44,088 nt of DNA. Source: a virus. Every line of letters starts with the position of its first letter. Within the stretch, counting starts at the first letter, position 1. The DNA lies in the IMG/VR virus record IMGVR_UViG_3300021061_000028, positions 1 through 44,088 of that record. One strand, given 5' to 3'. Under the pieces are notes generated by a model, which worked only from the letters and a program-made list of their open reading frames with translations, had not been told where the DNA came from and made no database searches. The translations under genes were made by a program, and so were the position numbers. Shown here piece after piece: positions 1-44,088 of this stretch.

Positions 1-150
1 CCGCTCCAGAAGGGCGGGAAAGCCCGCTACGTCACGCTAGGTGCTTATCCCTCTCTTACCCTGGCCGACGCCCGCAGGAAGGCGGGGGAGCTGCAGGGCA
101 AGCCGCTTGACCACACGGTTGCCTACGCGGTTGAGCAGTACCTCAAGTCT
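1..150. repeat. Left copy of terminal direct repeat (contig closure)
   Basis: These 150 bases repeat the last 151 bases of the window. An A present in the right copy (AGAAAGGG against AGAAGGG, near position 11) is missing, and position 128 is C here and T in the right copy. The repeat lies inside the integrase gene. Only the right copy keeps the frame with the upstream start codon, so the missing A is probably an error at the contig end. The simplest reading is a circular or concatemeric genome cut arbitrarily by assembly. Confidence 0.93.
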
Positions 151-930
151 CTCCAGTATGCCCGCCCTGAGGAAGTAAAGCGGCGCCTCGAAAAGGACAT
201 CGTGCCCGAGATCGGGGCAAAAAAACTGTCCCAGATCACGGCCGGCGACATTTCCTCTGCCCTGCAGAAGATCGTAGATCGAGGCTCGCCCGTTTCAGCC
301 AACCGCACCTTGGCCGACGTGCGCCACGTATTCGACTTCGCCTACGGGAAGGGCTGGATCAACTCGGACCCATCCCTCCGGATTACGCGGAAAGTAATCG
401 GCGGGCGCGAGAAGAGCCGGGATACCGTCCTCACCGATACGCAGCTCTATCGGCTCATCCAAGCCCTCAAGACGGACCGGTTCGCCCTCAAGACGCGGGT
501 GGCGCTTGCTCTCATCCTCGCTACCGGCCAGCGGCCCTCTGAGGTACTCGGAATCGACCCTAAAGAGGTCAAAGGCGAGTGGTGGACCATCCCCGCGGAG
601 CGCACGAAAAACGGACGCGCCCAAAAGGTCTACCTGACCCACCTCGCCCGCTGGCTCCTAAAGGCCGTGAAACACAAATTGGGCGGGGATCATCGGGCAC
701 TAGCTCGCGCCATGAGCCGGTTCGGCGGCGAATATACCCCCCATGACCTTCGCCGGACCATGAGCACGAAGATGGCTGACATCGGCGTCCCGCCTCACGT
801 CATTGAGAAGTGCCTCAATCATCAGATGACCGGCGTCATGGCCGTCTACAATCGAGCCGAGTACCTTGCCGAGCGCAAGGCGGCGTGGAAACAGTGGGCT
901 CGCTATCTTTTCGCAGTGAAGGAGGAATAA
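1..930 (+). CDS. int: Tyrosine integrase, C-terminal catalytic part (continues from 43828)
   Basis: Site-specific recombinase of the P4-like tyrosine integrase family. It joins phage attP to a chromosomal attB. The N-terminal third is at the right end of the window; joined across the terminal repeat the protein is about 346 residues, a little shorter than the usual 380-420. Catalytic features visible here are the first Arg in ATGQRPSEV, a Lys in the beta-hairpin RTKNGRAQK, HDLRR (H-x-x-R), the His of LNHQ (usually LGH) and the final Tyr of AVYNRAEY. The frame is intact from about base 13. The next gene starts 4 bases after the stop, and its ribosome site lies in the integrase tail, so the two are probably co-transcribed. 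The attP core lies just upstream of the start at 43828. Confidence 0.95.
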   Translation, partial: PLQKGGKARYVTLGAYPSLTLADARRKAGELQGKPLDHTVAYAVEQYLKSLQYARPEEVKRRLEKDIVPEIGAKKLSQITAGDISSALQKIVDRGSPVSANRTLADVRHVFDFAYGKGWINSDPSLRITRKVIGGREKSRDTVLTDTQLYRLIQALKTDRFALKTRVALALILATGQRPSEVLGIDPKEVKGEWWTIPAERTKNGRAQKVYLTHLARWLLKAVKHKLGGDHRALARAMSRFGGEYTPHDLRRTMSTKMADIGVPPHVIEKCLNHQMTGVMAVYNRAEYLAERKAAWKQWARYLFAVKEE

Positions 931-934
931 AACA

Positions 935-1585
935 ATGGCCAAAATGTCGGCCGCAGAAAACCTGCTGGTCTCACTCCACGGCCAGAAATTTTCCACGGTA
1001 CTTGCCGATCCGCCCTGGCAGTTCATGAACCGCACGGGAAAGATGGCGCCGGAGCATCGCCGCCTCAATCGCTACGGCACGATGAAGCTGGAGGAGATCA
1101 AGGCGCTTCCCGTGCTCCCGCTTCTCAATGACACGGCGCATTGCTACCTGTGGGTCCCCAACGCCCTTTTGCCCGAAGGTCTCGAAACGCTCAAGGCATG
1201 GGGCTTCGAGTACAAGAGCAATATCATCTGGCACAAGATTCGGAAGGACGGGGGACCGGACGGCCGCGGGGTCGGCTTCTACTTCAGGAACGTCACCGAG
1301 ATTGTTCTCTTTGGCGTTCGCGGCATCAACGCGCGGACCCTCGCCCCGGGCCGGCGCCAGGTGAACATCATCAAGTCCATGAAGCGGGAGCACAGCCGAA
1401 AGCCTGACGAGCTGTATCCGATCATCGAGGGCTGCAGCAGCGGGCCGTATCTGGAACTATTCGCCCGCGGTCCGCGCAAGGGATGGGCGGTCTGGGGCAA
1501 TCAGTCACAGGACTATTACCCCGACTGGAACACGTACGGCAACCATTCCCAAGCCCACCGAAAACTCAAACTGGTGAAGGCCTAG
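935..1585 (+). CDS. MT-A70 family adenine-N6 DNA methyltransferase
   Basis: MT-A70 proteins transfer a methyl group from S-adenosylmethionine to adenine N6. The catalytic DPPW motif is at residues 25-28, followed by the family pattern LWVPNALLPEGL and WGFEYKSNIIWHK, then REHSRKPDELYPIIE and a C-terminal YLELFARGPRKGWAVWGN. The 216-residue length is normal for a single-domain enzyme. The ribosome site GGAGGA lies about 9 bases before the ATG, within the end of the integrase gene. The gene converges on a BamHI/BglII-like endonuclease, and both stops are read from the same palindromic CTAG (1582-1585). It could be the modification half of a restriction system or a solitary anti-restriction methylase. 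The target sequence cannot be read from the DNA. Confidence 0.9.
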   Translation: MAKMSAAENLLVSLHGQKFSTVLADPPWQFMNRTGKMAPEHRRLNRYGTMKLEEIKALPVLPLLNDTAHCYLWVPNALLPEGLETLKAWGFEYKSNIIWHKIRKDGGPDGRGVGFYFRNVTEIVLFGVRGINARTLAPGRRQVNIIKSMKREHSRKPDELYPIIEGCSSGPYLELFARGPRKGWAVWGNQSQDYYPDWNTYGNHSQAHRKLKLVKA

Positions 1586-2256
1586 TCATCGTCCTCTGCT
1601 TTCACCAAAGCTGAGGGCGGTACGGCCTTCTTCCCTCGCTTCTTCTTTTCTTTCGGTGGAAGGATTGTGTCCTCGTCCACATACAGATTCTTGGTGATTC
1701 CAAGAACGAGCAAGGGACATCCACCGCCGCTACCTCCTTCAATTCGCGGGACCAACTTCTCCATGTGCGTCGTGGAGTTGCCAAAGCTCTTCCCGCGCTT
1801 CAGCTTTACAAAGATGTCCTGAAGGTGCGTGGCGCGAGTGATGATTACTCCCACGCTTACCACATCGAGTTGATGCAACAGCCGGAAGTTATTCAGGTCC
1901 CGGTCGTAAAACGGGTCCTTGTTGTTCCACTCGATTTCGAGCGCGATTCGGTTCTTGAAGCAGTCAACGCTGTGCGTCGGTGACGGACTCTCCACCTTAT
2001 CGACGGTGATTTTGGTGTCGAACATCTTCTCGACCCATTCGTGCTTCAGCAGCTCGCCGTCAATCCAGCGGGAGACATGGGATTTTGAGCCGCCCTTGAC
2101 CGTGATGTAGTTGCGATACAGCCGGAAGCGGGTGAGCACATCCACCATTTGCTCCCACTCTTTCGGAAAGTCCTGCGCCATGATCGCGCAGGCGTGTCCC
2201 CACTCATAGCATTCGTAGTTCTCGCGAATGAATAGCGGCAACAGGTCAAGCGACAT
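1582..2256 (-). CDS. BamHI/BglII-like type II restriction endonuclease
   Basis: The 224-residue protein matches, by my recognition, the BglII endonuclease family (PF09195). The stretch IALEIEWNNKDPFYDRDLNN followed by GVIITR is typical. D98, E107 and E109 reproduce the D-x8-E-x-(Q/E) metal-binding spacing of BglII and the E-x-E of BamHI. A Gly-rich block GGSGGGCP lies near residues 174-181. The C-terminal tail is lysine-rich (KEKKKRGKK) then acidic. It is convergent with the MT-A70 methylase. Family members cut sites with a GATC core (GGATCC, AGATCT, RGATCY). AGATCT (14320) and GGATCC (27440) both occur here, so this phage would need protection if either is the target. Activity is not proven. 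Confidence 0.75.
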   Translation of the reverse strand: MSLDLLPLFIRENYECYEWGHACAIMAQDFPKEWEQMVDVLTRFRLYRNYITVKGGSKSHVSRWIDGELLKHEWVEKMFDTKITVDKVESPSPTHSVDCFKNRIALEIEWNNKDPFYDRDLNNFRLLHQLDVVSVGVIITRATHLQDIFVKLKRGKSFGNSTTHMEKLVPRIEGGSGGGCPLLVLGITKNLYVDEDTILPPKEKKKRGKKAVPPSALVKAEDDD

Positions 2257-2314
2257 CTACGCCCCCCTTATTTGCCGCGAATGTATCAGATAGCGTTCCC
2301 CATTTCCTAGCGCT

Positions 2315-2334
2315 ACCAGTGGGCCTATACTGGT
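2315..2334. promoter_or_regulatory. Operator-like inverted repeat over a -10-like box
   Basis: ACCAGT (2315-2320) and ACTGGT (2329-2334) form a perfect 6-bp inverted repeat separated by 8 bases. The right arm overlaps TATACT (2326-2331), a good -10 candidate for rightward transcription of the AlpA-like gene. No convincing -35 box is visible 17 bases upstream. The site sits in the divergent region between the endonuclease and the regulator, so a repressor bound here could control both. Confidence 0.45.
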
Positions 2335-2354
2335 CTCGCCCAGGGCATCAACCT

Positions 2355-2374
2355 GAGGCAGCCGCGACTGCCTC
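2355..2374 (+). promoter_or_regulatory. Hairpin in the leader of the AlpA-like gene
   Basis: GAGGCAG and CTGCCTC form a perfect 7-bp stem with a 6-base loop. It lies just upstream of the GGGAGA ribosome site of the regulator at 2395. There is no T-run, so it is not a terminator. It may affect translation or mRNA stability. Confidence 0.4.
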
Positions 2375-2394
2375 CCTAAACGGGAGACAGCGCG

Positions 2395-2601
2395 ATGGAA
2401 ACACTGATGTCGATGAAAGAAGTCTGTAAGGCAACTTCACTCTCGCGGGCTTCGATTTACCGCAAGGTGGACGAAGGGAAGTTCCCGAAACCGATTGAGC
2501 TAGATACTCCGCGTAAGCTCAACAGTAAGGGGCAACCGACCGGACGCATTGCGTTTGTCAGGTCCAAGATTGAGAAGTGGATCATTGATCGCATCACGTA
2601 A
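2395..2601 (+). CDS. alpA: AlpA-type small DNA-binding regulator / excisionase
   Basis: A 68-residue single-domain helix-turn-helix protein. The order MSMKEVCKATSLSRASIYRK, a basic GKFPKPIEL and a C-terminal GRIAFVRSKIEKWI is that of the AlpA/MerR-like family, which in P4-type elements acts as excisionase or activates integrase-region transcription. The GGGAGA ribosome site is about 8 bases before the ATG. An inverted-repeat operator candidate and a leader hairpin precede it and a strong terminator follows, so it is its own transcription unit. With the nearby integrase, a role in excision control is likely, but activation of the accessory block is also possible. Confidence 0.8.
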   Translation: METLMSMKEVCKATSLSRASIYRKVDEGKFPKPIELDTPRKLNSKGQPTGRIAFVRSKIEKWIIDRIT

Positions 2602-2623
2602 ACATCCCTACGGGGAGCGTTTC

Positions 2624-2650
2624 GAGGCCGGCTAACCACCGGCCTTTTTT
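2624..2650 (+). terminator. Rho-independent terminator after the AlpA-like gene
   Basis: GGCCGG and CCGGCC-type arms (2626-2644) form a GC-rich stem followed directly by six T. The next gene starts 3 bases after the T-run, so it may need read-through or its own promoter. Confidence 0.85.
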
Positions 2651-2652
2651 CT

Positions 2653-3078
2653 ATGACCCGCTACGTCATCATTTCTTTGGTCGTGCTCGTCGCGCTGGTA
2701 GTAGGGACTGCGCTTCAGTACACACCAAAGAAAGAAGAACCCCGCCCCACTATTCCCGCCAAAGAAGCGCGGGAACCAGGCGACTGTACTTACTCACGTC
2801 CCTGTACCTTAACCGTAAGACAAGACGGTTCAACCGATACGATTCCGGTGAAGCCCGGCTATCGCGTGTGCTTTGACCCACCAGTAGGCGCGAATCTTGA
2901 AGGATTCGGTTATCGAATCACGAGTGACGGGCGCGAGTACGTCTTTAATTGCACTCCTGACGAACTCGGCCAACAGAAATGCAAGCTCCCGCCGCCTGAC
3001 AGTTTCCGGTTCGTACCGAAGCCAGGTGTCACTCCACCACGGTACTGGTTCACCAACGACCCAGGCATCTTCTGCTGA
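2653..3078 (+). CDS. Membrane-anchored Cys-containing protein, paralogue A
   Basis: Function not recognised. The 141-residue protein has one N-terminal hydrophobic segment (about residues 4-21) without a lipobox, so most of it should be extracytoplasmic. Blocks shared with the next gene are RY-hydrophobic, ALQY-PK, DCT-SRPCTL, VCFDP, FGYR, and DSFRF-P-PG-TPP-YWF, with the last residue a Cys. The even spacing of Cys suggests disulfide bonds in the periplasm. The stop overlaps the next ATG (ATGA), so the two are translationally coupled. The pair sits immediately left of the hairpin-rich region and the coupling-ATPase genes. Entry exclusion, superinfection exclusion or a surface component of a transfer apparatus are all possible. 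Confidence 0.75.
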   Translation: MTRYVIISLVVLVALVVGTALQYTPKKEEPRPTIPAKEAREPGDCTYSRPCTLTVRQDGSTDTIPVKPGYRVCFDPPVGANLEGFGYRITSDGREYVFNCTPDELGQQKCKLPPPDSFRFVPKPGVTPPRYWFTNDPGIFC

Positions 3079-3509
3079 TGGCTCGATACATATTCATCGC
3101 GCTTGCAGTTTTTGTCGCCGTGGTCATTGCAACGGCTCTTCAATATCAACCGAAAGAATCGCGACAGAGCACGACCCACGTACAACCAGTCATCGAACAG
3201 CGACCTGTACATGACTGCACCTCTTCGCGTCCCTGCACCCTACAAGTTACCAACGGCACTACAGACCTTGTACGCATCCCTGACGGGAAAACTGTTTGCT
3301 TCGACCCACATTTCTGGGACAACCTTCCCCGGCTCGGCTATCACTACTCTTACCGTGGAAGACCTGAAGTTCGTTATACCTGCACCAGGAATGAAGCGGC
3401 GGCTGGCAAGTGCGCTCAAATTTACGCAGACACGTTTCGATTCGCTCCCGACCCAGGTATCACCCCACCCGCCTACTGGTTCGCGCCTATCGGCACGCCG
3501 CAGTGCTGA
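3078..3509 (+). CDS. Membrane-anchored Cys-containing protein, paralogue B
   Basis: A tandem duplicate of the preceding gene with diverged sequence (143 residues). It has the same single N-terminal membrane segment, the same DCTSSRPCTL, TVCFDP and DTFRFAPDPGITPPAYWF blocks, and a terminal Cys. The ATG overlaps the upstream TGA. No enzyme motif is visible. Its last codons contain GCGCCTATCGGC (3484-3495), a 12-base string repeated at 3572-3583 in the structured region downstream, so that region may begin inside the gene. Function unknown; see the partner. Confidence 0.75.
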   Translation: MARYIFIALAVFVAVVIATALQYQPKESRQSTTHVQPVIEQRPVHDCTSSRPCTLQVTNGTTDLVRIPDGKTVCFDPHFWDNLPRLGYHYSYRGRPEVRYTCTRNEAAAGKCAQIYADTFRFAPDPGITPPAYWFAPIGTPQC

Positions 3510-3511
3510 CC

Positions 3512-3935
3512 TCACATACCACTCTCCACTCTAGTATGTGACCCCTGTACGGTACTGAACCACTGTACATAGCGCCTATCGGCTCACTATCCCGCACCAG
3601 TCGCGCCCGCTAGCGCGTTCGACTGCGTGTGCTGTGCACTCCTCCTATTCAGTCGTCGGCCAAGCCTTTGCGCTAGCGCTTAAAGGACAGCCCCCGCAGT
3701 CGAACGCTTTGCGTCAGACGACTGGTGCGGGACTGTTACCGACCAGGCGCGTCTATCGACCGACGCCTGCTGTACCCCTCAAGTAATCCTGATTGCGCGG
3801 CGATCAGAAACTCACTTTGACTGTTACTAACTGCACGACAGAGGGGCACTGTCGCGCTAGTATTTATGTGGACTTGTTCCTTGTTTGGGCTGGCGGAAGC
3901 TCCCTTGCAAGGCGCGAGTTCTCTTCCCCCAGCCC
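3512..3935. other. Hairpin-rich non-coding region (candidate origin / oriT)
   Basis: About 420 bp without a convincing gene, packed with inverted repeats. TCACATAC/GTATGTGA (3512-3541). TGTAC-GGT/ACC-GTACA (3546-3569). A long cruciform with CCCGCACCAGTCG (3591-3603) pairing CGACTGGTGCGGG (3719-3731), inside it GCGTTCGACTGCG (3615-3627) pairing CGCAGTCGAACGC (3695-3707), and at its tip CCTTT-GCGCTAGCGC-TTAAAGG (3665-3686). CAGGCG/CGCCTG (3744-3769). CTGATTGC/GCGATCAG with a triloop (3789-3807). CGACAG/CTGTCG (3836-3854). GGGCTGG/CCAGCCC (3887-3935). CAGTCGTC (3650) can also pair with GACGACTG (3717), competing with the outer stem. The density resembles single-strand origins, packaging signals or oriT. 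The genes to the right (coupling ATPase, relaxase-like) favour oriT or a rolling-circle origin. No nick site can be assigned. Confidence 0.7.
3853..3860 (+). promoter_or_regulatory. GCTAG promoter-like motif upstream of the 269-aa gene
   Basis: CGCGCTAG followed by TATTTATG lies about 85 bases before the ATG at 3942. The same GCTAG core recurs before at least four other rightward genes. Possible -10 element; the -35 is not clear. Confidence 0.3.
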
Positions 3936-3941
3936 AGCTAC

Positions 3942-4748
3942 ATGAATTACCTCTGCGTCGGGACAAACAAAAGACCGTTACTTGAACGGATCAAAAGGCA
4001 CATTCCCGAACCTTTCTTACTCATTGATGACGGCACGATTATCGACTCACTTGATTTACCGAAGCGCAGAAAAGATAAATCCGCATTTCCAAAGGTGACG
4101 CGCTTCGATCCTGAAAGACATCATTTCAATCCTCTCAAGGACATTGATTATTTCCGCGAGCGCGAACTCGTCTCTGTCCTAGACAGCATCTCTCCGCGAG
4201 GCGACGGCACTCTTACCAAGGACACTGGATTAACCCTCGTCCTTCGAAATCTTCGCCAGTACAAACCAAAGTATCTAAAGCACCTTGTCCCGCGACCAGA
4301 CGGGCGAGCCACCACCGGCCACGTTTGGGCATACGACAAAGTTGACGAGATTCTCCTGTCGCCTGTCCTTGAGAGTGTCTTCTCGAAAGCCCGCAACTTT
4401 CCCATCAACGGCATCCTAATTGCCCGCCTAGATCCCGCCGTACTCGGAGAATACGACTGCCGAGTTCTCGGCAATTTCCTTATTTCGCAGTATCCGGGTA
4501 CGGTGGTCCTCACCGACTTCCCGCTCTACGCCGGAAAACACCATCTGCGCCTCATTCGGCAGCACCGGCTTTTCGCAGGAATCAATACTTTTGACGAGGT
4601 GCCACAGTTCAAACAACAATTGCTCCTCATAGACGAAAAGAAGGCGAGTCACTGCACGCCGGATGATGCAGAGACCCTATTCAAGTTCACCGGATTTCCA
4701 AAGGACAGTACCGAGCACAGAGACTTCATGACGGACGCACTTCAATAG
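3942..4748 (+). CDS. Uncharacterised protein, possible degenerate ATPase partner of the coupling protein
   Basis: From the ATG at 3942 the product is about 269 residues. A longer TTG-initiated frame from 3885 runs through the GGGCTGG hairpin and is less likely. No clear ribosome site precedes the ATG, so translation may depend on the upstream hairpin. Visible features are FNPLKDIDYFRERELVS, a GDGTLTKDTGLTLVLRNL segment and VVLTDFPLYAGKHHLRLIR followed by AGINTFDEV. From memory these resemble the later motifs of HerA/VirD4-like ATPases of mobile elements, but no Walker A is present. The next gene is a coupling ATPase 11 bases downstream in the same direction, so a shared complex is likely. Function inferred only from that context. 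Confidence 0.6.
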   Translation: MNYLCVGTNKRPLLERIKRHIPEPFLLIDDGTIIDSLDLPKRRKDKSAFPKVTRFDPERHHFNPLKDIDYFRERELVSVLDSISPRGDGTLTKDTGLTLVLRNLRQYKPKYLKHLVPRPDGRATTGHVWAYDKVDEILLSPVLESVFSKARNFPINGILIARLDPAVLGEYDCRVLGNFLISQYPGTVVLTDFPLYAGKHHLRLIRQHRLFAGINTFDEVPQFKQQLLLIDEKKASHCTPDDAETLFKFTGFPKDSTEHRDFMTDALQ

Positions 4749-4759
4749 GGGGGGGGAAG

Positions 4760-6313
4760 ATGGGCGTACTGTTCCTGGGAATCCTCGCCGCAATGGGAGC
4801 GGTGGCGTGGATTTGGTTCTCGTACAACGACTACGACAAGACGCAGCCCCCGCCGAAGTCACACCTCTACGGCGTGCTGTTTCAAGTCTTCCTCCTCTTC
4901 GTCGTTCTCTCTGCCGCCTCCCACTACCTGCTTAACACTACTCCGGGCTGGAGCGCCCTCATTCTTCTTGTGGGCGCTGGAGTCACCGGATTCGCGGCGA
5001 TTCAAGTTTCACAGCAGGAAGAACCGAAGAAGGCGGAACCACTGCCGACCGTCGAGGCCACTCCCAGAGAAAAACTCAACAACCTTTGGCGGACAAAAAC
5101 GCGTTTTGAGCACGCGCATATTCTCGGAGCAACAGGCGCCGGAAAGACTGAGCTGCTGAAATACCTCGCGAACCAAGATATTGAGACAAACGCGGCCGTC
5201 ATTGTCATGGCCCCAAAGGGGAACCTCGTTCCTCACCTCGCCAAGTTAAGTGCGATAGATGCCGACCGACTGATACTTGTGGAACCGAGCGAACAGCACC
5301 CCGTTGCGCTCAACATCTTTGATTTAGGTGGAGACGCGAATCAGACCGTGTCTCTTCTAAACTTTGTCTTTGCCTCGACCGAAACGACCGACAAGCAAGC
5401 CACCCTGCTCAACTACTGCATCCGCCTTCTTCTCAAGGTTCCGAATGCCACGTTGAAGACGCTTCGTGACCTCCTTCACGAACACAAGCTTCCCTCCCAC
5501 TACCTGCCATACGTGGCTCAGCTCTCTGAAAGCGGGCAAACCTTCTTCAAAGAAGGCTTTGGTATGGAGGGAACGGACGGGTACGCCGCGACCAAGAAGC
5601 AGCTTTTCTGGCGCATTGATTCTCTGCTTGAGAATCCCATCATTGAGAAGATGTTATGCGCCCCGTCCACTCTCGTGAGTGTTTCGGACGTGATGGCTGC
5701 CGGTAAAGTCCTCCTCATTGACACCTCGATACGTCACCTCGGCAATGAAGGTTCTTCTTTCTTCGGACGTTTCTTTATCGCCCTTATTCAGCTCGCCACT
5801 CAAAAGCGTGATACCAGTCGCCACCTCCGCTCTGTCTATGTCTATATAGATGAACTGAGCCATTACTTAGAAGGTACGACCGGCCACTTAGAACAACTCC
5901 TAGACCGAGCGCGAGAGGCGAAAGTAGGTTTAACCCTCGCGCATCAGCAACTCCGGCAGCTCTCGGATATCTCCCCGAAACTAGAAGCCTCAGTACACAA
6001 CACCGCTATCAAGTTGTGTGGGCGAGTGAATGACCACGACTCGAAGCGGATGGGGGCAGAGATGGGACTAGACCCGCCCATACTCAAAAATCTTCCTGCG
6101 CTCGACTTTTACGCATCTGGGCGTGACTCTCGATTCCTCTTTCACGTCGTCCCAGGATTTCTTGACGAACTTCCACAGAGAACCGAACGCGAGATGAAGC
6201 AGCTCATGGCGCGTAACAGCGAACGTGTTGCGTCACCGCGTCTCACGCTCGTGAAAATTGCGGCTGAACCCGAAGCGAAGTACACAGATGATCCGGGGAC
6301 AAAAGCATGGTGA
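4760..6313 (+). CDS. VirD4/TraD-like coupling ATPase with membrane anchor
   Basis: A 517-residue protein of the type IV coupling protein / FtsK-HerA superfamily, which drives DNA-protein substrates through a membrane channel. Three hydrophobic segments (about residues 2-20, 36-58 and 65-83) anchor it. Walker A GATGAGKT is at 123-130, APKGN at 151-155, Walker B VYVYIDE at about 359-365, and motif LTLAHQQLRQL at 391-401, a layout typical of TraD/TraG C-terminal domains. It follows a G-run and a GGGGAAG ribosome site 11 bases after the previous gene and is followed by a replication-relaxation family gene. Virion packaging is already covered by TerL, so this ATPase probably serves DNA transfer, a Zot-like export step, or segregation. 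It is unusual in a tailed phage. Confidence 0.85.
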   Translation: MGVLFLGILAAMGAVAWIWFSYNDYDKTQPPPKSHLYGVLFQVFLLFVVLSAASHYLLNTTPGWSALILLVGAGVTGFAAIQVSQQEEPKKAEPLPTVEATPREKLNNLWRTKTRFEHAHILGATGAGKTELLKYLANQDIETNAAVIVMAPKGNLVPHLAKLSAIDADRLILVEPSEQHPVALNIFDLGGDANQTVSLLNFVFASTETTDKQATLLNYCIRLLLKVPNATLKTLRDLLHEHKLPSHYLPYVAQLSESGQTFFKEGFGMEGTDGYAATKKQLFWRIDSLLENPIIEKMLCAPSTLVSVSDVMAAGKVLLIDTSIRHLGNEGSSFFGRFFIALIQLATQKRDTSRHLRSVYVYIDELSHYLEGTTGHLEQLLDRAREAKVGLTLAHQQLRQLSDISPKLEASVHNTAIKLCGRVNDHDSKRMGAEMGLDPPILKNLPALDFYASGRDSRFLFHVVPGFLDELPQRTEREMKQLMARNSERVASPRLTLVKIAAEPEAKYTDDPGTKAW

Positions 6314-6325
6314 GAGTGCTAGCGT

Positions 6326-7324
6326 ATGTGTATGTCTGCGACACGCGACACACTCGACCGCCGCATCCGTCATGCACCACCTCAACCTGGTGAGCGGTAC
6401 CGGCTGGTAGAAGACCTGGACATCCCCGCGCTTGCGGCGCTTGGCCGGCATCGCGTTCTCTCTACTCCGCTTCTTTCCCACTTCACTGGACGGGATCACT
6501 ACAACACCGATCAGCGCCGGTTTAAGCAGCTCTACAACGGCTATTGTGCCGACCCTGACTGCACTCCTGACAATCCCAAAGAACACGAGCATGACCTAAT
6601 CAGCCACCTCGCGCGGCTTCACGAGCAGTTCAACCACATCGACTATCTCAAGCACGACCTCGTACACAGCCTCACCCCGTACGCACAGAAGGAGCTGAAG
6701 AATCTCGGCATCCCTTGCCTTCCAACCGGGGGATGGTTTGAGCACCAGCTCATGGGAGGCTTCATCGGCGGATCGTTCGAGATCCTGGCGGCCGATCACA
6801 ACCTTCACTACCTCTCCAATTTCGACTTAGGGGTAGAGAAGCTCACCCTACCCTTAAGAGATGCGACACAAGAGGAACTGAGACATCAGCGCGATACCGG
6901 TCAGAGACCTGACATACCCAAGGTGATTCCCGATGCGCTGTTCGCACTTCTCTATTCCAACGGAAAGAAGCGGGTTTTTGCCCGCGAGGATGACCGAGGG
7001 ACCGAGTCAGTGGAAGGGAAGCAGCTCGAAGCTACTTACATCGGGAAGAAGCTCCTCAACTGGATAGAGGTTCTTCGCGCTCGCCGGTACAAGGACGTGT
7101 GGGGCGTCGACGGTCTCATGATTATGGTTCCCGTTGTAGATCCACGCCGCGCAACCGCACTGATGGCGAAACTCAAAGAATATGACGAGCGTTACGCGGG
7201 ACACTTCATCTTCAAAGACTTCCCTCAATTTGGAAAGCACTGGTACATCCCCAAAGATGTATTGAAGGACGTGTACGAACCGTGGGTAAGTTACCGCGGC
7301 CCGTTCGACATCACGAAGCCATAA
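6326..7324 (+). CDS. Replication-relaxation family protein
   Basis: 332 residues from ATG 6326 (an alternative ATG is at 6332). It matches, by recognition, the Replic_Relax family (PF13814), found beside coupling ATPases on plasmids and integrative elements. The N-terminal part (about 30-60) looks like a winged helix (ALAALGRHRVLSTPLLSHF). A central LTPYAQKELKNLGI linker follows. The C-terminal half has IPDALFALLYS then VFAREDDRGTE and, further on, a KLLNWIEVLRARRY helix, resembling a restriction-nuclease-like fold. Family members have been tied to plasmid replication and DNA relaxation. In this context it is the best candidate to nick or bind the hairpin region at 3512-3935. No Tyr relaxase motif with a three-His cluster is visible, so catalysis is uncertain. 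Confidence 0.75.
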   Translation: MCMSATRDTLDRRIRHAPPQPGERYRLVEDLDIPALAALGRHRVLSTPLLSHFTGRDHYNTDQRRFKQLYNGYCADPDCTPDNPKEHEHDLISHLARLHEQFNHIDYLKHDLVHSLTPYAQKELKNLGIPCLPTGGWFEHQLMGGFIGGSFEILAADHNLHYLSNFDLGVEKLTLPLRDATQEELRHQRDTGQRPDIPKVIPDALFALLYSNGKKRVFAREDDRGTESVEGKQLEATYIGKKLLNWIEVLRARRYKDVWGVDGLMIMVPVVDPRRATALMAKLKEYDERYAGHFIFKDFPQFGKHWYIPKDVLKDVYEPWVSYRGPFDITKP

Positions 7325-7326
7325 AG

Positions 7327-7348
7327 GAAAACCGCCCCGTAGGGCGGT
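7327..7348 (-). terminator. Terminator of the reverse-strand 76-aa gene
   Basis: ACCGCCC (7331-7337) and GGGCGGT (7342-7348) form a 7-bp stem with a 4-base loop. Read leftward it is followed by TTTT, so it best serves the reverse gene at 7353-7583. Read rightward there is no T-run, but the stem may still separate the two converging units. Confidence 0.75.
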
Positions 7349-7352
7349 GTGA

Positions 7353-7583
7353 CTACTCGCGGTTCTCGCCCTGCGTGTAGTCGATGTAGTTCTCGGCGCG
7401 TTCGGCGACCTTGGCGAGGTTCAGCAAGTCGGCGTGGCCGAAGCTGTCCCCGTCTTTCCACTTGTCGTCCTTGTCCTTGTACGAGCGGACGAACTGGACG
7501 TTGAAGTGCTCGCCGTTTCTCCACACGGTCGCTTTCACGCCTCCGATGCGGAAGGTCGCAGCGGGCTTGTTCCCGTTTGCCAT
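7353..7583 (-). CDS. Conserved small protein of plasmids and phages, unknown role
   Basis: A 76-residue protein with the recurrent pattern ATFRIGGVKATVW, FNVQFVRSYKDKDDKWKDGDSF, ADLLNLAKVAERA. Similar small proteins occur, from memory, on plasmids and in phages beside DNA-transfer or replication genes. The alternating beta pattern followed by a helix suggests a compact nucleic-acid-binding fold, but no motif proves it. The ribosome site AAAGGAGA lies before the ATG at 7583. It is alone on the reverse strand between the relaxase-like gene and the primase-domain gene, with its own terminator. Opposite orientation suggests expression in the lysogen or early. Confidence 0.7.
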   Translation of the reverse strand: MANGNKPAATFRIGGVKATVWRNGEHFNVQFVRSYKDKDDKWKDGDSFGHADLLNLAKVAERAENYIDYTQGENRE

Positions 7584-7661
7584 GACGTTCTCCTTTGGGT
7601 TGTGCAGCTATAAATCACCCTATCGCTTCATGGGGATTTCGCAATGGACAAACGGGGATAA

Positions 7662-7669
7662 CGCGCTAG
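7662..7669 (+). promoter_or_regulatory. GCTAG promoter-like motif upstream of the primase-domain gene
   Basis: CGCGCTAGTCTGAAT lies about 115 bases before the GTG at 7784. A TGGACA box (5 of 6 to TTGACA) is 14 bases upstream of GCTAGT. The spacing resembles alphaproteobacterial promoters (TTGACG-N10-14-GCTA), which is an inference. Confidence 0.35.
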
Positions 7670-7783
7670 TCTGAATACGGAGCCAACAACGGTGGAGTGA
7701 GGAGCGCGGGGGACTGAGGCTCATGCGGACGGTAGCAATGATCCGTCTATCCTCGCGCCCTTCACTTCACCCAAGGAGGCACC

Positions 7784-8386
7784 GTGCGTAAGTACATTGA
7801 CTTCGCAGGCGTAGAGCGGCTGGCCTCCATCGAACAGCTCGTGGAGATGCTTGGCCTTCCGGTCAAGACCGAGAAATCGCAGCTCCGCTGTTCCTGTCCC
7901 ATTCACGGTGGCGACGAGCGCACCCTGGCCATCACCCCCGGCGTTCGTTCGAGGCGCGGCAGTCTCGGCGTGTTCTTCTGCCAGAAGGCCCAGAGCGGCG
8001 GGGATCGCATCGCCCTCGTAGCTCACTGCATGGACATCGGGCAGCAGGACGCGGCCTTCTTCATCGCCGAGCAATTCGGGGAAGACGGTACTAGTGACAG
8101 TACGAGTAACAGTCACAGTACTGTTAGCAAAGAGCGGGCCAAGTTCGACCCGGCGGAGTTCTCCAAGAAGCTCCAGTACACCGACGAGGTGAAGGCAACC
8201 GGCCTCACGGAAGAGCAGGCCAAGAGCTTCCGAATCGGCTTCTACCGCGGGCACCTGTATTACCCCGTCCACTACCAGAGCGGCGCCCTAGCGGGCTGGA
8301 ACAAGCTCGCAGACGGCAAGCTCGTGCCGCCTCCCGCCTGGCTGCCCGACAGCTCCAACGTCGTTCCGCTCAAAAAAGCGGGTTGA
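7784..8386 (+). CDS. CHC2-type zinc-finger primase domain protein (no TOPRIM)
   Basis: The GTG start is set by AAGGAGG 5 bases upstream. The 200-residue product begins like bacterial DnaG primases: YIDFAGVERLASIEQLVEMLGLPV, then a zinc site CSCPIHGGDE with FFCQKAQSGGDRIALV about 35 residues later. One of the usual Cys in the second half is replaced (FCQKA instead of FCFxC), partly balanced by the extra Cys of CSC. A Ser/Thr-rich spacer (DSTSNSHST) and a short C-terminal part with YYPVHYQSGALAGWNKL resembling the start of the primase catalytic region follow. No TOPRIM or helicase domain is present. It may be a DNA-binding adaptor, a primase remnant, or an inhibitor of host primase. A terminator follows. 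Confidence 0.75.
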   Translation: MRKYIDFAGVERLASIEQLVEMLGLPVKTEKSQLRCSCPIHGGDERTLAITPGVRSRRGSLGVFFCQKAQSGGDRIALVAHCMDIGQQDAAFFIAEQFGEDGTSDSTSNSHSTVSKERAKFDPAEFSKKLQYTDEVKATGLTEEQAKSFRIGFYRGHLYYPVHYQSGALAGWNKLADGKLVPPPAWLPDSSNVVPLKKAG

Positions 8387-8427
8387 CCGTTCCTCCTGGG
8401 CAAGGGGTTACAAGCCCCGCGCCTTTC

Positions 8428-8456
8428 ATCCTCTCCTAATCGGGGAGGATTTTTTT
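8428..8456 (+). terminator. Rho-independent terminator after the primase-domain gene
   Basis: ATCCTCTCC (8428-8436) pairs with GGGGAGGAT (8442-8450) with one mismatch and is followed by T6. A GGGG...CCCC hairpin lies just upstream. Confidence 0.85.
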
Positions 8457-8585
8457 GTGTGCGTCATGGTGACCGCGGCCGCCCATGGTGTCCTGCGCGT
8501 CTCATGCTGCCCGTTACGCGAGCGGCAAACTTTCGGGAAACTTTCGGTGCTGGCATCACCAGCATTACCAAGTAACAGCAACACT

Positions 8586-8744
8586 GTGGGAAAGCTACCG
8601 ACGTACCGCGGCTACATCGTGGATTACCGTTTGAGGCAGTTCAGGTCCCAACCGGAGATCCCTGGTGTTATCGAGTTCATCAACTTCACTAGCCTGAAGG
8701 GGGTTGAACTTCTAGCCGAGATGAATCGTGAGCCAGCAGATTAG
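8586..8744 (+). CDS. Small conserved phage protein (start uncertain)
   Basis: The reading frame is open from 8457, but only the part from about 8586 looks like a protein. From the GTG at 8586 it gives 52 residues with LPTYRGYIVDYRLRQFR and PGVIEFINFTSLKGVELLAEM, a pattern I associate with small phage and plasmid proteins (GY-x-VD-RL-x-FR ... EFI-F-S-x-G--LL). No ribosome site is visible before this GTG, so another start is possible. Its stop lies 18 bases before the next gene, so the two may be co-transcribed. Function unknown. Confidence 0.5.
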   Translation: MGKLPTYRGYIVDYRLRQFRSQPEIPGVIEFINFTSLKGVELLAEMNREPAD

Positions 8745-8762
8745 CAACTAAGCAAACGAAAT

Positions 8763-9326
8763 ATGGCATTAGAAGCACATGCAGTGCGAAGGGTTGAAGT
8801 TCGACAGCGGGGCGACCAAAGCGACGAGGACCACTACTCAGTTACTCGCGGCGGGAAGCCAGTTGAGGGCATCAATCCCGAGCGCATTACGCTCGAAGAG
8901 GAAGTGATGGAGTGGCGTGACGCAACACACATTCATCACTGGTTCGTCATGAACGTGCAGGGCGGCAAGACCGATGGGAAGCAGTACCTTGTCAGCCAGT
9001 GGGATCTACGCAAGCTACTGGAGGTCTGTGAGAAGGTGCTTGATGGTTCGCACCTCGTGAGGGCAAAAGCATTTACGCAGTCGGATATGAACGAGATTCA
9101 CCGCCGTATGGAATCGCCTGGCGCTCCAGCGATGGTAATCAAGAACGTAGCCGCAGCGCACAAGCTTCTACCCATGCGAAGTGAGTACTGGAACTGGCGC
9201 ACTTCTTCCGACATCTACGGCGAAGCGTATCTCAAGGACGTGGCTGCGACCCGCGATTGGGCCGAACGCATGTTGATTGACCGCCAGAAAGGTGTCCTCG
9301 GGGACATCTACTACTCCGGGAGCTGA
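8763..9326 (+). CDS. Conserved phage hypothetical protein
   Basis: 187 residues. The layout VTRGGKPVEGINPERITLEEEVMEWR, IHHWFVMNVQ, YLVSQWDLRKLLEVCEKVL, LLPMRS-YW, YLKDVAATRDWAERML is one I have seen repeatedly in phage genomes as a protein of unknown function. The Trp/His-rich segments and the C-terminal helix suggest a soluble globular protein. The ATG has no strong ribosome site. It is followed by about 110 bases and a terminator. No catalytic motif is recognised. Confidence 0.75.
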   Translation: MALEAHAVRRVEVRQRGDQSDEDHYSVTRGGKPVEGINPERITLEEEVMEWRDATHIHHWFVMNVQGGKTDGKQYLVSQWDLRKLLEVCEKVLDGSHLVRAKAFTQSDMNEIHRRMESPGAPAMVIKNVAAAHKLLPMRSEYWNWRTSSDIYGEAYLKDVAATRDWAERMLIDRQKGVLGDIYYSGS

Positions 9327-9436
9327 GTGCGCGAAAGGACTTGTTGCAGTCGGCTGGACTACTCGAAGCGAGCAGAGAGAAGCGGCATCGAAGCTAGGGA
9401 GCCAGCATCAACAGATACCTCTAGCCGCAGGGACTA

Positions 9437-9462
9437 AGCCCTCGCTTATGCGGGGGCTTTTC
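9437..9462 (+). terminator. Rho-independent terminator before the zinc-knuckle gene
   Basis: AGCCCTCGC pairs with GCGGGGGCT through one G-T wobble around a TTAT loop, then TTTTCC. The next gene's ribosome site follows within 20 bases. Confidence 0.8.
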
Positions 9463-9482
9463 CTTTCCAACTTAGGAGACCT

Positions 9483-9641
9483 ATGGACACGAACCGAATC
9501 AAGGAAATCGCTCAGGAAATAGAAGGCCTCGAAGAAGAACTCCGGCAGCTCGTGTTGGGCGTGAAGGAGCGGAAGCCGACCGCGTGTTCCGTCTGCAAAC
9601 AAGAAGGCCACACGGCCCGAAACTGCCCACAGAAGACCTGA
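9483..9641 (+). CDS. 52-aa CCHC zinc-knuckle protein
   Basis: A short gene with a good ribosome site (TAGGAGA) 4-5 bases before the ATG. The first 30 residues form a charged amphipathic helix (EIAQEIEGLEEELRQLV), probably a coiled-coil dimerisation segment. The C-terminal part is CSVCKQEGHTARNC, an exact C-x2-C-x4-H-x4-C zinc knuckle as in retroviral nucleocapsid and eukaryotic RNA-binding proteins. Such knuckles bind single-stranded RNA or DNA. It sits between two terminators and the DUF932-like gene, so it is probably an early regulator or nucleic-acid chaperone. Expression is inferred from the ribosome site and intact motif. Confidence 0.75.
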   Translation: MDTNRIKEIAQEIEGLEEELRQLVLGVKERKPTACSVCKQEGHTARNCPQKT

Positions 9642-9672
9642 TGTTGATAACGGTCTGAATGGTCGTTTCCGG

Positions 9673-9679
9673 TTGCTAG
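9673..9679 (+). promoter_or_regulatory. TTGCTAG promoter-like motif
   Basis: TTGCTAGGGTGAAT lies about 40 bases upstream of the ATG at 9720. It shares GCTAG-N2-TGAAT with the motif at 7665 and 36839. Confidence 0.35.
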
Positions 9680-9719
9680 GGTGAATGCAGATGTTCCCTC
9701 AACCAACCAGGAGACGACC

Positions 9720-10433
9720 ATGCTCTGTCTTCACCGTGGGGCGCAGGAGATTCCCTTCGCGCAGCTCCGCACCATCGAGCCACCGCCGGCAACGGCAACG
9801 CACTTCCCGCTCGCGCATCACCGCCTCGTGGACCACCTCCGTCACTCGCTGACCTTCTACGGCCACGAGATCACGGAGGAGCACCACGCGGTCACCGATG
9901 ACGGCCTGCGCTACTTCGGGCTCATGACCCTCAAGAGCACGTATGGCGATTACGCCGATTCGGTTGCGCTTCGAAACAGCAACGACAAGGCGTTCCCCAT
10001 CGGCGTCGGATTCGGCGGTCGCGTGTTCGTCTGCGACAACCTCTCTCTCATCGCCGATCACGTCATCCGCAGGAAGCACACCGCGAAGGCTCTCCGGGAC
10101 ATCGTGGGCCTCATGGCGGAGCTGGTGGAACCGCTTGCGGCCGAGCGTGAGAAGCAGCACCGGGCGTTCGAGCGCTTCAAGGCCAAGATCCTGTCGGTCT
10201 CGGAACTCGATCACGCCGTCATGGACCTCTACCGCGCCGATGTCCTCAACATCCAGCGCGTACCGGAAGTCCTGCAGCAGTGGGAGAAGCCGGCGCACGA
10301 CTGGGGCGGCGAGACTGCCTGGCGCCTCTTCAACGCGGTCACCTACACCCTCGCCGGCCGCGTAGCCGAGAACCCCTCTTCGACCACCAAGCTGCACCAG
10401 GTCATCGACGGCATTTGCGAGCGCGTTCACTGA
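9720..10433 (+). CDS. DUF932-like phage/plasmid protein
   Basis: The start at 9720 is chosen because AGGAGACG lies 4-11 bases upstream; an ATG at 9681 in frame lacks one. The 237-residue protein has EEHHAVTDDGLRYFGLM, LRNSNDKAFPIGVGFGGRVFVCDNLSL, RKHTAKALRDIVGLMAEL, TAWRLFNAVTYTLAGRVAENP, LHQVIDGICE. This is the core of the DUF932 group (phage/plasmid-like protein), common on mobile elements and of uncertain role. No signal peptide. It forms its own unit: promoter-like motif, gene, terminator. Confidence 0.8.
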   Translation: MLCLHRGAQEIPFAQLRTIEPPPATATHFPLAHHRLVDHLRHSLTFYGHEITEEHHAVTDDGLRYFGLMTLKSTYGDYADSVALRNSNDKAFPIGVGFGGRVFVCDNLSLIADHVIRRKHTAKALRDIVGLMAELVEPLAAEREKQHRAFERFKAKILSVSELDHAVMDLYRADVLNIQRVPEVLQQWEKPAHDWGGETAWRLFNAVTYTLAGRVAENPSSTTKLHQVIDGICERVH

Positions 10434-10438
10434 GGCTC

Positions 10439-10460
10439 ACCCCGCTATTGCGGGGTTTTT
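10439..10460 (+). terminator. Rho-independent terminator after the DUF932-like gene
   Basis: CCCCGC (10440-10445) and GCGGGG (10450-10455) around TATT, then TTTTT. Confidence 0.88.
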
Positions 10461-10538
10461 CTTTGGCTGTGCACAACTCTTTTCATGCGATTTTCAGGTG
10501 ATAGCGTTTATGTAGAAGCCCTTTGACAGGAGACCATC

Positions 10539-10724
10539 ATGGACCGCCACATCGAACGAGTGGCGCTCCGGTTTCACCAGCGCCTCCTCAAGTACCACCG
10601 CATCGGGCTTGCCTTCGACTTAGCTGAAGGTGCCTTCCTCCCGGCGCTCTACCACGCCATGTGCGTCGGTATCGAGACCTACGCCGTCATGTACCACCGC
10701 TACCGGCTTCGGAGGCGGGTATGA
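10539..10724 (+). CDS. 61-aa helical protein of unknown function
   Basis: Ribosome site AGGAGA precedes the ATG by 7 bases. The sequence is rich in His, Tyr and Arg (VALRFHQRLLKYHRIGLAF, YHRYRLRRRV) with amphipathic helices and no membrane segment. The stop overlaps the next start (ATGA), the first of a string of very small coupled genes running to 11233. No function recognised. Confidence 0.6.
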   Translation: MDRHIERVALRFHQRLLKYHRIGLAFDLAEGAFLPALYHAMCVGIETYAVMYHRYRLRRRV

Positions 10725-10891
10725 CAGCCAAAGAGCGCGAATTTCTCAAGCAGCTCATCCAGTCCCGCTACTACAGCATCTGCCACCAGTGTTTCCGAGA
10801 CATTGATTTGCGCCTCGGTCGGCATGTGCTCGACGCCAACGGGAACGTCATCCATCGGCTCTGCCCGCCCATCACCCCGAAGTACACCTGA
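10721..10891 (+). CDS. 56-aa protein with a CxxC pair
   Basis: The start at 10721 is preferred over an in-frame upstream ATG because GGAGGCGGGT lies directly before it and it overlaps the previous stop. MTAKEREFLKQLIQSRYYS is a helix; CHQC and a later Cys (HRLCPP) with nearby His could bind a metal ion. Probably a small zinc-ribbon-like phage protein; function unknown. Confidence 0.65.
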   Translation: MTAKEREFLKQLIQSRYYSICHQCFRDIDLRLGRHVLDANGNVIHRLCPPITPKYT

Positions 10892-10904
10892 AAGGAACCC
10901 ATGA

Positions 10905-11081
10905 ATGCGATATCTGGCCGCATCAGGTTTGTGGTTGCTGCTGTCCGGCTGCGCCATGCAGCTCGAAAGAGCCGACGTGTGCCTTCGCAAAAAGCTGGAA
11001 GTAAGCATCCCATTCGGCGGCGGGGAAATAAGACATAAGCCCTGCCATTCACGAGACGTATTCAACCGCCTCTTCAACTAA
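10905..11081 (+). CDS. 58-aa outer-membrane-type lipoprotein
   Basis: The start at 10905 (AAAGGAA 8 bases upstream) gives MRYLAASGLWLLLSGCAMQL, a classic lipoprotein signal with lipobox LSGC, so Cys16 would be lipidated after signal peptidase II. The mature part is about 43 residues, with two further Cys (VCLRKK and KPCHSR). A different ATG four bases upstream opens another frame of 45 residues that lacks sense. Phage lipoproteins of this size often act in superinfection exclusion or as Rz1-like spanins. The position far from the lysis genes and the lack of a Pro-rich tail argue against Rz1. Confidence 0.7.
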   Translation: MRYLAASGLWLLLSGCAMQLERADVCLRKKLEVSIPFGGGEIRHKPCHSRDVFNRLFN

Positions 11082-11090
11082 GGAGGGCAC

Positions 11091-11156
11091 ATGAAACGTA
11101 GGTACATCCGCGTCAATCCCTTCTATCGCGGTACTCGCATACGGAGGCACCGATGA
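11091..11156 (+). CDS. 21-aa Arg-rich microprotein
   Basis: AGGAGG lies 5 bases before the ATG and the stop overlaps the next ATG (CGATGA). The product MKRRYIRVNPFYRGTRIRRH plus one Arg is extremely basic. The strong ribosome site and coupling suggest it is translated, either as a peptide or only as a leader for the next microprotein. Confidence 0.45.
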   Translation: MKRRYIRVNPFYRGTRIRRHR

Positions 11157-11233
11157 AACGACTCATCGCAGTCCTGTTTCCGTTCACCATCCTGTGCGCC
11201 GCGCTCGTGCCCGCGCTCTCGTTCGCCTCATAG
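11153..11233 (+). CDS. 26-aa hydrophobic microprotein
   Basis: GGAGGCACC precedes the ATG. The product is almost entirely a signal-like membrane segment, with MKRLIAVLFPF at the front and ALSFAS at the end. It may be inserted in the inner membrane as a toxin-like or regulatory peptide, or be cleaved at the AXA-like end. It overlaps the Arg-rich microprotein by 4 bases. Confidence 0.45.
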   Translation: MKRLIAVLFPFTILCAALVPALSFAS

Positions 11234-11284
11234 CGAGCCGCCGGCCGTAGAGCGTTATCTACGGCACCAACAGCGTGCGCCCTT

Positions 11285-11310
11285 GCAACCCTTATCGGGT
11301 TGCTCTTTTT
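11285..11310 (+). terminator. Rho-independent terminator before radC-like gene
   Basis: GCAACCC (11285-11291) and GGGTTGC (11297-11303) around TTATC, then TCTTTTT. It closes the microprotein operon. Confidence 0.88.
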
Positions 11311-11343
11311 GTCCCCACTCGCTGCTTCCCATTTCCATACGAA

Positions 11344-11350
11344 TTGCTAG
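11344..11350 (+). promoter_or_regulatory. TTGCTAG promoter-like motif before the RadC gene
   Basis: TTGCTAGCTTGGATGG lies about 36 bases upstream of the ATG at 11386, directly after the previous terminator, which is where a new promoter would be expected. Confidence 0.35.
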
Positions 11351-11385
11351 CTTGGATGGAGAAGTCCATTTCCAAGGAGAATCCG

Positions 11386-11826
11386 ATGACCTCTGACGAA
11401 AGGGTGATTCGGAAAGCTCTCCGAATCCTCGACAAAGACATGAAAGCGCGGGACTGCCTCGCGAGTCCTGCGGCGGTGCGCGGGTATCTGCGCCTCAAAA
11501 TGGCCCAGCTTCAGCACGAAGTGTTCTACTGCGTCTTCCTCGACGCACAGAACCGCGTGATTGAAAGCGAAGAGCTGTTCCGTGGAACTCTCACCCAAAC
11601 GAGCGTCTATCCACGGGAAGTCGTGAAGGCGGCACTTCGGCACAACGCCGCATCACTCATCCTCGCGCACAACCACCCCTCCGGTGTTGCCGAGCCGAGC
11701 TTGCAGGATCAGGCGCTCACCCGCACTTTGGCTGAAGCCTTGGCACTCATTGACGTGAAGGTGCTGGATCACTTCATCGTCGCCGGAGGATCGGCACTCT
11801 CGTTCGCGGAGCGCGGACTTATCTGA
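11386..11826 (+). CDS. radC: RadC family JAB/MPN-domain protein
   Basis: The start at 11386 has AAGGAGA 7 bases upstream; earlier in-frame codons run through the terminator. The 146-residue product is the JAB domain only: [25 protein letters not shown] followed by [23 protein letters not shown], with the H-x-H-x-S-G and downstream Asp metal ligands, and [12 protein letters not shown]. The N-terminal helix-hairpin-helix of chromosomal RadC is missing, as is usual for phage and island copies. These are found next to anti-restriction genes and are suspected to act in DNA repair or recombination during element transfer, but the reaction is not established. Confidence 0.9.
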
Positions 11827-11831
11827 TATGC

Positions 11832-11857
11832 ACCCCGCCTAGTTGCGGGGTTTTTGT
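11832..11857 (+). terminator. Terminator after radC-like gene
   Basis: ACCCCGC (11832-11838) and GCGGGGT (11845-11851) then TTTTG. It also lies at the 3' end of the converging membrane gene, but read leftward there is no T-run. Confidence 0.85.
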
Positions 11858-11860
11858 TTG

Positions 11861-12739
11861 CTACGGACCGCCTTTCAGCCACCACTTGATCCCCGCGGCA
11901 ACTGCAGTGATTCCGGCGGAAAAGGTGGTCAATGCGCCCTTCTCACTTTCCGTGAGTCGTAAAACTACTAGGGTCAATAGTTTGAGGAGCCAACCGGCAA
12001 TCACGGACAGCGTGAACAGGGCGAACAGTCCAACGCGGATGAACGCAAGAAAGTCTGCCATGTGGGCAACATGCAGCATCAGGATTTGAGTAGATCCCTC
12101 CTGCTGGCCAAGCCATTTCTGAAAATCGAGAATTATCGGATAGTCATACCGAAATGGCTCCGTGGTGGCCACTATTGAGGCTACAGATGCGGAGAGAGCG
12201 AACGCGAGACCAAACGAGAAAGCGGTTGTTGCGAGGATGACTCCGAAAAAGAGGGCGGTGCTCCTCTTCTTTCCCTCGAACCACGAAATCGGCCACCTAA
12301 GCAACTTGTCGGCGAGCCAGAGAGAAACGAAAGCTTGCACAAAGAGCACGCCAAACAGCACAGACCGGAAGCCCTCCATCTCGTAGGAGGGGGCCTCGTC
12401 CGCGGAGTAGCGCTCTAGCAGGTGATAGAAATGAGTCCAACCCACTCCCCAAAGACTCTTCGTCCACCAAGCGAGGGTGCCCATGACAACCACGATGGCA
12501 AGCAGGCGGCGAATGCTGAATGTGCTGCCAGCAACCCTTTCAAACACACGCAACGAGAACTTCGCTTCAGCTAAGCCCAGTCCTGGCCACTTGAGGTACG
12601 ACAGGCGAATCCACCAAGATTCCAGTTCGCCTCTAATCCGCTTATTGAGTTCCTTACCGCCAAGGAACTCCACGACGCCAATTGCCACTGTGCAGATACC
12701 CAAGGCCGTCACGATTGCGTTTATCCATTGGACCGCCAT
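11861..12739 (-). CDS. Multi-pass membrane protein, paralogue 1
   Basis: 292 residues on the reverse strand with about five hydrophobic segments (near 8-26, 80-98, 128-146, 163-185 and 235-257). The ribosome site GGAGAG precedes the ATG at 12739. It shares GGKELNK-IR, WWIRLSY, WP-GLAEA-FSL, RLTESEKGALT and the C-terminal IKWWLKG with the reverse-strand gene at 18335-19159. Both lie within or beside the rightward late genes but read the other way, as expected of morons expressed in the lysogen. A role in superinfection exclusion or abortive infection fits membrane proteins of this kind; no known family was recognised. Confidence 0.75.
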   Translation of the reverse strand: MAVQWINAIVTALGICTVAIGVVEFLGGKELNKRIRGELESWWIRLSYLKWPGLGLAEAKFSLRVFERVAGSTFSIRRLLAIVVVMGTLAWWTKSLWGVGWTHFYHLLERYSADEAPSYEMEGFRSVLFGVLFVQAFVSLWLADKLLRWPISWFEGKKRSTALFFGVILATTAFSFGLAFALSASVASIVATTEPFRYDYPIILDFQKWLGQQEGSTQILMLHVAHMADFLAFIRVGLFALFTLSVIAGWLLKLLTLVVLRLTESEKGALTTFSAGITAVAAGIKWWLKGGP

Positions 12740-12856
12740 AACGCTCTCCGCAATACGAACTGGGCAATCTAACAGTCGCTAGACGTTTTGCACAGCATGC
12801 CCTTGCGTCTTAACTACGGCGTGTCATGCTGAATTCATACCCATCACACCTTTCAC

Positions 12857-13315
12857 ATGCTACTCACCAAGTCTTTCGCAATTACGGATCACGAAGGAGT
12901 CAACGCTCTACTTACCCAGTTTCGGCTTGCCCCCGGTGCCCACGTATTTGTAAGCGAGGGCAACATCCTCGTCCCCTACGAGGACGGCGCACCACCAAAC
13001 AAAGCACAGCAGATCATCACGATCCTTGAGGAGCGCAATAAGGTCGCGGAGGAAATGCGCATCATCGTCCACTCAAACAAAGTCGTTGACCATCTTGTCG
13101 CGGATGCGCAAGACCGCGTGAACGTCCTGAGGGCGAAGTACGACGCCGCTACCGCCAACCCCGTGAAGAAAGAGATCGAGAAGGACCTCAAGAACGCGGA
13201 GACGGCGCTAGCCGACATTCAGAACCAGAAGCGGATGAACGATCACGAAATTAGCCGCCTTCAGGTGAACATTGACCTGTTCGAGGCGGAGGTAGAGCGA
13301 ATTAAGGCTGCCTAG
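12857..13315 (+). CDS. Coiled-coil protein upstream of the terminase
   Basis: 152 residues. The first 55 are globular (LLTKSFAITDHEGVNALL, GAHVFVSEGNILVPYEDG); the rest is a long charged coiled coil (about 60-150) ending in ERIKAA. No membrane segment, zinc site or enzyme motif. It is followed after one base by a small SH3/KOW-like gene and TerS, so it probably belongs to the packaging operon. The start lacks a clear ribosome site. Function unknown. Confidence 0.65.
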   Translation: MLLTKSFAITDHEGVNALLTQFRLAPGAHVFVSEGNILVPYEDGAPPNKAQQIITILEERNKVAEEMRIIVHSNKVVDHLVADAQDRVNVLRAKYDAATANPVKKEIEKDLKNAETALADIQNQKRMNDHEISRLQVNIDLFEAEVERIKAA

Positions 13316-13316
13316 C

Positions 13317-13544
13317 ATGCACAGGTACGGCACACAGGTTCGCATCAAGGGCGACGGATTCTACGGAGGGACAATTGGCGTAGTCATGTCGCGATATCAG
13401 TCCGGCGATGACCAAGCAACCTATTGGGTTCTGCTTAACCCGGGAACATCCTTCGAGCAACGTTTGACTTGCTCGGCAAGTGAGATTGAGGAAGTCGTGA
13501 ACGTGCACGTAGGTCCGACCTTCTTCTCTCAGAAGAAGAAATAG
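13317..13544 (+). CDS. Small SH3/KOW-like protein
   Basis: 75 residues starting RYGTQVRIKGDGFYGGTIGVVMSRYQ, a short beta-barrel pattern like KOW/SH3 modules (VRIK-G-GFYGGTIG). The C-terminus is basic (SQKKK). The ATG is directly after the upstream stop, so translation is coupled. It may bind DNA or the terminase; this is inferred from fold pattern and neighbours only. Confidence 0.6.
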   Translation: MHRYGTQVRIKGDGFYGGTIGVVMSRYQSGDDQATYWVLLNPGTSFEQRLTCSASEIEEVVNVHVGPTFFSQKKK

Positions 13545-13546
13545 CT

Positions 13547-13933
13547 ATGGCAGGAGGACGACCAATCAAAACGGATGCGCTAGTCGTTAAGAAACTGGAG
13601 GAGGCTTTTGCCCTCGACTGCAGCATCCCCGAAGCCTGTCTTTACGCGGGAATTTCGAAGCCTACGTACTACGCCCTCCTTCAGCGGCAGCCGGAGTTAG
13701 TTGACCGTTTTGACGAGCTACGGGAGACACCGGTCTTGAAGGCGCGAGAGACGGTCGTGAAATACCTCGCCAGCAGTTATGGGAATGCAATGGACTACCT
13801 CTCCCGCAAGCGCAAGGGCGAGTTCGCACCACGCCAAGAAGTAACGGCGGCGGATGGTAAGCCGCTATTCGATGATGAAACAAAACAAAAATCAAAGTCC
13901 GTCATCGCTCGAATCCTTAGAGGCGATTCTTGA
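13547..13933 (+). CDS. terS: Terminase small subunit
   Basis: 128 residues. TDALVVKKLEEAFALDCSIPEACLYAGISKPTYYALLQ is the DNA-binding helix-turn-helix that recognises the packaging site, followed by a helical oligomerisation part (ARETVVKYLASSYGNAMDYLSRKRKGEF). CAGGAGGAC-type ribosome sequences are close to the ATG. It overlaps the large subunit start by about 60 bases, the usual arrangement of terS-terL. Confidence 0.8.
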   Translation: MAGGRPIKTDALVVKKLEEAFALDCSIPEACLYAGISKPTYYALLQRQPELVDRFDELRETPVLKARETVVKYLASSYGNAMDYLSRKRKGEFAPRQEVTAADGKPLFDDETKQKSKSVIARILRGDS

Positions 13934-15470
13934 TCGCGGCGCCAAGCAGGAAGTCCGATCGCTCTTTGGCTTTGATTCCACCGATACCGACGACGAGGTA
14001 CTTCTCAAGTTTCGTCTCTGGACGGGCCACTTCTTTCCCCAATACTTCAAGGTAGCCGACGCCCCTTTCCATCAGGACATCGACCGCAACAATCTCCTCA
14101 TCTATCGCGGCAAACTCAAGACTTTCCTCAACATCGTCTTTCGCGGCGGCGCCAAGACCACCCGCACGAAGCTCTTCGTGGCTTTCGTCATAGCTAACGA
14201 TTTAGAGCACCTTCGCAAGTACTTCAAGTCACTCACCAAAGATGTAGGGAACGCGAAGCAGATCGTTACCGATGTCTACAACATGCTCATTAGCCCGCGT
14301 GTCGCCTACTACTACCCCGAGATCTTCGAGAAGACGGTTGAGAAGCGCGAAGAGACCATGGCCTCGTTCACGACGGCCACAGGTGTCAAGGTCCGGGCGG
14401 GGACAGTAGGCATGGACCAGCGCGGGCAAATCCAGGAGGACTCGCGCCCTGACTTTCTCCTGTTTGACGACATCGAGACTCGAAAGACGCTTCGCTCAGC
14501 CGTTGAGACTCAAGCCATTTGGGACAACATGGAGGAGGCGAAAAACGGGCTTGCAAAGGATGGGGGCGCCGTCTACCTGGCGAACTACCTCTCTGAGCGG
14601 GGCAACGTGCACAAGCTCGTGCAGCGCGAGGACGACAAGAACGCCGTGCTCATTGTCCCGATCCGCTTCAACGGCAAGCCTATGTGGGACGCGTACACGG
14701 TGGAGGAGATCAATACGATTGAGCGGACCGCTGACGACTTTGCCGGGGAGTACCTGTGCGAACCCTCTGCCGGCCTCGATATCTTCTTTGACCGCACGTC
14801 GCTTGACCGGCAGATCAAGAAGACGCCGATCAAGGAGATTGCCGGCTTCAAGATATTCCACGCCTACGATCCGTCTCACCGTTACGGCAGCGGCCATGAC
14901 GTGGCCGGCGGGGTAGGGCTCGACAGCTCCACCTCAGTTTTCATCGACTTCTCTACGCTCCCTAACCGCGTTGTGGCGACCTTCGCGAGCGACACGATCA
15001 AGCCGGACACCTTCGGGGATGAGATCAACAGCGAGGCTCTTCGGTATGGGGAGCCGATTGTCGCCGTGGAAAACAACAAGTTCGATATGTGCATTGGCCG
15101 GCTCAAGCAGATCTACTCCAATCTCTACTTCACGGAGGTAGATGAAACCCGTGCCGGTCTTCCGCCCAAGGTTCGCTACTACGGCTGGAACACCAACACG
15201 ATGACCAAGCCGAAGATGCTCTTTGAGTTCAAGAAGGCGGTGGAGGACGGGCACCTTGAGCTGTCCGATCCGGACCTCATTGCGGAACTGAAGAGCTACA
15301 CCCGCGATGACCTGATGGACAAGGAAGTGGACCCGCGGCTCGTTACGCGGCACTTCGACCTCCTCACTGCCGCGGCGATCGCCTGGCAGATGCGAAATCA
15401 TGCCCAGGTCAAGAAGGAGACCGAGAGCGGCTATCGCCAGCCCGAATTCGAGCGCAGCGGCCTTGAATAG
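13872..15470 (+). CDS. terL: Terminase large subunit
   Basis: ATP-driven DNA packaging motor and headful or site-specific nuclease. Counting from 13872 (532 residues; an in-frame ATG at 13854 is equally possible), Walker A FRGGAKTT is at 90-97 and Walker B PDFLLFDD at 193-200. The C-terminal RNase H-like nuclease part includes FHAYDPSHRYG near 315, VAVENNKFD and HFDLLTAAAIAW. The protein starts inside terS. It is followed by two zinc-ribbon genes and the portal gene. All expected motifs are intact. Confidence 0.93.
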   Translation: MMKQNKNQSPSSLESLEAILDRGAKQEVRSLFGFDSTDTDDEVLLKFRLWTGHFFPQYFKVADAPFHQDIDRNNLLIYRGKLKTFLNIVFRGGAKTTRTKLFVAFVIANDLEHLRKYFKSLTKDVGNAKQIVTDVYNMLISPRVAYYYPEIFEKTVEKREETMASFTTATGVKVRAGTVGMDQRGQIQEDSRPDFLLFDDIETRKTLRSAVETQAIWDNMEEAKNGLAKDGGAVYLANYLSERGNVHKLVQREDDKNAVLIVPIRFNGKPMWDAYTVEEINTIERTADDFAGEYLCEPSAGLDIFFDRTSLDRQIKKTPIKEIAGFKIFHAYDPSHRYGSGHDVAGGVGLDSSTSVFIDFSTLPNRVVATFASDTIKPDTFGDEINSEALRYGEPIVAVENNKFDMCIGRLKQIYSNLYFTEVDETRAGLPPKVRYYGWNTNTMTKPKMLFEFKKAVEDGHLELSDPDLIAELKSYTRDDLMDKEVDPRLVTRHFDLLTAAAIAWQMRNHAQVKKETESGYRQPEFERSGLE

Positions 15471-15472
15471 CC

Positions 15473-15628
15473 ATGAAACGGGACGACTTCCATCGCTGCC
15501 GGCTCTGCAAGAAGATCTTCGCGGACGCTGAGTGCCTGCGCGACCCTGACACCGGGGTTTTGCTTTGCCCGGACGGCTGCAGGGCATCGTTTGAGCAGCC
15601 GCCATACGAGCCGCCCAACAACCTATGA
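15473..15628 (+). CDS. 51-aa double-CxxC zinc protein
   Basis: The ATG follows the terL stop by 2 bases and the stop overlaps the next ATG (ATGA). Residues HRCRLCKKIF, a central Cys and CPDGC give two Cys pairs typical of a zinc ribbon, with a Pro-rich tail. Small zinc proteins between terminase and portal occur in several podoviruses with unknown roles. Confidence 0.65.
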   Translation: MKRDDFHRCRLCKKIFADAECLRDPDTGVLLCPDGCRASFEQPPYEPPNNL

Positions 15629-15906
15629 AGCGCTCCGCCACCGTCGAAAAGCGTTGTGAGAATCCGACGTGTGGCGAGTTCTTTCCCGTCCCCAACATTC
15701 GCCAGTCCAGGGCGCGTGAGCTGCTCCTGCAGTTCTATCCCTGCCCCCATTGCGGCTTTGTCCGCGAGATCCAGTATCCGCGCTACGAGCGGCCGGGTAG
15801 CTGCTGTGACTGCTTTCTCGCCTTCAGCCTCGTTGGCTATCAGGCCCGGGGCCGATGCAATCGCTGTTTGATGATCTTGTTACGCCACGAAGCGCAGGCT
15901 GCTTAG
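15625..15906 (+). CDS. 93-aa multi-CxxC zinc-ribbon protein
   Basis: Starts in the overlapping ATGA of the previous gene. It contains CENPTC, CPHC, CCDC and CNRC, enough for two treble-clef or ribbon zinc sites, separated by basic segments (QSRARELLLQ). It has no membrane segment. Being translated between terL and portal, it could help packaging or act as a late regulator. Confidence 0.65.
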   Translation: MKRSATVEKRCENPTCGEFFPVPNIRQSRARELLLQFYPCPHCGFVREIQYPRYERPGSCCDCFLAFSLVGYQARGRCNRCLMILLRHEAQAA

Positions 15907-15921
15907 TACGATGAGTTCCAA

Positions 15922-17985
15922 ATGCCGAACGCTGACACTCAATCCGAAGCAGCGGACACACTGCTTGCCGACATCGATCAAAAGTACAAGAAGCTGACGA
16001 AGGCGCAGCTCGCGGAGAAGGCTGTCGAGATAGCGCTCCATCAGCTCATGACCAGCACGGGCTTTAAGAAGCCGCGCATGGATCAACTGGAGAAGTACTA
16101 CCGGCTGTACAACGGCAAGACCACGAAAAAGCTCCGCCAGCTCTTCAACATTCCCATTCCCGTCTTTCCGGGGATGATCGATACGCTGAATGCGGATTAC
16201 GACACGCCGATCCGCATGACCTTCGGCGAAGGTGATGCCGCCGACTACTTCAAGGTGCAGAAGATCAACGGCGCCTGGCGCATGGAGGTGCTCGACAGCG
16301 CCCAGAACAGTAAGTGGGACCCGAAGCTCTCGCTCGCACGGCAGCACGCCATCATGACCGGCCGCGGCATCCTTGAGTACTCGGCAGAGAGCGATCCTGA
16401 GTACAAATCCAAGCTCGATGTCGTGAACCTCAAGCACTTTCATTTCCAGCCTCGGGGCGGGCTCTGGCTTGAGAACCACCTGTTTGCGGGCCGCGAGGAC
16501 GTGGAGAAGACCAAGGACGAGTTGGCGGCGGGCGCTCTCTCGGGCTACTACGACAAGGAGCAAGTCCGGAAGCTCATCACGAACTCAGACGACCGCACGT
16601 ACTTGCCGACCAGCTTCGACACGTACGGCGAGCGCCTCAATTCATTCAAGCCGCTCGGCCTCGATCCCGACAATCACAACTACGTTGGCACCTCCGTATA
16701 CAAGCTGGTCTCGTGGATCTTGGAGATCGGGGGCAAACGCTACTACCTGTGCTTCCACCCATGGACCGCAACATGGATTCGCTTCGAGCGCTGGAGCGAT
16801 ATCAGCTCGTCCGACCTCTACCCGTGGGTCTCCTACGCCACGCACCAGGATGACGAGAACTTCCTCTCAAAGAGCTTCGCTGACGACCTCTACCCGGCCG
16901 CTGACGCGATCGTGGGCATGGTCAACCAGGAGTTCACCAACCGCGAGAAGCGCAATTTCGGCGCACGCGCCTACGACAAGGATATGTTCCCCGATGTCCG
17001 AAAGCTCGATGAGGCCATGTACCGGCCTGATGCTCTCGTGCCGGCAGATACAAAAGGGGGCACCCGGCGCATCTCCGAAGGCGTCTACGAGTTCAAGGTG
17101 GGCGAGCTGGGCGGCACGGTAAACCTCGTGGACTGGATCACGGGTGTACTCGGCCGCAATACCGGCGCAAACGACCTCTCGCAGGGATCAGTGACCGAAG
17201 TCTCAAAGAAGGCGTCCGTCACCTTTGCAGAGCAGAAGAGCGTCTCCAAGCGCATCTCATGGCGGTCACAGCCCTTCCAAGACATGATGGCCGACCTCGG
17301 GAAGAGGTACATCTATGGCCTGAAGGACCACATGCCTACCTCAATGGCGATTCGCCTTATGGGCGAGACCGGATGGGATTGGGACGAGATCACCCGCCTC
17401 GATTTGAATACGACAAAGGACGTGGACGTAGTGATTCAGTCCACCGAGAAGCAGGCGCAGGAAAGCGAACTGAAGAAGGAGAAGCGCGAGAAGGCGCTTG
17501 CGGCCATCGGAGCCGATCCTCTCCTTGCCCCGATCGTGAGCCCGAAGTGGCGGGCCAGTCAGCTCCTCTCCTCGCTAGGCGAGTTTGACGAAGCAGAAGT
17601 AGCCGAAGCCATGGACGTGAAGAGTTCGTCCGACAAGAAGTCACAGGCCCGTGCGGCAGAGGCCATTCAGCTCATCCTGCGAGGCGGCACTCCCGAGACC
17701 TGGTACGGCGCTACCGTGCCATTCATACAAAAGATTCTCGACTTCGCCAACGACCGACGCGGCACTCTTGGTCCGAAGTTCGACCAGCTCCTTGAGTACG
17801 CCATGGCGCACAACGAAATCGCGCGGATGAACATTGACCGGAAGCTCGCAGAGGAAGCCGCGATCCTAGGGGCGCCGGCGCAGCCCACCGACCCGACTGC
17901 ATCCGCGCCCGAACCTCAGCCGGAACCTACCGGCATTCCGGGCGGTGTCTCTCACGCCATGGACATAGCTAACGCGGGCGCATGA
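15922..17985 (+). CDS. Portal protein
   Basis: 687 residues, the size of P22-like podovirus portals. The start at 15922 has GATGAG-type purines upstream. Recognisable are the N-terminal helical region (MDQLEKYYRLYNGKTTKKLRQL), the mid part PTSFDTYGERLNSFKPLG and the helix SVTEVSKKASVTFAEQKSV, and a C-terminal Pro/Ala-rich tail. It forms the twelvefold ring through which DNA is packaged and ejected. Its position after terL and before the scaffold and coat genes supports the call. Confidence 0.85.
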   Translation: MPNADTQSEAADTLLADIDQKYKKLTKAQLAEKAVEIALHQLMTSTGFKKPRMDQLEKYYRLYNGKTTKKLRQLFNIPIPVFPGMIDTLNADYDTPIRMTFGEGDAADYFKVQKINGAWRMEVLDSAQNSKWDPKLSLARQHAIMTGRGILEYSAESDPEYKSKLDVVNLKHFHFQPRGGLWLENHLFAGREDVEKTKDELAAGALSGYYDKEQVRKLITNSDDRTYLPTSFDTYGERLNSFKPLGLDPDNHNYVGTSVYKLVSWILEIGGKRYYLCFHPWTATWIRFERWSDISSSDLYPWVSYATHQDDENFLSKSFADDLYPAADAIVGMVNQEFTNREKRNFGARAYDKDMFPDVRKLDEAMYRPDALVPADTKGGTRRISEGVYEFKVGELGGTVNLVDWITGVLGRNTGANDLSQGSVTEVSKKASVTFAEQKSVSKRISWRSQPFQDMMADLGKRYIYGLKDHMPTSMAIRLMGETGWDWDEITRLDLNTTKDVDVVIQSTEKQAQESELKKEKREKALAAIGADPLLAPIVSPKWRASQLLSSLGEFDEAEVAEAMDVKSSSDKKSQARAAEAIQLILRGGTPETWYGATVPFIQKILDFANDRRGTLGPKFDQLLEYAMAHNEIARMNIDRKLAEEAAILGAPAQPTDPTASAPEPQPEPTGIPGGVSHAMDIANAGA

Positions 17986-18338
17986 AAGACCTTGACCGCG
18001 TAAAGGAGTTGTTCCTCACCGATGTTGACGAGGAAACGCGCAAGGAGAACGAGGAAAAGATTATCGAGTGGGAGCGCGGGATCCGCGTAAGCGAGTCCTT
18101 CAAGGAGTGGCAGGAAACCGACGTAACGCGGCAGATCGTCTCCAAGGTGAAGGAGACGTACCGCGACCTGTCAATGGCCCTTATTCACAATCGAACGTTG
18201 ACGGACGCGGAGCGGGCTTCCATTCACGCGAGGCAGGATGCTTGCCTGTTCATTCTTTCCCTCGCTGATGTGGATGCCGATGGACAGATAAGAAGCATCC
18301 AGGCGCAGATCACGAAAGCGCTCCTTGCCGCGACCTAG
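17982..18338 (+). CDS. 118-aa helical protein after the portal
   Basis: Overlaps the portal stop by 4 bases (ATGA). It is mostly helical and charged, with two long helices (about 5-60 and 70-115) and no Cys-rich or membrane segment. The stop is in the palindrome CTAG (18335-18338) shared with the converging membrane gene. It may be a head-assembly helper, as judged from position only. Confidence 0.65.
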   Translation: MKDLDRVKELFLTDVDEETRKENEEKIIEWERGIRVSESFKEWQETDVTRQIVSKVKETYRDLSMALIHNRTLTDAERASIHARQDACLFILSLADVDADGQIRSIQAQITKALLAAT

Positions 18339-19159
18339 ATCGGCCCCTTCACAAGCAGCTTAATGCTTGCAGCGATGCCGGTCAGAAATGCCGAGATAAC
18401 CGTAAGAGCGCCCTTCTCCGACTCAGTTAGTCTGTAAATCGTAGCCTTCACCCATTGCAATCCCCACCCCGCTAGTACCGAGGCAGCGAACAACGCGAAC
18501 AGCGCGAGACGCAAATACCACAGCATGTCGCTCGCAATTGCCACGTATACCGTGACACTACCTGCGAAGAAGGAAAACCACATGGGCAGCTCTGGAAAGT
18601 GGTCGGCTATCACAAAGTCAGTAGCCAGCAGCATCGGAACACTCATGAAAGCCTCGGACACAAGCGCCGATACAGAGATCGTTGCTACTAACACAAGAAG
18701 GAAGTAGAGGGAGCTGTACTTTCTGCCTTCAAGCCGGTTAATCGATACCACCAGAATCCGGTGTGTCACCCATAACGATATGAAAACTTGTGCACCCAAA
18801 ATGCCTTGGTGTAGTACGAACTCCAGAGGATGATCCAGAACCTCTTCGACAAAGGAATCGGACGCATCCAAGTAATAAAATAGGTAAAAATTGTATGCGA
18901 GCAGCACGACGGCAATGGCGATGACGCGCCGCACGCTGATCGTCGCTCCCACTAGACGCTCTAGGACGGCGAGTGAGAATCTGGCTTCAGCCAAGCCTAC
19001 GGTGGGCCACGTCACATAGGACAAGCGAATCCACCACTCCTCAAGCTTCGCTCTGATCTTCTTGTTCAGCTCTTTGCCCCCATAGAACTCCGTCATAGCG
19101 ATAACGATCGTGCATATCGTTAGCGCAACGACTGCCCAGCCAGCCCACTTGTTGAGCAC
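18335..19159 (-). CDS. Multi-pass membrane protein, paralogue 2
   Basis: GTG start at 19159 with GGGAGGAG upstream, 274 residues, about six hydrophobic segments. It is a diverged duplicate of the gene at 11861-12739: GGKELNKKIR, WWIRLSYVTWP-VGLAEARFSLAVLERL, RLTESEKGALT, IKLLVKG are shared. It splits the head operon between the portal-side genes and the scaffold, on the opposite strand, with no terminator of its own. That placement points to a moron. Family not recognised; superinfection exclusion is a guess. Confidence 0.75.
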   Translation of the reverse strand: MLNKWAGWAVVALTICTIVIAMTEFYGGKELNKKIRAKLEEWWIRLSYVTWPTVGLAEARFSLAVLERLVGATISVRRVIAIAVVLLAYNFYLFYYLDASDSFVEEVLDHPLEFVLHQGILGAQVFISLWVTHRILVVSINRLEGRKYSSLYFLLVLVATISVSALVSEAFMSVPMLLATDFVIADHFPELPMWFSFFAGSVTVYVAIASDMLWYLRLALFALFAASVLAGWGLQWVKATIYRLTESEKGALTVISAFLTGIAASIKLLVKGPI

Positions 19160-19233
19160 GGCAACTCCTCCCGTCCCACGCCACGAACCTCAAGGCGTTT
19201 TCTACACTGAGGTCATAACAATAATCAATACGT

Positions 19234-19434
19234 ATGGCAAAAACAGACGCAGAGAAAGCAGCCGCAAAGGCCGCTAAAGACGCAGAGAAAGCAGCCGCAA
19301 AGGCCGCTTCAAAAGACTCTGTGTCTGTCTCTTGGAACGGCGGCACCCGCGAATTCTCCCGTGAAGTACACGGGGAGGAGTTCGCTGATCTTGCCGATCA
19401 GTTCGCCGCAAAGCACGGCGGCAAGGTTGCGTAG
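19234..19434 (+). CDS. 66-aa Lys/Ala-repeat protein
   Basis: The N-terminal 27 residues come from two copies of a 30-base unit (19246-19275 and 19279-19308), giving a repeated DAEKAAAKAA helix. The C-terminal part (SVSWNGGTREFSREVHGEEF, DQFAAKHGGKV) is a small globular domain. A charged helix plus small domain beside the scaffold gene might decorate the head or bind DNA. The number of 33-base repeats may vary between relatives. Confidence 0.65.
   Translation: MAKTDAEKAAAKAAKDAEKAAAKAASKDSVSVSWNGGTREFSREVHGEEFADLADQFAAKHGGKVA
19246..19308 (+). repeat. Two in-frame 30-base direct repeats
   Basis: GACGCAGAGAAAGCAGCC with its following 12 bases (GCAAAGGCCGCT) occurs twice, exactly, 33 bases apart. 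The period is a multiple of three, so gain or loss of a unit keeps the frame. Confidence 0.9.
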
Positions 19435-19466
19435 TTTGCACGGGGCCTCGCCATGGGGCCTCGAAC

Positions 19467-19504
19467 AAAAGACGTAACAGTCTTTTTCCCCTCCTCGGGG
19501 TTTT
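19467..19504 (+). terminator. Tandem terminator-like hairpins before the scaffold gene
   Basis: AAAAGAC/GTCTTTT (19467-19486) followed by TTTTT-type run, then CCCC/GGGG (19488-19500) followed by TTTT. They could end the short upstream unit and leave scaffold and coat to a separate promoter. Confidence 0.7.
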
Positions 19505-19517
19505 ATCAGAGGAACGG

Positions 19518-19524
19518 TTGCTAG
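19518..19524 (+). promoter_or_regulatory. TTGCTAG promoter-like motif before the scaffold gene
   Basis: TTGCTAGTGACC lies just after a tandem terminator and about 56 bases before the ATG at 19580, a natural promoter position for strong head-protein expression. Confidence 0.35.
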
Positions 19525-19579
19525 TGACCAAGACCACACTAGCCCCGCGTGGTACGCGGCAGTCTAAAAACCAAATCGT

Positions 19580-20524
19580 ATGACCCAACAAGAAGAGCAG
19601 TACCGGAAGGAGCTTGAAGCCGCTGGCGTCGAGATCCCCGGATCTGAGGCAGGTAAGGCCGAACAGGAAACACCCGCTCCAGAGGCTCCCGCTGCAAAGG
19701 AGGAAGCCAAGGAAACGACCAAGGAGGAGTCAGAAGAGGACACCAAGGGAGTTGCCAAGGAGGAATCCAAGAAAGAGGAGTCAGCACCTTTACAAGATGA
19801 ACCGAAACAGCAGCGCAAGCGCTCGATCTACGACGACTACAAGGAAAAGAAATCCGAGTTGAAGACGGAGACCGAACGGCGCGAGCAAGCTGAGCGTGAA
19901 CGCGATGAACTCAAACAGAAGCTGGATGCGATCGGCAAAGCCGACACCCCGGCAGAGAAGAAGGAAGCCGCTGACGAATTAGAGGCATTCGCCAAGAAGA
20001 TCGGCGCAGAGCCATCTGCAATTCGTGAGATGCGCGACCTATTCCTGAAGGACTTCAAGCTACCAGCCGACGAGGCCCTTCTCAGGGACCTCGAAGAGTT
20101 CAAAGCATGGAAGGCCGAGAATGCCTCGACCATTGAAAAGGTCAGGTTTGACGAGGAATTCCAGGCGTCCACGCCCAAGCTAAAGGAGCTTTTCCCCAAT
20201 GCCTCCCCCGAGGACTTGAGCGCGATTAAGACCGAGCTGGACAAGATCAGCCACACGAAAGAGTGGCACGACAAATCCCTCGCCTATATCGCCTTCGAGC
20301 ATAAGGACAAGCTCTCAGCCCTCGTCACCCCCAAAAAGCGCGGCATGGAAGGCAACGACAGGAAGGCGGATACGGGCCACGACTCATCAGAGTTCGACCC
20401 CGGTGCCGACTTCTCGAAGATGACCCCCAAGCAACGCGAGGAATGGGTCAAGGCTTACGAACAAGCCGGAAAGACCGAGGGACTGACGACCAGTCCGGAC
20501 GGCAAAAGGAAAATCATCCTCTAG
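19580..20524 (+). CDS. Head scaffolding protein
   Basis: 314 residues, very rich in Glu and Lys. The N-terminal third is disordered and acidic (EETKEESEED types), the middle is a coiled coil (about 85-125, RREQAERERDELKQKL), and the C-terminus is a basic helical hook (KMTPKQREEWVKAYEQ). Lying directly upstream of the coat gene, it has the composition and position of a scaffold that directs shell assembly and is lost from mature heads. No protease domain is present. Confidence 0.8.
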   Translation: MTQQEEQYRKELEAAGVEIPGSEAGKAEQETPAPEAPAAKEEAKETTKEESEEDTKGVAKEESKKEESAPLQDEPKQQRKRSIYDDYKEKKSELKTETERREQAERERDELKQKLDAIGKADTPAEKKEAADELEAFAKKIGAEPSAIREMRDLFLKDFKLPADEALLRDLEEFKAWKAENASTIEKVRFDEEFQASTPKLKELFPNASPEDLSAIKTELDKISHTKEWHDKSLAYIAFEHKDKLSALVTPKKRGMEGNDRKADTGHDSSEFDPGADFSKMTPKQREEWVKAYEQAGKTEGLTTSPDGKRKIIL

Positions 20525-20562
20525 GCTGCAATTCGGTTCGGGACTAATTCACACGCACCTCT

Positions 20563-21846
20563 ATGGCTGCAAACCCGAACACGATGACATTCAAGCAGGT
20601 ATTCAGTGCTGAATACCAAATGTCGCACTTCAAGGAGCCTGTGTACCCGATTCTCGGAGACACACGCCTCGAAGCTGGGCTATCGAAAGGGCAGACCGTA
20701 AATCGTTCTTACGCGTCTGACGTACAAGTGAACGACATGGGCGGCGATGGTTCCTACGAACCACAAGCCGTCGTTGATACAGCGGAGACGCTGACGATCA
20801 ACAAGGAGAAGGAAGCCTCGATCTACATCAAGAAGCTTGATGAACTCCAGGCACACCTTCCCCTCAAGCAGAAGTACGGTCGCAAGCTCGCTAACGCCCT
20901 CATCAACCAGATTGACGGGGACGTGCTTCTTGCTGCCTACCAAGGCGCAGGCAGCACGCTTGACGATGGCTCCTTTGGAGGCACGTCCGGCAACGGCCAC
21001 ACGCCAACTGCTTCGAACATCGCGACTGTCTTCACGACCGCGCAGCAAAAACTTCGCCTGAAGAACGTTTGGTACAACAAGCGCTTCCAAGCGGGCAACA
21101 TGAAGCTCGAAGTGCCGGAGGGACTCCCGATCGCGATTATCTCGCCCGAAGTCCTTACCTACATTCAGCTTTACTTGGGTGGCAAGGACACCCAGCTTGG
21201 TGACCAGGTATCCACGAACGGATACTCCGGGTACTTCATGAGCTTCAACTGCTTCGTCAGCAATGCGCTTCCATGGACCGCGCAGCTTGAGCTGCCAACC
21301 ATCCCGACTGCAGGAGACACCCTCGTCATCAACGGCGTCACTCTGACTGCTGCTGCTGACGGAGCTGCAACCAACGCGGGTGAGTGGTCTATCCAGGCAA
21401 CTGCTGACCTTTCGTCAGCGAGCTTGGTACAGCTCATCAACGGCACGGGCACGGCGGGCGCGGACAACTACATCGAGGTAAGCGCCGCAAATCGTCGCCT
21501 TCTCAAGAACATCACCGCGGCTTACGACTCGGGCACCAATATCCTTACTCTCACGAGTTCAGGATGGGGCACGGTTGTCGTCTCCGAGACGTTCACCGCA
21601 GCGGGCAACGTCTTCACAACTGGCAAGCAGAAACTTCACTGCCTCTTTGGGCTTTCGAAGTCTGTCTCTGTCGTCGTGCAGAAGGACCCTTCGCTTGAGG
21701 AGAACTTTGTGAGCCGCAAGATCGGCCGTGACTTCATTGTCTGGGCCGCTTACGGCATCAAGGTCTTCGTCGATCAGGCCGTTCAGATCGTGGCCTACGC
21801 AGTGAACTCCGCAAGCTTCACCGCAGCTTCCACCACGCCTAAGTAA
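20563..21846 (+). CDS. Major capsid protein (HK97 fold) with inserted beta domain
   Basis: 427 residues following the scaffold gene. N-terminal VFSAEYQMSHFKEPVYPIL, a coiled E-loop region and C-terminal SKSVSVVVQKDPSLEENF... DFIVWAAYGIKVFVDQAVQI resemble the P22-like coat group. Residues about 245-352 (GDTLVINGVTLTAAADGA ... YIEVSAANRRLLKNI) look like an extra beta-rich module of the kind found fused to coat or tail proteins, comparable in position to the P22 insertion domain. No head protease is encoded nearby, consistent with unprocessed coat. Confidence 0.85.
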   Translation: MAANPNTMTFKQVFSAEYQMSHFKEPVYPILGDTRLEAGLSKGQTVNRSYASDVQVNDMGGDGSYEPQAVVDTAETLTINKEKEASIYIKKLDELQAHLPLKQKYGRKLANALINQIDGDVLLAAYQGAGSTLDDGSFGGTSGNGHTPTASNIATVFTTAQQKLRLKNVWYNKRFQAGNMKLEVPEGLPIAIISPEVLTYIQLYLGGKDTQLGDQVSTNGYSGYFMSFNCFVSNALPWTAQLELPTIPTAGDTLVINGVTLTAAADGAATNAGEWSIQATADLSSASLVQLINGTGTAGADNYIEVSAANRRLLKNITAAYDSGTNILTLTSSGWGTVVVSETFTAAGNVFTTGKQKLHCLFGLSKSVSVVVQKDPSLEENFVSRKIGRDFIVWAAYGIKVFVDQAVQIVAYAVNSASFTAASTTPK

Positions 21847-21866
21847 TAGCTCTAACTAACCCCACT

Positions 21867-22307
21867 ATGACCAACTCCAACATTGGAATCGGCATCGCAG
21901 GCGTCGTAGTTGGACTATTACTGTCTGTGGTGTTTGGCGGCAGCTCGATGCTTGGCGGCGTGTACAACCAGTCCGTCACGGATGTCAGCAATGGCCTCCG
22001 TGCGGGCTCGGACGGTACGACCATCACGAACATGAAGTCGGGTACATGCAACGCCGCAACGACCCAGCTTCCGCTTGAAGCGACCTCAACCGACAATTTC
22101 ACTTGTTCGGTCACGGGTGTCGTCGCAGGCGACCGAGTGCTCGTGGAGCTTCCGTCTGACGGTGGCTCGGTGTACGGCGGCTTCAATGTCACGTACTCCG
22201 CCGCCTCAACGGACACCATAACGTTCGGCGTACAAAACAACACGGGAGCGGCAACATCGTCGTTCCCGCTTGCAACTACGTCCATTCACTATTGGATCGT
22301 CCGCTAG
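21867..22307 (+). CDS. Secreted or membrane-anchored beta-rich virion-type protein
   Basis: 146 residues with a hydrophobic N-terminus (IGIGIAGVVVGLLLSVVFGG) like a signal anchor, then a beta-rich Ser/Thr/Gly domain (CNAATTQLPLEATST, FTCSVTGVVAGDRVLVELP) with two Cys that could form a disulfide. It follows the coat gene where decoration proteins are normally encoded, yet it has export features. It may decorate heads despite this or be displayed on the lysogen. Confidence 0.65.
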   Translation: MTNSNIGIGIAGVVVGLLLSVVFGGSSMLGGVYNQSVTDVSNGLRAGSDGTTITNMKSGTCNAATTQLPLEATSTDNFTCSVTGVVAGDRVLVELPSDGGSVYGGFNVTYSAASTDTITFGVQNNTGAATSSFPLATTSIHYWIVR

Positions 22308-22321
22308 CGTTCCCTCCCTGT

Positions 22322-22339
22322 CCGTTTCTCGTGAAACGG
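22322..22339 (+). promoter_or_regulatory. Intergenic hairpin between virion genes
   Basis: CCGTTTC-TCGT-GAAACGG, a perfect 7-bp stem with a tetraloop, extended by CCCT/AGGG-type flanks, without a T-run. Possibly an mRNA processing or stability element between 21867 and 22377. Confidence 0.5.
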
Positions 22340-22376
22340 GCGGGATAGGGCACACAAGCCCGTAACCACCATCACC

Positions 22377-22790
22377 ATGCTTATTACTCGTTACCTCGTT
22401 CCGCTCGTCATCGCATTCGGCGTTATCGGGCTCTTCGTGTTCGTCAGCATCCCGCGAGCTGAGGCGGAAGTAGACAGTCTCAGATGTACCACCTCGACCC
22501 TCACCGCAGTCACCGTGGGGAACTCCCTATCGGGCGTCATCCTTGCGACCTCAAGCAATCGCGCCTTCGCTCGCATTCAACAGGCGCGTACGTCAAACGG
22601 AATCTCGACCTCAACCGTTTCGCTCGCCTTCGATGGAAACAACGCCACCCTCGCCAACGGCATTGAGCTTTCCACGACCACTCCGTACATGGACTTTGGC
22701 CTTAACACGCCATTCCCGTATACCGGAGCTGTCCAGGCGATCACCAGCTTTGGATCTACGACCCTTCGCGTGACCGAGTGCACGTACTAG
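22377..22790 (+). CDS. Signal-peptide beta-rich virion-type protein
   Basis: 137 residues. The N-terminus (YLVPLVIAFGVIGLFVFV, then PRAEAEV) is a clear signal peptide with an AXA-like cleavage site. The remainder is beta-rich with two Cys and Ser/Thr runs (ATSSNRAFARIQQARTSN, LSTTTPYMDFG). It resembles the preceding gene in style. Found in the head-tail gene cluster, so probably a minor structural protein, though its export signal is odd for a cytoplasmically assembled virion. Confidence 0.65.
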   Translation: MLITRYLVPLVIAFGVIGLFVFVSIPRAEAEVDSLRCTTSTLTAVTVGNSLSGVILATSSNRAFARIQQARTSNGISTSTVSLAFDGNNATLANGIELSTTTPYMDFGLNTPFPYTGAVQAITSFGSTTLRVTECTY

Positions 22791-22796
22791 GCTGCC

Positions 22797-23651
22797 ATGC
22801 AGTTGCAGCCGCAAGCATCCTTCACGGTAGTACGGCAGATCGAGAACCATCTCGATACTGATACGAACTACGTGCAAGCAGTCATCCGCAACGCTTACAC
22901 CGATGCGGTCATTGACACGCTGCAACTCACGAACAAGGGAAGCCAGCGGTTCAGCAAGAACTGGCAGGTTCCGGCCGATCCCTCCGGCCAAGGCTTCTAC
23001 ATCTCCATCGTCACCTCGGTCTATACGGACTCGGGGTACACGACGAAGAACGCCAACTATGGCGATCAGGAGAGCACCTATCTCGTGCAGGAACGAGTGC
23101 TACTTGGTGGTGGCGGGGGCGGAGTAGATGGATACACCGTGCGCCGGATCGTTGCAGAGGAACTCGATAAGCGGCCGGTCAGCTTGGAGCCGGTCACTGG
23201 CGCGATTGGAGCGCTTCAGAGAGAGATCAACCGCCTTCCCAAAGAAGGGCAGTTTGACGGGCTGGTAGGGGCTCTCCAGGCGGTCATGGGGGCCATCAAG
23301 CGCATTCCGACCGAGCCCGACTACGCCCCCGTCCAGAAGGAGCTGAAGGCCCTCCGCGCGGCTATCAAGGATAAGGAAGTGACGCCGGCTACGGACCTCA
23401 CCCCCCTTCAAGAGGAGATTACCGGGCGACTCACTGAGCTGTTCGAAGTGCTAGACGGTGCCGAGAAGCAAATTGACACGACCGTCAAGAAATCCATGAG
23501 GGCGACCAACGAGGAGCTGTTGAAGCGAGTGAAAGAGACGCTCGATGAGACCACCTTCAACATGGCTCCAATCACCATGCAGAAGCAGCAGCCACAACCA
23601 AAGGAGGAGAAAGCACCGGTGCCGTTCGATCTTAGACAACTAGCCGAATAA
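22797..23651 (+). CDS. Virion-associated protein with coiled coil
   Basis: 284 residues. The first 100 are beta-rich (ASFTVVRQIENHLDTDTNYV, VIRNAYTDAVIDTLQL); a Gly-run GGGGGG marks a hinge at about 103-108; the rest is helical with repeated coiled-coil segments (ALQREINRLPKE, LQAVMGAIKRIP, ELKALRAAIKD, ITGRLTELFEVL) and a Gln/Pro-rich tail. Position after coat and before the adaptor suggests a head vertex or neck component. Not matched to a named family. Confidence 0.65.
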   Translation: MQLQPQASFTVVRQIENHLDTDTNYVQAVIRNAYTDAVIDTLQLTNKGSQRFSKNWQVPADPSGQGFYISIVTSVYTDSGYTTKNANYGDQESTYLVQERVLLGGGGGGVDGYTVRRIVAEELDKRPVSLEPVTGAIGALQREINRLPKEGQFDGLVGALQAVMGAIKRIPTEPDYAPVQKELKALRAAIKDKEVTPATDLTPLQEEITGRLTELFEVLDGAEKQIDTTVKKSMRATNEELLKRVKETLDETTFNMAPITMQKQQPQPKEEKAPVPFDLRQLAE

Positions 23652-23654
23652 ACC

Positions 23655-24359
23655 ATGACTGGAGAACAACTCACCACTTTCATAACGGGCTTGAACGGCG
23701 AGGCAACGATCGACCCGGACCTTCTCAATGTCCTCGTGGACAACGCAAAGGCCATCATCGAAGAAGAGCGGCCATGGATGGTGCTTCGCAAGACGAGCAC
23801 AGCGAAGTCAGTCACCACGGCAAGCACCTGGCAGACCGCCATCGACCTTTCAACCATCACCGACTTCTCCCGCTTCTACGACAAGGACGGCGGCGTGATT
23901 ATCCAGCTCTTCGACGGCAGCTCGCGCATCCACGAGTACTACCTGAAGCCCTTTGAAGATCGTCTCAATTGGAAGGACGTGTCCGATACCTGCGTCTACA
24001 ACGAGAACTCCAAGACGCTCTACCTCAATGGCACGGTGCCGTTCAACGGGACGCTTTATATACCCTACGTCTCCAGCTCAACCGCCATCGATCTTACCGA
24101 AGACACTGACCCTGTGTGGAGCGTTTTCCCTTCGCGCTTCACTCCCCTCCTCGGTTACTACGCCATCGGCGTGTACAAGGGTGCGGTCGATTACGACACG
24201 ATCAACAAGCAGATGCTCCCCACGAATGCCGCGGTGCTTGGTGCTTTGAAGAATGCGATGGAGCGATGGGACAACGAGAAGCAGCTCTCAGCGCTCGCCT
24301 CTAATAATCCGAGCGGTGGCGGTGGCTGGAGAAGTGGAGCGATAGACCGCGATGCGTAG
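23655..24359 (+). CDS. Head-tail adaptor-like protein
   Basis: 234 residues. MTGEQLTTFITGLNGEATIDPDLLNVLVDNAKAIIEEERPW and the later LLGYYAIGVYKGAVDYDTIN, ALKNAMERWDNEKQ form helices flanking a beta core, as in head-to-tail connectors of podoviruses. The C-terminus is Gly-rich. It starts 3 bases after the preceding stop and is followed by the large tail hub gene, the usual order in short-tailed phages. Confidence 0.6.
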   Translation: MTGEQLTTFITGLNGEATIDPDLLNVLVDNAKAIIEEERPWMVLRKTSTAKSVTTASTWQTAIDLSTITDFSRFYDKDGGVIIQLFDGSSRIHEYYLKPFEDRLNWKDVSDTCVYNENSKTLYLNGTVPFNGTLYIPYVSSSTAIDLTEDTDPVWSVFPSRFTPLLGYYAIGVYKGAVDYDTINKQMLPTNAAVLGALKNAMERWDNEKQLSALASNNPSGGGGWRSGAIDRDA

Positions 24360-24361
24360 CC

Positions 24362-26257
24362 ATGCTGCCCGACTTCACCGTCTCCAAGTTCTACGGGCTC
24401 AACACCGCCGTCCGGGACATCAAGACGCTCAAGCCAGGCGTCTCCCCTGATTCTCTCAATTGGGTTACTTCGCGCGAGCTGGACTCGATCGCCCTGCGAC
24501 GCGGCTATGCCCGACTAGGAACCACAGAGCAATCCGGCGCCGGCAAGGTCACCGGCCTCGGTGTCGGCGTTCGCTACGACGGTACGCAGGTTCTTTGGTA
24601 CTCGCACGGCCGCAAGGTCAAGTACTACAACTCAGCGACCGACGACATGGCCGAAGTGGGCAGCGACCTTCTTCCGACCGCGGCAAGCGGAGAAGACGTG
24701 TGGTTCGCCTCATATCAGAACCTCGCCGGCTCCTTCATGCTCTTGGGTTCCCCAAACTCGGGCGTCTACAAGATCCCGGCCGCCAATCCGGGGAGCGCAG
24801 TAAATCAGTCAGTCAGCAACCATCGGTTTAACGTGTTCCGGGTCGGGCAAAACCGGGCCTTTGCCGGACAGCGCAACGGCACTACGGCCGGGAACAAGGA
24901 CGCGACAGGGCTCTATCTTTCATACATCGACAAGGACCAGCTCTCCGATTACACACAAGTCACGGGGGAGGCGTTTGGCACCGGTAACGGCTCGGCCACT
25001 ACATTTGCCCACGACCTCGCGGACATCACCGGGGTCAGGACCGCCATGTACGTATCCGTCACGGACGGAACCGAGACGTTCGTAGACGACCGCAACGGAA
25101 ACATGGTGGGCAATCTCGGCGGGACCGGCACGGTCAACTATGCCACCGGCGACGTTTCGGTGACCTTCGCTACCGCGCCCGCAAACACCCAGGCCATCAC
25201 GTGCAGCTACTACCACGAGACATCGACCTCGGCGGGCATCCTCGACTTCAGCACCGCCTTCGGCAATGGGCAGGCAAAGATCTTCCGCCAGGACGACGGT
25301 GGGGGAAATCTCATGGCGATCTTCAACATCAACACCATCGAGTACTGCTTCCACCTTCTGAAAACGTGGCAACTGACCACTTCCCTCGATGACACCGCGA
25401 GCACGAACCTCCCGTACAGAAATGTCGGGATTCCCTATCAGCGGGCAGCTTGGCAGACGCCCGACGGGATCCTCATGGCAGATCTTTCCCGCCCGACCGA
25501 TCCCAAGTTTCGGAAGCTCCAAGTGCTTCAGGGGACGAACATCCAGACCATCGAGCCGCTTTCCATCTCGGACTCGCTCGACCTGTCGGTGTACGCCTTT
25601 GACTACTGCGTTGCGTTTCGATGGGGCGACTTCGAGATCTTCTGCATTCAGGAGAAAGTGAACGAGGTGGCCAACGAATACAACTCGGTAATGCTGGCAC
25701 GGAACGTTGTCTCGGGCGCTTGGGACCGATTCAACTACTACGCCTCTTGCCTTGGAGAACTCAACGGAACTCTCGTTGCCGGCGACTCGATATCAAACAA
25801 CGTCTACACGCTGTTTTCGGGCTTCGATGAGGACGGGGATGTCATTGAGAACTACTGGACCACGAGCGACCTCGACCTTGGCACGCCAAACCTCAAAAAC
25901 TGCCGGCGCCTAGTGATCGACGGGCTCATTCAGCCGTCGCAGTCGCTCAAGGTTCAGCTTTCCTACGATGGCGGGCAGTTCTCCGACGTCTTCACTATCG
26001 AAGGGGACGGCTCATATGTGGACAGCGGTATTGACACGTACATCGGCGGCCCCACGGTCGGATCGAAAGTCATCGGCGGGGGCGGGGCCACCACCGCCCA
26101 CCCTTTCGAAGTTGACTTCGCCATCAACTCGGATCGCTTTTTGCATACCCGCGTTCGAGTCGAAGCACTCGGCATCGGCTACGTCTCAGTGAACAGTTTC
26201 ACGTGGAAAGACATCCGCGATAAAGGCCGGAAGAACTTGTCAGCGCGGACGGTTTAA
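24362..26257 (+). CDS. Tail hub / stabilisation-type protein
   Basis: 631 residues, beta-rich throughout, beginning DFTVSKFYGLNTAVRDIKTLKPGVSPDSLNWVTSRELDSIALRRGY. Such N-termini and propeller-like repeats (W-S--R-VKYYNS, AFAGQRNGTT, YQRAAWQTPDGILMADLS) are found in podovirus proteins that plug the portal and bind fibres. It directly follows the adaptor and precedes a fibre gene. Exact equivalence to P22 gp10 cannot be shown from sequence alone. Confidence 0.65.
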   Translation: MLPDFTVSKFYGLNTAVRDIKTLKPGVSPDSLNWVTSRELDSIALRRGYARLGTTEQSGAGKVTGLGVGVRYDGTQVLWYSHGRKVKYYNSATDDMAEVGSDLLPTAASGEDVWFASYQNLAGSFMLLGSPNSGVYKIPAANPGSAVNQSVSNHRFNVFRVGQNRAFAGQRNGTTAGNKDATGLYLSYIDKDQLSDYTQVTGEAFGTGNGSATTFAHDLADITGVRTAMYVSVTDGTETFVDDRNGNMVGNLGGTGTVNYATGDVSVTFATAPANTQAITCSYYHETSTSAGILDFSTAFGNGQAKIFRQDDGGGNLMAIFNINTIEYCFHLLKTWQLTTSLDDTASTNLPYRNVGIPYQRAAWQTPDGILMADLSRPTDPKFRKLQVLQGTNIQTIEPLSISDSLDLSVYAFDYCVAFRWGDFEIFCIQEKVNEVANEYNSVMLARNVVSGAWDRFNYYASCLGELNGTLVAGDSISNNVYTLFSGFDEDGDVIENYWTTSDLDLGTPNLKNCRRLVIDGLIQPSQSLKVQLSYDGGQFSDVFTIEGDGSYVDSGIDTYIGGPTVGSKVIGGGGATTAHPFEVDFAINSDRFLHTRVRVEALGIGYVSVNSFTWKDIRDKGRKNLSARTV

Positions 26258-26293
26258 CGCCACGAAGCATTGCCCATTACCTACTATTTCATC

Positions 26294-27694
26294 ATGGACT
26301 TTTCTACCCTCGGCTCAATCATCTTTTCTATCGGGGCGACAGTCGCAGGATTCTTCGGTTATCACCCACTCGCTGCAGCTCTCCCGGCCGCAACTGCGGT
26401 CTTCGAGACCTCCCTCGCTGCTCCCATTAGCTCGTCGGCCACGTCAATGACTCTCGCAGCCAACTCTGTTCGCGGAGGCGGCGCTCTCTCCGGCTTTAAC
26501 TGCTTCACCGTCGATGAAGGATCAGCGCAGGCCGAAACCATCTGCGGCACGGTATCGGGCACCGCCGTTTCCAGCCTCACGCGCGGGGTCAGCCAGTCCA
26601 CCGGCACGAGCACCGTTGCGGCCCTGCAGTTCGCCCACCGCCGCGGTGCCAACGTCAAGATCTCCGACTTCCCCGTCATTCAAATACTGAAAGCGCTCGC
26701 AAACGGCGAAGACACCTTTCCCAACATTCTCAAATACACAAGCCAAGCTGCCGGCAGCTTCACAAGCTCCAATGACATTGTGAACAAGGCGTATGTCGAC
26801 GCCTTGGCCTTTGGGGGAGCCCCAGCCGCCTCTGAAACGGCAAACGGCTTTGTCGAACTCGCCACCCAGGCGGAAGCTGCTTCGTCAACCTCATCCGGCA
26901 GCGCCGCTCGCCTGGTTCTTCCTGCGTCGATCGCCACCTCGACGTACAACGCGGCAACTGCCCCATTGCGCGTTCTGGTTAGCGGTAACGACGGCAAGCT
27001 AGATCGCAATTTCCTCGACTCCACCATTGTCAGCACGAGTTCACCGGCTAACTTCGCCACCTCAAGTTTGATGATCGGTGCCTTTCCGGCCTATCACATC
27101 GGGAAGAACGTGCAGGTATTCACAAACACCGGCACGTCCACCTTTACCGTGCCAAGTGGCATCACGAAAGTATTTGTGGAAGTACAAGGCGGTGGCGGTG
27201 CTGGCAACACTGGTGTTGATAGTGGATCTACAGGCTTCGGCGGCGGCGGTGGCGGCGCAGGTGGGTATGCCAACGAGGTTGTCGATGTCACTGGCACCAC
27301 AACGATTCAGGTGTATGTCGCTCCCGCGAGCGCGGCCGATGTCGCTGGAACCTGGTCCACATTCGGCACGAACGGCTTCTACCTAAGCGCCTCTGGCGGA
27401 AGTGCGGGGTCAGGCCAATCAGGTGGAGCGGGCGGCATAGGATCCGGCGGAGATTTCAATAGAGAGGGTGCCGATGGTGCGGCCGGTGGTTTTGCCACGG
27501 CATCTGACGCCGCGGATGGCGCAGGCGGAGCGGGCGGCTCATCACAGCTTGGAGGGGGCGGAGCTGGTGGTGCCTCTGGCGTCGGGCAACCGGGAAACCT
27601 GTACGGCGGTGGAGGCGGTGGAGGTAGAGGGAATGGTGGAGCTGCTAACGCGGGCGGCGTTGGCGCCCAAGGCATTGTGATAGTCCGCTGGTAA
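26294..27694 (+). CDS. Tail fibre with glycine-rich adhesin tip
   Basis: The start at 26294 (ATG) is used; a TTG at 26270 is possible. The product is about 466 residues. The N-terminus is hydrophobic (LGSIIFSIGATVAGFFGYH), then a fibre body with ILKALANGEDTFPN and SFTSSNDIVNKAYVDALAF, a common fibre motif. From about residue 290 a Gly-rich domain follows (VFTNTGTSTFTVPSGITKV, then GGGGAGN, GFGGGGGGAGG, GGGGAGGASG, GGGGGGGRGNGG). This resembles glycine-rich receptor-binding tips of T-even gp38 adhesins, where loops between polyglycine strands choose the receptor. Low-complexity coding makes length change by slippage likely. Confidence 0.75.
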   Translation: MDFSTLGSIIFSIGATVAGFFGYHPLAAALPAATAVFETSLAAPISSSATSMTLAANSVRGGGALSGFNCFTVDEGSAQAETICGTVSGTAVSSLTRGVSQSTGTSTVAALQFAHRRGANVKISDFPVIQILKALANGEDTFPNILKYTSQAAGSFTSSNDIVNKAYVDALAFGGAPAASETANGFVELATQAEAASSTSSGSAARLVLPASIATSTYNAATAPLRVLVSGNDGKLDRNFLDSTIVSTSSPANFATSSLMIGAFPAYHIGKNVQVFTNTGTSTFTVPSGITKVFVEVQGGGGAGNTGVDSGSTGFGGGGGGAGGYANEVVDVTGTTTIQVYVAPASAADVAGTWSTFGTNGFYLSASGGSAGSGQSGGAGGIGSGGDFNREGADGAAGGFATASDAADGAGGAGGSSQLGGGGAGGASGVGQPGNLYGGGGGGGRGNGGAANAGGVGAQGIVIVRW

Positions 27695-27698
27695 TGCC

Positions 27699-29291
27699 AT
27701 GGCACTCCCTAAAGGCACTCACATCAGCTACGACGGGACAGTAACGCCACCAGCGTCCAAATCACCCCAAGGTGGCACCGAAAGCCCGTACTACCCGCGC
27801 TACACCGAGGCGCCTTCAGTGATCGCTCCGCCGCCGCAGTCAACGAGCCAACTTCAGGCGCAGAAGATGCAGGCCGCGCAGGCCGAAATTGACGCTCTGA
27901 ACAAGTACTACGCCTCGCAGCGTGCCGATCAGATGCAAGTGAATGAGAAGAACGACCGCTCGACGGCCGCAATCTCCACACTTACCGGGCTTGCCGGCTC
28001 GACAGACGCCGATGCTAAACAGCAGAAGACCTCGCAGCAGGGGCAGCAGGCACTCAAGAAGGTGGACCAAGAGCTGAATGTCGCGGTGCAGTCCATCTTG
28101 TCCAAGATCCGCCAAGACGCCGCTACAGAAGCCCGACAGCAGCGCCTCGATTACAACCAAAGCGTCACGGACGACATCACTAATCGGGCAAATCAGGCCG
28201 AGATGCAGTCGAAAGCGAGGGCCGCCGCCGGAGAGAGCATCAAGCAGCTCACCGCAGCCGGTGTAACTGCTGCGGGGCTGAAGAAGTCAGACCCGACCTC
28301 GTATCAGTACCTCCTGAAAGCGTACGGGAGCGACGAGGCGATCAAGGGCGCGTTCGTTTTGAATACTCCGCAGGATCAGATCCTCGACAAGCGCATCGAA
28401 GGCGGCAGATACGTCATTGCCCGACAGAATCCGATCACCGGCAAGGTCACGATCGATACCCACGACCTTGGGCTTCCCGTTGGCTTTTCAAAGACGGTAG
28501 ACGCCGGCGACCGCATCCTCGCCATACCAGATGATTGGGACGGTGACCCAAGCAAGCTCGTTTCAATATCGAAAGGGCTCACCCCTGACCAAAAAGCTGA
28601 CAACGCGGGAGGCGGTGCTGGGGGCTTGCTCCCCACTGGCGAATACGGCACGCCGGAATACACACTCTCGACAATCAAGGACTCCTCCCGCTACGGCAAA
28701 AAGCGTCTGCTCGAAGGAGAGGTGAAGAACATCACGGCTGCTAAGCGGGCTCTAGGTTCCCTTGAGCTCGTGAAACAGGCCATGAACGGGACACTCGATA
28801 AATCCGTATCTCAGGAGGTCTTTGGAGAAGGTACTGGCGTTATCAAGGGACGCATCCGTACGCTCGCGAGCGCTTGGGGCGGCGATCCGAACGCCGCGGC
28901 AATAAACGCCATCATCCAAGGGATCATCCCGACCGTTGCTCGCGGCATCTTCCAAGAAGTCGGAGTCCTCACTGACCAGGACATCGCCAACTACAAGCGC
29001 ACCGTGCCCGACATCAACAAGCCAGAGAACGCCAACAAGCTCATTGAGCTGGTCCTTTTGAAAACCCTTGAACGCGCCTACGCAGATACTTTGCTCACTG
29101 CCGCGCAAAATCAAACCAACGTCTCAAACTTCGCACCGGAGTACGAGAGCATCGTAAAGCGCATCGGCTCACTGGCAGGATCTAGTTCGGGTCCTAAGAC
29201 CCTCGTTAAGGATGGCCAATCCTTCGATGCCTCCGCCCTTTCCCCCGAAGAGTATCAACAGGCATTGAAGGATGGATACGTAGCCCAATGA
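27699..29291 (+). CDS. Putative internal / ejection protein 1
   Basis: 530 residues, helical and Gln/Ala-rich. Residues about 45-180 form a coiled coil (LQAQKMQAAQAEIDALNKYY). The C-terminal half contains SLELVKQAMNGTLDKSVSQEVF and AINAIIQGIIPTVARGIFQEVG, a segment I have seen in podovirus DNA-ejection or minor structural proteins. It has no signal peptide. With the following gene it lies between two fibre clusters. Confidence 0.55.
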   Translation: MALPKGTHISYDGTVTPPASKSPQGGTESPYYPRYTEAPSVIAPPPQSTSQLQAQKMQAAQAEIDALNKYYASQRADQMQVNEKNDRSTAAISTLTGLAGSTDADAKQQKTSQQGQQALKKVDQELNVAVQSILSKIRQDAATEARQQRLDYNQSVTDDITNRANQAEMQSKARAAAGESIKQLTAAGVTAAGLKKSDPTSYQYLLKAYGSDEAIKGAFVLNTPQDQILDKRIEGGRYVIARQNPITGKVTIDTHDLGLPVGFSKTVDAGDRILAIPDDWDGDPSKLVSISKGLTPDQKADNAGGGAGGLLPTGEYGTPEYTLSTIKDSSRYGKKRLLEGEVKNITAAKRALGSLELVKQAMNGTLDKSVSQEVFGEGTGVIKGRIRTLASAWGGDPNAAAINAIIQGIIPTVARGIFQEVGVLTDQDIANYKRTVPDINKPENANKLIELVLLKTLERAYADTLLTAAQNQTNVSNFAPEYESIVKRIGSLAGSSSGPKTLVKDGQSFDASALSPEEYQQALKDGYVAQ

Positions 29292-29294
29292 CCT

Positions 29295-30602
29295 ATGCCA
29301 CCGTCCTATGAAAGCAAACTTAAGCCGATTGCCGCGCCAAGCTATGCGTCGAAGCTAAGGCCGCTCGCCGCTGCCCCCACTCCGCAAGGTCCGACCGCGA
29401 TGAGCAGGATAACGGGAGCTGCAAACGCGGTGACCGACTTCATTGGCGCCAGAGGCATTGCCGACCAGTTCGGCGCCTCTCTGGCGGGAGCGCTTGCCCC
29501 GAAGAAGGATAGACCCTTCATACAAGGTCCTGGCCTCAAGAACGTGCTTGGCAGCGCCATTCAGACCGGCGCCATGCTCATCCCAGGGGCAGGCGTGGCT
29601 GCCAATACCGCAAAGAAGGTTGGCCTTGGTTTGGCGACTGGATACGGCATCGACGTGGGATCGAAACTGCAATCCGAGAAGCCAGTTGTGGAAGCGGTGC
29701 GCCCCGGCCTTGCTACCGCCATAGGCGGCATCCTTCCCATACTAGGCCGCATCACCGGACTTTCGGACGTTGGGAAAGCCACTCAGCAGGCCGCTTCAAA
29801 GCTTGAAGAGTTGAACATGCGCCTGACACCAGTGGAGAAGCAAAATCTCGTGAAGCAGGGCAAGAACATCGCGGACTACTTGGCGCGGAAACAGATCGTC
29901 GGCTCTCCCGCTCAGCGCTACGCCAAAGTCGACGCGCTCTACGACGATATGGAGCGTCAAGTTACACGGGTCGTGGACAGCTCAACCATCACATTTCCCA
30001 AACACTCGATCATTCAACAGCTCAAACAGATCCCTGACCGCTACCGTGACAATTTAAGTGAGTACAACGGTGTCTTGGAAAAAGTGGACCGAATCGCCAA
30101 GACGCTCGACAGCCTTCACGGCGATTCGATCTCGGCAAGCGCACTCAACAAGATAAAGCGAGCCGAGTGGAAGAACGCTTTCAATAAGCAGGGCTCCGAT
30201 GTCATCAATGAGGTCTCCGACGAGGTGGCCCGCGTGCTAATGGAAGCGCTGAACGCTTCCGTCAACGGACTTCAGAAAATCAACCAGGAATACGGCACCG
30301 TCATTGCTGCCCGCAAAGCCTTGTTCAAAGCGACATCCCGCAATCAATCTGGGCTACTTGGGAAGGCGGCCGGCCTAGTCGCTGGTACCGGCCTTGGAGG
30401 AGCGGTCGCCGGGCCAGGCGGCGCTGCAGTCGGTGCCTTCGTCGGGCCACAAGCCGTAAATGCAGTGGCTACCCCAACTCGCAGCGTAATCGGCGCCGGC
30501 CTTCAAGGTCTTTCTAATCTGATCTCAAAGACGCCCGCGGCGAGCCGAGGCTTTTCTCAGATCCCGAGGAAAGCGCTCTTTCAAGCACTACCTCAGGAAT
30601 AG
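29295..30602 (+). CDS. Putative internal / ejection protein 2
   Basis: 435 residues. N-terminal repeat YESKLKPIAAPSYASKLRP, a Gly/Ala-rich stretch with membrane potential (IQTGAMLIPGAGVAANTAKK, VGLGLATGYG), a helical core, and a second Gly/Ala-rich amphipathic region (LVAGTGLGGAVAGPGGAAVG). Such alternating soluble and membrane-active parts occur in ejection proteins that form a channel across the envelope. The start is 3 bases after the previous stop. Assigned by composition and position. Confidence 0.55.
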   Translation: MPPSYESKLKPIAAPSYASKLRPLAAAPTPQGPTAMSRITGAANAVTDFIGARGIADQFGASLAGALAPKKDRPFIQGPGLKNVLGSAIQTGAMLIPGAGVAANTAKKVGLGLATGYGIDVGSKLQSEKPVVEAVRPGLATAIGGILPILGRITGLSDVGKATQQAASKLEELNMRLTPVEKQNLVKQGKNIADYLARKQIVGSPAQRYAKVDALYDDMERQVTRVVDSSTITFPKHSIIQQLKQIPDRYRDNLSEYNGVLEKVDRIAKTLDSLHGDSISASALNKIKRAEWKNAFNKQGSDVINEVSDEVARVLMEALNASVNGLQKINQEYGTVIAARKALFKATSRNQSGLLGKAAGLVAGTGLGGAVAGPGGAAVGAFVGPQAVNAVATPTRSVIGAGLQGLSNLISKTPAASRGFSQIPRKALFQALPQE

Positions 30603-30779
30603 CTATACGTCCGAGCCCTTGTTCACGGCGTGAATAAACCACGCGCAAAACATGACGGTAAGTACCACGCCGCTTCCGATGATCCACAACATGCGCTTCA
30701 CACTAGCACGCGTCCCAATGAACGCAAGGTGAAGAATCCACGCCACGAAGGGAGACGCATTTGCAAGACTGAAATGCAA
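30603..30779 (-). CDS. Small reverse-strand membrane protein
   Basis: Reading leftward from a TTG at 30779 gives 58 residues: ASPFVAWILHLAFIGTRASV, a short basic turn (KR), then MLWIIGSGVVLTVMFCAWF and HAVNKGSDV, two membrane helices joined by a loop, like a class II holin or small inner-membrane peptide. The frame stays open to 30899 on the reverse strand, but that part is antisense to the next fibre's signal peptide and looks artificial. No gene occupies this interval on the plus strand. The start overlaps the ATG of the fibre gene, so expression of the two could interfere. Confidence 0.5.
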   Translation of the reverse strand: MHFSLANASPFVAWILHLAFIGTRASVKRMLWIIGSGVVLTVMFCAWFIHAVNKGSDV

Positions 30780-32581
30780 TGCGCTTTCTCGGCTGTCTTT
30801 TAATTCTCCTTGCTCTACTTGTTGCGCCGGCCGCTCATGGTCAGGGCACCGGTACCCTGACGCAGATGCAACAGTGGGTATCAACGAGTAGCCCATCAAG
30901 CGCCATCACACAGACCGTCATTGGTAAGCCAATCAAACTCACCGGTCTTTCCACCGGCCTTTGCCTCACGCTCGACACCAATAGCATCGTCACCACCACG
31001 AGCTGCGGATCGGGAGGGGGTGGGAGCGGCACCTCTGCCTTCGAGATTGCGACCACCTCCGATATCGCCCTCCAACAAGTTCTCTACCTCACCAAAACGT
31101 CAGGCCGCACGACCGTAGGGAGCGTAGCCACCGGCACGCTCTCTGTTCCCACTGGCCTCACCGTTACGGGGAATCGCTATGTGCTCGGCGGCAACGCCAG
31201 CATCGCGCTTGATACCGGCTACGTCATTCCGCTTCAGTCCACGCTTGATGCCAAAGCCCTTGGCGCAACCACCATCACCGTGAATGGCACGGTCAACCAG
31301 CTCACGTCCTCCGCTGGCGCACAAGACCTCTCCGCAAACCGAACGTGGACGCTTTCATTACCCAACCACGTCGTCTTCCCTTCGAGCTTTGTCGCCACAA
31401 GTGCATCCACCACCAACGCCACCTCCACGAACCAGGCCATCACCAACCTCCTCACCTACGGAGGCGTCACAGGAAACTCGTGGGACGACTTCTGTGTCTC
31501 CATCACCGGAAGCGCGGCACTCTGCGATGGGGATGACGCATCAGGAGCAGGAGGCAGCGGCACGTCCGCCTTTGAAGTAGCAACGACCTCTGATATCTCC
31601 GTCTCGCAGCTCGCCTACTTCTCCAAGACCTCCGGCCGCACCACGCTTGCTTCCGTGGCTACCGGCACCGTATCAGGGACTAACGGGATAACCGTCACCG
31701 CAGGACGCTCCGCAATCGGCGGGGCGCTGGCGATTGACTGCACCGTAGCGTCAGGTTCAGCGGCAGGATGTCTCTCTAACTCTGACTGGACAACCTTTAA
31801 CGGCAAAGAGAGCGTTCTTACCTTCACCGCGCCTCTCATACGTTCCGGCAACACAATCAACTGGACTGGCCTTGCTACCTCCTCACAGCCCGCCTCATCG
31901 AACCTTCTGGTAAGCAACGGCGGTTCTAGTGTGTATGGAGTCGCCACATCCTCGGCCTCTTGTTCTTCAGGTGTCTCGTGCTCCACCTTCACCGTAGTCG
32001 GTTCCGTTGCGCCCTCTATCACCAACACCCTCACCGCAGGAGATAACTTAACTCGTACGGGCGATGACATTGACCTGGACGCCACGCTTCTAGCTCTTAC
32101 CGGAATCACCTCAACCGGAGCCATAGATTTCGGAGGAGCTGTCCTTGAGATTTCAAACGGCACGAACCCCACCGCAAACGACGTAGGAGAACTCGCGCAC
32201 GACACCACCGACAACATGCTTGTCCTCGATGACTTCATTGTGGGCAAGGCAACGGAGCGGATCTGGGGCGTGACCGTCGCCTCCACTTCCGTTTACATGA
32301 TTTCCGGCACGAACCTCCCCGTCCCCGACCAGGCAGACGGCTACACGATGACCTCGATAACGTGCAAGACCGTTTCGGGAACATCCGTAGCAATAACCAT
32401 CACCGATGGTTCAAACGCCACCGAGTCCATTACCTGTGACTCTGATGGAGCCACCGATGACGGAACGATTACGAACGCGGCCGTGACTGCTGGTGAAGAT
32501 ATGTACCTCGACTTCGGCACCGTTTCCGGCGCGGTAGATAGCCTAACCGTGAGCATCTTCGGCCAGTGGACGAGAGAGTAG
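30779..32581 (+). CDS. Large fibre-like protein with signal peptide
   Basis: 600 residues. MRFLGCLLILLALLVAPAAHG is a typical signal peptide ending in AHG. The body is beta-rich and Ser/Thr-rich. A module recurs at about residues 83-141 and 259-315: GSGTSAFEIATTSDI, LTKTSGRTTVGSVATGT and GSGTSAFEVATTSDI, FSKTSGRTTLASVATGT. Other markers are GNSWDDFCVSITGSAALCDG, DWTTFNGKE and SNLLVSNGGSSVYGVATSS, which are phage-fibre style. C-terminal part is a compact beta domain (VASTSVYMISGTNLPVPDQ). A secreted fibre is unusual. Confidence 0.65.
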   Translation: MRFLGCLLILLALLVAPAAHGQGTGTLTQMQQWVSTSSPSSAITQTVIGKPIKLTGLSTGLCLTLDTNSIVTTTSCGSGGGGSGTSAFEIATTSDIALQQVLYLTKTSGRTTVGSVATGTLSVPTGLTVTGNRYVLGGNASIALDTGYVIPLQSTLDAKALGATTITVNGTVNQLTSSAGAQDLSANRTWTLSLPNHVVFPSSFVATSASTTNATSTNQAITNLLTYGGVTGNSWDDFCVSITGSAALCDGDDASGAGGSGTSAFEVATTSDISVSQLAYFSKTSGRTTLASVATGTVSGTNGITVTAGRSAIGGALAIDCTVASGSAAGCLSNSDWTTFNGKESVLTFTAPLIRSGNTINWTGLATSSQPASSNLLVSNGGSSVYGVATSSASCSSGVSCSTFTVVGSVAPSITNTLTAGDNLTRTGDDIDLDATLLALTGITSTGAIDFGGAVLEISNGTNPTANDVGELAHDTTDNMLVLDDFIVGKATERIWGVTVASTSVYMISGTNLPVPDQADGYTMTSITCKTVSGTSVAITITDGSNATESITCDSDGATDDGTITNAAVTAGEDMYLDFGTVSGAVDSLTVSIFGQWTRE

Positions 32582-32583
32582 GT

Positions 32584-35178
32584 ATGAAGAAGCTCCTCCT
32601 CATCCTCGCGCTTCTTTCACCAGGTATCGCCAGCGCGAGCTTGGTGGACTCGACTTCAAACAGCGGCTTCTCCACCTCTCCTATCTGCACCGTGCCTACC
32701 GGGGTTGCTGCCAACGATATCGTCATCATGACCGCCACCGTGGAAGTGGGCGCGGCATTTGACCCTGTAGACCTTCCCACCGACTTCACGGAGATTCAAG
32801 AAAACGATGTCACCGCTGACGGCCAGACCATGTGGCTCGGCTGGAAACGCCTCACGGGCGCAGATTCCGGCTCATACACCTTCGGCTCGGTCACAGACGG
32901 CGGGTCAAACCGAGAGTGGATTTGTCAGGCATACGCCTTCACAGGAAGGGATACCACCAACGACCCCGTTTCCACCGCGAATGTAAGTAACACGCTTAAT
33001 TCCGACCCCGTTACCGTCACCGCGACCGGCGTGACGGCGCTGAATGGCGATGACTTGCTTTGGATTTCCGCGCCGGACGTCAACTCCGCAAACGTTGGTG
33101 ATGGACACAGCGCCGTGCCCGCGAACTTCACCGAACTCGAAGACGTGGAGAACGTGTGGTCAAACCTCGCAGGAGCCAACCGCGACAACGTGAGTGCCGG
33201 GGCCACCGGAAACTTGAGTGGAACGTTCGAGCTTGCGAGCAACCAAGCGGGATGGGCGGCGTATCTCGTCAGAGTACCCGGCGACAGCCTTTCCATAGAC
33301 CAACAGGCGTTCCGCTTTAGAAACGATGACGGGTCAGAAAGCACGGCCACCTGGCTTGCGGCTGAAAACGCCCACATCACCCAACCCATGATGACGAACA
33401 CGCGGCTTCGTCTTCAGGCCAGCACCACCGGAGACTTGCCCTCATCCGCGTACCAACTCGAATACAAGCTCTCCACAGACTCGACATACAAGTTGGTGGG
33501 CACCACCAGCCCTTCAATTTCCTTTGTCGCCTCCTCCACCCCAGTCGGCGATACGGATAACAGCGCCGCCGTTTCTTTCCCTACCGGCGTACGCGCGGGT
33601 GATTTGCTTGTTCTAGCCGCCTCCCACAAAGCCACGACCACGACCGCCACCATCCCTACCGGATGGACGCTCGCCACACACGCGATGGGCGAGTCGGGTT
33701 CCGCTGTAGCCGACTCTGGCGGCGCACGCGTGACCGTCCTAGTCAAAGAAGCAGACGGCTCGGAAACCGGGACGCAAGACCTCGCCGTTCCAAACGATAA
33801 CGTCACCTACGCTCAGATGACGGTCTTCAGAAAAGGCACCGGCCAAATATGGAGCTACGAGGCCGTGGGCGCCTCCGACAACTCGGGAGGCACCGCGTGG
33901 AGTGCGGCTACTACCACCGCCTTATCGGTGAGGCCAGGGGACATTGTGCTCCAGGCATCAGGCTTCAACACCGATGCGCGAAACTACAGCGCACAGGCCA
34001 TTACGATGACGGGCGTGACCTTCGGGACAGCGGTGGAAGTCGAGGACGGCGCGGGCACCACGCTTGGTCAGGACACCGACCTCAACATCTCCTACCACCC
34101 CGTCACAGCCGGAAGCGTCTCGGTAGCCCCGACCTTCACCATGACCGCATCAGGAAGCACCGCCACCGCGCCAGCGGGAGGCACGGTCATGCTCCGGATC
34201 CGGCAGACAGACGCGCCGATTCAGTTAAAAGCATCAGCCAATATCACCGACACAGGGGAAGACACCACCGCGCAGCTCTCCGTACCGGGAGGGAAGTCGT
34301 TCACGGCAGGGCGTATCAATGACACCGAAAATCCGGCAGACCCGGTAGACCTCGCCCTCGACCACTACTCCGAGTTCGAGTGGAACCTGCTAGCCACCTC
34401 CACGGCAAGTAACGGGGACATCTATCAGTTCCGTCTCACGCAAAACGGCGCAGCGTTTGACACCTACAACGTCACGCCGCAGTGGACGATAGGCGGAGGC
34501 GGCATCTCCTTCGATGCGTTTACGGTAGGTACGAACGGGACAGGCAACCTCTCGTTTGTCCACGTTCCAAACGGCACGCCGCGCGGGGCGCTCTGCCACA
34601 TCACGCAATTCGGCTCTGAAGCCGATCAGGTATCGGGCGTGACCTACGGCGGCACTGCCATGACGGAAGTAGCAGGTTCACCCGCGCTTCAAGTCGGCGG
34701 GGAAGTGGACGCCACCTACGCGTACTTCCTCGGCTCAAGCGTGCCCACCGGAGCGCAGACCGTCACCGCCACAGTTTCCGGCGCAGCCACCAAATCCATC
34801 GAGTGCCTGACCGTCGCCGCTGAAGCGGATACGGAAGTGCTCGATTCGGAAGTCATCAACTCCACCTCGGCGGCTAATCCCTCCGTCACCCTCTCGGCGA
34901 GTTCACGGAAGAACTTTTCATCTATCAACTTCCTTTCTGGGCACGATGACCCATCGAGCATCACCCCGCTTGCTAACTGGGCGTCACGCAATGAAACAGA
35001 CGGCGGGTCTATCTCGCAGGGAACGTACACCTACAACATCCTCGGCACATCCGATGTGACTGCCGGATGGACACAGACCGCAGAAGATGCGCTTGGTATC
35101 GCCGTTGCCATTGCGGAAGTACAGGCGGCAGCCGCCGCAGTCGCATCAGGCATACACGACATCTTCTTCTTTGACTGA
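32584..35178 (+). CDS. Very large beta-repeat surface protein with signal peptide
   Basis: From ATG 32584, 864 residues. KKLLLILALLSPGIASASLV is a signal peptide. The body consists of related beta domains of about 100-180 residues, each starting with a phrase like GVAANDIVIMTATVE or GVRAGDLLVLAASHK and containing PTDFTEIQENDVT or PTGWTLATHAMG and a Trp/Gly strand. Five or so stretches of Thr/Ser/Ala linkers join them. It ends before a holin-like gene. It may be a receptor-binding fibre, or a surface adhesin made by the lysogen. Confidence 0.65.
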   Translation: MKKLLLILALLSPGIASASLVDSTSNSGFSTSPICTVPTGVAANDIVIMTATVEVGAAFDPVDLPTDFTEIQENDVTADGQTMWLGWKRLTGADSGSYTFGSVTDGGSNREWICQAYAFTGRDTTNDPVSTANVSNTLNSDPVTVTATGVTALNGDDLLWISAPDVNSANVGDGHSAVPANFTELEDVENVWSNLAGANRDNVSAGATGNLSGTFELASNQAGWAAYLVRVPGDSLSIDQQAFRFRNDDGSESTATWLAAENAHITQPMMTNTRLRLQASTTGDLPSSAYQLEYKLSTDSTYKLVGTTSPSISFVASSTPVGDTDNSAAVSFPTGVRAGDLLVLAASHKATTTTATIPTGWTLATHAMGESGSAVADSGGARVTVLVKEADGSETGTQDLAVPNDNVTYAQMTVFRKGTGQIWSYEAVGASDNSGGTAWSAATTTALSVRPGDIVLQASGFNTDARNYSAQAITMTGVTFGTAVEVEDGAGTTLGQDTDLNISYHPVTAGSVSVAPTFTMTASGSTATAPAGGTVMLRIRQTDAPIQLKASANITDTGEDTTAQLSVPGGKSFTAGRINDTENPADPVDLALDHYSEFEWNLLATSTASNGDIYQFRLTQNGAAFDTYNVTPQWTIGGGGISFDAFTVGTNGTGNLSFVHVPNGTPRGALCHITQFGSEADQVSGVTYGGTAMTEVAGSPALQVGGEVDATYAYFLGSSVPTGAQTVTATVSGAATKSIECLTVAAEADTEVLDSEVINSTSAANPSVTLSASSRKNFSSINFLSGHDDPSSITPLANWASRNETDGGSISQGTYTYNILGTSDVTAGWTQTAEDALGIAVAIAEVQAAAAAVASGIHDIFFFD

Positions 35179-35179
35179 T

Positions 35180-35437
35180 ATGACCCCCGACCAATTCCAG
35201 CAGTTTCTAGAACACAACGAGCGCAGTACGGCTGAAGCTATCGAGAAGTACGTCAACGGAGGGATACGCACCGTCACCAAGACCCTCGAAGACCACATCA
35301 CCAAACATGACGCATTCATGGAAGACGTGAAACCCATTCTCCAGGCGTACCAAGGTGGCAAGGTGTTTGGCGAGCTACTGAAATGGGTGGCAGGTTTGGG
35401 AGCCGCGTATCTCGTGCTCAAAGGATTTTTCAAATAG
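35180..35437 (+). CDS. Holin-like protein with C-terminal membrane segment
   Basis: 85 residues from the ATG at 35180. The first 60 form a charged helix (DQFQQFLEHNERSTAEAIEKY, LEDHITKHDAFMEDV) and residues about 64-82 (LLKWVAGLGAAYLVLKGFF) one membrane segment. The layout matches tail-anchored class III-type holins or phage proteins next to lysins. It opens the lysis gene cluster. Confidence 0.6.
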   Translation: MTPDQFQQFLEHNERSTAEAIEKYVNGGIRTVTKTLEDHITKHDAFMEDVKPILQAYQGGKVFGELLKWVAGLGAAYLVLKGFFK

Positions 35438-35442
35438 GAGGT

Positions 35443-36315
35443 ATGCGAAACGGCTTTAGCCCAGACCTAGAAGAGCAGCACATCGAAGAGACCGACTGGA
35501 TCTTCGGCACGTCGTCCCCACCGTGCATTGCTCTCATTCCTGAAGAAGAACGACTGAAGTACCTGCCCATAGGTGAAGTCCAGCGGGGCCGGGACGACTT
35601 CATGGACTGCGCTACTCGCGGTCCAATAAACATCGCGGAAGCCAAGTTCACCTTTCTTTACCGCCTCAATCTCCTCACGGCTGAAGAGAAGGAGTGGTTT
35701 GATCGCTGGGGCTATGTCGTGTGGCGTGGTGGTCTTCCATGGATAGAGTTCAGTGACCGCTACATCGCCATTCTCTCGGGTACCACCAAATTTGGAAACT
35801 CGATGAAAGCACCGATTGATGCCATTCATTCGTATGGCCTCATACCTAAGTCGATGCTTCCGGCCTCACCAGACATGACGCTCGCGGAGTACCTTGACCG
35901 CACCAAGGTCACACGCGCCATGGAAGAGCTTGGCAAGCACTTCCAGTCTCGCTTCACTATCTACTATGACAAGGTCATCGACTTTGATACGACCGGGGAC
36001 ATGGAGGTTAACGCCGGACACGCCTGGCCGAGTCCCAAGAACGGCATCTACCCTCGCAACGATGGCCCTTTCAATCACGTGTGGGCCAACATCATGAAGC
36101 CCCGTTACACCGTCTATGACAACTACATCGACTCAGTAGATGGCGATTTCATCAAGCGACTCGCCAAAGACTACCGGCTCGTTGACCACGGGTATCGCCT
36201 CTTCATCAAGAGGAATGAGGTGAAGGTCTCGCGCAGCTACCTAGACCAGCTCATCTCCGCGCTCTTCCGCGGCGACCTTAGCGAGGTTTGGCGGCTTATT
36301 GCACAGAAGCCATGA
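35443..36315 (+). CDS. Papain-like cysteine peptidase (probable peptidoglycan or fibre-processing enzyme)
   Basis: The start at 35443 has GGAGGT immediately upstream. The 290-residue product has QRGRDDFMDCATRGPINIAEA (candidate catalytic Cys in DCATR), FSDRYIAILSGTTKFGNSM, HSYGLIPKSMLP and later AGHAWPSPKNGIY with the candidate His, an order like C1-type or papain-like peptidases of phages. Next to holins and lytic enzymes it could be an endopeptidase for the wall, or process proteins. The stop overlaps the next start (ATGA). Confidence 0.55.
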   Translation: MRNGFSPDLEEQHIEETDWIFGTSSPPCIALIPEEERLKYLPIGEVQRGRDDFMDCATRGPINIAEAKFTFLYRLNLLTAEEKEWFDRWGYVVWRGGLPWIEFSDRYIAILSGTTKFGNSMKAPIDAIHSYGLIPKSMLPASPDMTLAEYLDRTKVTRAMEELGKHFQSRFTIYYDKVIDFDTTGDMEVNAGHAWPSPKNGIYPRNDGPFNHVWANIMKPRYTVYDNYIDSVDGDFIKRLAKDYRLVDHGYRLFIKRNEVKVSRSYLDQLISALFRGDLSEVWRLIAQKP

Positions 36316-36848
36316 CGTACCTTCACCTGATGAGCATTTTTTTAGGACTCGCGGGGGCCGCCTCGCTGTTCTTCTTCCGGAAGGGCGGCATATACAACCC
36401 CGAAGCCACTACAAGCCCCGTAGAGCACTCTTTGCCGGAGACAAAGCCGTTACCACCAAAAGCAGCACCAGAGGCACCTAAAGCGACCCTCACCAACCTC
36501 TGTCTCGCCATACGGGACTTCGAGGGGGTACCAGGGAATGCCAACTACCGAAACAACAACCCGCTCAACTGCAAATACTTCGAGGGCGGCTACCTCCCTA
36601 AGTACGGGAATGTGCGCTGCTCCCCTGCCGGATTCGCCATCTTCCCGACGTATGAACTCGGTTGGCTGTACGGCTTCAACATGCTCAAGCAGAAGATCGA
36701 GAAGCATCCCGACTGGACCCTCTTTGATCTCATTGAGAACCATGCACCCGCCGCTGACCACAACCCAGTAGCTCGCTACACCACGTTCGTAGCCAATCGT
36801 CTAGGTGTGCATAGTTTCTTCCGCGTTAAAAACCTCGTGCTAGTTTGA
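36312..36848 (+). CDS. Membrane-anchored muramidase-like endolysin
   Basis: 178 residues starting in the ATGA overlap. A hydrophobic N-terminus (LHLMSIFLGLAGAASLFFF) may be a signal-anchor-release segment. A Pro-rich linker follows. The domain TLTNLCLAIRDFEGVPGNANYRNNNPLNCKYFEGGYLPKYGNVRCSPAGFAIFPTYELGWLYG has the N-x-NNP and FEG patterns of a lysozyme-like family, with Glu of DFEG a candidate acid. It is encoded between the peptidase and a small holin-like gene. Confidence 0.6.
   Translation: MTYLHLMSIFLGLAGAASLFFFRKGGIYNPEATTSPVEHSLPETKPLPPKAAPEAPKATLTNLCLAIRDFEGVPGNANYRNNNPLNCKYFEGGYLPKYGNVRCSPAGFAIFPTYELGWLYGFNMLKQKIEKHPDWTLFDLIENHAPAADHNPVARYTTFVANRLGVHSFFRVKNLVLV
36837..36843 (+). promoter_or_regulatory. 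GCTAG motif inside the end of the endolysin gene
   Basis: GTGCTAGTTTGAATAGC shares GCTAG-N2-TGAAT with the sites at 7665 and 9675. It lies only about 12 bases before the next ATG, so it could not be its promoter unless a leaderless mRNA is made. Confidence 0.25.
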
Positions 36849-36853
36849 ATAGC

Positions 36854-37042
36854 ATGAGCACCACAATAATCGCCGTAGTAGTACAGCTTTTATCAATAGG
36901 TTTGCCCTCTCTCGGAATCACTGTCGGTTCAGAGGAACTTACCAGCGCCATCCAGACGCTCGCCATAGTCGCCTCTGGCCTCTGGATTTGGTTCAAGCGT
37001 GTCCAAGTTGGAGACGTAAACCTAGCTGGCCTCCGCAACTAG
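36854..37042 (+). CDS. Small two-helix holin-like membrane protein
   Basis: 62 residues. TTIIAVVVQLLSIGLPSLG and ALAIVASGLWIWFKR-type segments form two membrane helices with a basic C-terminal end. A TTG at 36845 in frame gives three more residues. It lies between two murein-active genes, matching a class II holin. The weak ribosome site suggests low expression, as expected of a timing protein. Confidence 0.6.
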   Translation: MSTTIIAVVVQLLSIGLPSLGITVGSEELTSAIQTLAIVASGLWIWFKRVQVGDVNLAGLRN

Positions 37043-37065
37043 GGTCCTCATGTAGTACCCGCGCC

Positions 37066-37434
37066 ATGCTCGGCGCAGTGCTCGCGCTCATGTTCCTGCC
37101 GAACTTCGCTTCGGCGGATGTGACTGTCGCGCAGCTCACACTCGACTACTCGACCACTACGCTGCGAGCTTATGCAGCACAGGTTGCGCGGGATCATGAT
37201 CTTGACGCCGCCCGCTTTGTAGCTGTCATCAACTGCGAAAGCAGCTTCAGATGGGATGCCGTAGGTGACGCTGGCACCTCTCTCGGCATTGTCCAGCTTC
37301 GGTTTCCCGAACGTGACTGGAGAGTATCTAGCTCAACGGCACTAGATCCATACCGCGCTATAGAGGTTATGGCAGATGCGTGGACAAAGGGACTAGAGAA
37401 CCGCTGGAGCTGCTATGCGCTCACGCGCAACTAG
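37066..37434 (+). CDS. Secreted lytic transglycosylase-like enzyme
   Basis: The start at 37066 gives LGAVLALMFLPNFASADV, a signal peptide with ASA cleavage. The mature 105 residues hold RAYAAQVARDHDLDAARFVAVINCESSFRWDAVGDAGTSLGIVQL, the SLT-like ES-x-F...G--G-Q core with the Glu of CESSF as the catalytic acid, followed by LDPYRAIEVMADAWTKG and SCYALT. A Sec signal would place it in the periplasm. It may aid lysis or DNA entry. A similar fold variant is familiar from metagenomic bins. Confidence 0.65.
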   Translation: MLGAVLALMFLPNFASADVTVAQLTLDYSTTTLRAYAAQVARDHDLDAARFVAVINCESSFRWDAVGDAGTSLGIVQLRFPERDWRVSSSTALDPYRAIEVMADAWTKGLENRWSCYALTRN

Positions 37435-37437
37435 CAC

Positions 37438-37485
37438 CGTTTGTCAAACGTGAGAACCGTGCACAGTTCGCGCGTTTGTCAAACT
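37438..37485. promoter_or_regulatory. Two copies of palindrome CGTTTGTCAAAC
   Basis: CGTTTGTCAAACG (37438-37450) and CGTTTGTCAAACT (37473-37485) are 6-bp inverted repeats with a one-base centre, spaced 35 bases apart. A partial match GTCAAAC is near 38060. Tandem palindromes like this are usual operator sites, here at the end of the late genes. Confidence 0.5.
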
Positions 37486-37721
37486 GGCTTGTCGTTTTTC
37501 CCCTTTTATCCCCGTTTTTCCCGAGCCAGAGGGCCTTTGAAGCCACCAATGTTTTTCCTTAAGAAGGAAACACAAAAAAATTATGGGTTCGTTGTTGCTT
37601 CTCGTGTGCGTCAGGCGTAAAACGACAAATGCGTGATCGAGCACGTTCGATCGCGTACCGGCGATGCAGCTTACATAAGCGCCGGGCGCTCGCCGGGTAA
37701 CTCGGGCGCGAGGCAACAAAG
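37486..37721. other. AT- and repeat-containing gap without a gene
   Basis: This stretch holds two CGTTTTTCCC-type direct repeats (about 37495-37530), an inverted repeat GATCGA/TCGATC (37635-37652) and a possible 17-aa peptide frame that I do not support. Together with the neighbouring palindromes it looks regulatory. No convincing coding sequence is seen. Confidence 0.4.
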
Positions 37722-37889
37722 ATGAACGCAGTACGTAAACCGCAGGACCGTAGTGAAGTGTGTGTCACCGATCCGGATGAGCTGGCAGCGTGGGCTCTGT
37801 ATTTCCGGGTCTCGGCCAAAGCTCTGATCCAGGCAGTTGAAGCAGTCGGAAAAGAGCCGGACGCCGTTGCAGCGTACCTGGGGGTGTAG
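37722..37889 (+). CDS. DUF3606 family protein
   Basis: 55 residues: PQDRSEVCVTDPDELAAWALYF, RVSAKALIQAVEAVGKEP, VAAYL matches the DUF3606 pattern (DR--V-V-DP-EL--WA--F-VS---L--AV--VG) that is widespread in Proteobacteria and sometimes carried by phages. It is likely a small helix-turn-helix-like protein. No function is known. A weak ribosome site precedes the ATG. Confidence 0.7.
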   Translation: MNAVRKPQDRSEVCVTDPDELAAWALYFRVSAKALIQAVEAVGKEPDAVAAYLGV

Positions 37890-37913
37890 GATGCCTGCCC
37901 AGAAAAAGCGAAA

Positions 37914-37940
37914 GGGAATCGCGCCAACGATTCCCTTCGA
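37914..37940 (+). terminator. Hairpin after the DUF3606 gene
   Basis: GGGAATCG (37914-37921) and CGATTCCC (37928-37935) form an 8-bp stem followed by a short, weak T-rich tail (TTCGATT). Probably a transcript end, backed by the stronger hairpin 40 bases downstream. Confidence 0.5.
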
Positions 37941-37976
37941 TTAAAACTAGCCTCTGAGTGACTGCTTTCCCACCTT

Positions 37977-38000
37977 CCCCGGCCTAGTGCCGGGGTTTTT
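37977..38000 (+). terminator. Rho-independent terminator
   Basis: CCCCGGC (37977-37983) and GCCGGGG (37989-37995) with a CTAGT loop and TTTTT. It separates the DUF3606 unit from the gene at 38162. Confidence 0.88.
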
Positions 38001-38161
38001 CTTCTTAGATGTATCCGTATCCGGATAACAGCCGTACTTTCGCGCAAACAGTCTAGTCTGTCAAACAATAGCTTCACGGACCTATCCAGTGGAAGCGGCG
38101 GAATCCTACGTTCAAGCGCCGCCTTATGTAGGTCCGGGCAAACCTTTCTGGAGGTCTCACC

Positions 38162-38518
38162 ATGACTGAAAAGGAGCTTCGGGCGCTTATCGCTGGCGGA
38201 CACCAGCCAGAGACTTTCATCTGGCGTGTTGACTTCGACGATGACCGGCCGTGCGAATGGGCCGTGGTTGCCGACGACCAGGACATGACCAACGACGACG
38301 GCACTCGGCGCCACTTCGCGAAGCTCGCGGAAGTGACGATCCTGTTGTTGAAAATGGGCGTCACGAAGTTGCACTATCAAGGCGCCGAGACAAAGATCAA
38401 CATCGTCGAAGCCGTTGAAGGCGAGTATCAGGAAATCGATGGCCTCACCGACGAAGCGATCAAGGAGTCAATGGTCCGCGCGGGACTGAAGCCCGAGGAC
38501 GACGCGGAGAAGGGCTAG
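38162..38518 (+). CDS. 118-aa acidic protein of unknown function
   Basis: The ribosome site GGAGGTC is 8 bases before the ATG. The protein is soluble and acidic: ELRALIAGGHQPETFIWRVDFDDD, EWAVVADDQDMTNDD, AKLAEVTILLLKMGV. It is the last rightward gene before the leftward operon. The acidic charge and small size would suit an inhibitor or DNA mimic, but this is a guess. No family recognised. Confidence 0.65.
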   Translation: MTEKELRALIAGGHQPETFIWRVDFDDDRPCEWAVVADDQDMTNDDGTRRHFAKLAEVTILLLKMGVTKLHYQGAETKINIVEAVEGEYQEIDGLTDEAIKESMVRAGLKPEDDAEKG

Positions 38519-38708
38519 ACGGCCAGAGGCAGGGAGCTACTCGCCGTGATATGCCGAGCATCATCGCGGACCAGCGCGATGCCCAAAAAGTGCCGGCACG
38601 GCGGAACCGTATCGCGACATGAGGGGCCGCGTCACCGGCGATAAATAACCCCGTGCTTTCGCAGTCGCGGCGTCGAGGCTCCCTCCCTCTACCCACCTAC
38701 GCACACTC

Positions 38709-39020
38709 TCAGTTCTGCGACAAACTCGGGTCAGGCATTCCCGCACCGCCACACTCGCGACCAAGACCAAAGAATCGTCTATGACTCTGCTCCTTGGTCG
38801 GATGTTCTTCACACACCCATCGAATTGACGGGTCACTCCACGGCGGTACTCGGAATGGATTGATAACCGCGTCAACGATGGCGATGCTTTCGGCCATACC
38901 TACTAATTCCGAATTCACATCCTTCATAGCACCGCTCTTGTCCTTCTCCCCGTACCGTTCGTAAACCACATGCGCGAGAAAACAGAGTCGGTCGAACTCA
39001 TCCTTTGTGACCTTCCTCAT
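38709..39020 (-). CDS. Last gene of the leftward operon, unknown
   Basis: 103 residues. The start at 39020 has GAGGT just upstream. VTKDEFDRLCFLAHVVYERYGEKD and a C-terminal GLGRECGGAGMPD, no known motif. It is at the distal end of the leftward operon (42509 to 38709) of recombination genes. No terminator is clear downstream, in the 190-bp gap to 38518. Confidence 0.6.
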   Translation of the reverse strand: MRKVTKDEFDRLCFLAHVVYERYGEKDKSGAMKDVNSELVGMAESIAIVDAVINPFRVPPWSDPSIRWVCEEHPTKEQSHRRFFGLGRECGGAGMPDPSLSQN

Positions 39021-39036
39021 ACCTCAGTTGTGCGGG

Positions 39037-39336
39037 CTACGGCGTCTGATAATCATTGAGGCGTAGCTCCTTCAATTCGCGCATCAGGTCGGCCACTCGC
39101 TCGATGTCCTGAATCGGAACTTGGTGCCCCTCCTCGTAGCTATAGCCCTCCTCATTCAACCACTCGACATACATGTCGCCGTCGGGGTTGAAGTTAATGT
39201 GAGCAAACCCGCTGCGAAGTTCAATAGAGAATGCTGCGTTGTATTTCGCCAACACGTTCACGAACGTCTTTCTTGGCTTCGCTGGCTCCTTTGATATCTC
39301 CTTTTTCATTTTGTCTTGGTAGTTAGTTTGTCGCAC
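39037..39336 (-). CDS. 99-aa protein of unknown function
   Basis: GTG start at 39336; an ATG at 39309 gives a shorter version beginning MKKEISKEPAKPRKTF. The residues EIRSGFAHINFNPDGDMYVEWLNEEGYSYEEGHQ suggest a beta sandwich followed by a helix (IERVADLMRELKELRL). No family recognised. Tightly placed between neighbours in the leftward operon. Confidence 0.6.
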   Translation of the reverse strand: MRQTNYQDKMKKEISKEPAKPRKTFVNVLAKYNAAFSIELRSGFAHINFNPDGDMYVEWLNEEGYSYEEGHQVPIQDIERVADLMRELKELRLNDYQTP

Positions 39337-39357
39337 AACCTGCGCTGTGCGTAATTG

Positions 39358-39486
39358 CTAATGCGCCCCCTTTGCCTTCTTATAGGCGAGATCCGCTACC
39401 TCGTTCAAAGCCTCCTCTAGCCAATCGGCCGTAATGCGCCTTGGCCGATTGGCGATCTTGTCCCTGATGAGCTGAGCGACGGTCAT
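39358..39486 (-). CDS. 42-aa helical microprotein
   Basis: The ATG overlaps the upstream stop (ATGA at 39486-39483). MTVAQLIRDKIANRPRRI, TADWLEEALNEVADLAYKK is a basic then amphipathic helical peptide. A much longer open frame upstream is antisense or out of frame to the gene at 39483-39770 and is not supported. May bind a partner in the recombination operon. Confidence 0.55.
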   Translation of the reverse strand: MTVAQLIRDKIANRPRRITADWLEEALNEVADLAYKKAKGAH

Positions 39487-39770
39487 AGCTTTGCAAACTC
39501 CTCCGTCGTGATCCGCTCGCCGGTCAGCGGATGCCGAACGTAGTCCACCGGCTTCGGTGGCTTCTCGACCAGGCGATACATATGCACGTTGGAATTGTGA
39601 GCTGATCCGCACCGGCCGTCGCACTTCATCGACTGGAATACGAACCCCTCGCGATTCATCTCTGAGATCCTTTTGCGGAAGTCTCGGATGAAGAAGATAG
39701 CGGTGGAACATACCCATTCGCCGCTTTCGTACAGCTCGAATATTCGTTGCTTCTGCGGAGAGAGCTTCAT
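39483..39770 (-). CDS. 95-aa protein with a helix-turn-helix-like region
   Basis: The start at 39770 has GGAGGT directly before it and overlaps the preceding stop (ATGA). LSPQKQRIFELYESGEWVCSTAIFFIRDFRKRISEMNREGF is a winged-helix-like pattern, followed by KCDGRCGSAHNSNVHMYRL. It may be a small DNA-binding regulator within the operon. Function not established. Confidence 0.6.
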   Translation of the reverse strand: MKLSPQKQRIFELYESGEWVCSTAIFFIRDFRKRISEMNREGFVFQSMKCDGRCGSAHNSNVHMYRLVEKPPKPVDYVRHPLTGERITTEEFAKL

Positions 39771-40111
39771 ACCTCCGTGGTTAGCCCCGTCTCCTTCTCA
39801 AACTGCCCAGGCTCGAAGTGCGGCCAGTCCGGTGCCTCAAATCCCTCCAAGCTTTGTGCGAGGTGGCGCGTCAGCACTTCCTCCACCCGTCCAACCTCGC
39901 CCCTCGCCAGCTCAGTCGTGGACCGCTTGCCGAACATCGCCTCTTGAATCGGGCGCCAGAGCTGCTCCTTCGCCGCTTCTGGAGTCCACGGGATCGAGAC
40001 GCTGGGCTTGAGTACCTTCCGCTGGTCGAGGCCGGCTGCGTTCAATGCATCTGCCAGCATCGTCAGCCATAGATGGAGCGCACGATTCTGCCGATCGGTG
40101 CGCTGTGTCAT
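39767..40111 (-). CDS. Conserved phage protein, possible recombination mediator
   Basis: 114 residues: RTDRQNRALHLWLTMLADALNAAGLDQRKVLKPSVSIPWTP, EQLWRPIQEAMFGKRSTTELARGEVGRVEEVLTRHL. This is a common phage family that I have seen near annealases and single-strand-binding proteins. Role unknown; a NinB-like or loading function is possible. The ATG overlaps the stop upstream, and its own stop overlaps the next ATG. Confidence 0.7.
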   Translation of the reverse strand: MTQRTDRQNRALHLWLTMLADALNAAGLDQRKVLKPSVSIPWTPEAAKEQLWRPIQEAMFGKRSTTELARGEVGRVEEVLTRHLAQSLEGFEAPDWPHFEPGQFEKETGLTTEV

Positions 40112-40371
40112 ACCCCGGTGAGATGTCGGAACATGGCTCCGAACGACCTAGCGTCCTTGCACTTCTTGAAAAGCTGCCAGATCTCCAGCTTTGACTTGCC
40201 TTGGAGTCCCTTGCCGATATGGCCGCGGCTCATCTCTCCAAACTTCTTCACACCGAACGGCGTGTTGATGCGCTCGTAGAAGGCGTCAACTGCCTCTTCC
40301 CACTCACTCCGTGGCGCCTTCCGCCCTGGTTGAGCGGTATATCGACCCATGATGCCGTCGGGAATCTCCAT
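40108..40371 (-). CDS. 87-aa helical protein
   Basis: Basic, helical: EWEEAVDAFYERINTPFGVKKFGEMSRGHIGKGLQG, KSKLEIWQLFKKCKDARSFG. No family recognised. Its stop overlaps the next ATG, so it is coupled to the downstream gene in the operon. Confidence 0.6.
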   Translation of the reverse strand: MEIPDGIMGRYTAQPGRKAPRSEWEEAVDAFYERINTPFGVKKFGEMSRGHIGKGLQGKSKLEIWQLFKKCKDARSFGAMFRHLTGV

Positions 40372-40373
40372 GG

Positions 40374-40643
40374 CTAGAAGGGAATGTCCTCCGGATTGAT
40401 TTCCTCGTCCGGATAAACGATGTCCGCTGGTGCAGCCGGTCGCGCCACAGGAGCCGGTTCTGCCTTCGGTCTGTCCTCAAACACATTCGCCTCAAGACCG
40501 ATCGCCGGAATCTTGACGATTCGGCTCACACTCCCGTCTTGCTTTTCAAACTCGACCATCTCCCCTACCTTGTCCCAGTACGTCTTCTCCACTCCGTTGC
40601 TGATGTACTTACGTGGCTTGCTGATGTTGTAGCGTTTTGTCAT
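40374..40643 (-). CDS. SSB-like single-strand DNA-binding protein (small)
   Basis: 89 residues: YNISKPRKYISNGVEKTYWDKVGEMVEFEKQDG and IVKIPAIGLEANVFEDR, a short beta-rich domain, then an Ala/Pro-rich linker and the acidic tail NPEDIPF. The tail strongly resembles the SSB C-terminal tip (DDDIPF) that recruits repair and replication proteins. The core is too short for a full OB fold to be certain. It is encoded immediately before the exonuclease in the recombination operon, so it may bring the host's SSB-interacting proteins to phage DNA. Confidence 0.65.
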   Translation of the reverse strand: MTKRYNISKPRKYISNGVEKTYWDKVGEMVEFEKQDGSVSRIVKIPAIGLEANVFEDRPKAEPAPVARPAAPADIVYPDEEINPEDIPF

Positions 40644-40645
40644 GG

Positions 40646-41275
40646 TTATTTGGTTAGTTTCGCCTCGATCTCTCTAATAAGTGCCTCTCCCTTCTTCAGT
40701 CCGTCCACCAGCGCATCCTGCATTTCCTTGTCGGCAAAACAGCGCTGAATGAGGAAGGACCGCTCGAAATTGGGGTTGTACAGGCACAGATCCGCCCACG
40801 CTCGTCCCGTAATGAGCATTTGCATCTGGCACTGCCAGCCGTACTGCGGCTCCACAGCAATACCCTGCACCATCATCCGGAAGAACTTCGTGTCGCTTGG
40901 GCACTTGATTTCGAGCAGTCCGTCGCTATCGACCAAGCTGTCCGGACTGGCCCCCGCGACAGACGAAATGCTCTCGTTGGTAACGAACCCGACCTTCTCT
41001 GCAGTTCGCCCCGTTTCGAGCTCGTACAAAGACCTGGCCTGTTCCTCTAGCTCAATGCCGCGCTCAATGTGTTCGTTCGTGTACTCCTCATCAACACCCG
41101 AGGAGTACCGCCTCGTCAGTCGCTCTAGAACAAGCGTCTCAAGACCCTTGCCATTTGCGGCGATCGCCTGAGCGTGAGAGGCCGTGAGGGGATACTTCTT
41201 ACGAAGCGCGTGCCATTCCTCGGAGCGTTGCTCGACGTTGTGGATCACGACGCCTGATGCTTTCCTTCGCGCCAT
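40646..41275 (-). CDS. YqaJ-type recombination exonuclease
   Basis: 209 residues, lambda-exonuclease-like (YqaJ viral recombinase) fold. EEWHALRKKYPLTASHAQAIA at the front, SVAGASPDSLVDSDGLLEIKCP containing the D ... E-x-K catalytic core, then FRMMVQGIAVEPQYGWQCQMQMLITG with the family Gln helix. It degrades 5' strands to make single-stranded DNA for the annealase encoded upstream. Confidence 0.9.
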   Translation of the reverse strand: MARRKASGVVIHNVEQRSEEWHALRKKYPLTASHAQAIAANGKGLETLVLERLTRRYSSGVDEEYTNEHIERGIELEEQARSLYELETGRTAEKVGFVTNESISSVAGASPDSLVDSDGLLEIKCPSDTKFFRMMVQGIAVEPQYGWQCQMQMLITGRAWADLCLYNPNFERSFLIQRCFADKEMQDALVDGLKKGEALIREIEAKLTK

Positions 41276-41277
41276 AC

Positions 41278-41421
41278 CTAGTTGGCGCTAATAACCTCCA
41301 CCTCACTAACTTCCGGTGAAGTGAGATTAATTCCCAACTGGATACTCACTTCCTGCTTCTCCTTGCAGTTTTGGCAGATGACCTCTACATCGACACTCGC
41401 CTTTGAGTCGTAGTAGGTCAT
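41278..41421 (-). CDS. 47-aa Cys-pair protein
   Basis: ATGA overlap with the annealase stop; the product SKASVDVEVICQNCKEKQEVS has a CQNC zinc knot and a beta-rich remainder. Its stop TAG is 2 bases before the exonuclease ATG. Could be a zinc-ribbon regulator of annealase-exonuclease coupling, from position only. Confidence 0.6.
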   Translation of the reverse strand: MTYYDSKASVDVEVICQNCKEKQEVSIQLGINLTSPEVSEVEVISAN

Positions 41422-42185
41422 GCGCTATGGGGATTAGCGGCTGCCTCCTGTGCCTTCACCGACCGTATGAAGTCACGATGCTCGGTCACTAGCCTTGCGA
41501 ACTCCTTGCCAAGCCCTTTGTTCTCCAGCCACAGCGCCTTAAGCTCTTCCTCAGTCGTTGTGTTCTTGACCTTCGCTCGAAGTGATTCATCTACTGCCTG
41601 GCTGGCAGCCGGCTCCTCTTGCTTTGCGGCGTCATTGTCCTCATCACCTGTGAGGATGCCGAAGGCGTTCAGAAAGGCGTAGCGCTTGGCAAACGTGCTC
41701 GCCGCGGCGACAACCTGGCTGTCGCTCATTACCTGCGTCTTTGTTCCAAGGGGCACGGTCATCTCGGTCAATTCGCTATGGCCGAGGACGTGTTGCACTT
41801 TCACCGACACCTTCACGGCGTTCTCTAGCATCTCCATGTTTGTGGAGTAGCTAAAGCCGTTGTTCTTGAGCGCGTCCTTGACCTGAGAAACGATCGACTC
41901 AATGGGCGCGTACGCATATGCCTTGCCCCCTGCTCTCGTGTACACCTCTTTCGTTTTCACGATCACCGGGCATTCCGCCTGGAAGTTCGCCATTGCGGCG
42001 ATAAATGCTTCCCTGGCGTTCTCTGCCTTCACCCGTTCGCGGAGAGCAAACAGGCGCTCCATCGTTTCTACCGGCAAATTCTGGGCAATTGCCTGGCTGA
42101 TGAATTCTGAAACTGATGTCTCTTGCTTTGCTACGACAGCTTTTTTCCCTACAACGGCTACCGCCTTGCTCTTTGTTTTTGTCAT
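41418..42185 (-). CDS. erf: ERF-family single-strand DNA annealing protein
   Basis: 255 residues. The ribosome site AGGAGGT precedes the ATG at 42185. ERF family blocks: FQAECPVIVKTKEVYTRAGGKAYAYAPIESIVSQV, NGFSYSTN, VQHVLGHSE, QVVAAASTFAKRYAFLNAFGILTGDEDND. ERF annealase, an ancestor of the Redbeta/RecT group in function, pairs complementary strands during phage recombination and genome circularisation. The C-terminus is helical (EELKALWLENKGL). Together with YqaJ it forms a two-component recombinase. Confidence 0.93.
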   Translation of the reverse strand: MTKTKSKAVAVVGKKAVVAKQETSVSEFISQAIAQNLPVETMERLFALRERVKAENAREAFIAAMANFQAECPVIVKTKEVYTRAGGKAYAYAPIESIVSQVKDALKNNGFSYSTNMEMLENAVKVSVKVQHVLGHSELTEMTVPLGTKTQVMSDSQVVAAASTFAKRYAFLNAFGILTGDEDNDAAKQEEPAASQAVDESLRAKVKNTTTEEELKALWLENKGLGKEFARLVTEHRDFIRSVKAQEAAANPHSA

Positions 42186-42190
42186 ACCTC

Positions 42191-42376
42191 CTATGGGATT
42201 ACGCTTCTAAGCTGCCGGAACCATGCACGGACCCTCTGCCACAAGGTCGGCTCCGCGTACTTTCTAATTGCTATTTCAAGCGCACACTCCCACTCCCTGA
42301 TCGCCCACTCGATCTCCGCTTCGCGATGCACGCGCCGAAGATTCTCGATATACGGACTGACGATTGGTTCTTTCAT
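42191..42376 (-). CDS. 61-aa helical protein before the annealase gene
   Basis: A charged helix protein: VSPYIENLRRVHREAEIEWAI, ECALEIAIRKYAEP, QRVRAWFRQLRSVIP. It starts without a strong ribosome site and ends 6 bases before the annealase ATG. Function unknown. Confidence 0.5.
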   Translation of the reverse strand: MKEPIVSPYIENLRRVHREAEIEWAIREWECALEIAIRKYAEPTLWQRVRAWFRQLRSVIP

Positions 42377-42401
42377 ATTGTTCGTCGCTTAGTGATTAAT
42401 C

Positions 42402-42509
42402 TCACGCGTCCTCTGGCTCTTCTCCTCCGGCTGCAAGCGCTGACACGTATCCGCACTGCGTACACGCCCCGTCTATGAAGCTATGCTCGCAATCGCTAAC
42501 TGTTCTCAT
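42402..42509 (-). CDS. 35-aa CxxC zinc peptide, first gene of the leftward operon
   Basis: ATG at 42509: MRTVSDCEHSFIDGACTQCG with an acidic tail. A Cys-x-His and CTQC arrangement could chelate zinc. Short but in a compact operon and with codon use like its neighbours. Confidence 0.5.
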   Translation of the reverse strand: MRTVSDCEHSFIDGACTQCGYVSALAAGGEEPEDA

Positions 42510-42529
42510 ATTTTTGGAATTAGCCCTCA

Positions 42530-42669
42530 GTGCTGCTCGTGGAGAGTTCTTGAAACTCGACCGTTCATCACAAATCTCGTTTCGCCACGAGCAGTACCGA
42601 AGGGATGAACCCTGATAATCCTGCCTGAGCAGGCCGAAGAGAAAGTAGCCTTGCCACTACTCGCTCTTC
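42530..42669. ncRNA. Structured region with possible pseudoknot (unknown RNA or origin)
   Basis: About 140 bases with several hairpins. A: GTGCTGCTCGTGG (42530-42542) pairs CCACGAGCAGTAC (42585-42597), 13 bp with one G-T that suits a rightward RNA. Inside it GAGTT/AACTC (42544-42558). In the loop GTTCATC (42563-42569) is complementary to GATGAAC (42604-42610), 7 bp, which would make a pseudoknot. B: CCTGC/GCAGG (42620-42633). C: GAAGAG-AGTAG paired with CTACT-CTCTTC (42636-42669). No clear promoter or T-run terminator, so it could equally be a leader of the leftward operon or a replication element. Confidence 0.5.
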
Positions 42670-42748
42670 CGCCCGCCCGCGAACTCTCATCTCAGTAAAT
42701 CACCTCATATGTTGTTTGCAAGTACACATTTGGGCGAGCTGTGGACAA

Positions 42749-42760
42749 CGCAAATTTGCG
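42749..42760. promoter_or_regulatory. 12-bp palindrome before the RHH regulator
   Basis: CGCAAATTTGCG is a perfect palindrome, 27 bases before the ATG at 42787. A DnaA-box-like TGTGGACAA is 9 bases to its left. A dimeric RHH protein usually binds such a site and represses its own promoter and the divergent operon. Confidence 0.55.
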
Positions 42761-42786
42761 GCGCCCTTGCCTGCTAAGGTGTAGGT

Positions 42787-42927
42787 ATGAAAACCAAGAA
42801 GCCCAAGCTCACGCGGACCCTGCGAGTGTCCGAGTCGGCGTATCAGTTCTTTCGGAAGCTCGCCTACAAGAACAAGACCAAAATCATCCGAGTCATTGAC
42901 TCGATGATTGACGGCGAGTGGGTCTGA
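42787..42927 (+). CDS. 46-aa ribbon-helix-helix regulator
   Basis: MKTKKPKLTRTLRVSESAYQ begins with a beta strand (LTRTLRV) followed by two helices (FFRKLAYKNKTKIIRVIDS), the fold of Arc/MetJ-type repressors. The ribosome site is AGGT close to the ATG, next to a 12-bp palindrome. It lies between the leftward recombination operon and the rightward RusA gene, where temperate phages place their switch, so it may be the lysogeny repressor or a Cro-like protein. No CI-type repressor was seen elsewhere. Confidence 0.7.
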   Translation: MKTKKPKLTRTLRVSESAYQFFRKLAYKNKTKIIRVIDSMIDGEWV

Positions 42928-42960
42928 GTATCCCCAGTATCCACACCACCACCCCTTGCC

Positions 42961-43095
42961 CTTAATGAAGTCTCCATTAAGATGGGGTGATGGGATCAGG
43001 ATGCAAACCATCTGCAATCAGGAGCGAACGCGCAATGCATGTCGCTTTCTCTCCTGATCCCAGGACAAATTAGCTGCTTTCGGGCAGCTTTTTTG
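42961..43095 (+). ncRNA. Candidate small RNA or attenuator with terminator
   Basis: CTTAATG/CATTAAG (42961-42981) forms a 7-bp hairpin. GGGATCAGGA (42992-43001) can pair with TCCTGATCCC (43052-43061). ATCAGGAG (43017-43024) can instead pair with CTCCTGAT (43051-43058), extended by AGCGA/TCGCT (43023-43046). The two stems share the same 3' strand, an either-or switch. The terminator at 43072 follows. The order hairpin, switch, terminator fits a small RNA or a leader controlling RusA. Confidence 0.5.
43072..43095 (+). terminator. Rho-independent terminator
   Basis: AGCTGC (43072-43077) and GCAGCT (43084-43089) around TTTCGG, then TTTTTT. It ends the structured RNA candidate. Confidence 0.88.
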
Positions 43096-43285
43096 TTTTC
43101 GTCCCGGGGGGTGTAACTGGGGGACGTTAATACGCCAGTTCTCGCGCAGGCTCCGCAAGTCGAAAAACAGCGGCAGAACTCAATGGGAAAGACTTAGGAG
43201 TTGCGCTCTCTTCTCTCACACTCTGTGGGGGAGGGGGGCGCAACCCAGAATCTAATAGGAAAGCAGGTAAAGATTTGAATACAGC
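43096..43285. other. Leader region before rusA
   Basis: About 190 bases without a gene. It contains a G-run (GGGGGGTG), a purine-rich GGGGGAGGGGGG tract and a short CAGGTAAAG purine stretch before the RusA ATG. No strong promoter was identified by eye. Confidence 0.35.
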
Positions 43286-43636
43286 ATGACCATCAAGACT
43301 CTTCCGATCTCAACGAATAGGCTATATCGCGGCCGGCGCTTTTTAACTTCGGAAGGGAAGGCGAACAAGCTGGCCGTAGCTTGGGAGGTTCAATCACAGT
43401 GGCGAGGGAAGCCACTCGAATGTCCGGTACGGCTAGAGATCGAACTGTGGTGGCCGGACGCCCGGCGCCGCGACCTGGATAACGTGAAGGGCCTACTCGA
43501 CTCCTTCACCGGAATTCTTTACGTAGATGACAGTCAGATCCAGGAGCTGTCGATCAGCAAGGGGATAGATCGCTCCAACCCACGCATTGAAGTGCGGTTA
43601 CAGGAGCGGCTACACAAAGACAAACGGCCAGCGTAA
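43286..43636 (+). CDS. rusA: RusA-type Holliday junction resolvase
   Basis: 116 residues: LPISTNRLYRG at the start and WWPDARRRDLDNVKGLLDSFTGILYVDDSQI with the two acidic groups DLDN and DDSQ that hold the metal ion in RusA. The enzyme resolves four-way DNA junctions. It complements the ERF/YqaJ pair. Its end carries the first copy of a 16-base repeat that flanks attP. Confidence 0.92.
   Translation: MTIKTLPISTNRLYRGRRFLTSEGKANKLAVAWEVQSQWRGKPLECPVRLEIELWWPDARRRDLDNVKGLLDSFTGILYVDDSQIQELSISKGIDRSNPRIEVRLQERLHKDKRPA
43599..43614 (+). repeat. 16-base direct repeat flanking attP, copy 1
   Basis: TACAGGAGCGGCTACA, inside the 3' end of rusA, is identical to 43813-43828. With copy 2 it brackets the tRNA-like core, so it may be an arm-type integrase binding site. 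Confidence 0.75.
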
Positions 43637-43656
43637 GCTGACCGTCGTTTTGAGAG

Positions 43657-43707
43657 TGGTCGGGGCGAAAGGATTCGAACCTTCGACCCCCTGCACCCCA
43701 TGCAGAA
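43657..43707 (-). other. attP: attP core: 3' half of tRNA-Pro(GGG)
   Basis: Read on the reverse strand: TGCATGGGGTGCAG (anticodon loop with GGG), then GGGGTCGAAGGTTCGAATCC (T arm) and GCCCCGACCA with CCA. This matches the 3' half of a tRNA-Pro(GGG). The 5' half and acceptor partner are missing upstream. The phage most likely integrates into a host tRNA-Pro gene, restoring its 3' end. Confidence 0.85.
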
Positions 43708-43812
43708 TTGGGTGTAGATTCCCCTCTCAAGCCAGCGATAAGTGCTTGATGCAGCATTAGAAATGCGTCCATACTGCACCAGCGCGTATCACCGTACCTC
43801 GCATCATTTGGC

Positions 43813-43828
43813 TACAGGAGCGGCTACA
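43813..43828 (+). repeat. 16-base direct repeat flanking attP, copy 2
   Basis: Identical to 43599-43614. It overlaps the ribosome site (AGGAG) and the A of the integrase ATG, so integrase bound here could block its own translation start region or promoter. Confidence 0.75.
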
Positions 43829-44088
43829 TGTTAAGCGACCGACAAGTACGAGCACTTGATCGACCCAATAGCATCGTTGCCGATGGCGGCGGCCTCTACC
43901 TCCGCGTCTCCGCCCACGGCTCAAAAACGTTCCTCTACCGCTCCAGAAAGGGCGGGAAAGCCCGCTACGTCACGCTAGGTGCTTATCCCTCTCTTACCCT
44001 GGCCGACGCCCGCAGGAAGGCGGGGGAGCTGCAGGGCAAGCCGCTTGACCACACGGTTGCCTACGTGGTTGAGCAGTACCTCAAGTCT
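43828..44088 (+). CDS. int: Tyrosine integrase, N-terminal part (continues at 1)
   Basis: ATG at 43828 with AGGAG about 8 bases upstream. MLSDRQVRALDRPNSIVADG and GLYLRVSAHGSKTFLYRSR, then RYVTLGAYPSLTLADARRKA form the DUF4102 arm-binding domain of P4-like integrases. The frame runs off the end and continues in the left copy of the terminal repeat to 930. See the entry at 1-930 for the catalytic part. Confidence 0.95.
   Translation, partial: MLSDRQVRALDRPNSIVADGGGLYLRVSAHGSKTFLYRSRKGGKARYVTLGAYPSLTLADARRKAGELQGKPLDHTVAYVVEQYLKS
43938..44088. repeat. Right copy of terminal direct repeat
   Basis: 151 bases, same as 1-150 except an extra A and one T/C difference. In this copy the integrase frame is intact, supporting it as the correct version. 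Confidence 0.93.

Follow-up and report, generated by a model that had tools for sequence, protein, structure and literature searches.

Does the locus beside the integrase gene of this virus encode a restriction-modification (R-M) system whose two halves belong together, or an endonuclease next to a methyltransferase of an unexpected kind? The question arises from a first-pass annotation, which described an MT-A70 methylase gene and a BamHI/BglII-like endonuclease gene as convergent, with one CTAG serving as both stops. The window analyzed here is the whole virus record (IMGVR_UViG_3300021061_000028; 44,088 bp), and its open reading frames bear out that layout. The methyltransferase gene (M; 935-1585, + strand) encodes 216 amino acids of the MT-A70 family, and the endonuclease gene (R; 1582-2256, − strand, read from 2256 to 1582) encodes 224 amino acids of a Type II enzyme of the BglII/BstYI fold. 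The two overlap tail-to-tail by 4 nt at a palindromic CTAG (1582-1585, both strands), in which the TAG at 1583-1585 (+) ends M and the TAG at 1584-1582 (−) ends R.

The ATG of M starts 4 nt 3' of the stop codon of a tyrosine integrase gene, the C-terminal 309 amino acids of which are encoded at 1-930 (+; PF00589, E 9e-18). A GGAGG at 921-925 (+), 9 nt 5' of this ATG and within the end of the integrase gene, is the probable ribosome-binding site of M. The integrase gene starts with an ATG at 43828, at the opposite end of the record, and its frame was joined across the overlapping ends. Indeed, positions 1-150 and 43939-44088 overlap over about 150 bp and differ there by a single substitution and a single 1-bp indel; the overlap indicates a circular or circularly permuted genome of about 43.9 kb whose integrase gene crosses the join. 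Just upstream of the integrase gene, positions 43657-43706 (−) resemble, by eye, the 3' half of a tRNA-Pro(GGG) gene, which is likely the attP core; ARAGORN found no complete tRNA there. On the other side of the pair, an intergenic region (2257-2394) separates R from its neighbor, which encodes a 68-amino-acid AlpA-like excisionase/regulator (2395-2601, +; PF05930, E 3.3e-11). Farther along, 2653-3078 and 3078-3509 encode adjacent small proteins predicted to be membrane-anchored, 47% identical to each other and with no convincing family match, an apparent tandem duplication.

Both family names given in the first-pass annotation are supported far above chance. The M protein matches PF05063 (MT-A70) with an E-value of 3.7e-29 (102.3 bits; cut-off 23.9) and the PADLOC model MTase_II for Type II methyltransferases with an E-value of 1.8e-89. 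Its DPPW motif (residues 25-28) is kept in 83 of 83 homologs, and it departs only once from columns conserved at 95% or more (C70 for L). M is thus predicted to be an MT-A70 adenine-N6 DNA methyltransferase. It also matches 7f4r (E 7.3e-19), and the catalytic domain with DPPW is common to M and to the MTA1c/METTL3-type proteins (7f4r, 5il0). Those MT-A70 enzymes are components of larger assemblies whose substrate is eukaryotic DNA or RNA; unlike them, the phage protein is a single-domain prokaryotic R-M methyltransferase.

The R protein covers the entire PF09195 (Endonuc-BglII) profile (1-163 of 163; E 1.2e-41, 142.6 bits, cut-off 26), while no PADLOC or NCBIfam model matches it. A PDB sequence search with the single protein gave no match and one with a profile of its branch gave a chance match only, but a wider profile found BstYI and BglII. 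The AlphaFold model of R (pLDDT 89.2, pTM 0.86, from a 41-sequence alignment) ends in a low-confidence tail of about 20 C-terminal residues. It superimposes on BglII with Z 17.2 (2.1 A over 147 residues), on BstYI with Z 17.2 (2.6 A over 163 residues), on BamHI with Z 14.5 and on OkrAI with Z 13.3, against Z 5.7 for the next match outside this group. The predicted structure therefore places R in the BamHI/BglII/BstYI PD-(D/E)XK fold. The residues D98, E107 and E109, which the first-pass annotation listed as retained, are all present and are conserved in 90/90, 89/90 and 90/90 homologs, respectively. Their arrangement, D98-x8-E107-x-E109, fits the family pattern D-x8-E-x-(Q/E). R shares with BglII and BstYI (PDB 1d2i and 1sdo/1vrr/2p0j) both the fold and the D-x8-E spacing. 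However, the corresponding BglII residues in the PDB alignment are D84, E93 and Q95, and the third active-site position of R is a glutamate, not a glutamine, which sets it apart from the E-x-Q branch of BglII and BstYI proper.

In this light, it seems very improbable that the system is decaying or silent and persists as passenger DNA: neither reading frame is truncated, every catalytic residue is present, and each protein departs from the conserved columns only once (in R, M26 for L). What would fit decay is that a consensus scan of positions 1-4000 detected no sigma-70-like site, and hence none for R. For this reason, the position of the R promoter in the intergenic region 2257-2394 is presumed.

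The first-pass annotation also held that MT-A70 is not the usual partner of BamHI/BglII enzymes. This did not turn out to be the case for the branch to which R belongs, as a methyltransferase of the same family adjoins the endonuclease at 80 of the 86 loci holding relatives of R. Most of these loci are tandem with the endonuclease first, and a minority are convergent. The CTAG overlap recurs at a Lysobacterales locus (L024), and at a Chiayiivirga (Lysobacterales) locus (L049) the convergent genes overlap by TTAG; the arrangement in the phage is therefore neither unique nor remarkable. On the tree, convergent order needs 2 changes versus a mean of 8.7 after shuffling, but the row of the phage is a long, poorly placed branch, so that a common origin of the arrangement is at most tentative. 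The divergence of R and M is correlated (r 0.60 when a distant group of endonucleases is left out; none of 500 permutations reached this value). In that distant group (L006, L091 and L092), the endonucleases are only about 30% identical and carry an inserted stretch, while the convergent methyltransferases are about 69% identical, so that the endonuclease either changed much faster or was replaced. Four actinobacterial plasmid loci (L093-L096) encode a longer MT-A70 relative, 64-70% identical, beside an AAA ATPase gene. No endonuclease is annotated beside it at any of the four, so this methyltransferase can spread by itself or together with an unrecognized partner, and these loci are possibly another kind of system.

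As the 86 loci had been picked as close relatives, a wider sample of PF09195 was drawn from three sets of genomes: 369 from the class to which a Luteimonas genome belongs, 398 from the phylum that includes a Cohnella genome and 395 from the phylum that includes a Bacteroidales genome. This search yielded 56 PF09195 loci (L136-L191), four of them the seeds. The partner recognized in their flanks was of the MT-A70 family at 21 loci, a D12-type adenine methyltransferase at 3 and of the N4 type at 21 (called by the (T/S)PPY motif alone), and none was recognized at 11. An E-x-E-W active site was found at 24/24 loci with an m6A-type (MT-A70 or D12) partner, whereas the N4-type loci showed E-x-Q-F in 19/21 cases and E-x-E-W in 0/21. 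MT-A70 is the partner at 21 of the 24 E-x-E-type loci. BstYI and BglII are themselves E-x-Q, and the loci of their branch carry m4C-type partners; R has E-x-E, and its neighbor is an MT-A70 protein with DPPW rather than an N4-cytosine-type enzyme. The earlier expectation thus holds for the BglII/BstYI branch and is invalid for the branch of the phage enzyme: across the sampled BglII-family loci, an E-x-E active site goes with a partner of the m6A type and an E-x-Q site with one of the N4 type. Published results also link partner chemistry to enzyme sensitivity, as m6A leaves BstYI unblocked but blocks R.Nph3I (PMC10734518), and Dam gives protection against a BglII/BstYI-type enzyme of Acinetobacter A118 (PMC10287943).

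The first-pass annotation had allowed that the endonuclease might lack activity and its homologs be unrelated. The opposite was found: R is 63% identical to R.Nph3I (over 87% of the query) and M is 67% identical to M.Nph3I (over 94% of the query), a pair of adjacent genes, homologous over most of their length, whose products are active in vitro on RGATCY (PMC10734518) and are the nearest relatives to have been tested. Nph3I is encoded by Nitratiruptor phage NrS-3 (LC545444; BCD83124.1 and BCD83123.1), which is likewise temperate, and both protein families are common to the two phages. The two enzymes were made cell-free by Zhang et al. 2023: R.Nph3I cleaved all four RGATCY variants and was fully blocked by m6A, M.Nph3I produced RG(6mA)TCY in vitro, and long-read sequencing detected about 100% RG(6mA)TCY in NrS-3 and its host (PMC10734518). 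Among the characterized enzymes in REBASE, the one closest to the NrS methyltransferases is M.Dor12838I, also of RGATCY specificity (PMC9723563). The two loci nevertheless differ, as the two NrS-3 genes lie in tandem within the regulatory region, R preceding M by a 12-nt gap, whereas the genes described here converge on a shared CTAG with M directly 3' of the integrase gene, and the phage R has an additional disordered C-terminal tail.

Two further systems are comparable. Mesorhizobium phage vB_MloP_Lo5R7ANS, a podovirus (Autographiviridae), encodes the same pair (gp13/gp14; 52% and 71% identity), likewise beside an integrase gene, but its genes are in tandem and overlapping. The RM cluster of Acinetobacter baumannii A118 includes a BglII/BstYI-type enzyme and m6A at position 3 of RGATCY, and Dam protects against this enzyme (PMC10287943). 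The A118 cluster differs in being chromosomal, in having a methyltransferase annotated as DNA adenine methylase and in carrying an HTH regulator between the two genes.

Taken together, we consider it highly likely that the locus is an intact Type II R-M system of the Nph3I kind (RGATCY, m6A) that a temperate tailed phage carries as accessory cargo. This reading draws on the integrity of the genes, their families, the fold, the catalytic residues, the regular pairing and the absence of the pair from relatives of the phage, all of which were observed. By analogy with the tested pair, the MT-A70 enzyme would methylate the adenine of RGATCY, giving RG(6mA)TCY, and the endonuclease, with its D-E-E metal site, would probably cut RGATCY wherever the methyl mark is lacking and be blocked by m6A. 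It should be noted that 63% identity is no guarantee of the motif, and the outer R/Y positions could differ.

Indeed, GATC-centered sites differ within this fold, BglII recognizing AGATCT, BstYI RGATCY and BamHI GGATCC. That the pair works but on a different target, be it AGATCT alone, GATC or some other GATC-centered site, would fit this diversity and the long, uncertainly placed branch of the phage R, but we judge it unlikely given the identity of both proteins to a tested RGATCY pair and a WNNKDPF-DRDLNNF stretch that is nearly invariant across the branch. Site counts neither support nor oppose the RGATCY motif, as the phage has 38 RGATCY sites where 40.3 are expected and is thus not depleted. 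The first 4429 nt have none (probability 0.018 under a uniform model, for a region chosen after the fact), and the absence of sites from the R and M genes (about 1.1 expected) is unremarkable. Several palindromic hexamers are strongly depleted (found/expected: CAGCTG 0/18.8, CTCGAG 0/18.8, GCGCGC 0/18.1, GAGCTC 2/22.8 and TGATCA 0/7.7), which may mark restriction in the hosts of the phage.

The other genes recognized in the record encode a terminase, a major head protein, a tail fiber, Erf and RecE-like recombination proteins and the AlpA-like regulator, a set that identifies a temperate tailed phage. The earlier description of a complete R-M pair beside the integrase gene of a tailed phage is therefore supported, the pair being intact and of Type II. 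The R and M genes are absent from 14 of 14 viral records sharing the terminase or the major head protein (records that may be fragments), a result that fits the pair being cargo; as a control, the same query recovered the record's own gene copy. Two of these 14 records have an integrase gene, with other small genes in its flanks. No relative of the phage integrase was found in viral contigs, and the R gene had no DNA match in E. coli genomes. Endonuclease-methyltransferase pairs of this branch occur in many phyla, on plasmids and phages and beside relaxase-like or mobilization genes.

This distribution, together with a gene order that places protection behind the integrase, is also what a selfish addiction module could show. 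In that case, the pair would first of all stabilize the prophage, as its loss would dilute the methyltransferase and leave residual endonuclease to cut the cell. We regard such a primary role as possible, though doubtful; addiction and defense may both apply at once, and the data here fit either. A mainly anti-restriction role, in which the methyltransferase would shield the phage genome from host enzymes cutting GATC or RGATCY and the endonuclease would be secondary, appears improbable. Phages often encode MT-A70 methyltransferases (346 records matched), and some GATC cutters would be blocked by m6A at RGATCY; however, the closest relatives of M are mostly accompanied by this endonuclease, and the phage endonuclease is intact and conserved.

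Returning to an Nph3I-type system carried as cargo, we infer the following for expression, regulation and defense in a lysogen. The methyltransferase would be translated from the integrase transcript and protect both the host and the prophage. A separate promoter on the opposite strand would drive the endonuclease, which would cut incoming DNA lacking the mark. For NrS-3, restriction of competitors by the prophage is likewise a proposal (PMC9723563, PMC10734518), the tests of its enzymes having been made in vitro (PMC10734518). We can also imagine, as a long shot, that the convergent shared-stop order 3' of the integrase gene is a control device, in which read-through from the integrase and methyltransferase genes is antisense to R. 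The endonuclease would then, just as speculatively, be off during integrase expression on entry and on once lysogeny is set. If true, such antisense control would tie restriction to the phage's decision for lysogeny, with no C protein required.

The pair is a further member of the Nph3I type; the Nph3I system itself has already been characterized, and prophage defense has already been proposed for it. This locus adds one temperate phage, of metagenomic origin, to the few in which both halves of an Nph3I-type system are present. The analysis also sets right a probable misreading of the family, as whether the partner is of the m6A or the m4C type goes, in the sampled loci, with the active-site variant of the endonuclease. 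The distinction between E-x-E and E-x-Q thus gives a simple rule for annotating the many genes labeled "BglII/BstYI family", and the same rule predicts whether m6A (Dam) would give protection against the enzyme.

Follow-up and report, generated by a model that had tools for sequence, protein, structure and literature searches.

Genes and features at the locus

In the window, by which we mean the whole stretch of DNA that was analysed (44,088 nucleotides), the gap between ORF 3078-3509 on one side and the operon 3942-4748/4760-6313/6326-7324 on the other harbors two separate conserved elements, referred to as elements A and C, and several smaller hairpins of unproven meaning. The earlier note on this DNA had described at least eight hairpins packed into ~420 bp; the region is indeed highly structured, but it is better split into the nested hairpin A, the leader hairpin C and these smaller hairpins. 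The features of the locus are as follows.

~3572-3750, + strand (operon orientation): element A, nested DNA hairpin, candidate oriT or nick origin
3590-3603, + strand: outer stem of A, left arm TCCCGCACCAGTCG, 14-bp perfect complement of 3719-3732
3719-3732, + strand: outer stem of A, right arm, pairs with 3590-3603
3615-3627, + strand: inner stem of A, left arm GCGTTCGACTGCG, 13 bp, with the invariant GAC at 3621-3623
3695-3707, + strand: inner stem of A, right arm, pairs with 3615-3627
3858-3886, + strand: probable promoter/leader, a weak -10-like TAGTATTTAT followed by GGACTTGTTCCTTGTTT
3886-3936, + strand: element C, apparent leader hairpin, separated by 5 nt from the ATG of ORF 3942
3942-4748, + strand: probable pseudo-ATPase of predicted VirB4/TrwB fold, 268 aa, with degenerate Walker A and B
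4760-6313, + strand: coupling-protein-like ATPase (VirD4/TrwB/HerA family)
6326-7324, + strand: replication-relaxation protein (PF13814, MOBC-type relaxase-like), predicted winged HTH and PD-(D/E)XK-like nuclease domain
7784-8386, + strand: CHC2 zinc-finger (DnaG-like) protein, weak Pfam match, whose homologues adjoin the module in relatives

The ends of the record overlap by ~150 bp of near-identical sequence, indicating a circular or terminally redundant genome of ~43.9 kb. Genes for an integrase, an MT-A70 methylase, a BglII-type endonuclease and an AlpA-like protein are accompanied by those for terminase, major head, Erf and exonuclease proteins, and also by RadC and RusA genes; tRNA genes are absent from the window. 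None of the window genes tested was recognised as a pore gene, and transfer, if any, would thus need a pore of the host. The GC skew is negative over nearly the whole window (1-44088), independently of gene strand and with no clear switch; a bidirectional origin marked by such a switch was consequently rejected. The MT-A70 methylase and BglII-type restriction endonuclease genes are adjacent (935-2256), between the integrase gene and element A, and are likely a restriction-modification cargo. Between the AlpA-like gene and element A lies a tandem pair of small paralogous ORFs with a hydrophobic stretch at the N-terminus (2653-3509), not seen at this position in relatives, and two paralogous membrane-protein ORFs are located on the minus strand (11861-12739 and 18335-19159) among plus-strand genes.

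Geometry and folding of element A

Both of the perfect 13-bp stems described earlier are exact: the inner one at 3615-3627/3695-3707, and the outer one at 3591-3603/3719-3731, which even reaches 14 bp (3590-3603/3719-3732) and sits inside a 32-nt imperfect repeat (3572-3603/3719-3750). The tip palindrome (GCGCTAGCGC, 3670-3679) and the alternative pairing (3650-3657/3717-3724) are present as well. The outer and inner stems are the only inverted repeats of at least 13 bp within 260 nt in the window. When the region 3512-3935 was folded and compared with 100 shuffles, none of these folded as low (0/100, with RNA and with DNA parameters), the z values being -6.2 for RNA of the + strand, -7.0 for RNA of the - strand and -6.3 for DNA. 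The degree of structure had been called unusual; this is true of the nested perfect stems, which are exceptional, but the folding energy ranks only 2nd of 207 among segments of 424 nt, about equal to that of a stretch of the major-head gene. With fixed segments of 200 nt, which cut the 180-nt hairpin, the region is outside the top 25. It is thus the nested perfect stems, and not the energy, that distinguish the region. Three other stretches (20565-20988, 42825-43248 and 19201-19500) have a fold energy similar to that of 3512-3935, without long perfect stems.

Conservation of element A in relatives

No DNA-level relative of the window was found in the phage records collection. Related viral contigs were obtained by protein-guided scans, together with two contigs from Hyphomicrobiales MAGs, the latter hinting at alphaproteobacterial hosts. 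A scan for nested inverted repeats found element A in the window and in 8 of 11 related records, with three other matches in ~440 kb; these eleven records and the window contain 12 nested pairs, versus 0-4 (mean ~1) in shuffled copies. A ninth related record (L025) has the element with shorter perfect arms. The same rule, applied blindly to 15 newly fetched loci, recovered element A in 14 of them, versus 2 of 75 shuffled copies, and all 14 out-of-sample copies carry GAC in the inner arm. Across the 25 loci that have element A besides the window, the sequence has changed and the pairing has been kept, and the GAC of the inner arm is invariant (26/26 loci, the window included). The outer stem usually starts with TTCCGC, often with a bulged A, and the inner arm approximates gCCaCGACCCAAT.

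When the arms from 11 loci were aligned, 420 Watson-Crick pairs were counted, against 6 G.T, 8 A.C and 20 other mismatches, and many alignment columns hold three or four pair types. Base pairing in element A is under selection: the compensatory changes that the earlier note had proposed to look for are found in the relatives, with up to four pair types per column. Relatives that keep the flanking genes without the stems would have told against the reading of the earlier note; nearly all relatives keep the stems, an outcome in its favour.

Wherever a homologue of ORF 3942 is present, element A lies within ~2.5 kb of it, upstream in most records and downstream in others; in one record (G005), the distance of ~2.5 kb holds only if the record is circular. 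In four records, many kb separate the element from the genes for the integrase, the coupling ATPase and the relaxase-like protein, and it is instead near the ORF 3942 homologue; the distance to the integrase gene in four records is ~7-15 kb, and that to the terminase gene is many kb in several. Some records have element A beside integrase and AlpA genes, and one locus (L010) has it with the ATPase and relaxase-like genes, without an ORF 3942 homologue. In a Pseudolabrys MAG (L032 7830-8662), the ORF 3942 homologue is frameshifted over two overlapping frames and both A and C are intact. A second long hairpin of different sequence, with GAGCCAAAACCCG arms, is found near element A in record G006 (L028 7073-7196). 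No direct-repeat array was detected near element A, where repeats of at least 9 nt are few and mostly near the shuffle level. Element A shares with oriT sites the presence of intergenic inverted repeats near relaxosome genes, its distance from the relaxase gene varying by record.

Pairing of element A as DNA or as RNA

If element A functioned as RNA, G.U pairs on the sense strand would be tolerated above A.C; as 6 and 8 were observed, respectively, the pairing is DNA-like. Predicted G-U pairs make up ~4% of the pairs of A on both strands (19/489 and 21/493, summed); the corresponding numbers for C are 23/228 on the sense strand and 14/221 on the other. Although the mismatch counts are small, they suggest that element A pairs as DNA. 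At the gathering score, no Rfam model matches the window, and a search at E up to 5 gave nothing credible.

Proteins encoded by the operon

ORF 4760-6313 scores above the cut-off for PF01935, PF10412 and PF02534, and its P-loop is intact, with invariant G126, G128 and K129. Its sequence points to a coupling-like ATPase, with a putative role in coupling DNA to a pore.

The match of ORF 6326-7324 to PF13814, which is listed as a MobC relaxase superfamily (PMC5357655), is below the cut-off (16.2 versus 25.3 bits), while the positional homologue in the related locus L011, a protein to which the window copy is related, attains 44.8 bits. In the structural model (12-sequence alignment, pLDDT 81), residues ~22-130 superimpose on MarR-type winged HTH domains with Z up to 10, and residues 137-322 on PaqCI with a moderate Z of 9.6 over 136 residues; the best Foldseek matches for this nuclease-like domain are MunI and the XisH family, also with moderate scores. 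All aligned sequences keep D203, and nearly all keep E221. The MOBC relaxases have restriction endonucleases among their relatives, and in TraX of pAD1 a winged HTH forms the N-terminal part (PMC12857230). The predicted fold of ORF 6326-7324 is consistent with this MOBC relaxase layout, and its nicking activity is putative.

No sequence family was matched by ORF 3942-4748. Its model (10 sequences, pLDDT 89) superimposes over its full length on VirB4 (Z 16.8 over 252 residues) and TrwB (Z 14.6), whereas profile comparison with coupling proteins gave ~1% probability, the kinship being visible in the fold model only. By our own reading of the alignment, Walker A is GTADKT or worse and Walker B has DF or DL in place of DE, and the protein is probably a pseudo-ATPase. 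At the position of ORF 3942, locus L010 has an open frame with an intact P-loop (6271-7383) that matches the coupling-ATPase model; the pseudo-ATPase may thus descend from such a gene.

Distribution of the module in relatives and on plasmids

Each of the eight viral records of the first set that have an ORF 3942 homologue also has genes for an integrase, a coupling-like ATPase, a relaxase-like protein and a CHC2 protein, and a phrog_2 terminase was found in five of them. Among 15 later records, the coupling ATPase and the relaxase-like gene were each found in 12 and the phrog_2 terminase in nine. Three records (G017, G026 and G028), which may be fragments, have element A and the ORF 3942 homologue, with no ATPase or relaxase-like gene seen. 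The terminase and portal of the window, used as probes of the relatives, gave no matches; the relatives thus share the module and not those virion proteins.

The ATPase and replication-relaxation gene pair is also found on plasmids, one copy being annotated as "MobC family replication-relaxation protein". On a Methylomagnum plasmid, the intergenic stretch preceding the relaxase-like gene contains a nested hairpin (12 + 17 bp; score 29, versus 21 for the best of 30 shuffles), and separate repeats lie beside the rep gene, an arrangement that favours transfer over vegetative replication. In a Vibrio maritimus plasmid (L065 4320-4424), a 21-bp perfect inverted repeat lies just upstream of the coupling-protein gene, which is followed by a MobC-annotated gene. 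Since no comparable nearby hairpin is found in 5 of the 8 plasmid loci examined with the gene pair, the plasmid comparison is supporting and not decisive.

Element C and the putative leader

Element C is present before ORF 3942 and each of its first ten homologues (11/11). Above its basal stem of ~6-9 bp come a middle stem, then an internal loop (GCA.. / CTCTAC in many copies) and finally a top stem. Most homologues have a TANAAT-like box upstream, followed by a GG..GCTCTTTTT-like T-rich tract before the hairpin; the box of the window is degenerate. A strict rule for element C recovers it in 9 of 15 later loci, yet also in 20 of 150 shuffles, and for this reason the shared inner sequence outweighs the count. 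Element C has the look of an mRNA leader belonging to the operon, and translation of the pseudo-ATPase is probably under its control. A tRNA in the leader was also considered, the reverse strand being faintly tRNA-like, but was rejected as ARAGORN detects none.

Discussion

The best supported reading among those considered is that element A is an oriT-like site or nick origin where a MOBC-type system acts, and we give it about an even chance. The upkeep of element A by complementarity, its DNA-like pairing and the company of a relaxase-like protein and a coupling-like ATPase agree with an origin on which the two proteins act. The earlier note had likened the whole structured region to single-strand origins or oriT. 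This likeness is retained for element A, with its compensatory changes and DNA-like pairing, the adjoining genes for a coupling-like ATPase and a MOBC-relaxase-like protein, and capsid genes in the same genome, but it does not extend to the right-hand hairpin (3886-3936), a probable mRNA leader instead, and it has neither an Rfam match nor a direct-repeat array on its side. According to the proposed scheme, element A would be a cis-acting DNA site forming a nested hairpin when the strand is single or extruded, on which the MOBC-type relaxase (6326-7324), the coupling ATPase (4760-6313) and its pseudo-ATPase partner (3942-4748) would act. The integrase-bearing dsDNA phage would be nicked at A and one strand unwound, the outcome being mobilization through a host conjugation pore and/or replication of the rolling-circle type. 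We infer the action of A at the DNA level, its recognition by the relaxase and the nicking from the conserved pairing, the gene content and the predicted folds; the site may serve transfer or replication.

Replication from element A is indeed the main rival explanation. Here, A would be the phage's own origin for rolling-circle or single-strand initiation; the relaxase-like protein would be the initiator, and conjugation would not be involved. Three observations are consistent with such an origin: the window genes tested include no other recognised replication initiator, the module is accompanied by a CHC2 primase-like gene, and the GC skew is negative all round regardless of gene strand, as expected of a one-directional mode. 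However, a coupling-type ATPase would be unneeded, the skew shows no switch at A, and on the Methylomagnum plasmid, which bears a similar hairpin, there is a separate rep gene with repeats beside it; we consider this explanation unlikely. A somewhat lower probability is assigned to element A being a structured RNA, such as a regulatory or guide-like transcript of the region upstream of the operon. RNA folding is strong on both strands, the neighbouring element C looks like RNA, and SGI1 depends on a small RNA that its own mobilization region encodes (PMC9299015), but in element A G.T is no commoner than A.C (6 and 8), G-U pairs are at ~4% on either strand versus 10% in C, Rfam gives no match, and the promoter-like box is downstream of A in most homologues.

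Improbable, finally, is a DNA site of another kind, that is, an attachment site, packaging site, centromere or operator. Sites of these types often contain inverted repeats, and A does lie beside integrase and AlpA genes in some records; nevertheless, the element is ~7-15 kb from the integrase in four records, which led us to reject attP, and many kb from the terminase in several. An operator would have no need for arms of ~20 bp that change in sequence while keeping their complementarity, and a similar nested hairpin is located on a plasmid beside its relaxase gene.

The oriT-like reading of element A finds its closest likeness in the MOBC systems (pAD1 TraX, CloDF13 MobC), in which a relaxase with a winged HTH and a restriction-endonuclease-like domain is found beside a VirD4-type coupling ATPase, with intergenic inverted repeats nearby (PMC12857230; PMC6414798; the details of the pAD1 and CloDF13 oriT are taken from reviews). 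Unlike in these systems, the module described here is located in integrase-bearing phages with terminase genes, and includes a pseudo-ATPase and a nested hairpin with a GAC core; in contrast to pAD1, no TraX-like direct-repeat array was found. Integrative and mobilizable elements (PMC5357655) also combine an integrase, a coupling ATPase and a PF13814-type relaxase with no obvious transfer pore, but the genome of the window additionally has terminase and capsid genes. Phage and conjugation functions are likewise mixed in P1-like phage-plasmids and in mobilizable plasmids that descend from these (PMC10879196). In that set, phage transfer has mostly been lost by the elements with mob/oriT, which only two of the P1-like phage-plasmids possess, whereas the module coexists here with terminase genes in many records. 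As for SGI1 with its small RNA (PMC9299015), it too has a structured non-coding region adjoining mobilization genes, but the protein families here are different, and the pairing of element A looks DNA-like, not RNA-like.

Somewhat short of an even chance, in our estimate, is the broader proposal that integrase-bearing dsDNA phages of one group have made a conjugation-type module for DNA processing (MOBC-type relaxase, coupling ATPase, pseudo-ATPase of VirB4/TrwB fold and hairpin origin) a conserved component of their life cycle. One and the same element could then travel both in a capsid and as a mobilized single strand, or it would replicate by means of conjugation enzymes. If conserved throughout the phage group, the hairpin and the MOBC/coupling module would make this group a concrete candidate for movement or replication that also employs conjugation enzymes. 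In element A, moreover, there is a candidate MOBC origin of a new structural class, whose covariation is clear and whose core motif is conserved, and a pseudo-coupling ATPase that awaits explanation comes to light with it.

Follow-up and report, generated by a model that had tools for sequence, protein, structure and literature searches.

Hydrophobic leaders and paired cysteines in fibre-like and small putative decoration proteins of an uncultured podophage-like family suggest probable export through Sec or membrane anchoring

The putative virion gene module

The window analysed here is the whole 44,088-nt stretch of IMGVR_UViG_3300021061_000028, with a module at positions 20563-35178 in focus; genes are named below by their start positions. 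Twelve module genes were checked, from the scaffold gene (19580), where the checked module starts, through the last fibre gene (32584). Their designation as virion genes is putative and is based on gene order, on the PHROG and Pfam matches of 26294 and on conservation. The HK97-type major capsid protein (20563..21846, + strand), which served as a synteny anchor, matches phrog_267 (E = 1.9e-15). A small, apparently anchored protein (21867..22307, +) has a short N-tail, a membrane segment at about residues 8-22, a GGVYN motif and a variable ectodomain that carries two Cys (61 and 80). The next small protein (22377..22790, +), predicted to be exported, has a signal-like stretch at residues 11-25, then AEA-E, and also two Cys (37 and 135). 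A leaderless, Cys-free protein (22797..23651, +), judged by eye to be beta plus coiled-coil, and a tail hub/nozzle-like protein (24362..26257, +) follow. The latter, named by position, is supported by synteny, with an A1 identity of 67-74%, and lies directly upstream of 26294.

The fibre-like protein 26294 (26294..27694, +) consists of a putative N-terminal anchor, a conserved domain (26402..26776, +) and a glycine-rich C-terminus. It matches PF21722 (2.3e-8) and the tail family phrog_863 (1.7e-23), as well as phrog_6202 and phrog_454, and is thus similar to known tail-fibre families. Mean pairwise identity is 23% in the leader, 68% in the domain behind it and 32% in the rest, the pattern of a fibre with a conserved N-terminal attachment-type domain and a variable distal part. 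The divergence of the leader beside so conserved a domain suggests that hydrophobicity, and not sequence, has been selected. The Cys pair of the domain (C70 and C84) is invariant in 18/18 sequences (A8), and it is kept in a leaderless homologue of the L035/L036 lineage, which suggests that the pair is independent of the leader. A structural model of 26294 (A2; mean pLDDT 52.8, pTM 0.41) was too poor for a fold search. The gene is present in 26 of 29 contigs, the other three (L002, L018 and L039) stopping within or just beyond the hub gene; all contigs that reach the slot thus contain it, and the variable presence of moron-type genes is not seen. The gene order is hub, then 26294, then the Cys-free ejection-like genes (27699 and 29295).

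Two further fibre-like proteins complete the module. The first (30779..32581, +) has a predicted signal at residues 3-17, 10 non-leader Cys in five close pairs and a DWTTFNGK repeat module common to many viral fibre-like ORFs. The second, the last long one (32584..35178, +), has a signal-like start (ASA-S) and four Cys. Neither matched a PHROG or Pfam family, and phage records yielded no match for the window proteins 26294, 30779 and 32584, nor for an unrelated fibre from L084.

Hydrophobic leaders in the window and its relatives

Leaders were scored as the best 15-residue Kyte-Doolittle mean within residues 1-45. On this measure, five of the 12 module genes have a hydrophobic leader (21867, 2.75; 22377, 2.85; 26294, 1.81, the weakest; 30779, 2.81; 32584, 2.24), and the remaining seven score at most 0.86. 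An N-terminal hydrophobic core, as found in Sec signal peptides and anchors, is thus present in these window proteins. An earlier note had singled out the same five genes for their hydrophobic or signal-like starts, and this is borne out, since all five positions are ORF starts and the leaders recur in relatives. Across 31 related contigs (the near-identical L005 and L036 were excluded from the set), a leader was found in 22/22 proteins of the 21867 slot, where the segment is also aligned in all 22 (A3), in 25/26 of the 26294 slot and, with starts corrected, in 10/10 of the 30779 slot. In by-eye corrections, 26294 in L019 was restarted at an internal ATG that gives it a leader, and 30779 in L040 at a GTG, the leader being present; the second piece of the L024 fibre was removed from the counts. 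Thirteen more distant 26294 homologues are likewise leadered. A membrane-like segment occurs in 65 genes of the searched loci; in 60 of them it is single and N-terminal.

Nine control slots, drawn from the other conserved slots of the family, contain a leader in 1/210 proteins (Fisher p ~1e-6 against 5/12), and the reference virion proteins of T7, Sf6, epsilon15 and BPP-1, unlike the window family, contain one in 0/48 (p ~1.5e-4). Within the family, leaders are absent from the capsid protein (0/29), the 22797 homologues (0/24, all 24 of them Cys-free) and the ejection-like 27699 and 29295 (0/18 and 0/10). The slot of 22377, referred to here as slot 2, varies across relatives and is occupied by either leadered or leaderless proteins; an HNH ORF in L006, a coiled-coil ORF in L035 and two ORFs in L042 were omitted from it, and of the two leadered ORFs in this slot in L038, the p value takes in both (13).

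Mean net charge is +0.60 to +1.0 before the hydrophobic segment and -0.18 to -0.72 after it in all four multi-member groups, which is the asymmetry of Sec signals, positive before the segment and neutral or negative after it. AxA sites, compared with shuffled sequence, were not clearly above chance (observed/expected 7/6.4 in the 30779 slot, 9/5.8 in slot 2, 14/12.0 in the 26294 slot and 7/8.8 in the 21867 slot). By their sequences, 21867 and 26294 resemble anchors that stay uncleaved, and 22377, 30779 and 32584 resemble signals that can be cleaved, with cleavage itself a prediction.

Cysteine parity

Non-leader Cys number is even in 46 and odd in two proteins of the class treated as exported, which takes in the leaderless L035 protein (six Cys), as against 40:67 in the control slots. 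These counts omit 5'-open and 3'-open ORFs and both pieces of the split L024 fibre, and Cys-free proteins (one exported, 97 control) stand outside the ratio. For 21867 homologues alone, 21 are even, one has no Cys and none is odd. Slot 2 offers an internal comparison, as its leadered proteins have two or four Cys and its leaderless ones have none or one, a contrast that also holds inside one domain family existing with and without a leader. Parity is weaker in the more distant 26294 homologues (eight even, three odd, one zero).

A fibre-wide survey started from 65 distinct ORFs and used the 48 that were complete and no shorter than 250 aa, at a leader threshold of 1.6, with L081 and L144 set leaderless by hand. 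Leaderless fibres (13 even, 18 odd, six zero) rule out a general Cys bias of fibres. Unrelated leadered fibres are also without parity (four even, six odd, one zero).

Export and assembly

Taken together, these features make it highly probable that the five proteins are exported through Sec or anchored in the membrane. The earlier note had offered two routes, display on the lysogen surface or addition to particles. Export, common to both, is well supported by the conserved leaders, the charge asymmetry, the even Cys numbers and a fusion in L072 (2999-6568), in which RRRR (Arg4) and a membrane segment connect the 22797 protein with a fibre of the 30779 type, with 12 Cys in total; the fusion is found in this single contig. 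That fibre and decoration proteins encoded by core genes of this uncultured podophage-like family are both Sec-exported and part of the particle has, in our assessment, close to an even chance. The remaining chain would be placed outside the cytoplasm by a signal anchor in 21867 and 26294 and by a signal peptide in 22377, 30779 and 32584, and its Cys pairs could be oxidized there, while capsid, portal, hub and ejection proteins would remain cytoplasmic. The exported fibres would then most likely be joined to the particle either at the envelope or upon lysis, with the conserved domain of 26294 as the putative docking part. We infer export, oxidation and joining to the particle from what is seen directly, namely the leaders, their conservation, the Cys parity and the one transmembrane fusion.

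An uncleaved anchor would need either release or transfer into the particle; we know of no precedent for this in tailed phages, and it counts against a combination of export with particle membership. In a somewhat unlikely alternative, the proteins, once exported, remain on the surface of the infected or lysogenic cell for adhesion, receptor masking or superinfection exclusion and are absent from the particle. With anchors that have no clear cleavage site, 21867 and 26294 would be held at the membrane; temperate life is made plausible by an integrase (PF00589), and two more anchored, Cys-paired paralogues (2653 and 3078) lie in the early region. However, 26294 lies within the tail operon and occurs in every contig that passes the hub gene, unlike accessory conversion genes, and since all fibre-like proteins of the module are leadered, surface display would leave the particle without a fibre of its own. 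The universal synteny of 26294 and its N-terminal domain, which is conserved and virion-fibre-like, lean towards its being part of the particle.

It is improbable that the proteins are not exported at all and that the segments are membrane-active virion parts inserting at entry, as in ejection proteins of the T7 gp14 type. The N-termini of T7 gp14, epsilon15 gp14 and BPP-1 bbp12 are moderately hydrophobic (1.43-1.75) and 26294 lies close to ejection-like genes, but the window leaders are more hydrophobic, with positive charge on the N-side and even Cys numbers, 26294 has a fibre-type C-terminus, and the ejection-like proteins of the family itself are leaderless. The window proteins have an N-terminal segment, but they differ from gp14-type proteins in charge, in Cys parity and in the fibre domain. 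Furthermore, a chain with such a hydrophobic N-terminus is expected to engage SRP or SecA. Misplaced starts, hydrophobicity arising by chance or host genes that binning has put into a viral contig could also be invoked, as 26294 is borderline in the window and none of 13 window genes has a Shine-Dalgarno sequence, so that start calls depend on ORF limits. Yet most stop-to-stop frames of the leader genes leave only a few codons upstream of the ATG, and leaders occupy identical positions in relatives; this conservation is considered to refute such an artefact, which is extremely improbable.

Combined export and particle membership could be extended to assembly in two compartments, although we regard the full scheme as rather unlikely. 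Heads, hub and ejection proteins would be cytoplasmic, and Sec would export every fibre-type protein and some of the capsid-proximal decoration proteins, which would be oxidized outside and docked across or at the membrane, with 22797, covalently joined to an exported fibre in L072, as the cytoplasmic docking side. Tailed-phage assembly is taught as entirely cytoplasmic until lysis; if fibres are exported and oxidized first, a second assembly compartment exists. Receptor-binding proteins would then be findable among predicted secreted proteins now annotated as host surface proteins, and a testable handle would be gained on phages that may infect Patescibacteria.

Possible host and the coupling ATPase

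A link between the leaders and a coupling ATPase, raised in the same note, was not supported. A 34.7-kb Patescibacteria-binned relative is leadered without a match to 4760 or 6326 (both halves searched), which suggests that the ATPase is dispensable. Homologues of 4760 and 6326 were found only in L037 among the loci searched, where absence is weak evidence as most loci span about 10 kb on each side. Coupling-ATPase matches occur in 277 of 286 Patescibacteria genomes (identity mostly about 23-31% among the matches listed) and, in the class to which a Hyphomicrobiales MAG belongs, in eight of 289 genomes (23-48% among the matches listed, 33-37% for the best-scoring); such homologues do not settle the host. 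For a lysis-type protein the counts were 0 of 192 and 2 of 190. The leader family is taken to be a podophage-like group lacking Shine-Dalgarno sequences, with Patescibacteria as possible hosts. To our knowledge, few Patescibacteria phages have been described. RSA-ATP1, a tailed phage of Absconditicoccaceae that uses code 25, is one that has been described from Patescibacteria, and leaders of virion genes go unmentioned for it in the parts of the report consulted (PMC13059738).

Comparison with known systems

Flavobacterium phage immuto, which is cultured, has an annotated tail-fibre-like protein that matches L077; none of 14 genes of the region is leadered, and the phage thus provides no cultured example. 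In a Manatee Spring phage with a distant capsid match, none of 18 genes reaches 1.8. Podophage tail fibres (T7 gp17, Sf6 tailspike, epsilon15 gp20 and BPP-1 Mtd) resemble those of the window in late-module position, conserved N-terminal domain and variable C-terminal part, and 26294 has a fibre-type domain. In filamentous phages, Sec/YidC-dependent membrane insertion of coat and adsorption proteins (M13 pIII and pVIII) precedes assembly. These phages are extruded, whereas the window has terminase and HK97 capsid genes.

A leaderless slot-2 domain from a relative (L013:8764-9138, not the window 22377) shares its fold with YomS (6i5o; E = 1.5e-6, TM 0.72) and XepA (6i56; TM 0.72-0.73), at sequence identities of 9% and 7%. 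These proteins come from the Bacillus prophages SPbeta and PBSX, and XepA is a lytic-cassette protein (PMC6834076). Many small viral proteins have the slot-2 fold.

Leaders in the fibre module

The window, an IMG/VR virus record, carries an integrase (PF00589), a DUF87/TrwB-like ATPase at 4760, a terminase large subunit (phrog_38), a portal gene assigned by position, a scaffold-like gene and an HK97-type capsid gene (phrog_267, 20563), followed by a fibre module. Five genes of this module, starting at 21867, 22377, 26294, 30779 and 32584, had been proposed in the earlier note to carry Sec-type signal peptides or anchors, and this is borne out. Scored by the best 15-residue Kyte-Doolittle mean within residues 2-45, a measure that alone cannot separate a cleaved signal from an anchor, these leaders reach 2.75, 2.85, 1.81, 2.81 and 2.24, respectively, against a maximum of 0.86 among the seven remaining genes of the 12 checked in the module.

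The leaders recur among relatives. Viral contigs were scanned with the capsid, 23655 and hub (24362) proteins and genome contigs with a hub alignment; the counts rest on 31 other non-redundant contigs, with families gathered by iterated HMM search and a leader threshold of at least 1.8. At the homologous position (slot) of 21867, a leader is present in 22 of 22 proteins. The 26294 slot has 24 of 26 with automatic starts and 25 of 26 once the start in contig L019 is corrected, and the 30779 slot has 9 of 11 automatically, or 10 of 10 when the L040 gene is read from a GTG start, from which its leader is visible, and the second piece of the split L024 gene is dropped. Nine control slots gave 1 of 210 when pooled (scaffold 0/27, capsid 0/29, terminase 0/17, portal 0/27, 22797 0/24, 23655 1/29, hub 0/29, 27699 0/18 and 29295 0/10), and the virion proteins of T7, Sf6, epsilon15 and BPP-1 gave 0 of 48 by the same score. 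More distant contigs, reached by scanning with the conserved 26294 domain, scored at least 1.8 in 9 of the 12 measured and 1.72-1.79 in the remaining three; a thirteenth distant homologue (L233) also has a leader at its start. L035 and the near-identical L036 form one exceptional lineage, in which the 26294 homologue lacks a leader and a 21867 homologue was not detected; a 21867 homologue also went undetected in L014, L030, L032, L033 and L038. The L035/L036 lineage is a natural contrast for judging what the leaders do.

Nature of the leaders

These leaders are genuine features maintained by selection. Pairwise identity among ten 26294 sequences is 23% in the leader, 68% in the next domain and 32% in the remainder; thus, hydrophobicity is what selection keeps in this leader. 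In some 26294 homologues a proline-rich link follows an anchor, and in others (L037, L041, L042, L237) the start is signal-peptide-like. In the four multi-member groups, the mean net charge runs from +0.60 to +1.0 ahead of the hydrophobic segment and from -0.18 to -0.72 behind it. AxA sites do not clearly exceed the number expected from shuffled sequences. The leaders thus probably insert in the membrane with the N-terminus inside, and any cleavage is putative. Of the 65 genes in these loci that have a membrane-like segment, 60 have just one, at the N-terminus.

Cysteine content was also compared. Outside the leader, the exported slots comprise 46 proteins with an even number of Cys, two with an odd number and one with none, and the nine control slots 40, 67 and 97, respectively (even against odd, Fisher p 6e-13, with the caveat that related sequences do not count as independent). 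Slot 2, the slot of 22377, has two or four Cys in its leadered proteins and none or one in its leaderless ones (12 contigs vs 10; an L006 HNH ORF, an L035 coiled-coil ORF and two L042 ORFs were left out, and the p-value test counted 13 leadered ORFs). One beta-sandwich domain occurs in this slot in both forms, with the Cys pair only in the leadered one. Counter to such parity, the leaderless L035 protein retains the invariant Cys pair of the 26294 domain, distant 26294 homologues include eight even, three odd and one zero, and unrelated leadered fibres four even, six odd and one zero. Most unrelated leaderless fibres are poor in Cys (13 even, 18 odd, 6 zero overall), so an even count is not a trait of fibres as such.

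The early region of the window holds two tandem small paralogues (2653-3078 and 3078-3509), with N-terminal membrane segments scoring 3.03 and 3.08 and six Cys each outside the segment at matching positions. Leader and Cys together predict a second exported pair.

Probable fate of the leadered proteins

One relative, L072, bears on topology. Its capsid gene is followed by a 21867 homologue, a slot-2 gene and a single 1190-residue ORF (L072:2999-6568), of which residues 1-239 match 22797 (E 3e-38); RRRR and a single membrane segment from residue 295 follow, and the distal part is a 30779-type fibre (E 8e-87 over the best stretch), with 12 Cys in the whole protein. The positive-inside rule would place the 22797 part in the cytoplasm and the fibre outside. 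The fusion was seen in one contig, no second being recognised among loci translated from the 22797 and L072-fibre scans. The L042 contig has a leadered fibre gene whose start overlaps the end of the gene before it, a gene that sits, by position alone, where 22797 would be expected.

Export of the leadered proteins is likely. We favour the unproven reading that they then join the particle over display on the cell, its main rival; the earlier note had raised both. A conserved N-terminal domain with a variable distal part is the pattern of a particle-bound fibre. The 26294 gene lies 3' of the hub gene and 5' of genes for large Cys-free proteins (with an HNH-like ORF between it and its neighbours in L016, L230 and L244, and another ORF in L234), and its product matches PF21722 and tail PHROGs. 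All fibre-like genes noticed in the module have a leader. Placement, family matches, domain pattern and these leaders make us lean towards a putative particle role for 26294.

A leaderless slot-2 form (L013:8764-9138) was modelled with pLDDT 88. Its nearest solved structure is YomS, with the PBSX exported protein XepA lower in the list (PMC6834076); this likeness belongs to the leaderless model, not to 22377 of the window, and the fold is widespread among small viral proteins.

The repeat module DWTTFNGK of 30779 is found in many unrelated viral contigs among the matches listed, and 14 of the 65 distinct ORFs examined among these score at least 1.8 (including L144, by eye an internal hydrophobic sequence, and L073, the contig of L019). 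By eye, viral contigs of other kinds (L084, L106, L111, L077, L094) have a fibre-like gene with a signal-like leader among tail-like genes, so leadered fibre-like genes may be commoner than this family alone. Among the titles and abstracts listed in searches of the open literature, outside which most papers of subscription journals lie, none reported Sec leaders conserved on tailed-phage fibre genes. Passages of PMC5723332 count signal peptides in two Bacteroides phages, with the genes unnamed there; the literature covered also includes PMC3556154 and PMC12494034.

Host and coupling ATPase

A link between export and the coupling ATPase, also suggested earlier, was not borne out: the L017 contig, searched in full as two halves, has the leaders and no match to either 4760 or 6326 at an E value of 1. 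The ATPase and its neighbour (4760-7324) are common to the phage contig L037 (L037:2-2801), and better-matching ATPase homologues occur in a few genomes of the G002 class, a bacterial class taken from a Hyphomicrobiales MAG.

L017 lies in a Patescibacteria MAG (48% identity in the hub-alignment scan; all viral as far as read), L016 in another MAG and the partial relative L018 in a Hyphomicrobiales MAG. A capsid search of 379 Patescibacteria genomes gave one strong match (the genome of L017 itself), one moderate and two at threshold. Among 289 genomes of the G002 class, the hub alignment had matches in two, one being G002 itself. Shine-Dalgarno-like motifs precede 7 of 269 family genes (0 of 13 in the window), 3 of 43 genes on sampled contigs of the Patescibacteria host genome and 31 of 45 in three reference phages. 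Because counts in other Patescibacteria samples spread widely and some Alphaproteobacteria are also low by the same crude count (e.g. 1/14 and 3/17), this scarcity lends support to a Patescibacteria host but falls short of proof. A Patescibacteria phage, RSA-ATP1, is described in PMC13059738. Before family genes, the window included, G is avoided; A is frequent at -3, as is T at -1.

Apparently inserted ORFs

Two ORFs of the window, 11861-12739 (-) and 18335-19159 (-), are similar by eye, have multiple membrane segments and flank the terminase/portal genes; they appear to be paralogues that entered the late module by insertion. Cys-rich, free-standing ORFs that are HNH-like by eye (L006:8812-9516, L016:11917-12474, L230:3222-3878 and L244:3264-3875) are inserted beside capsid- or fibre-slot genes and are perhaps homing endonucleases.
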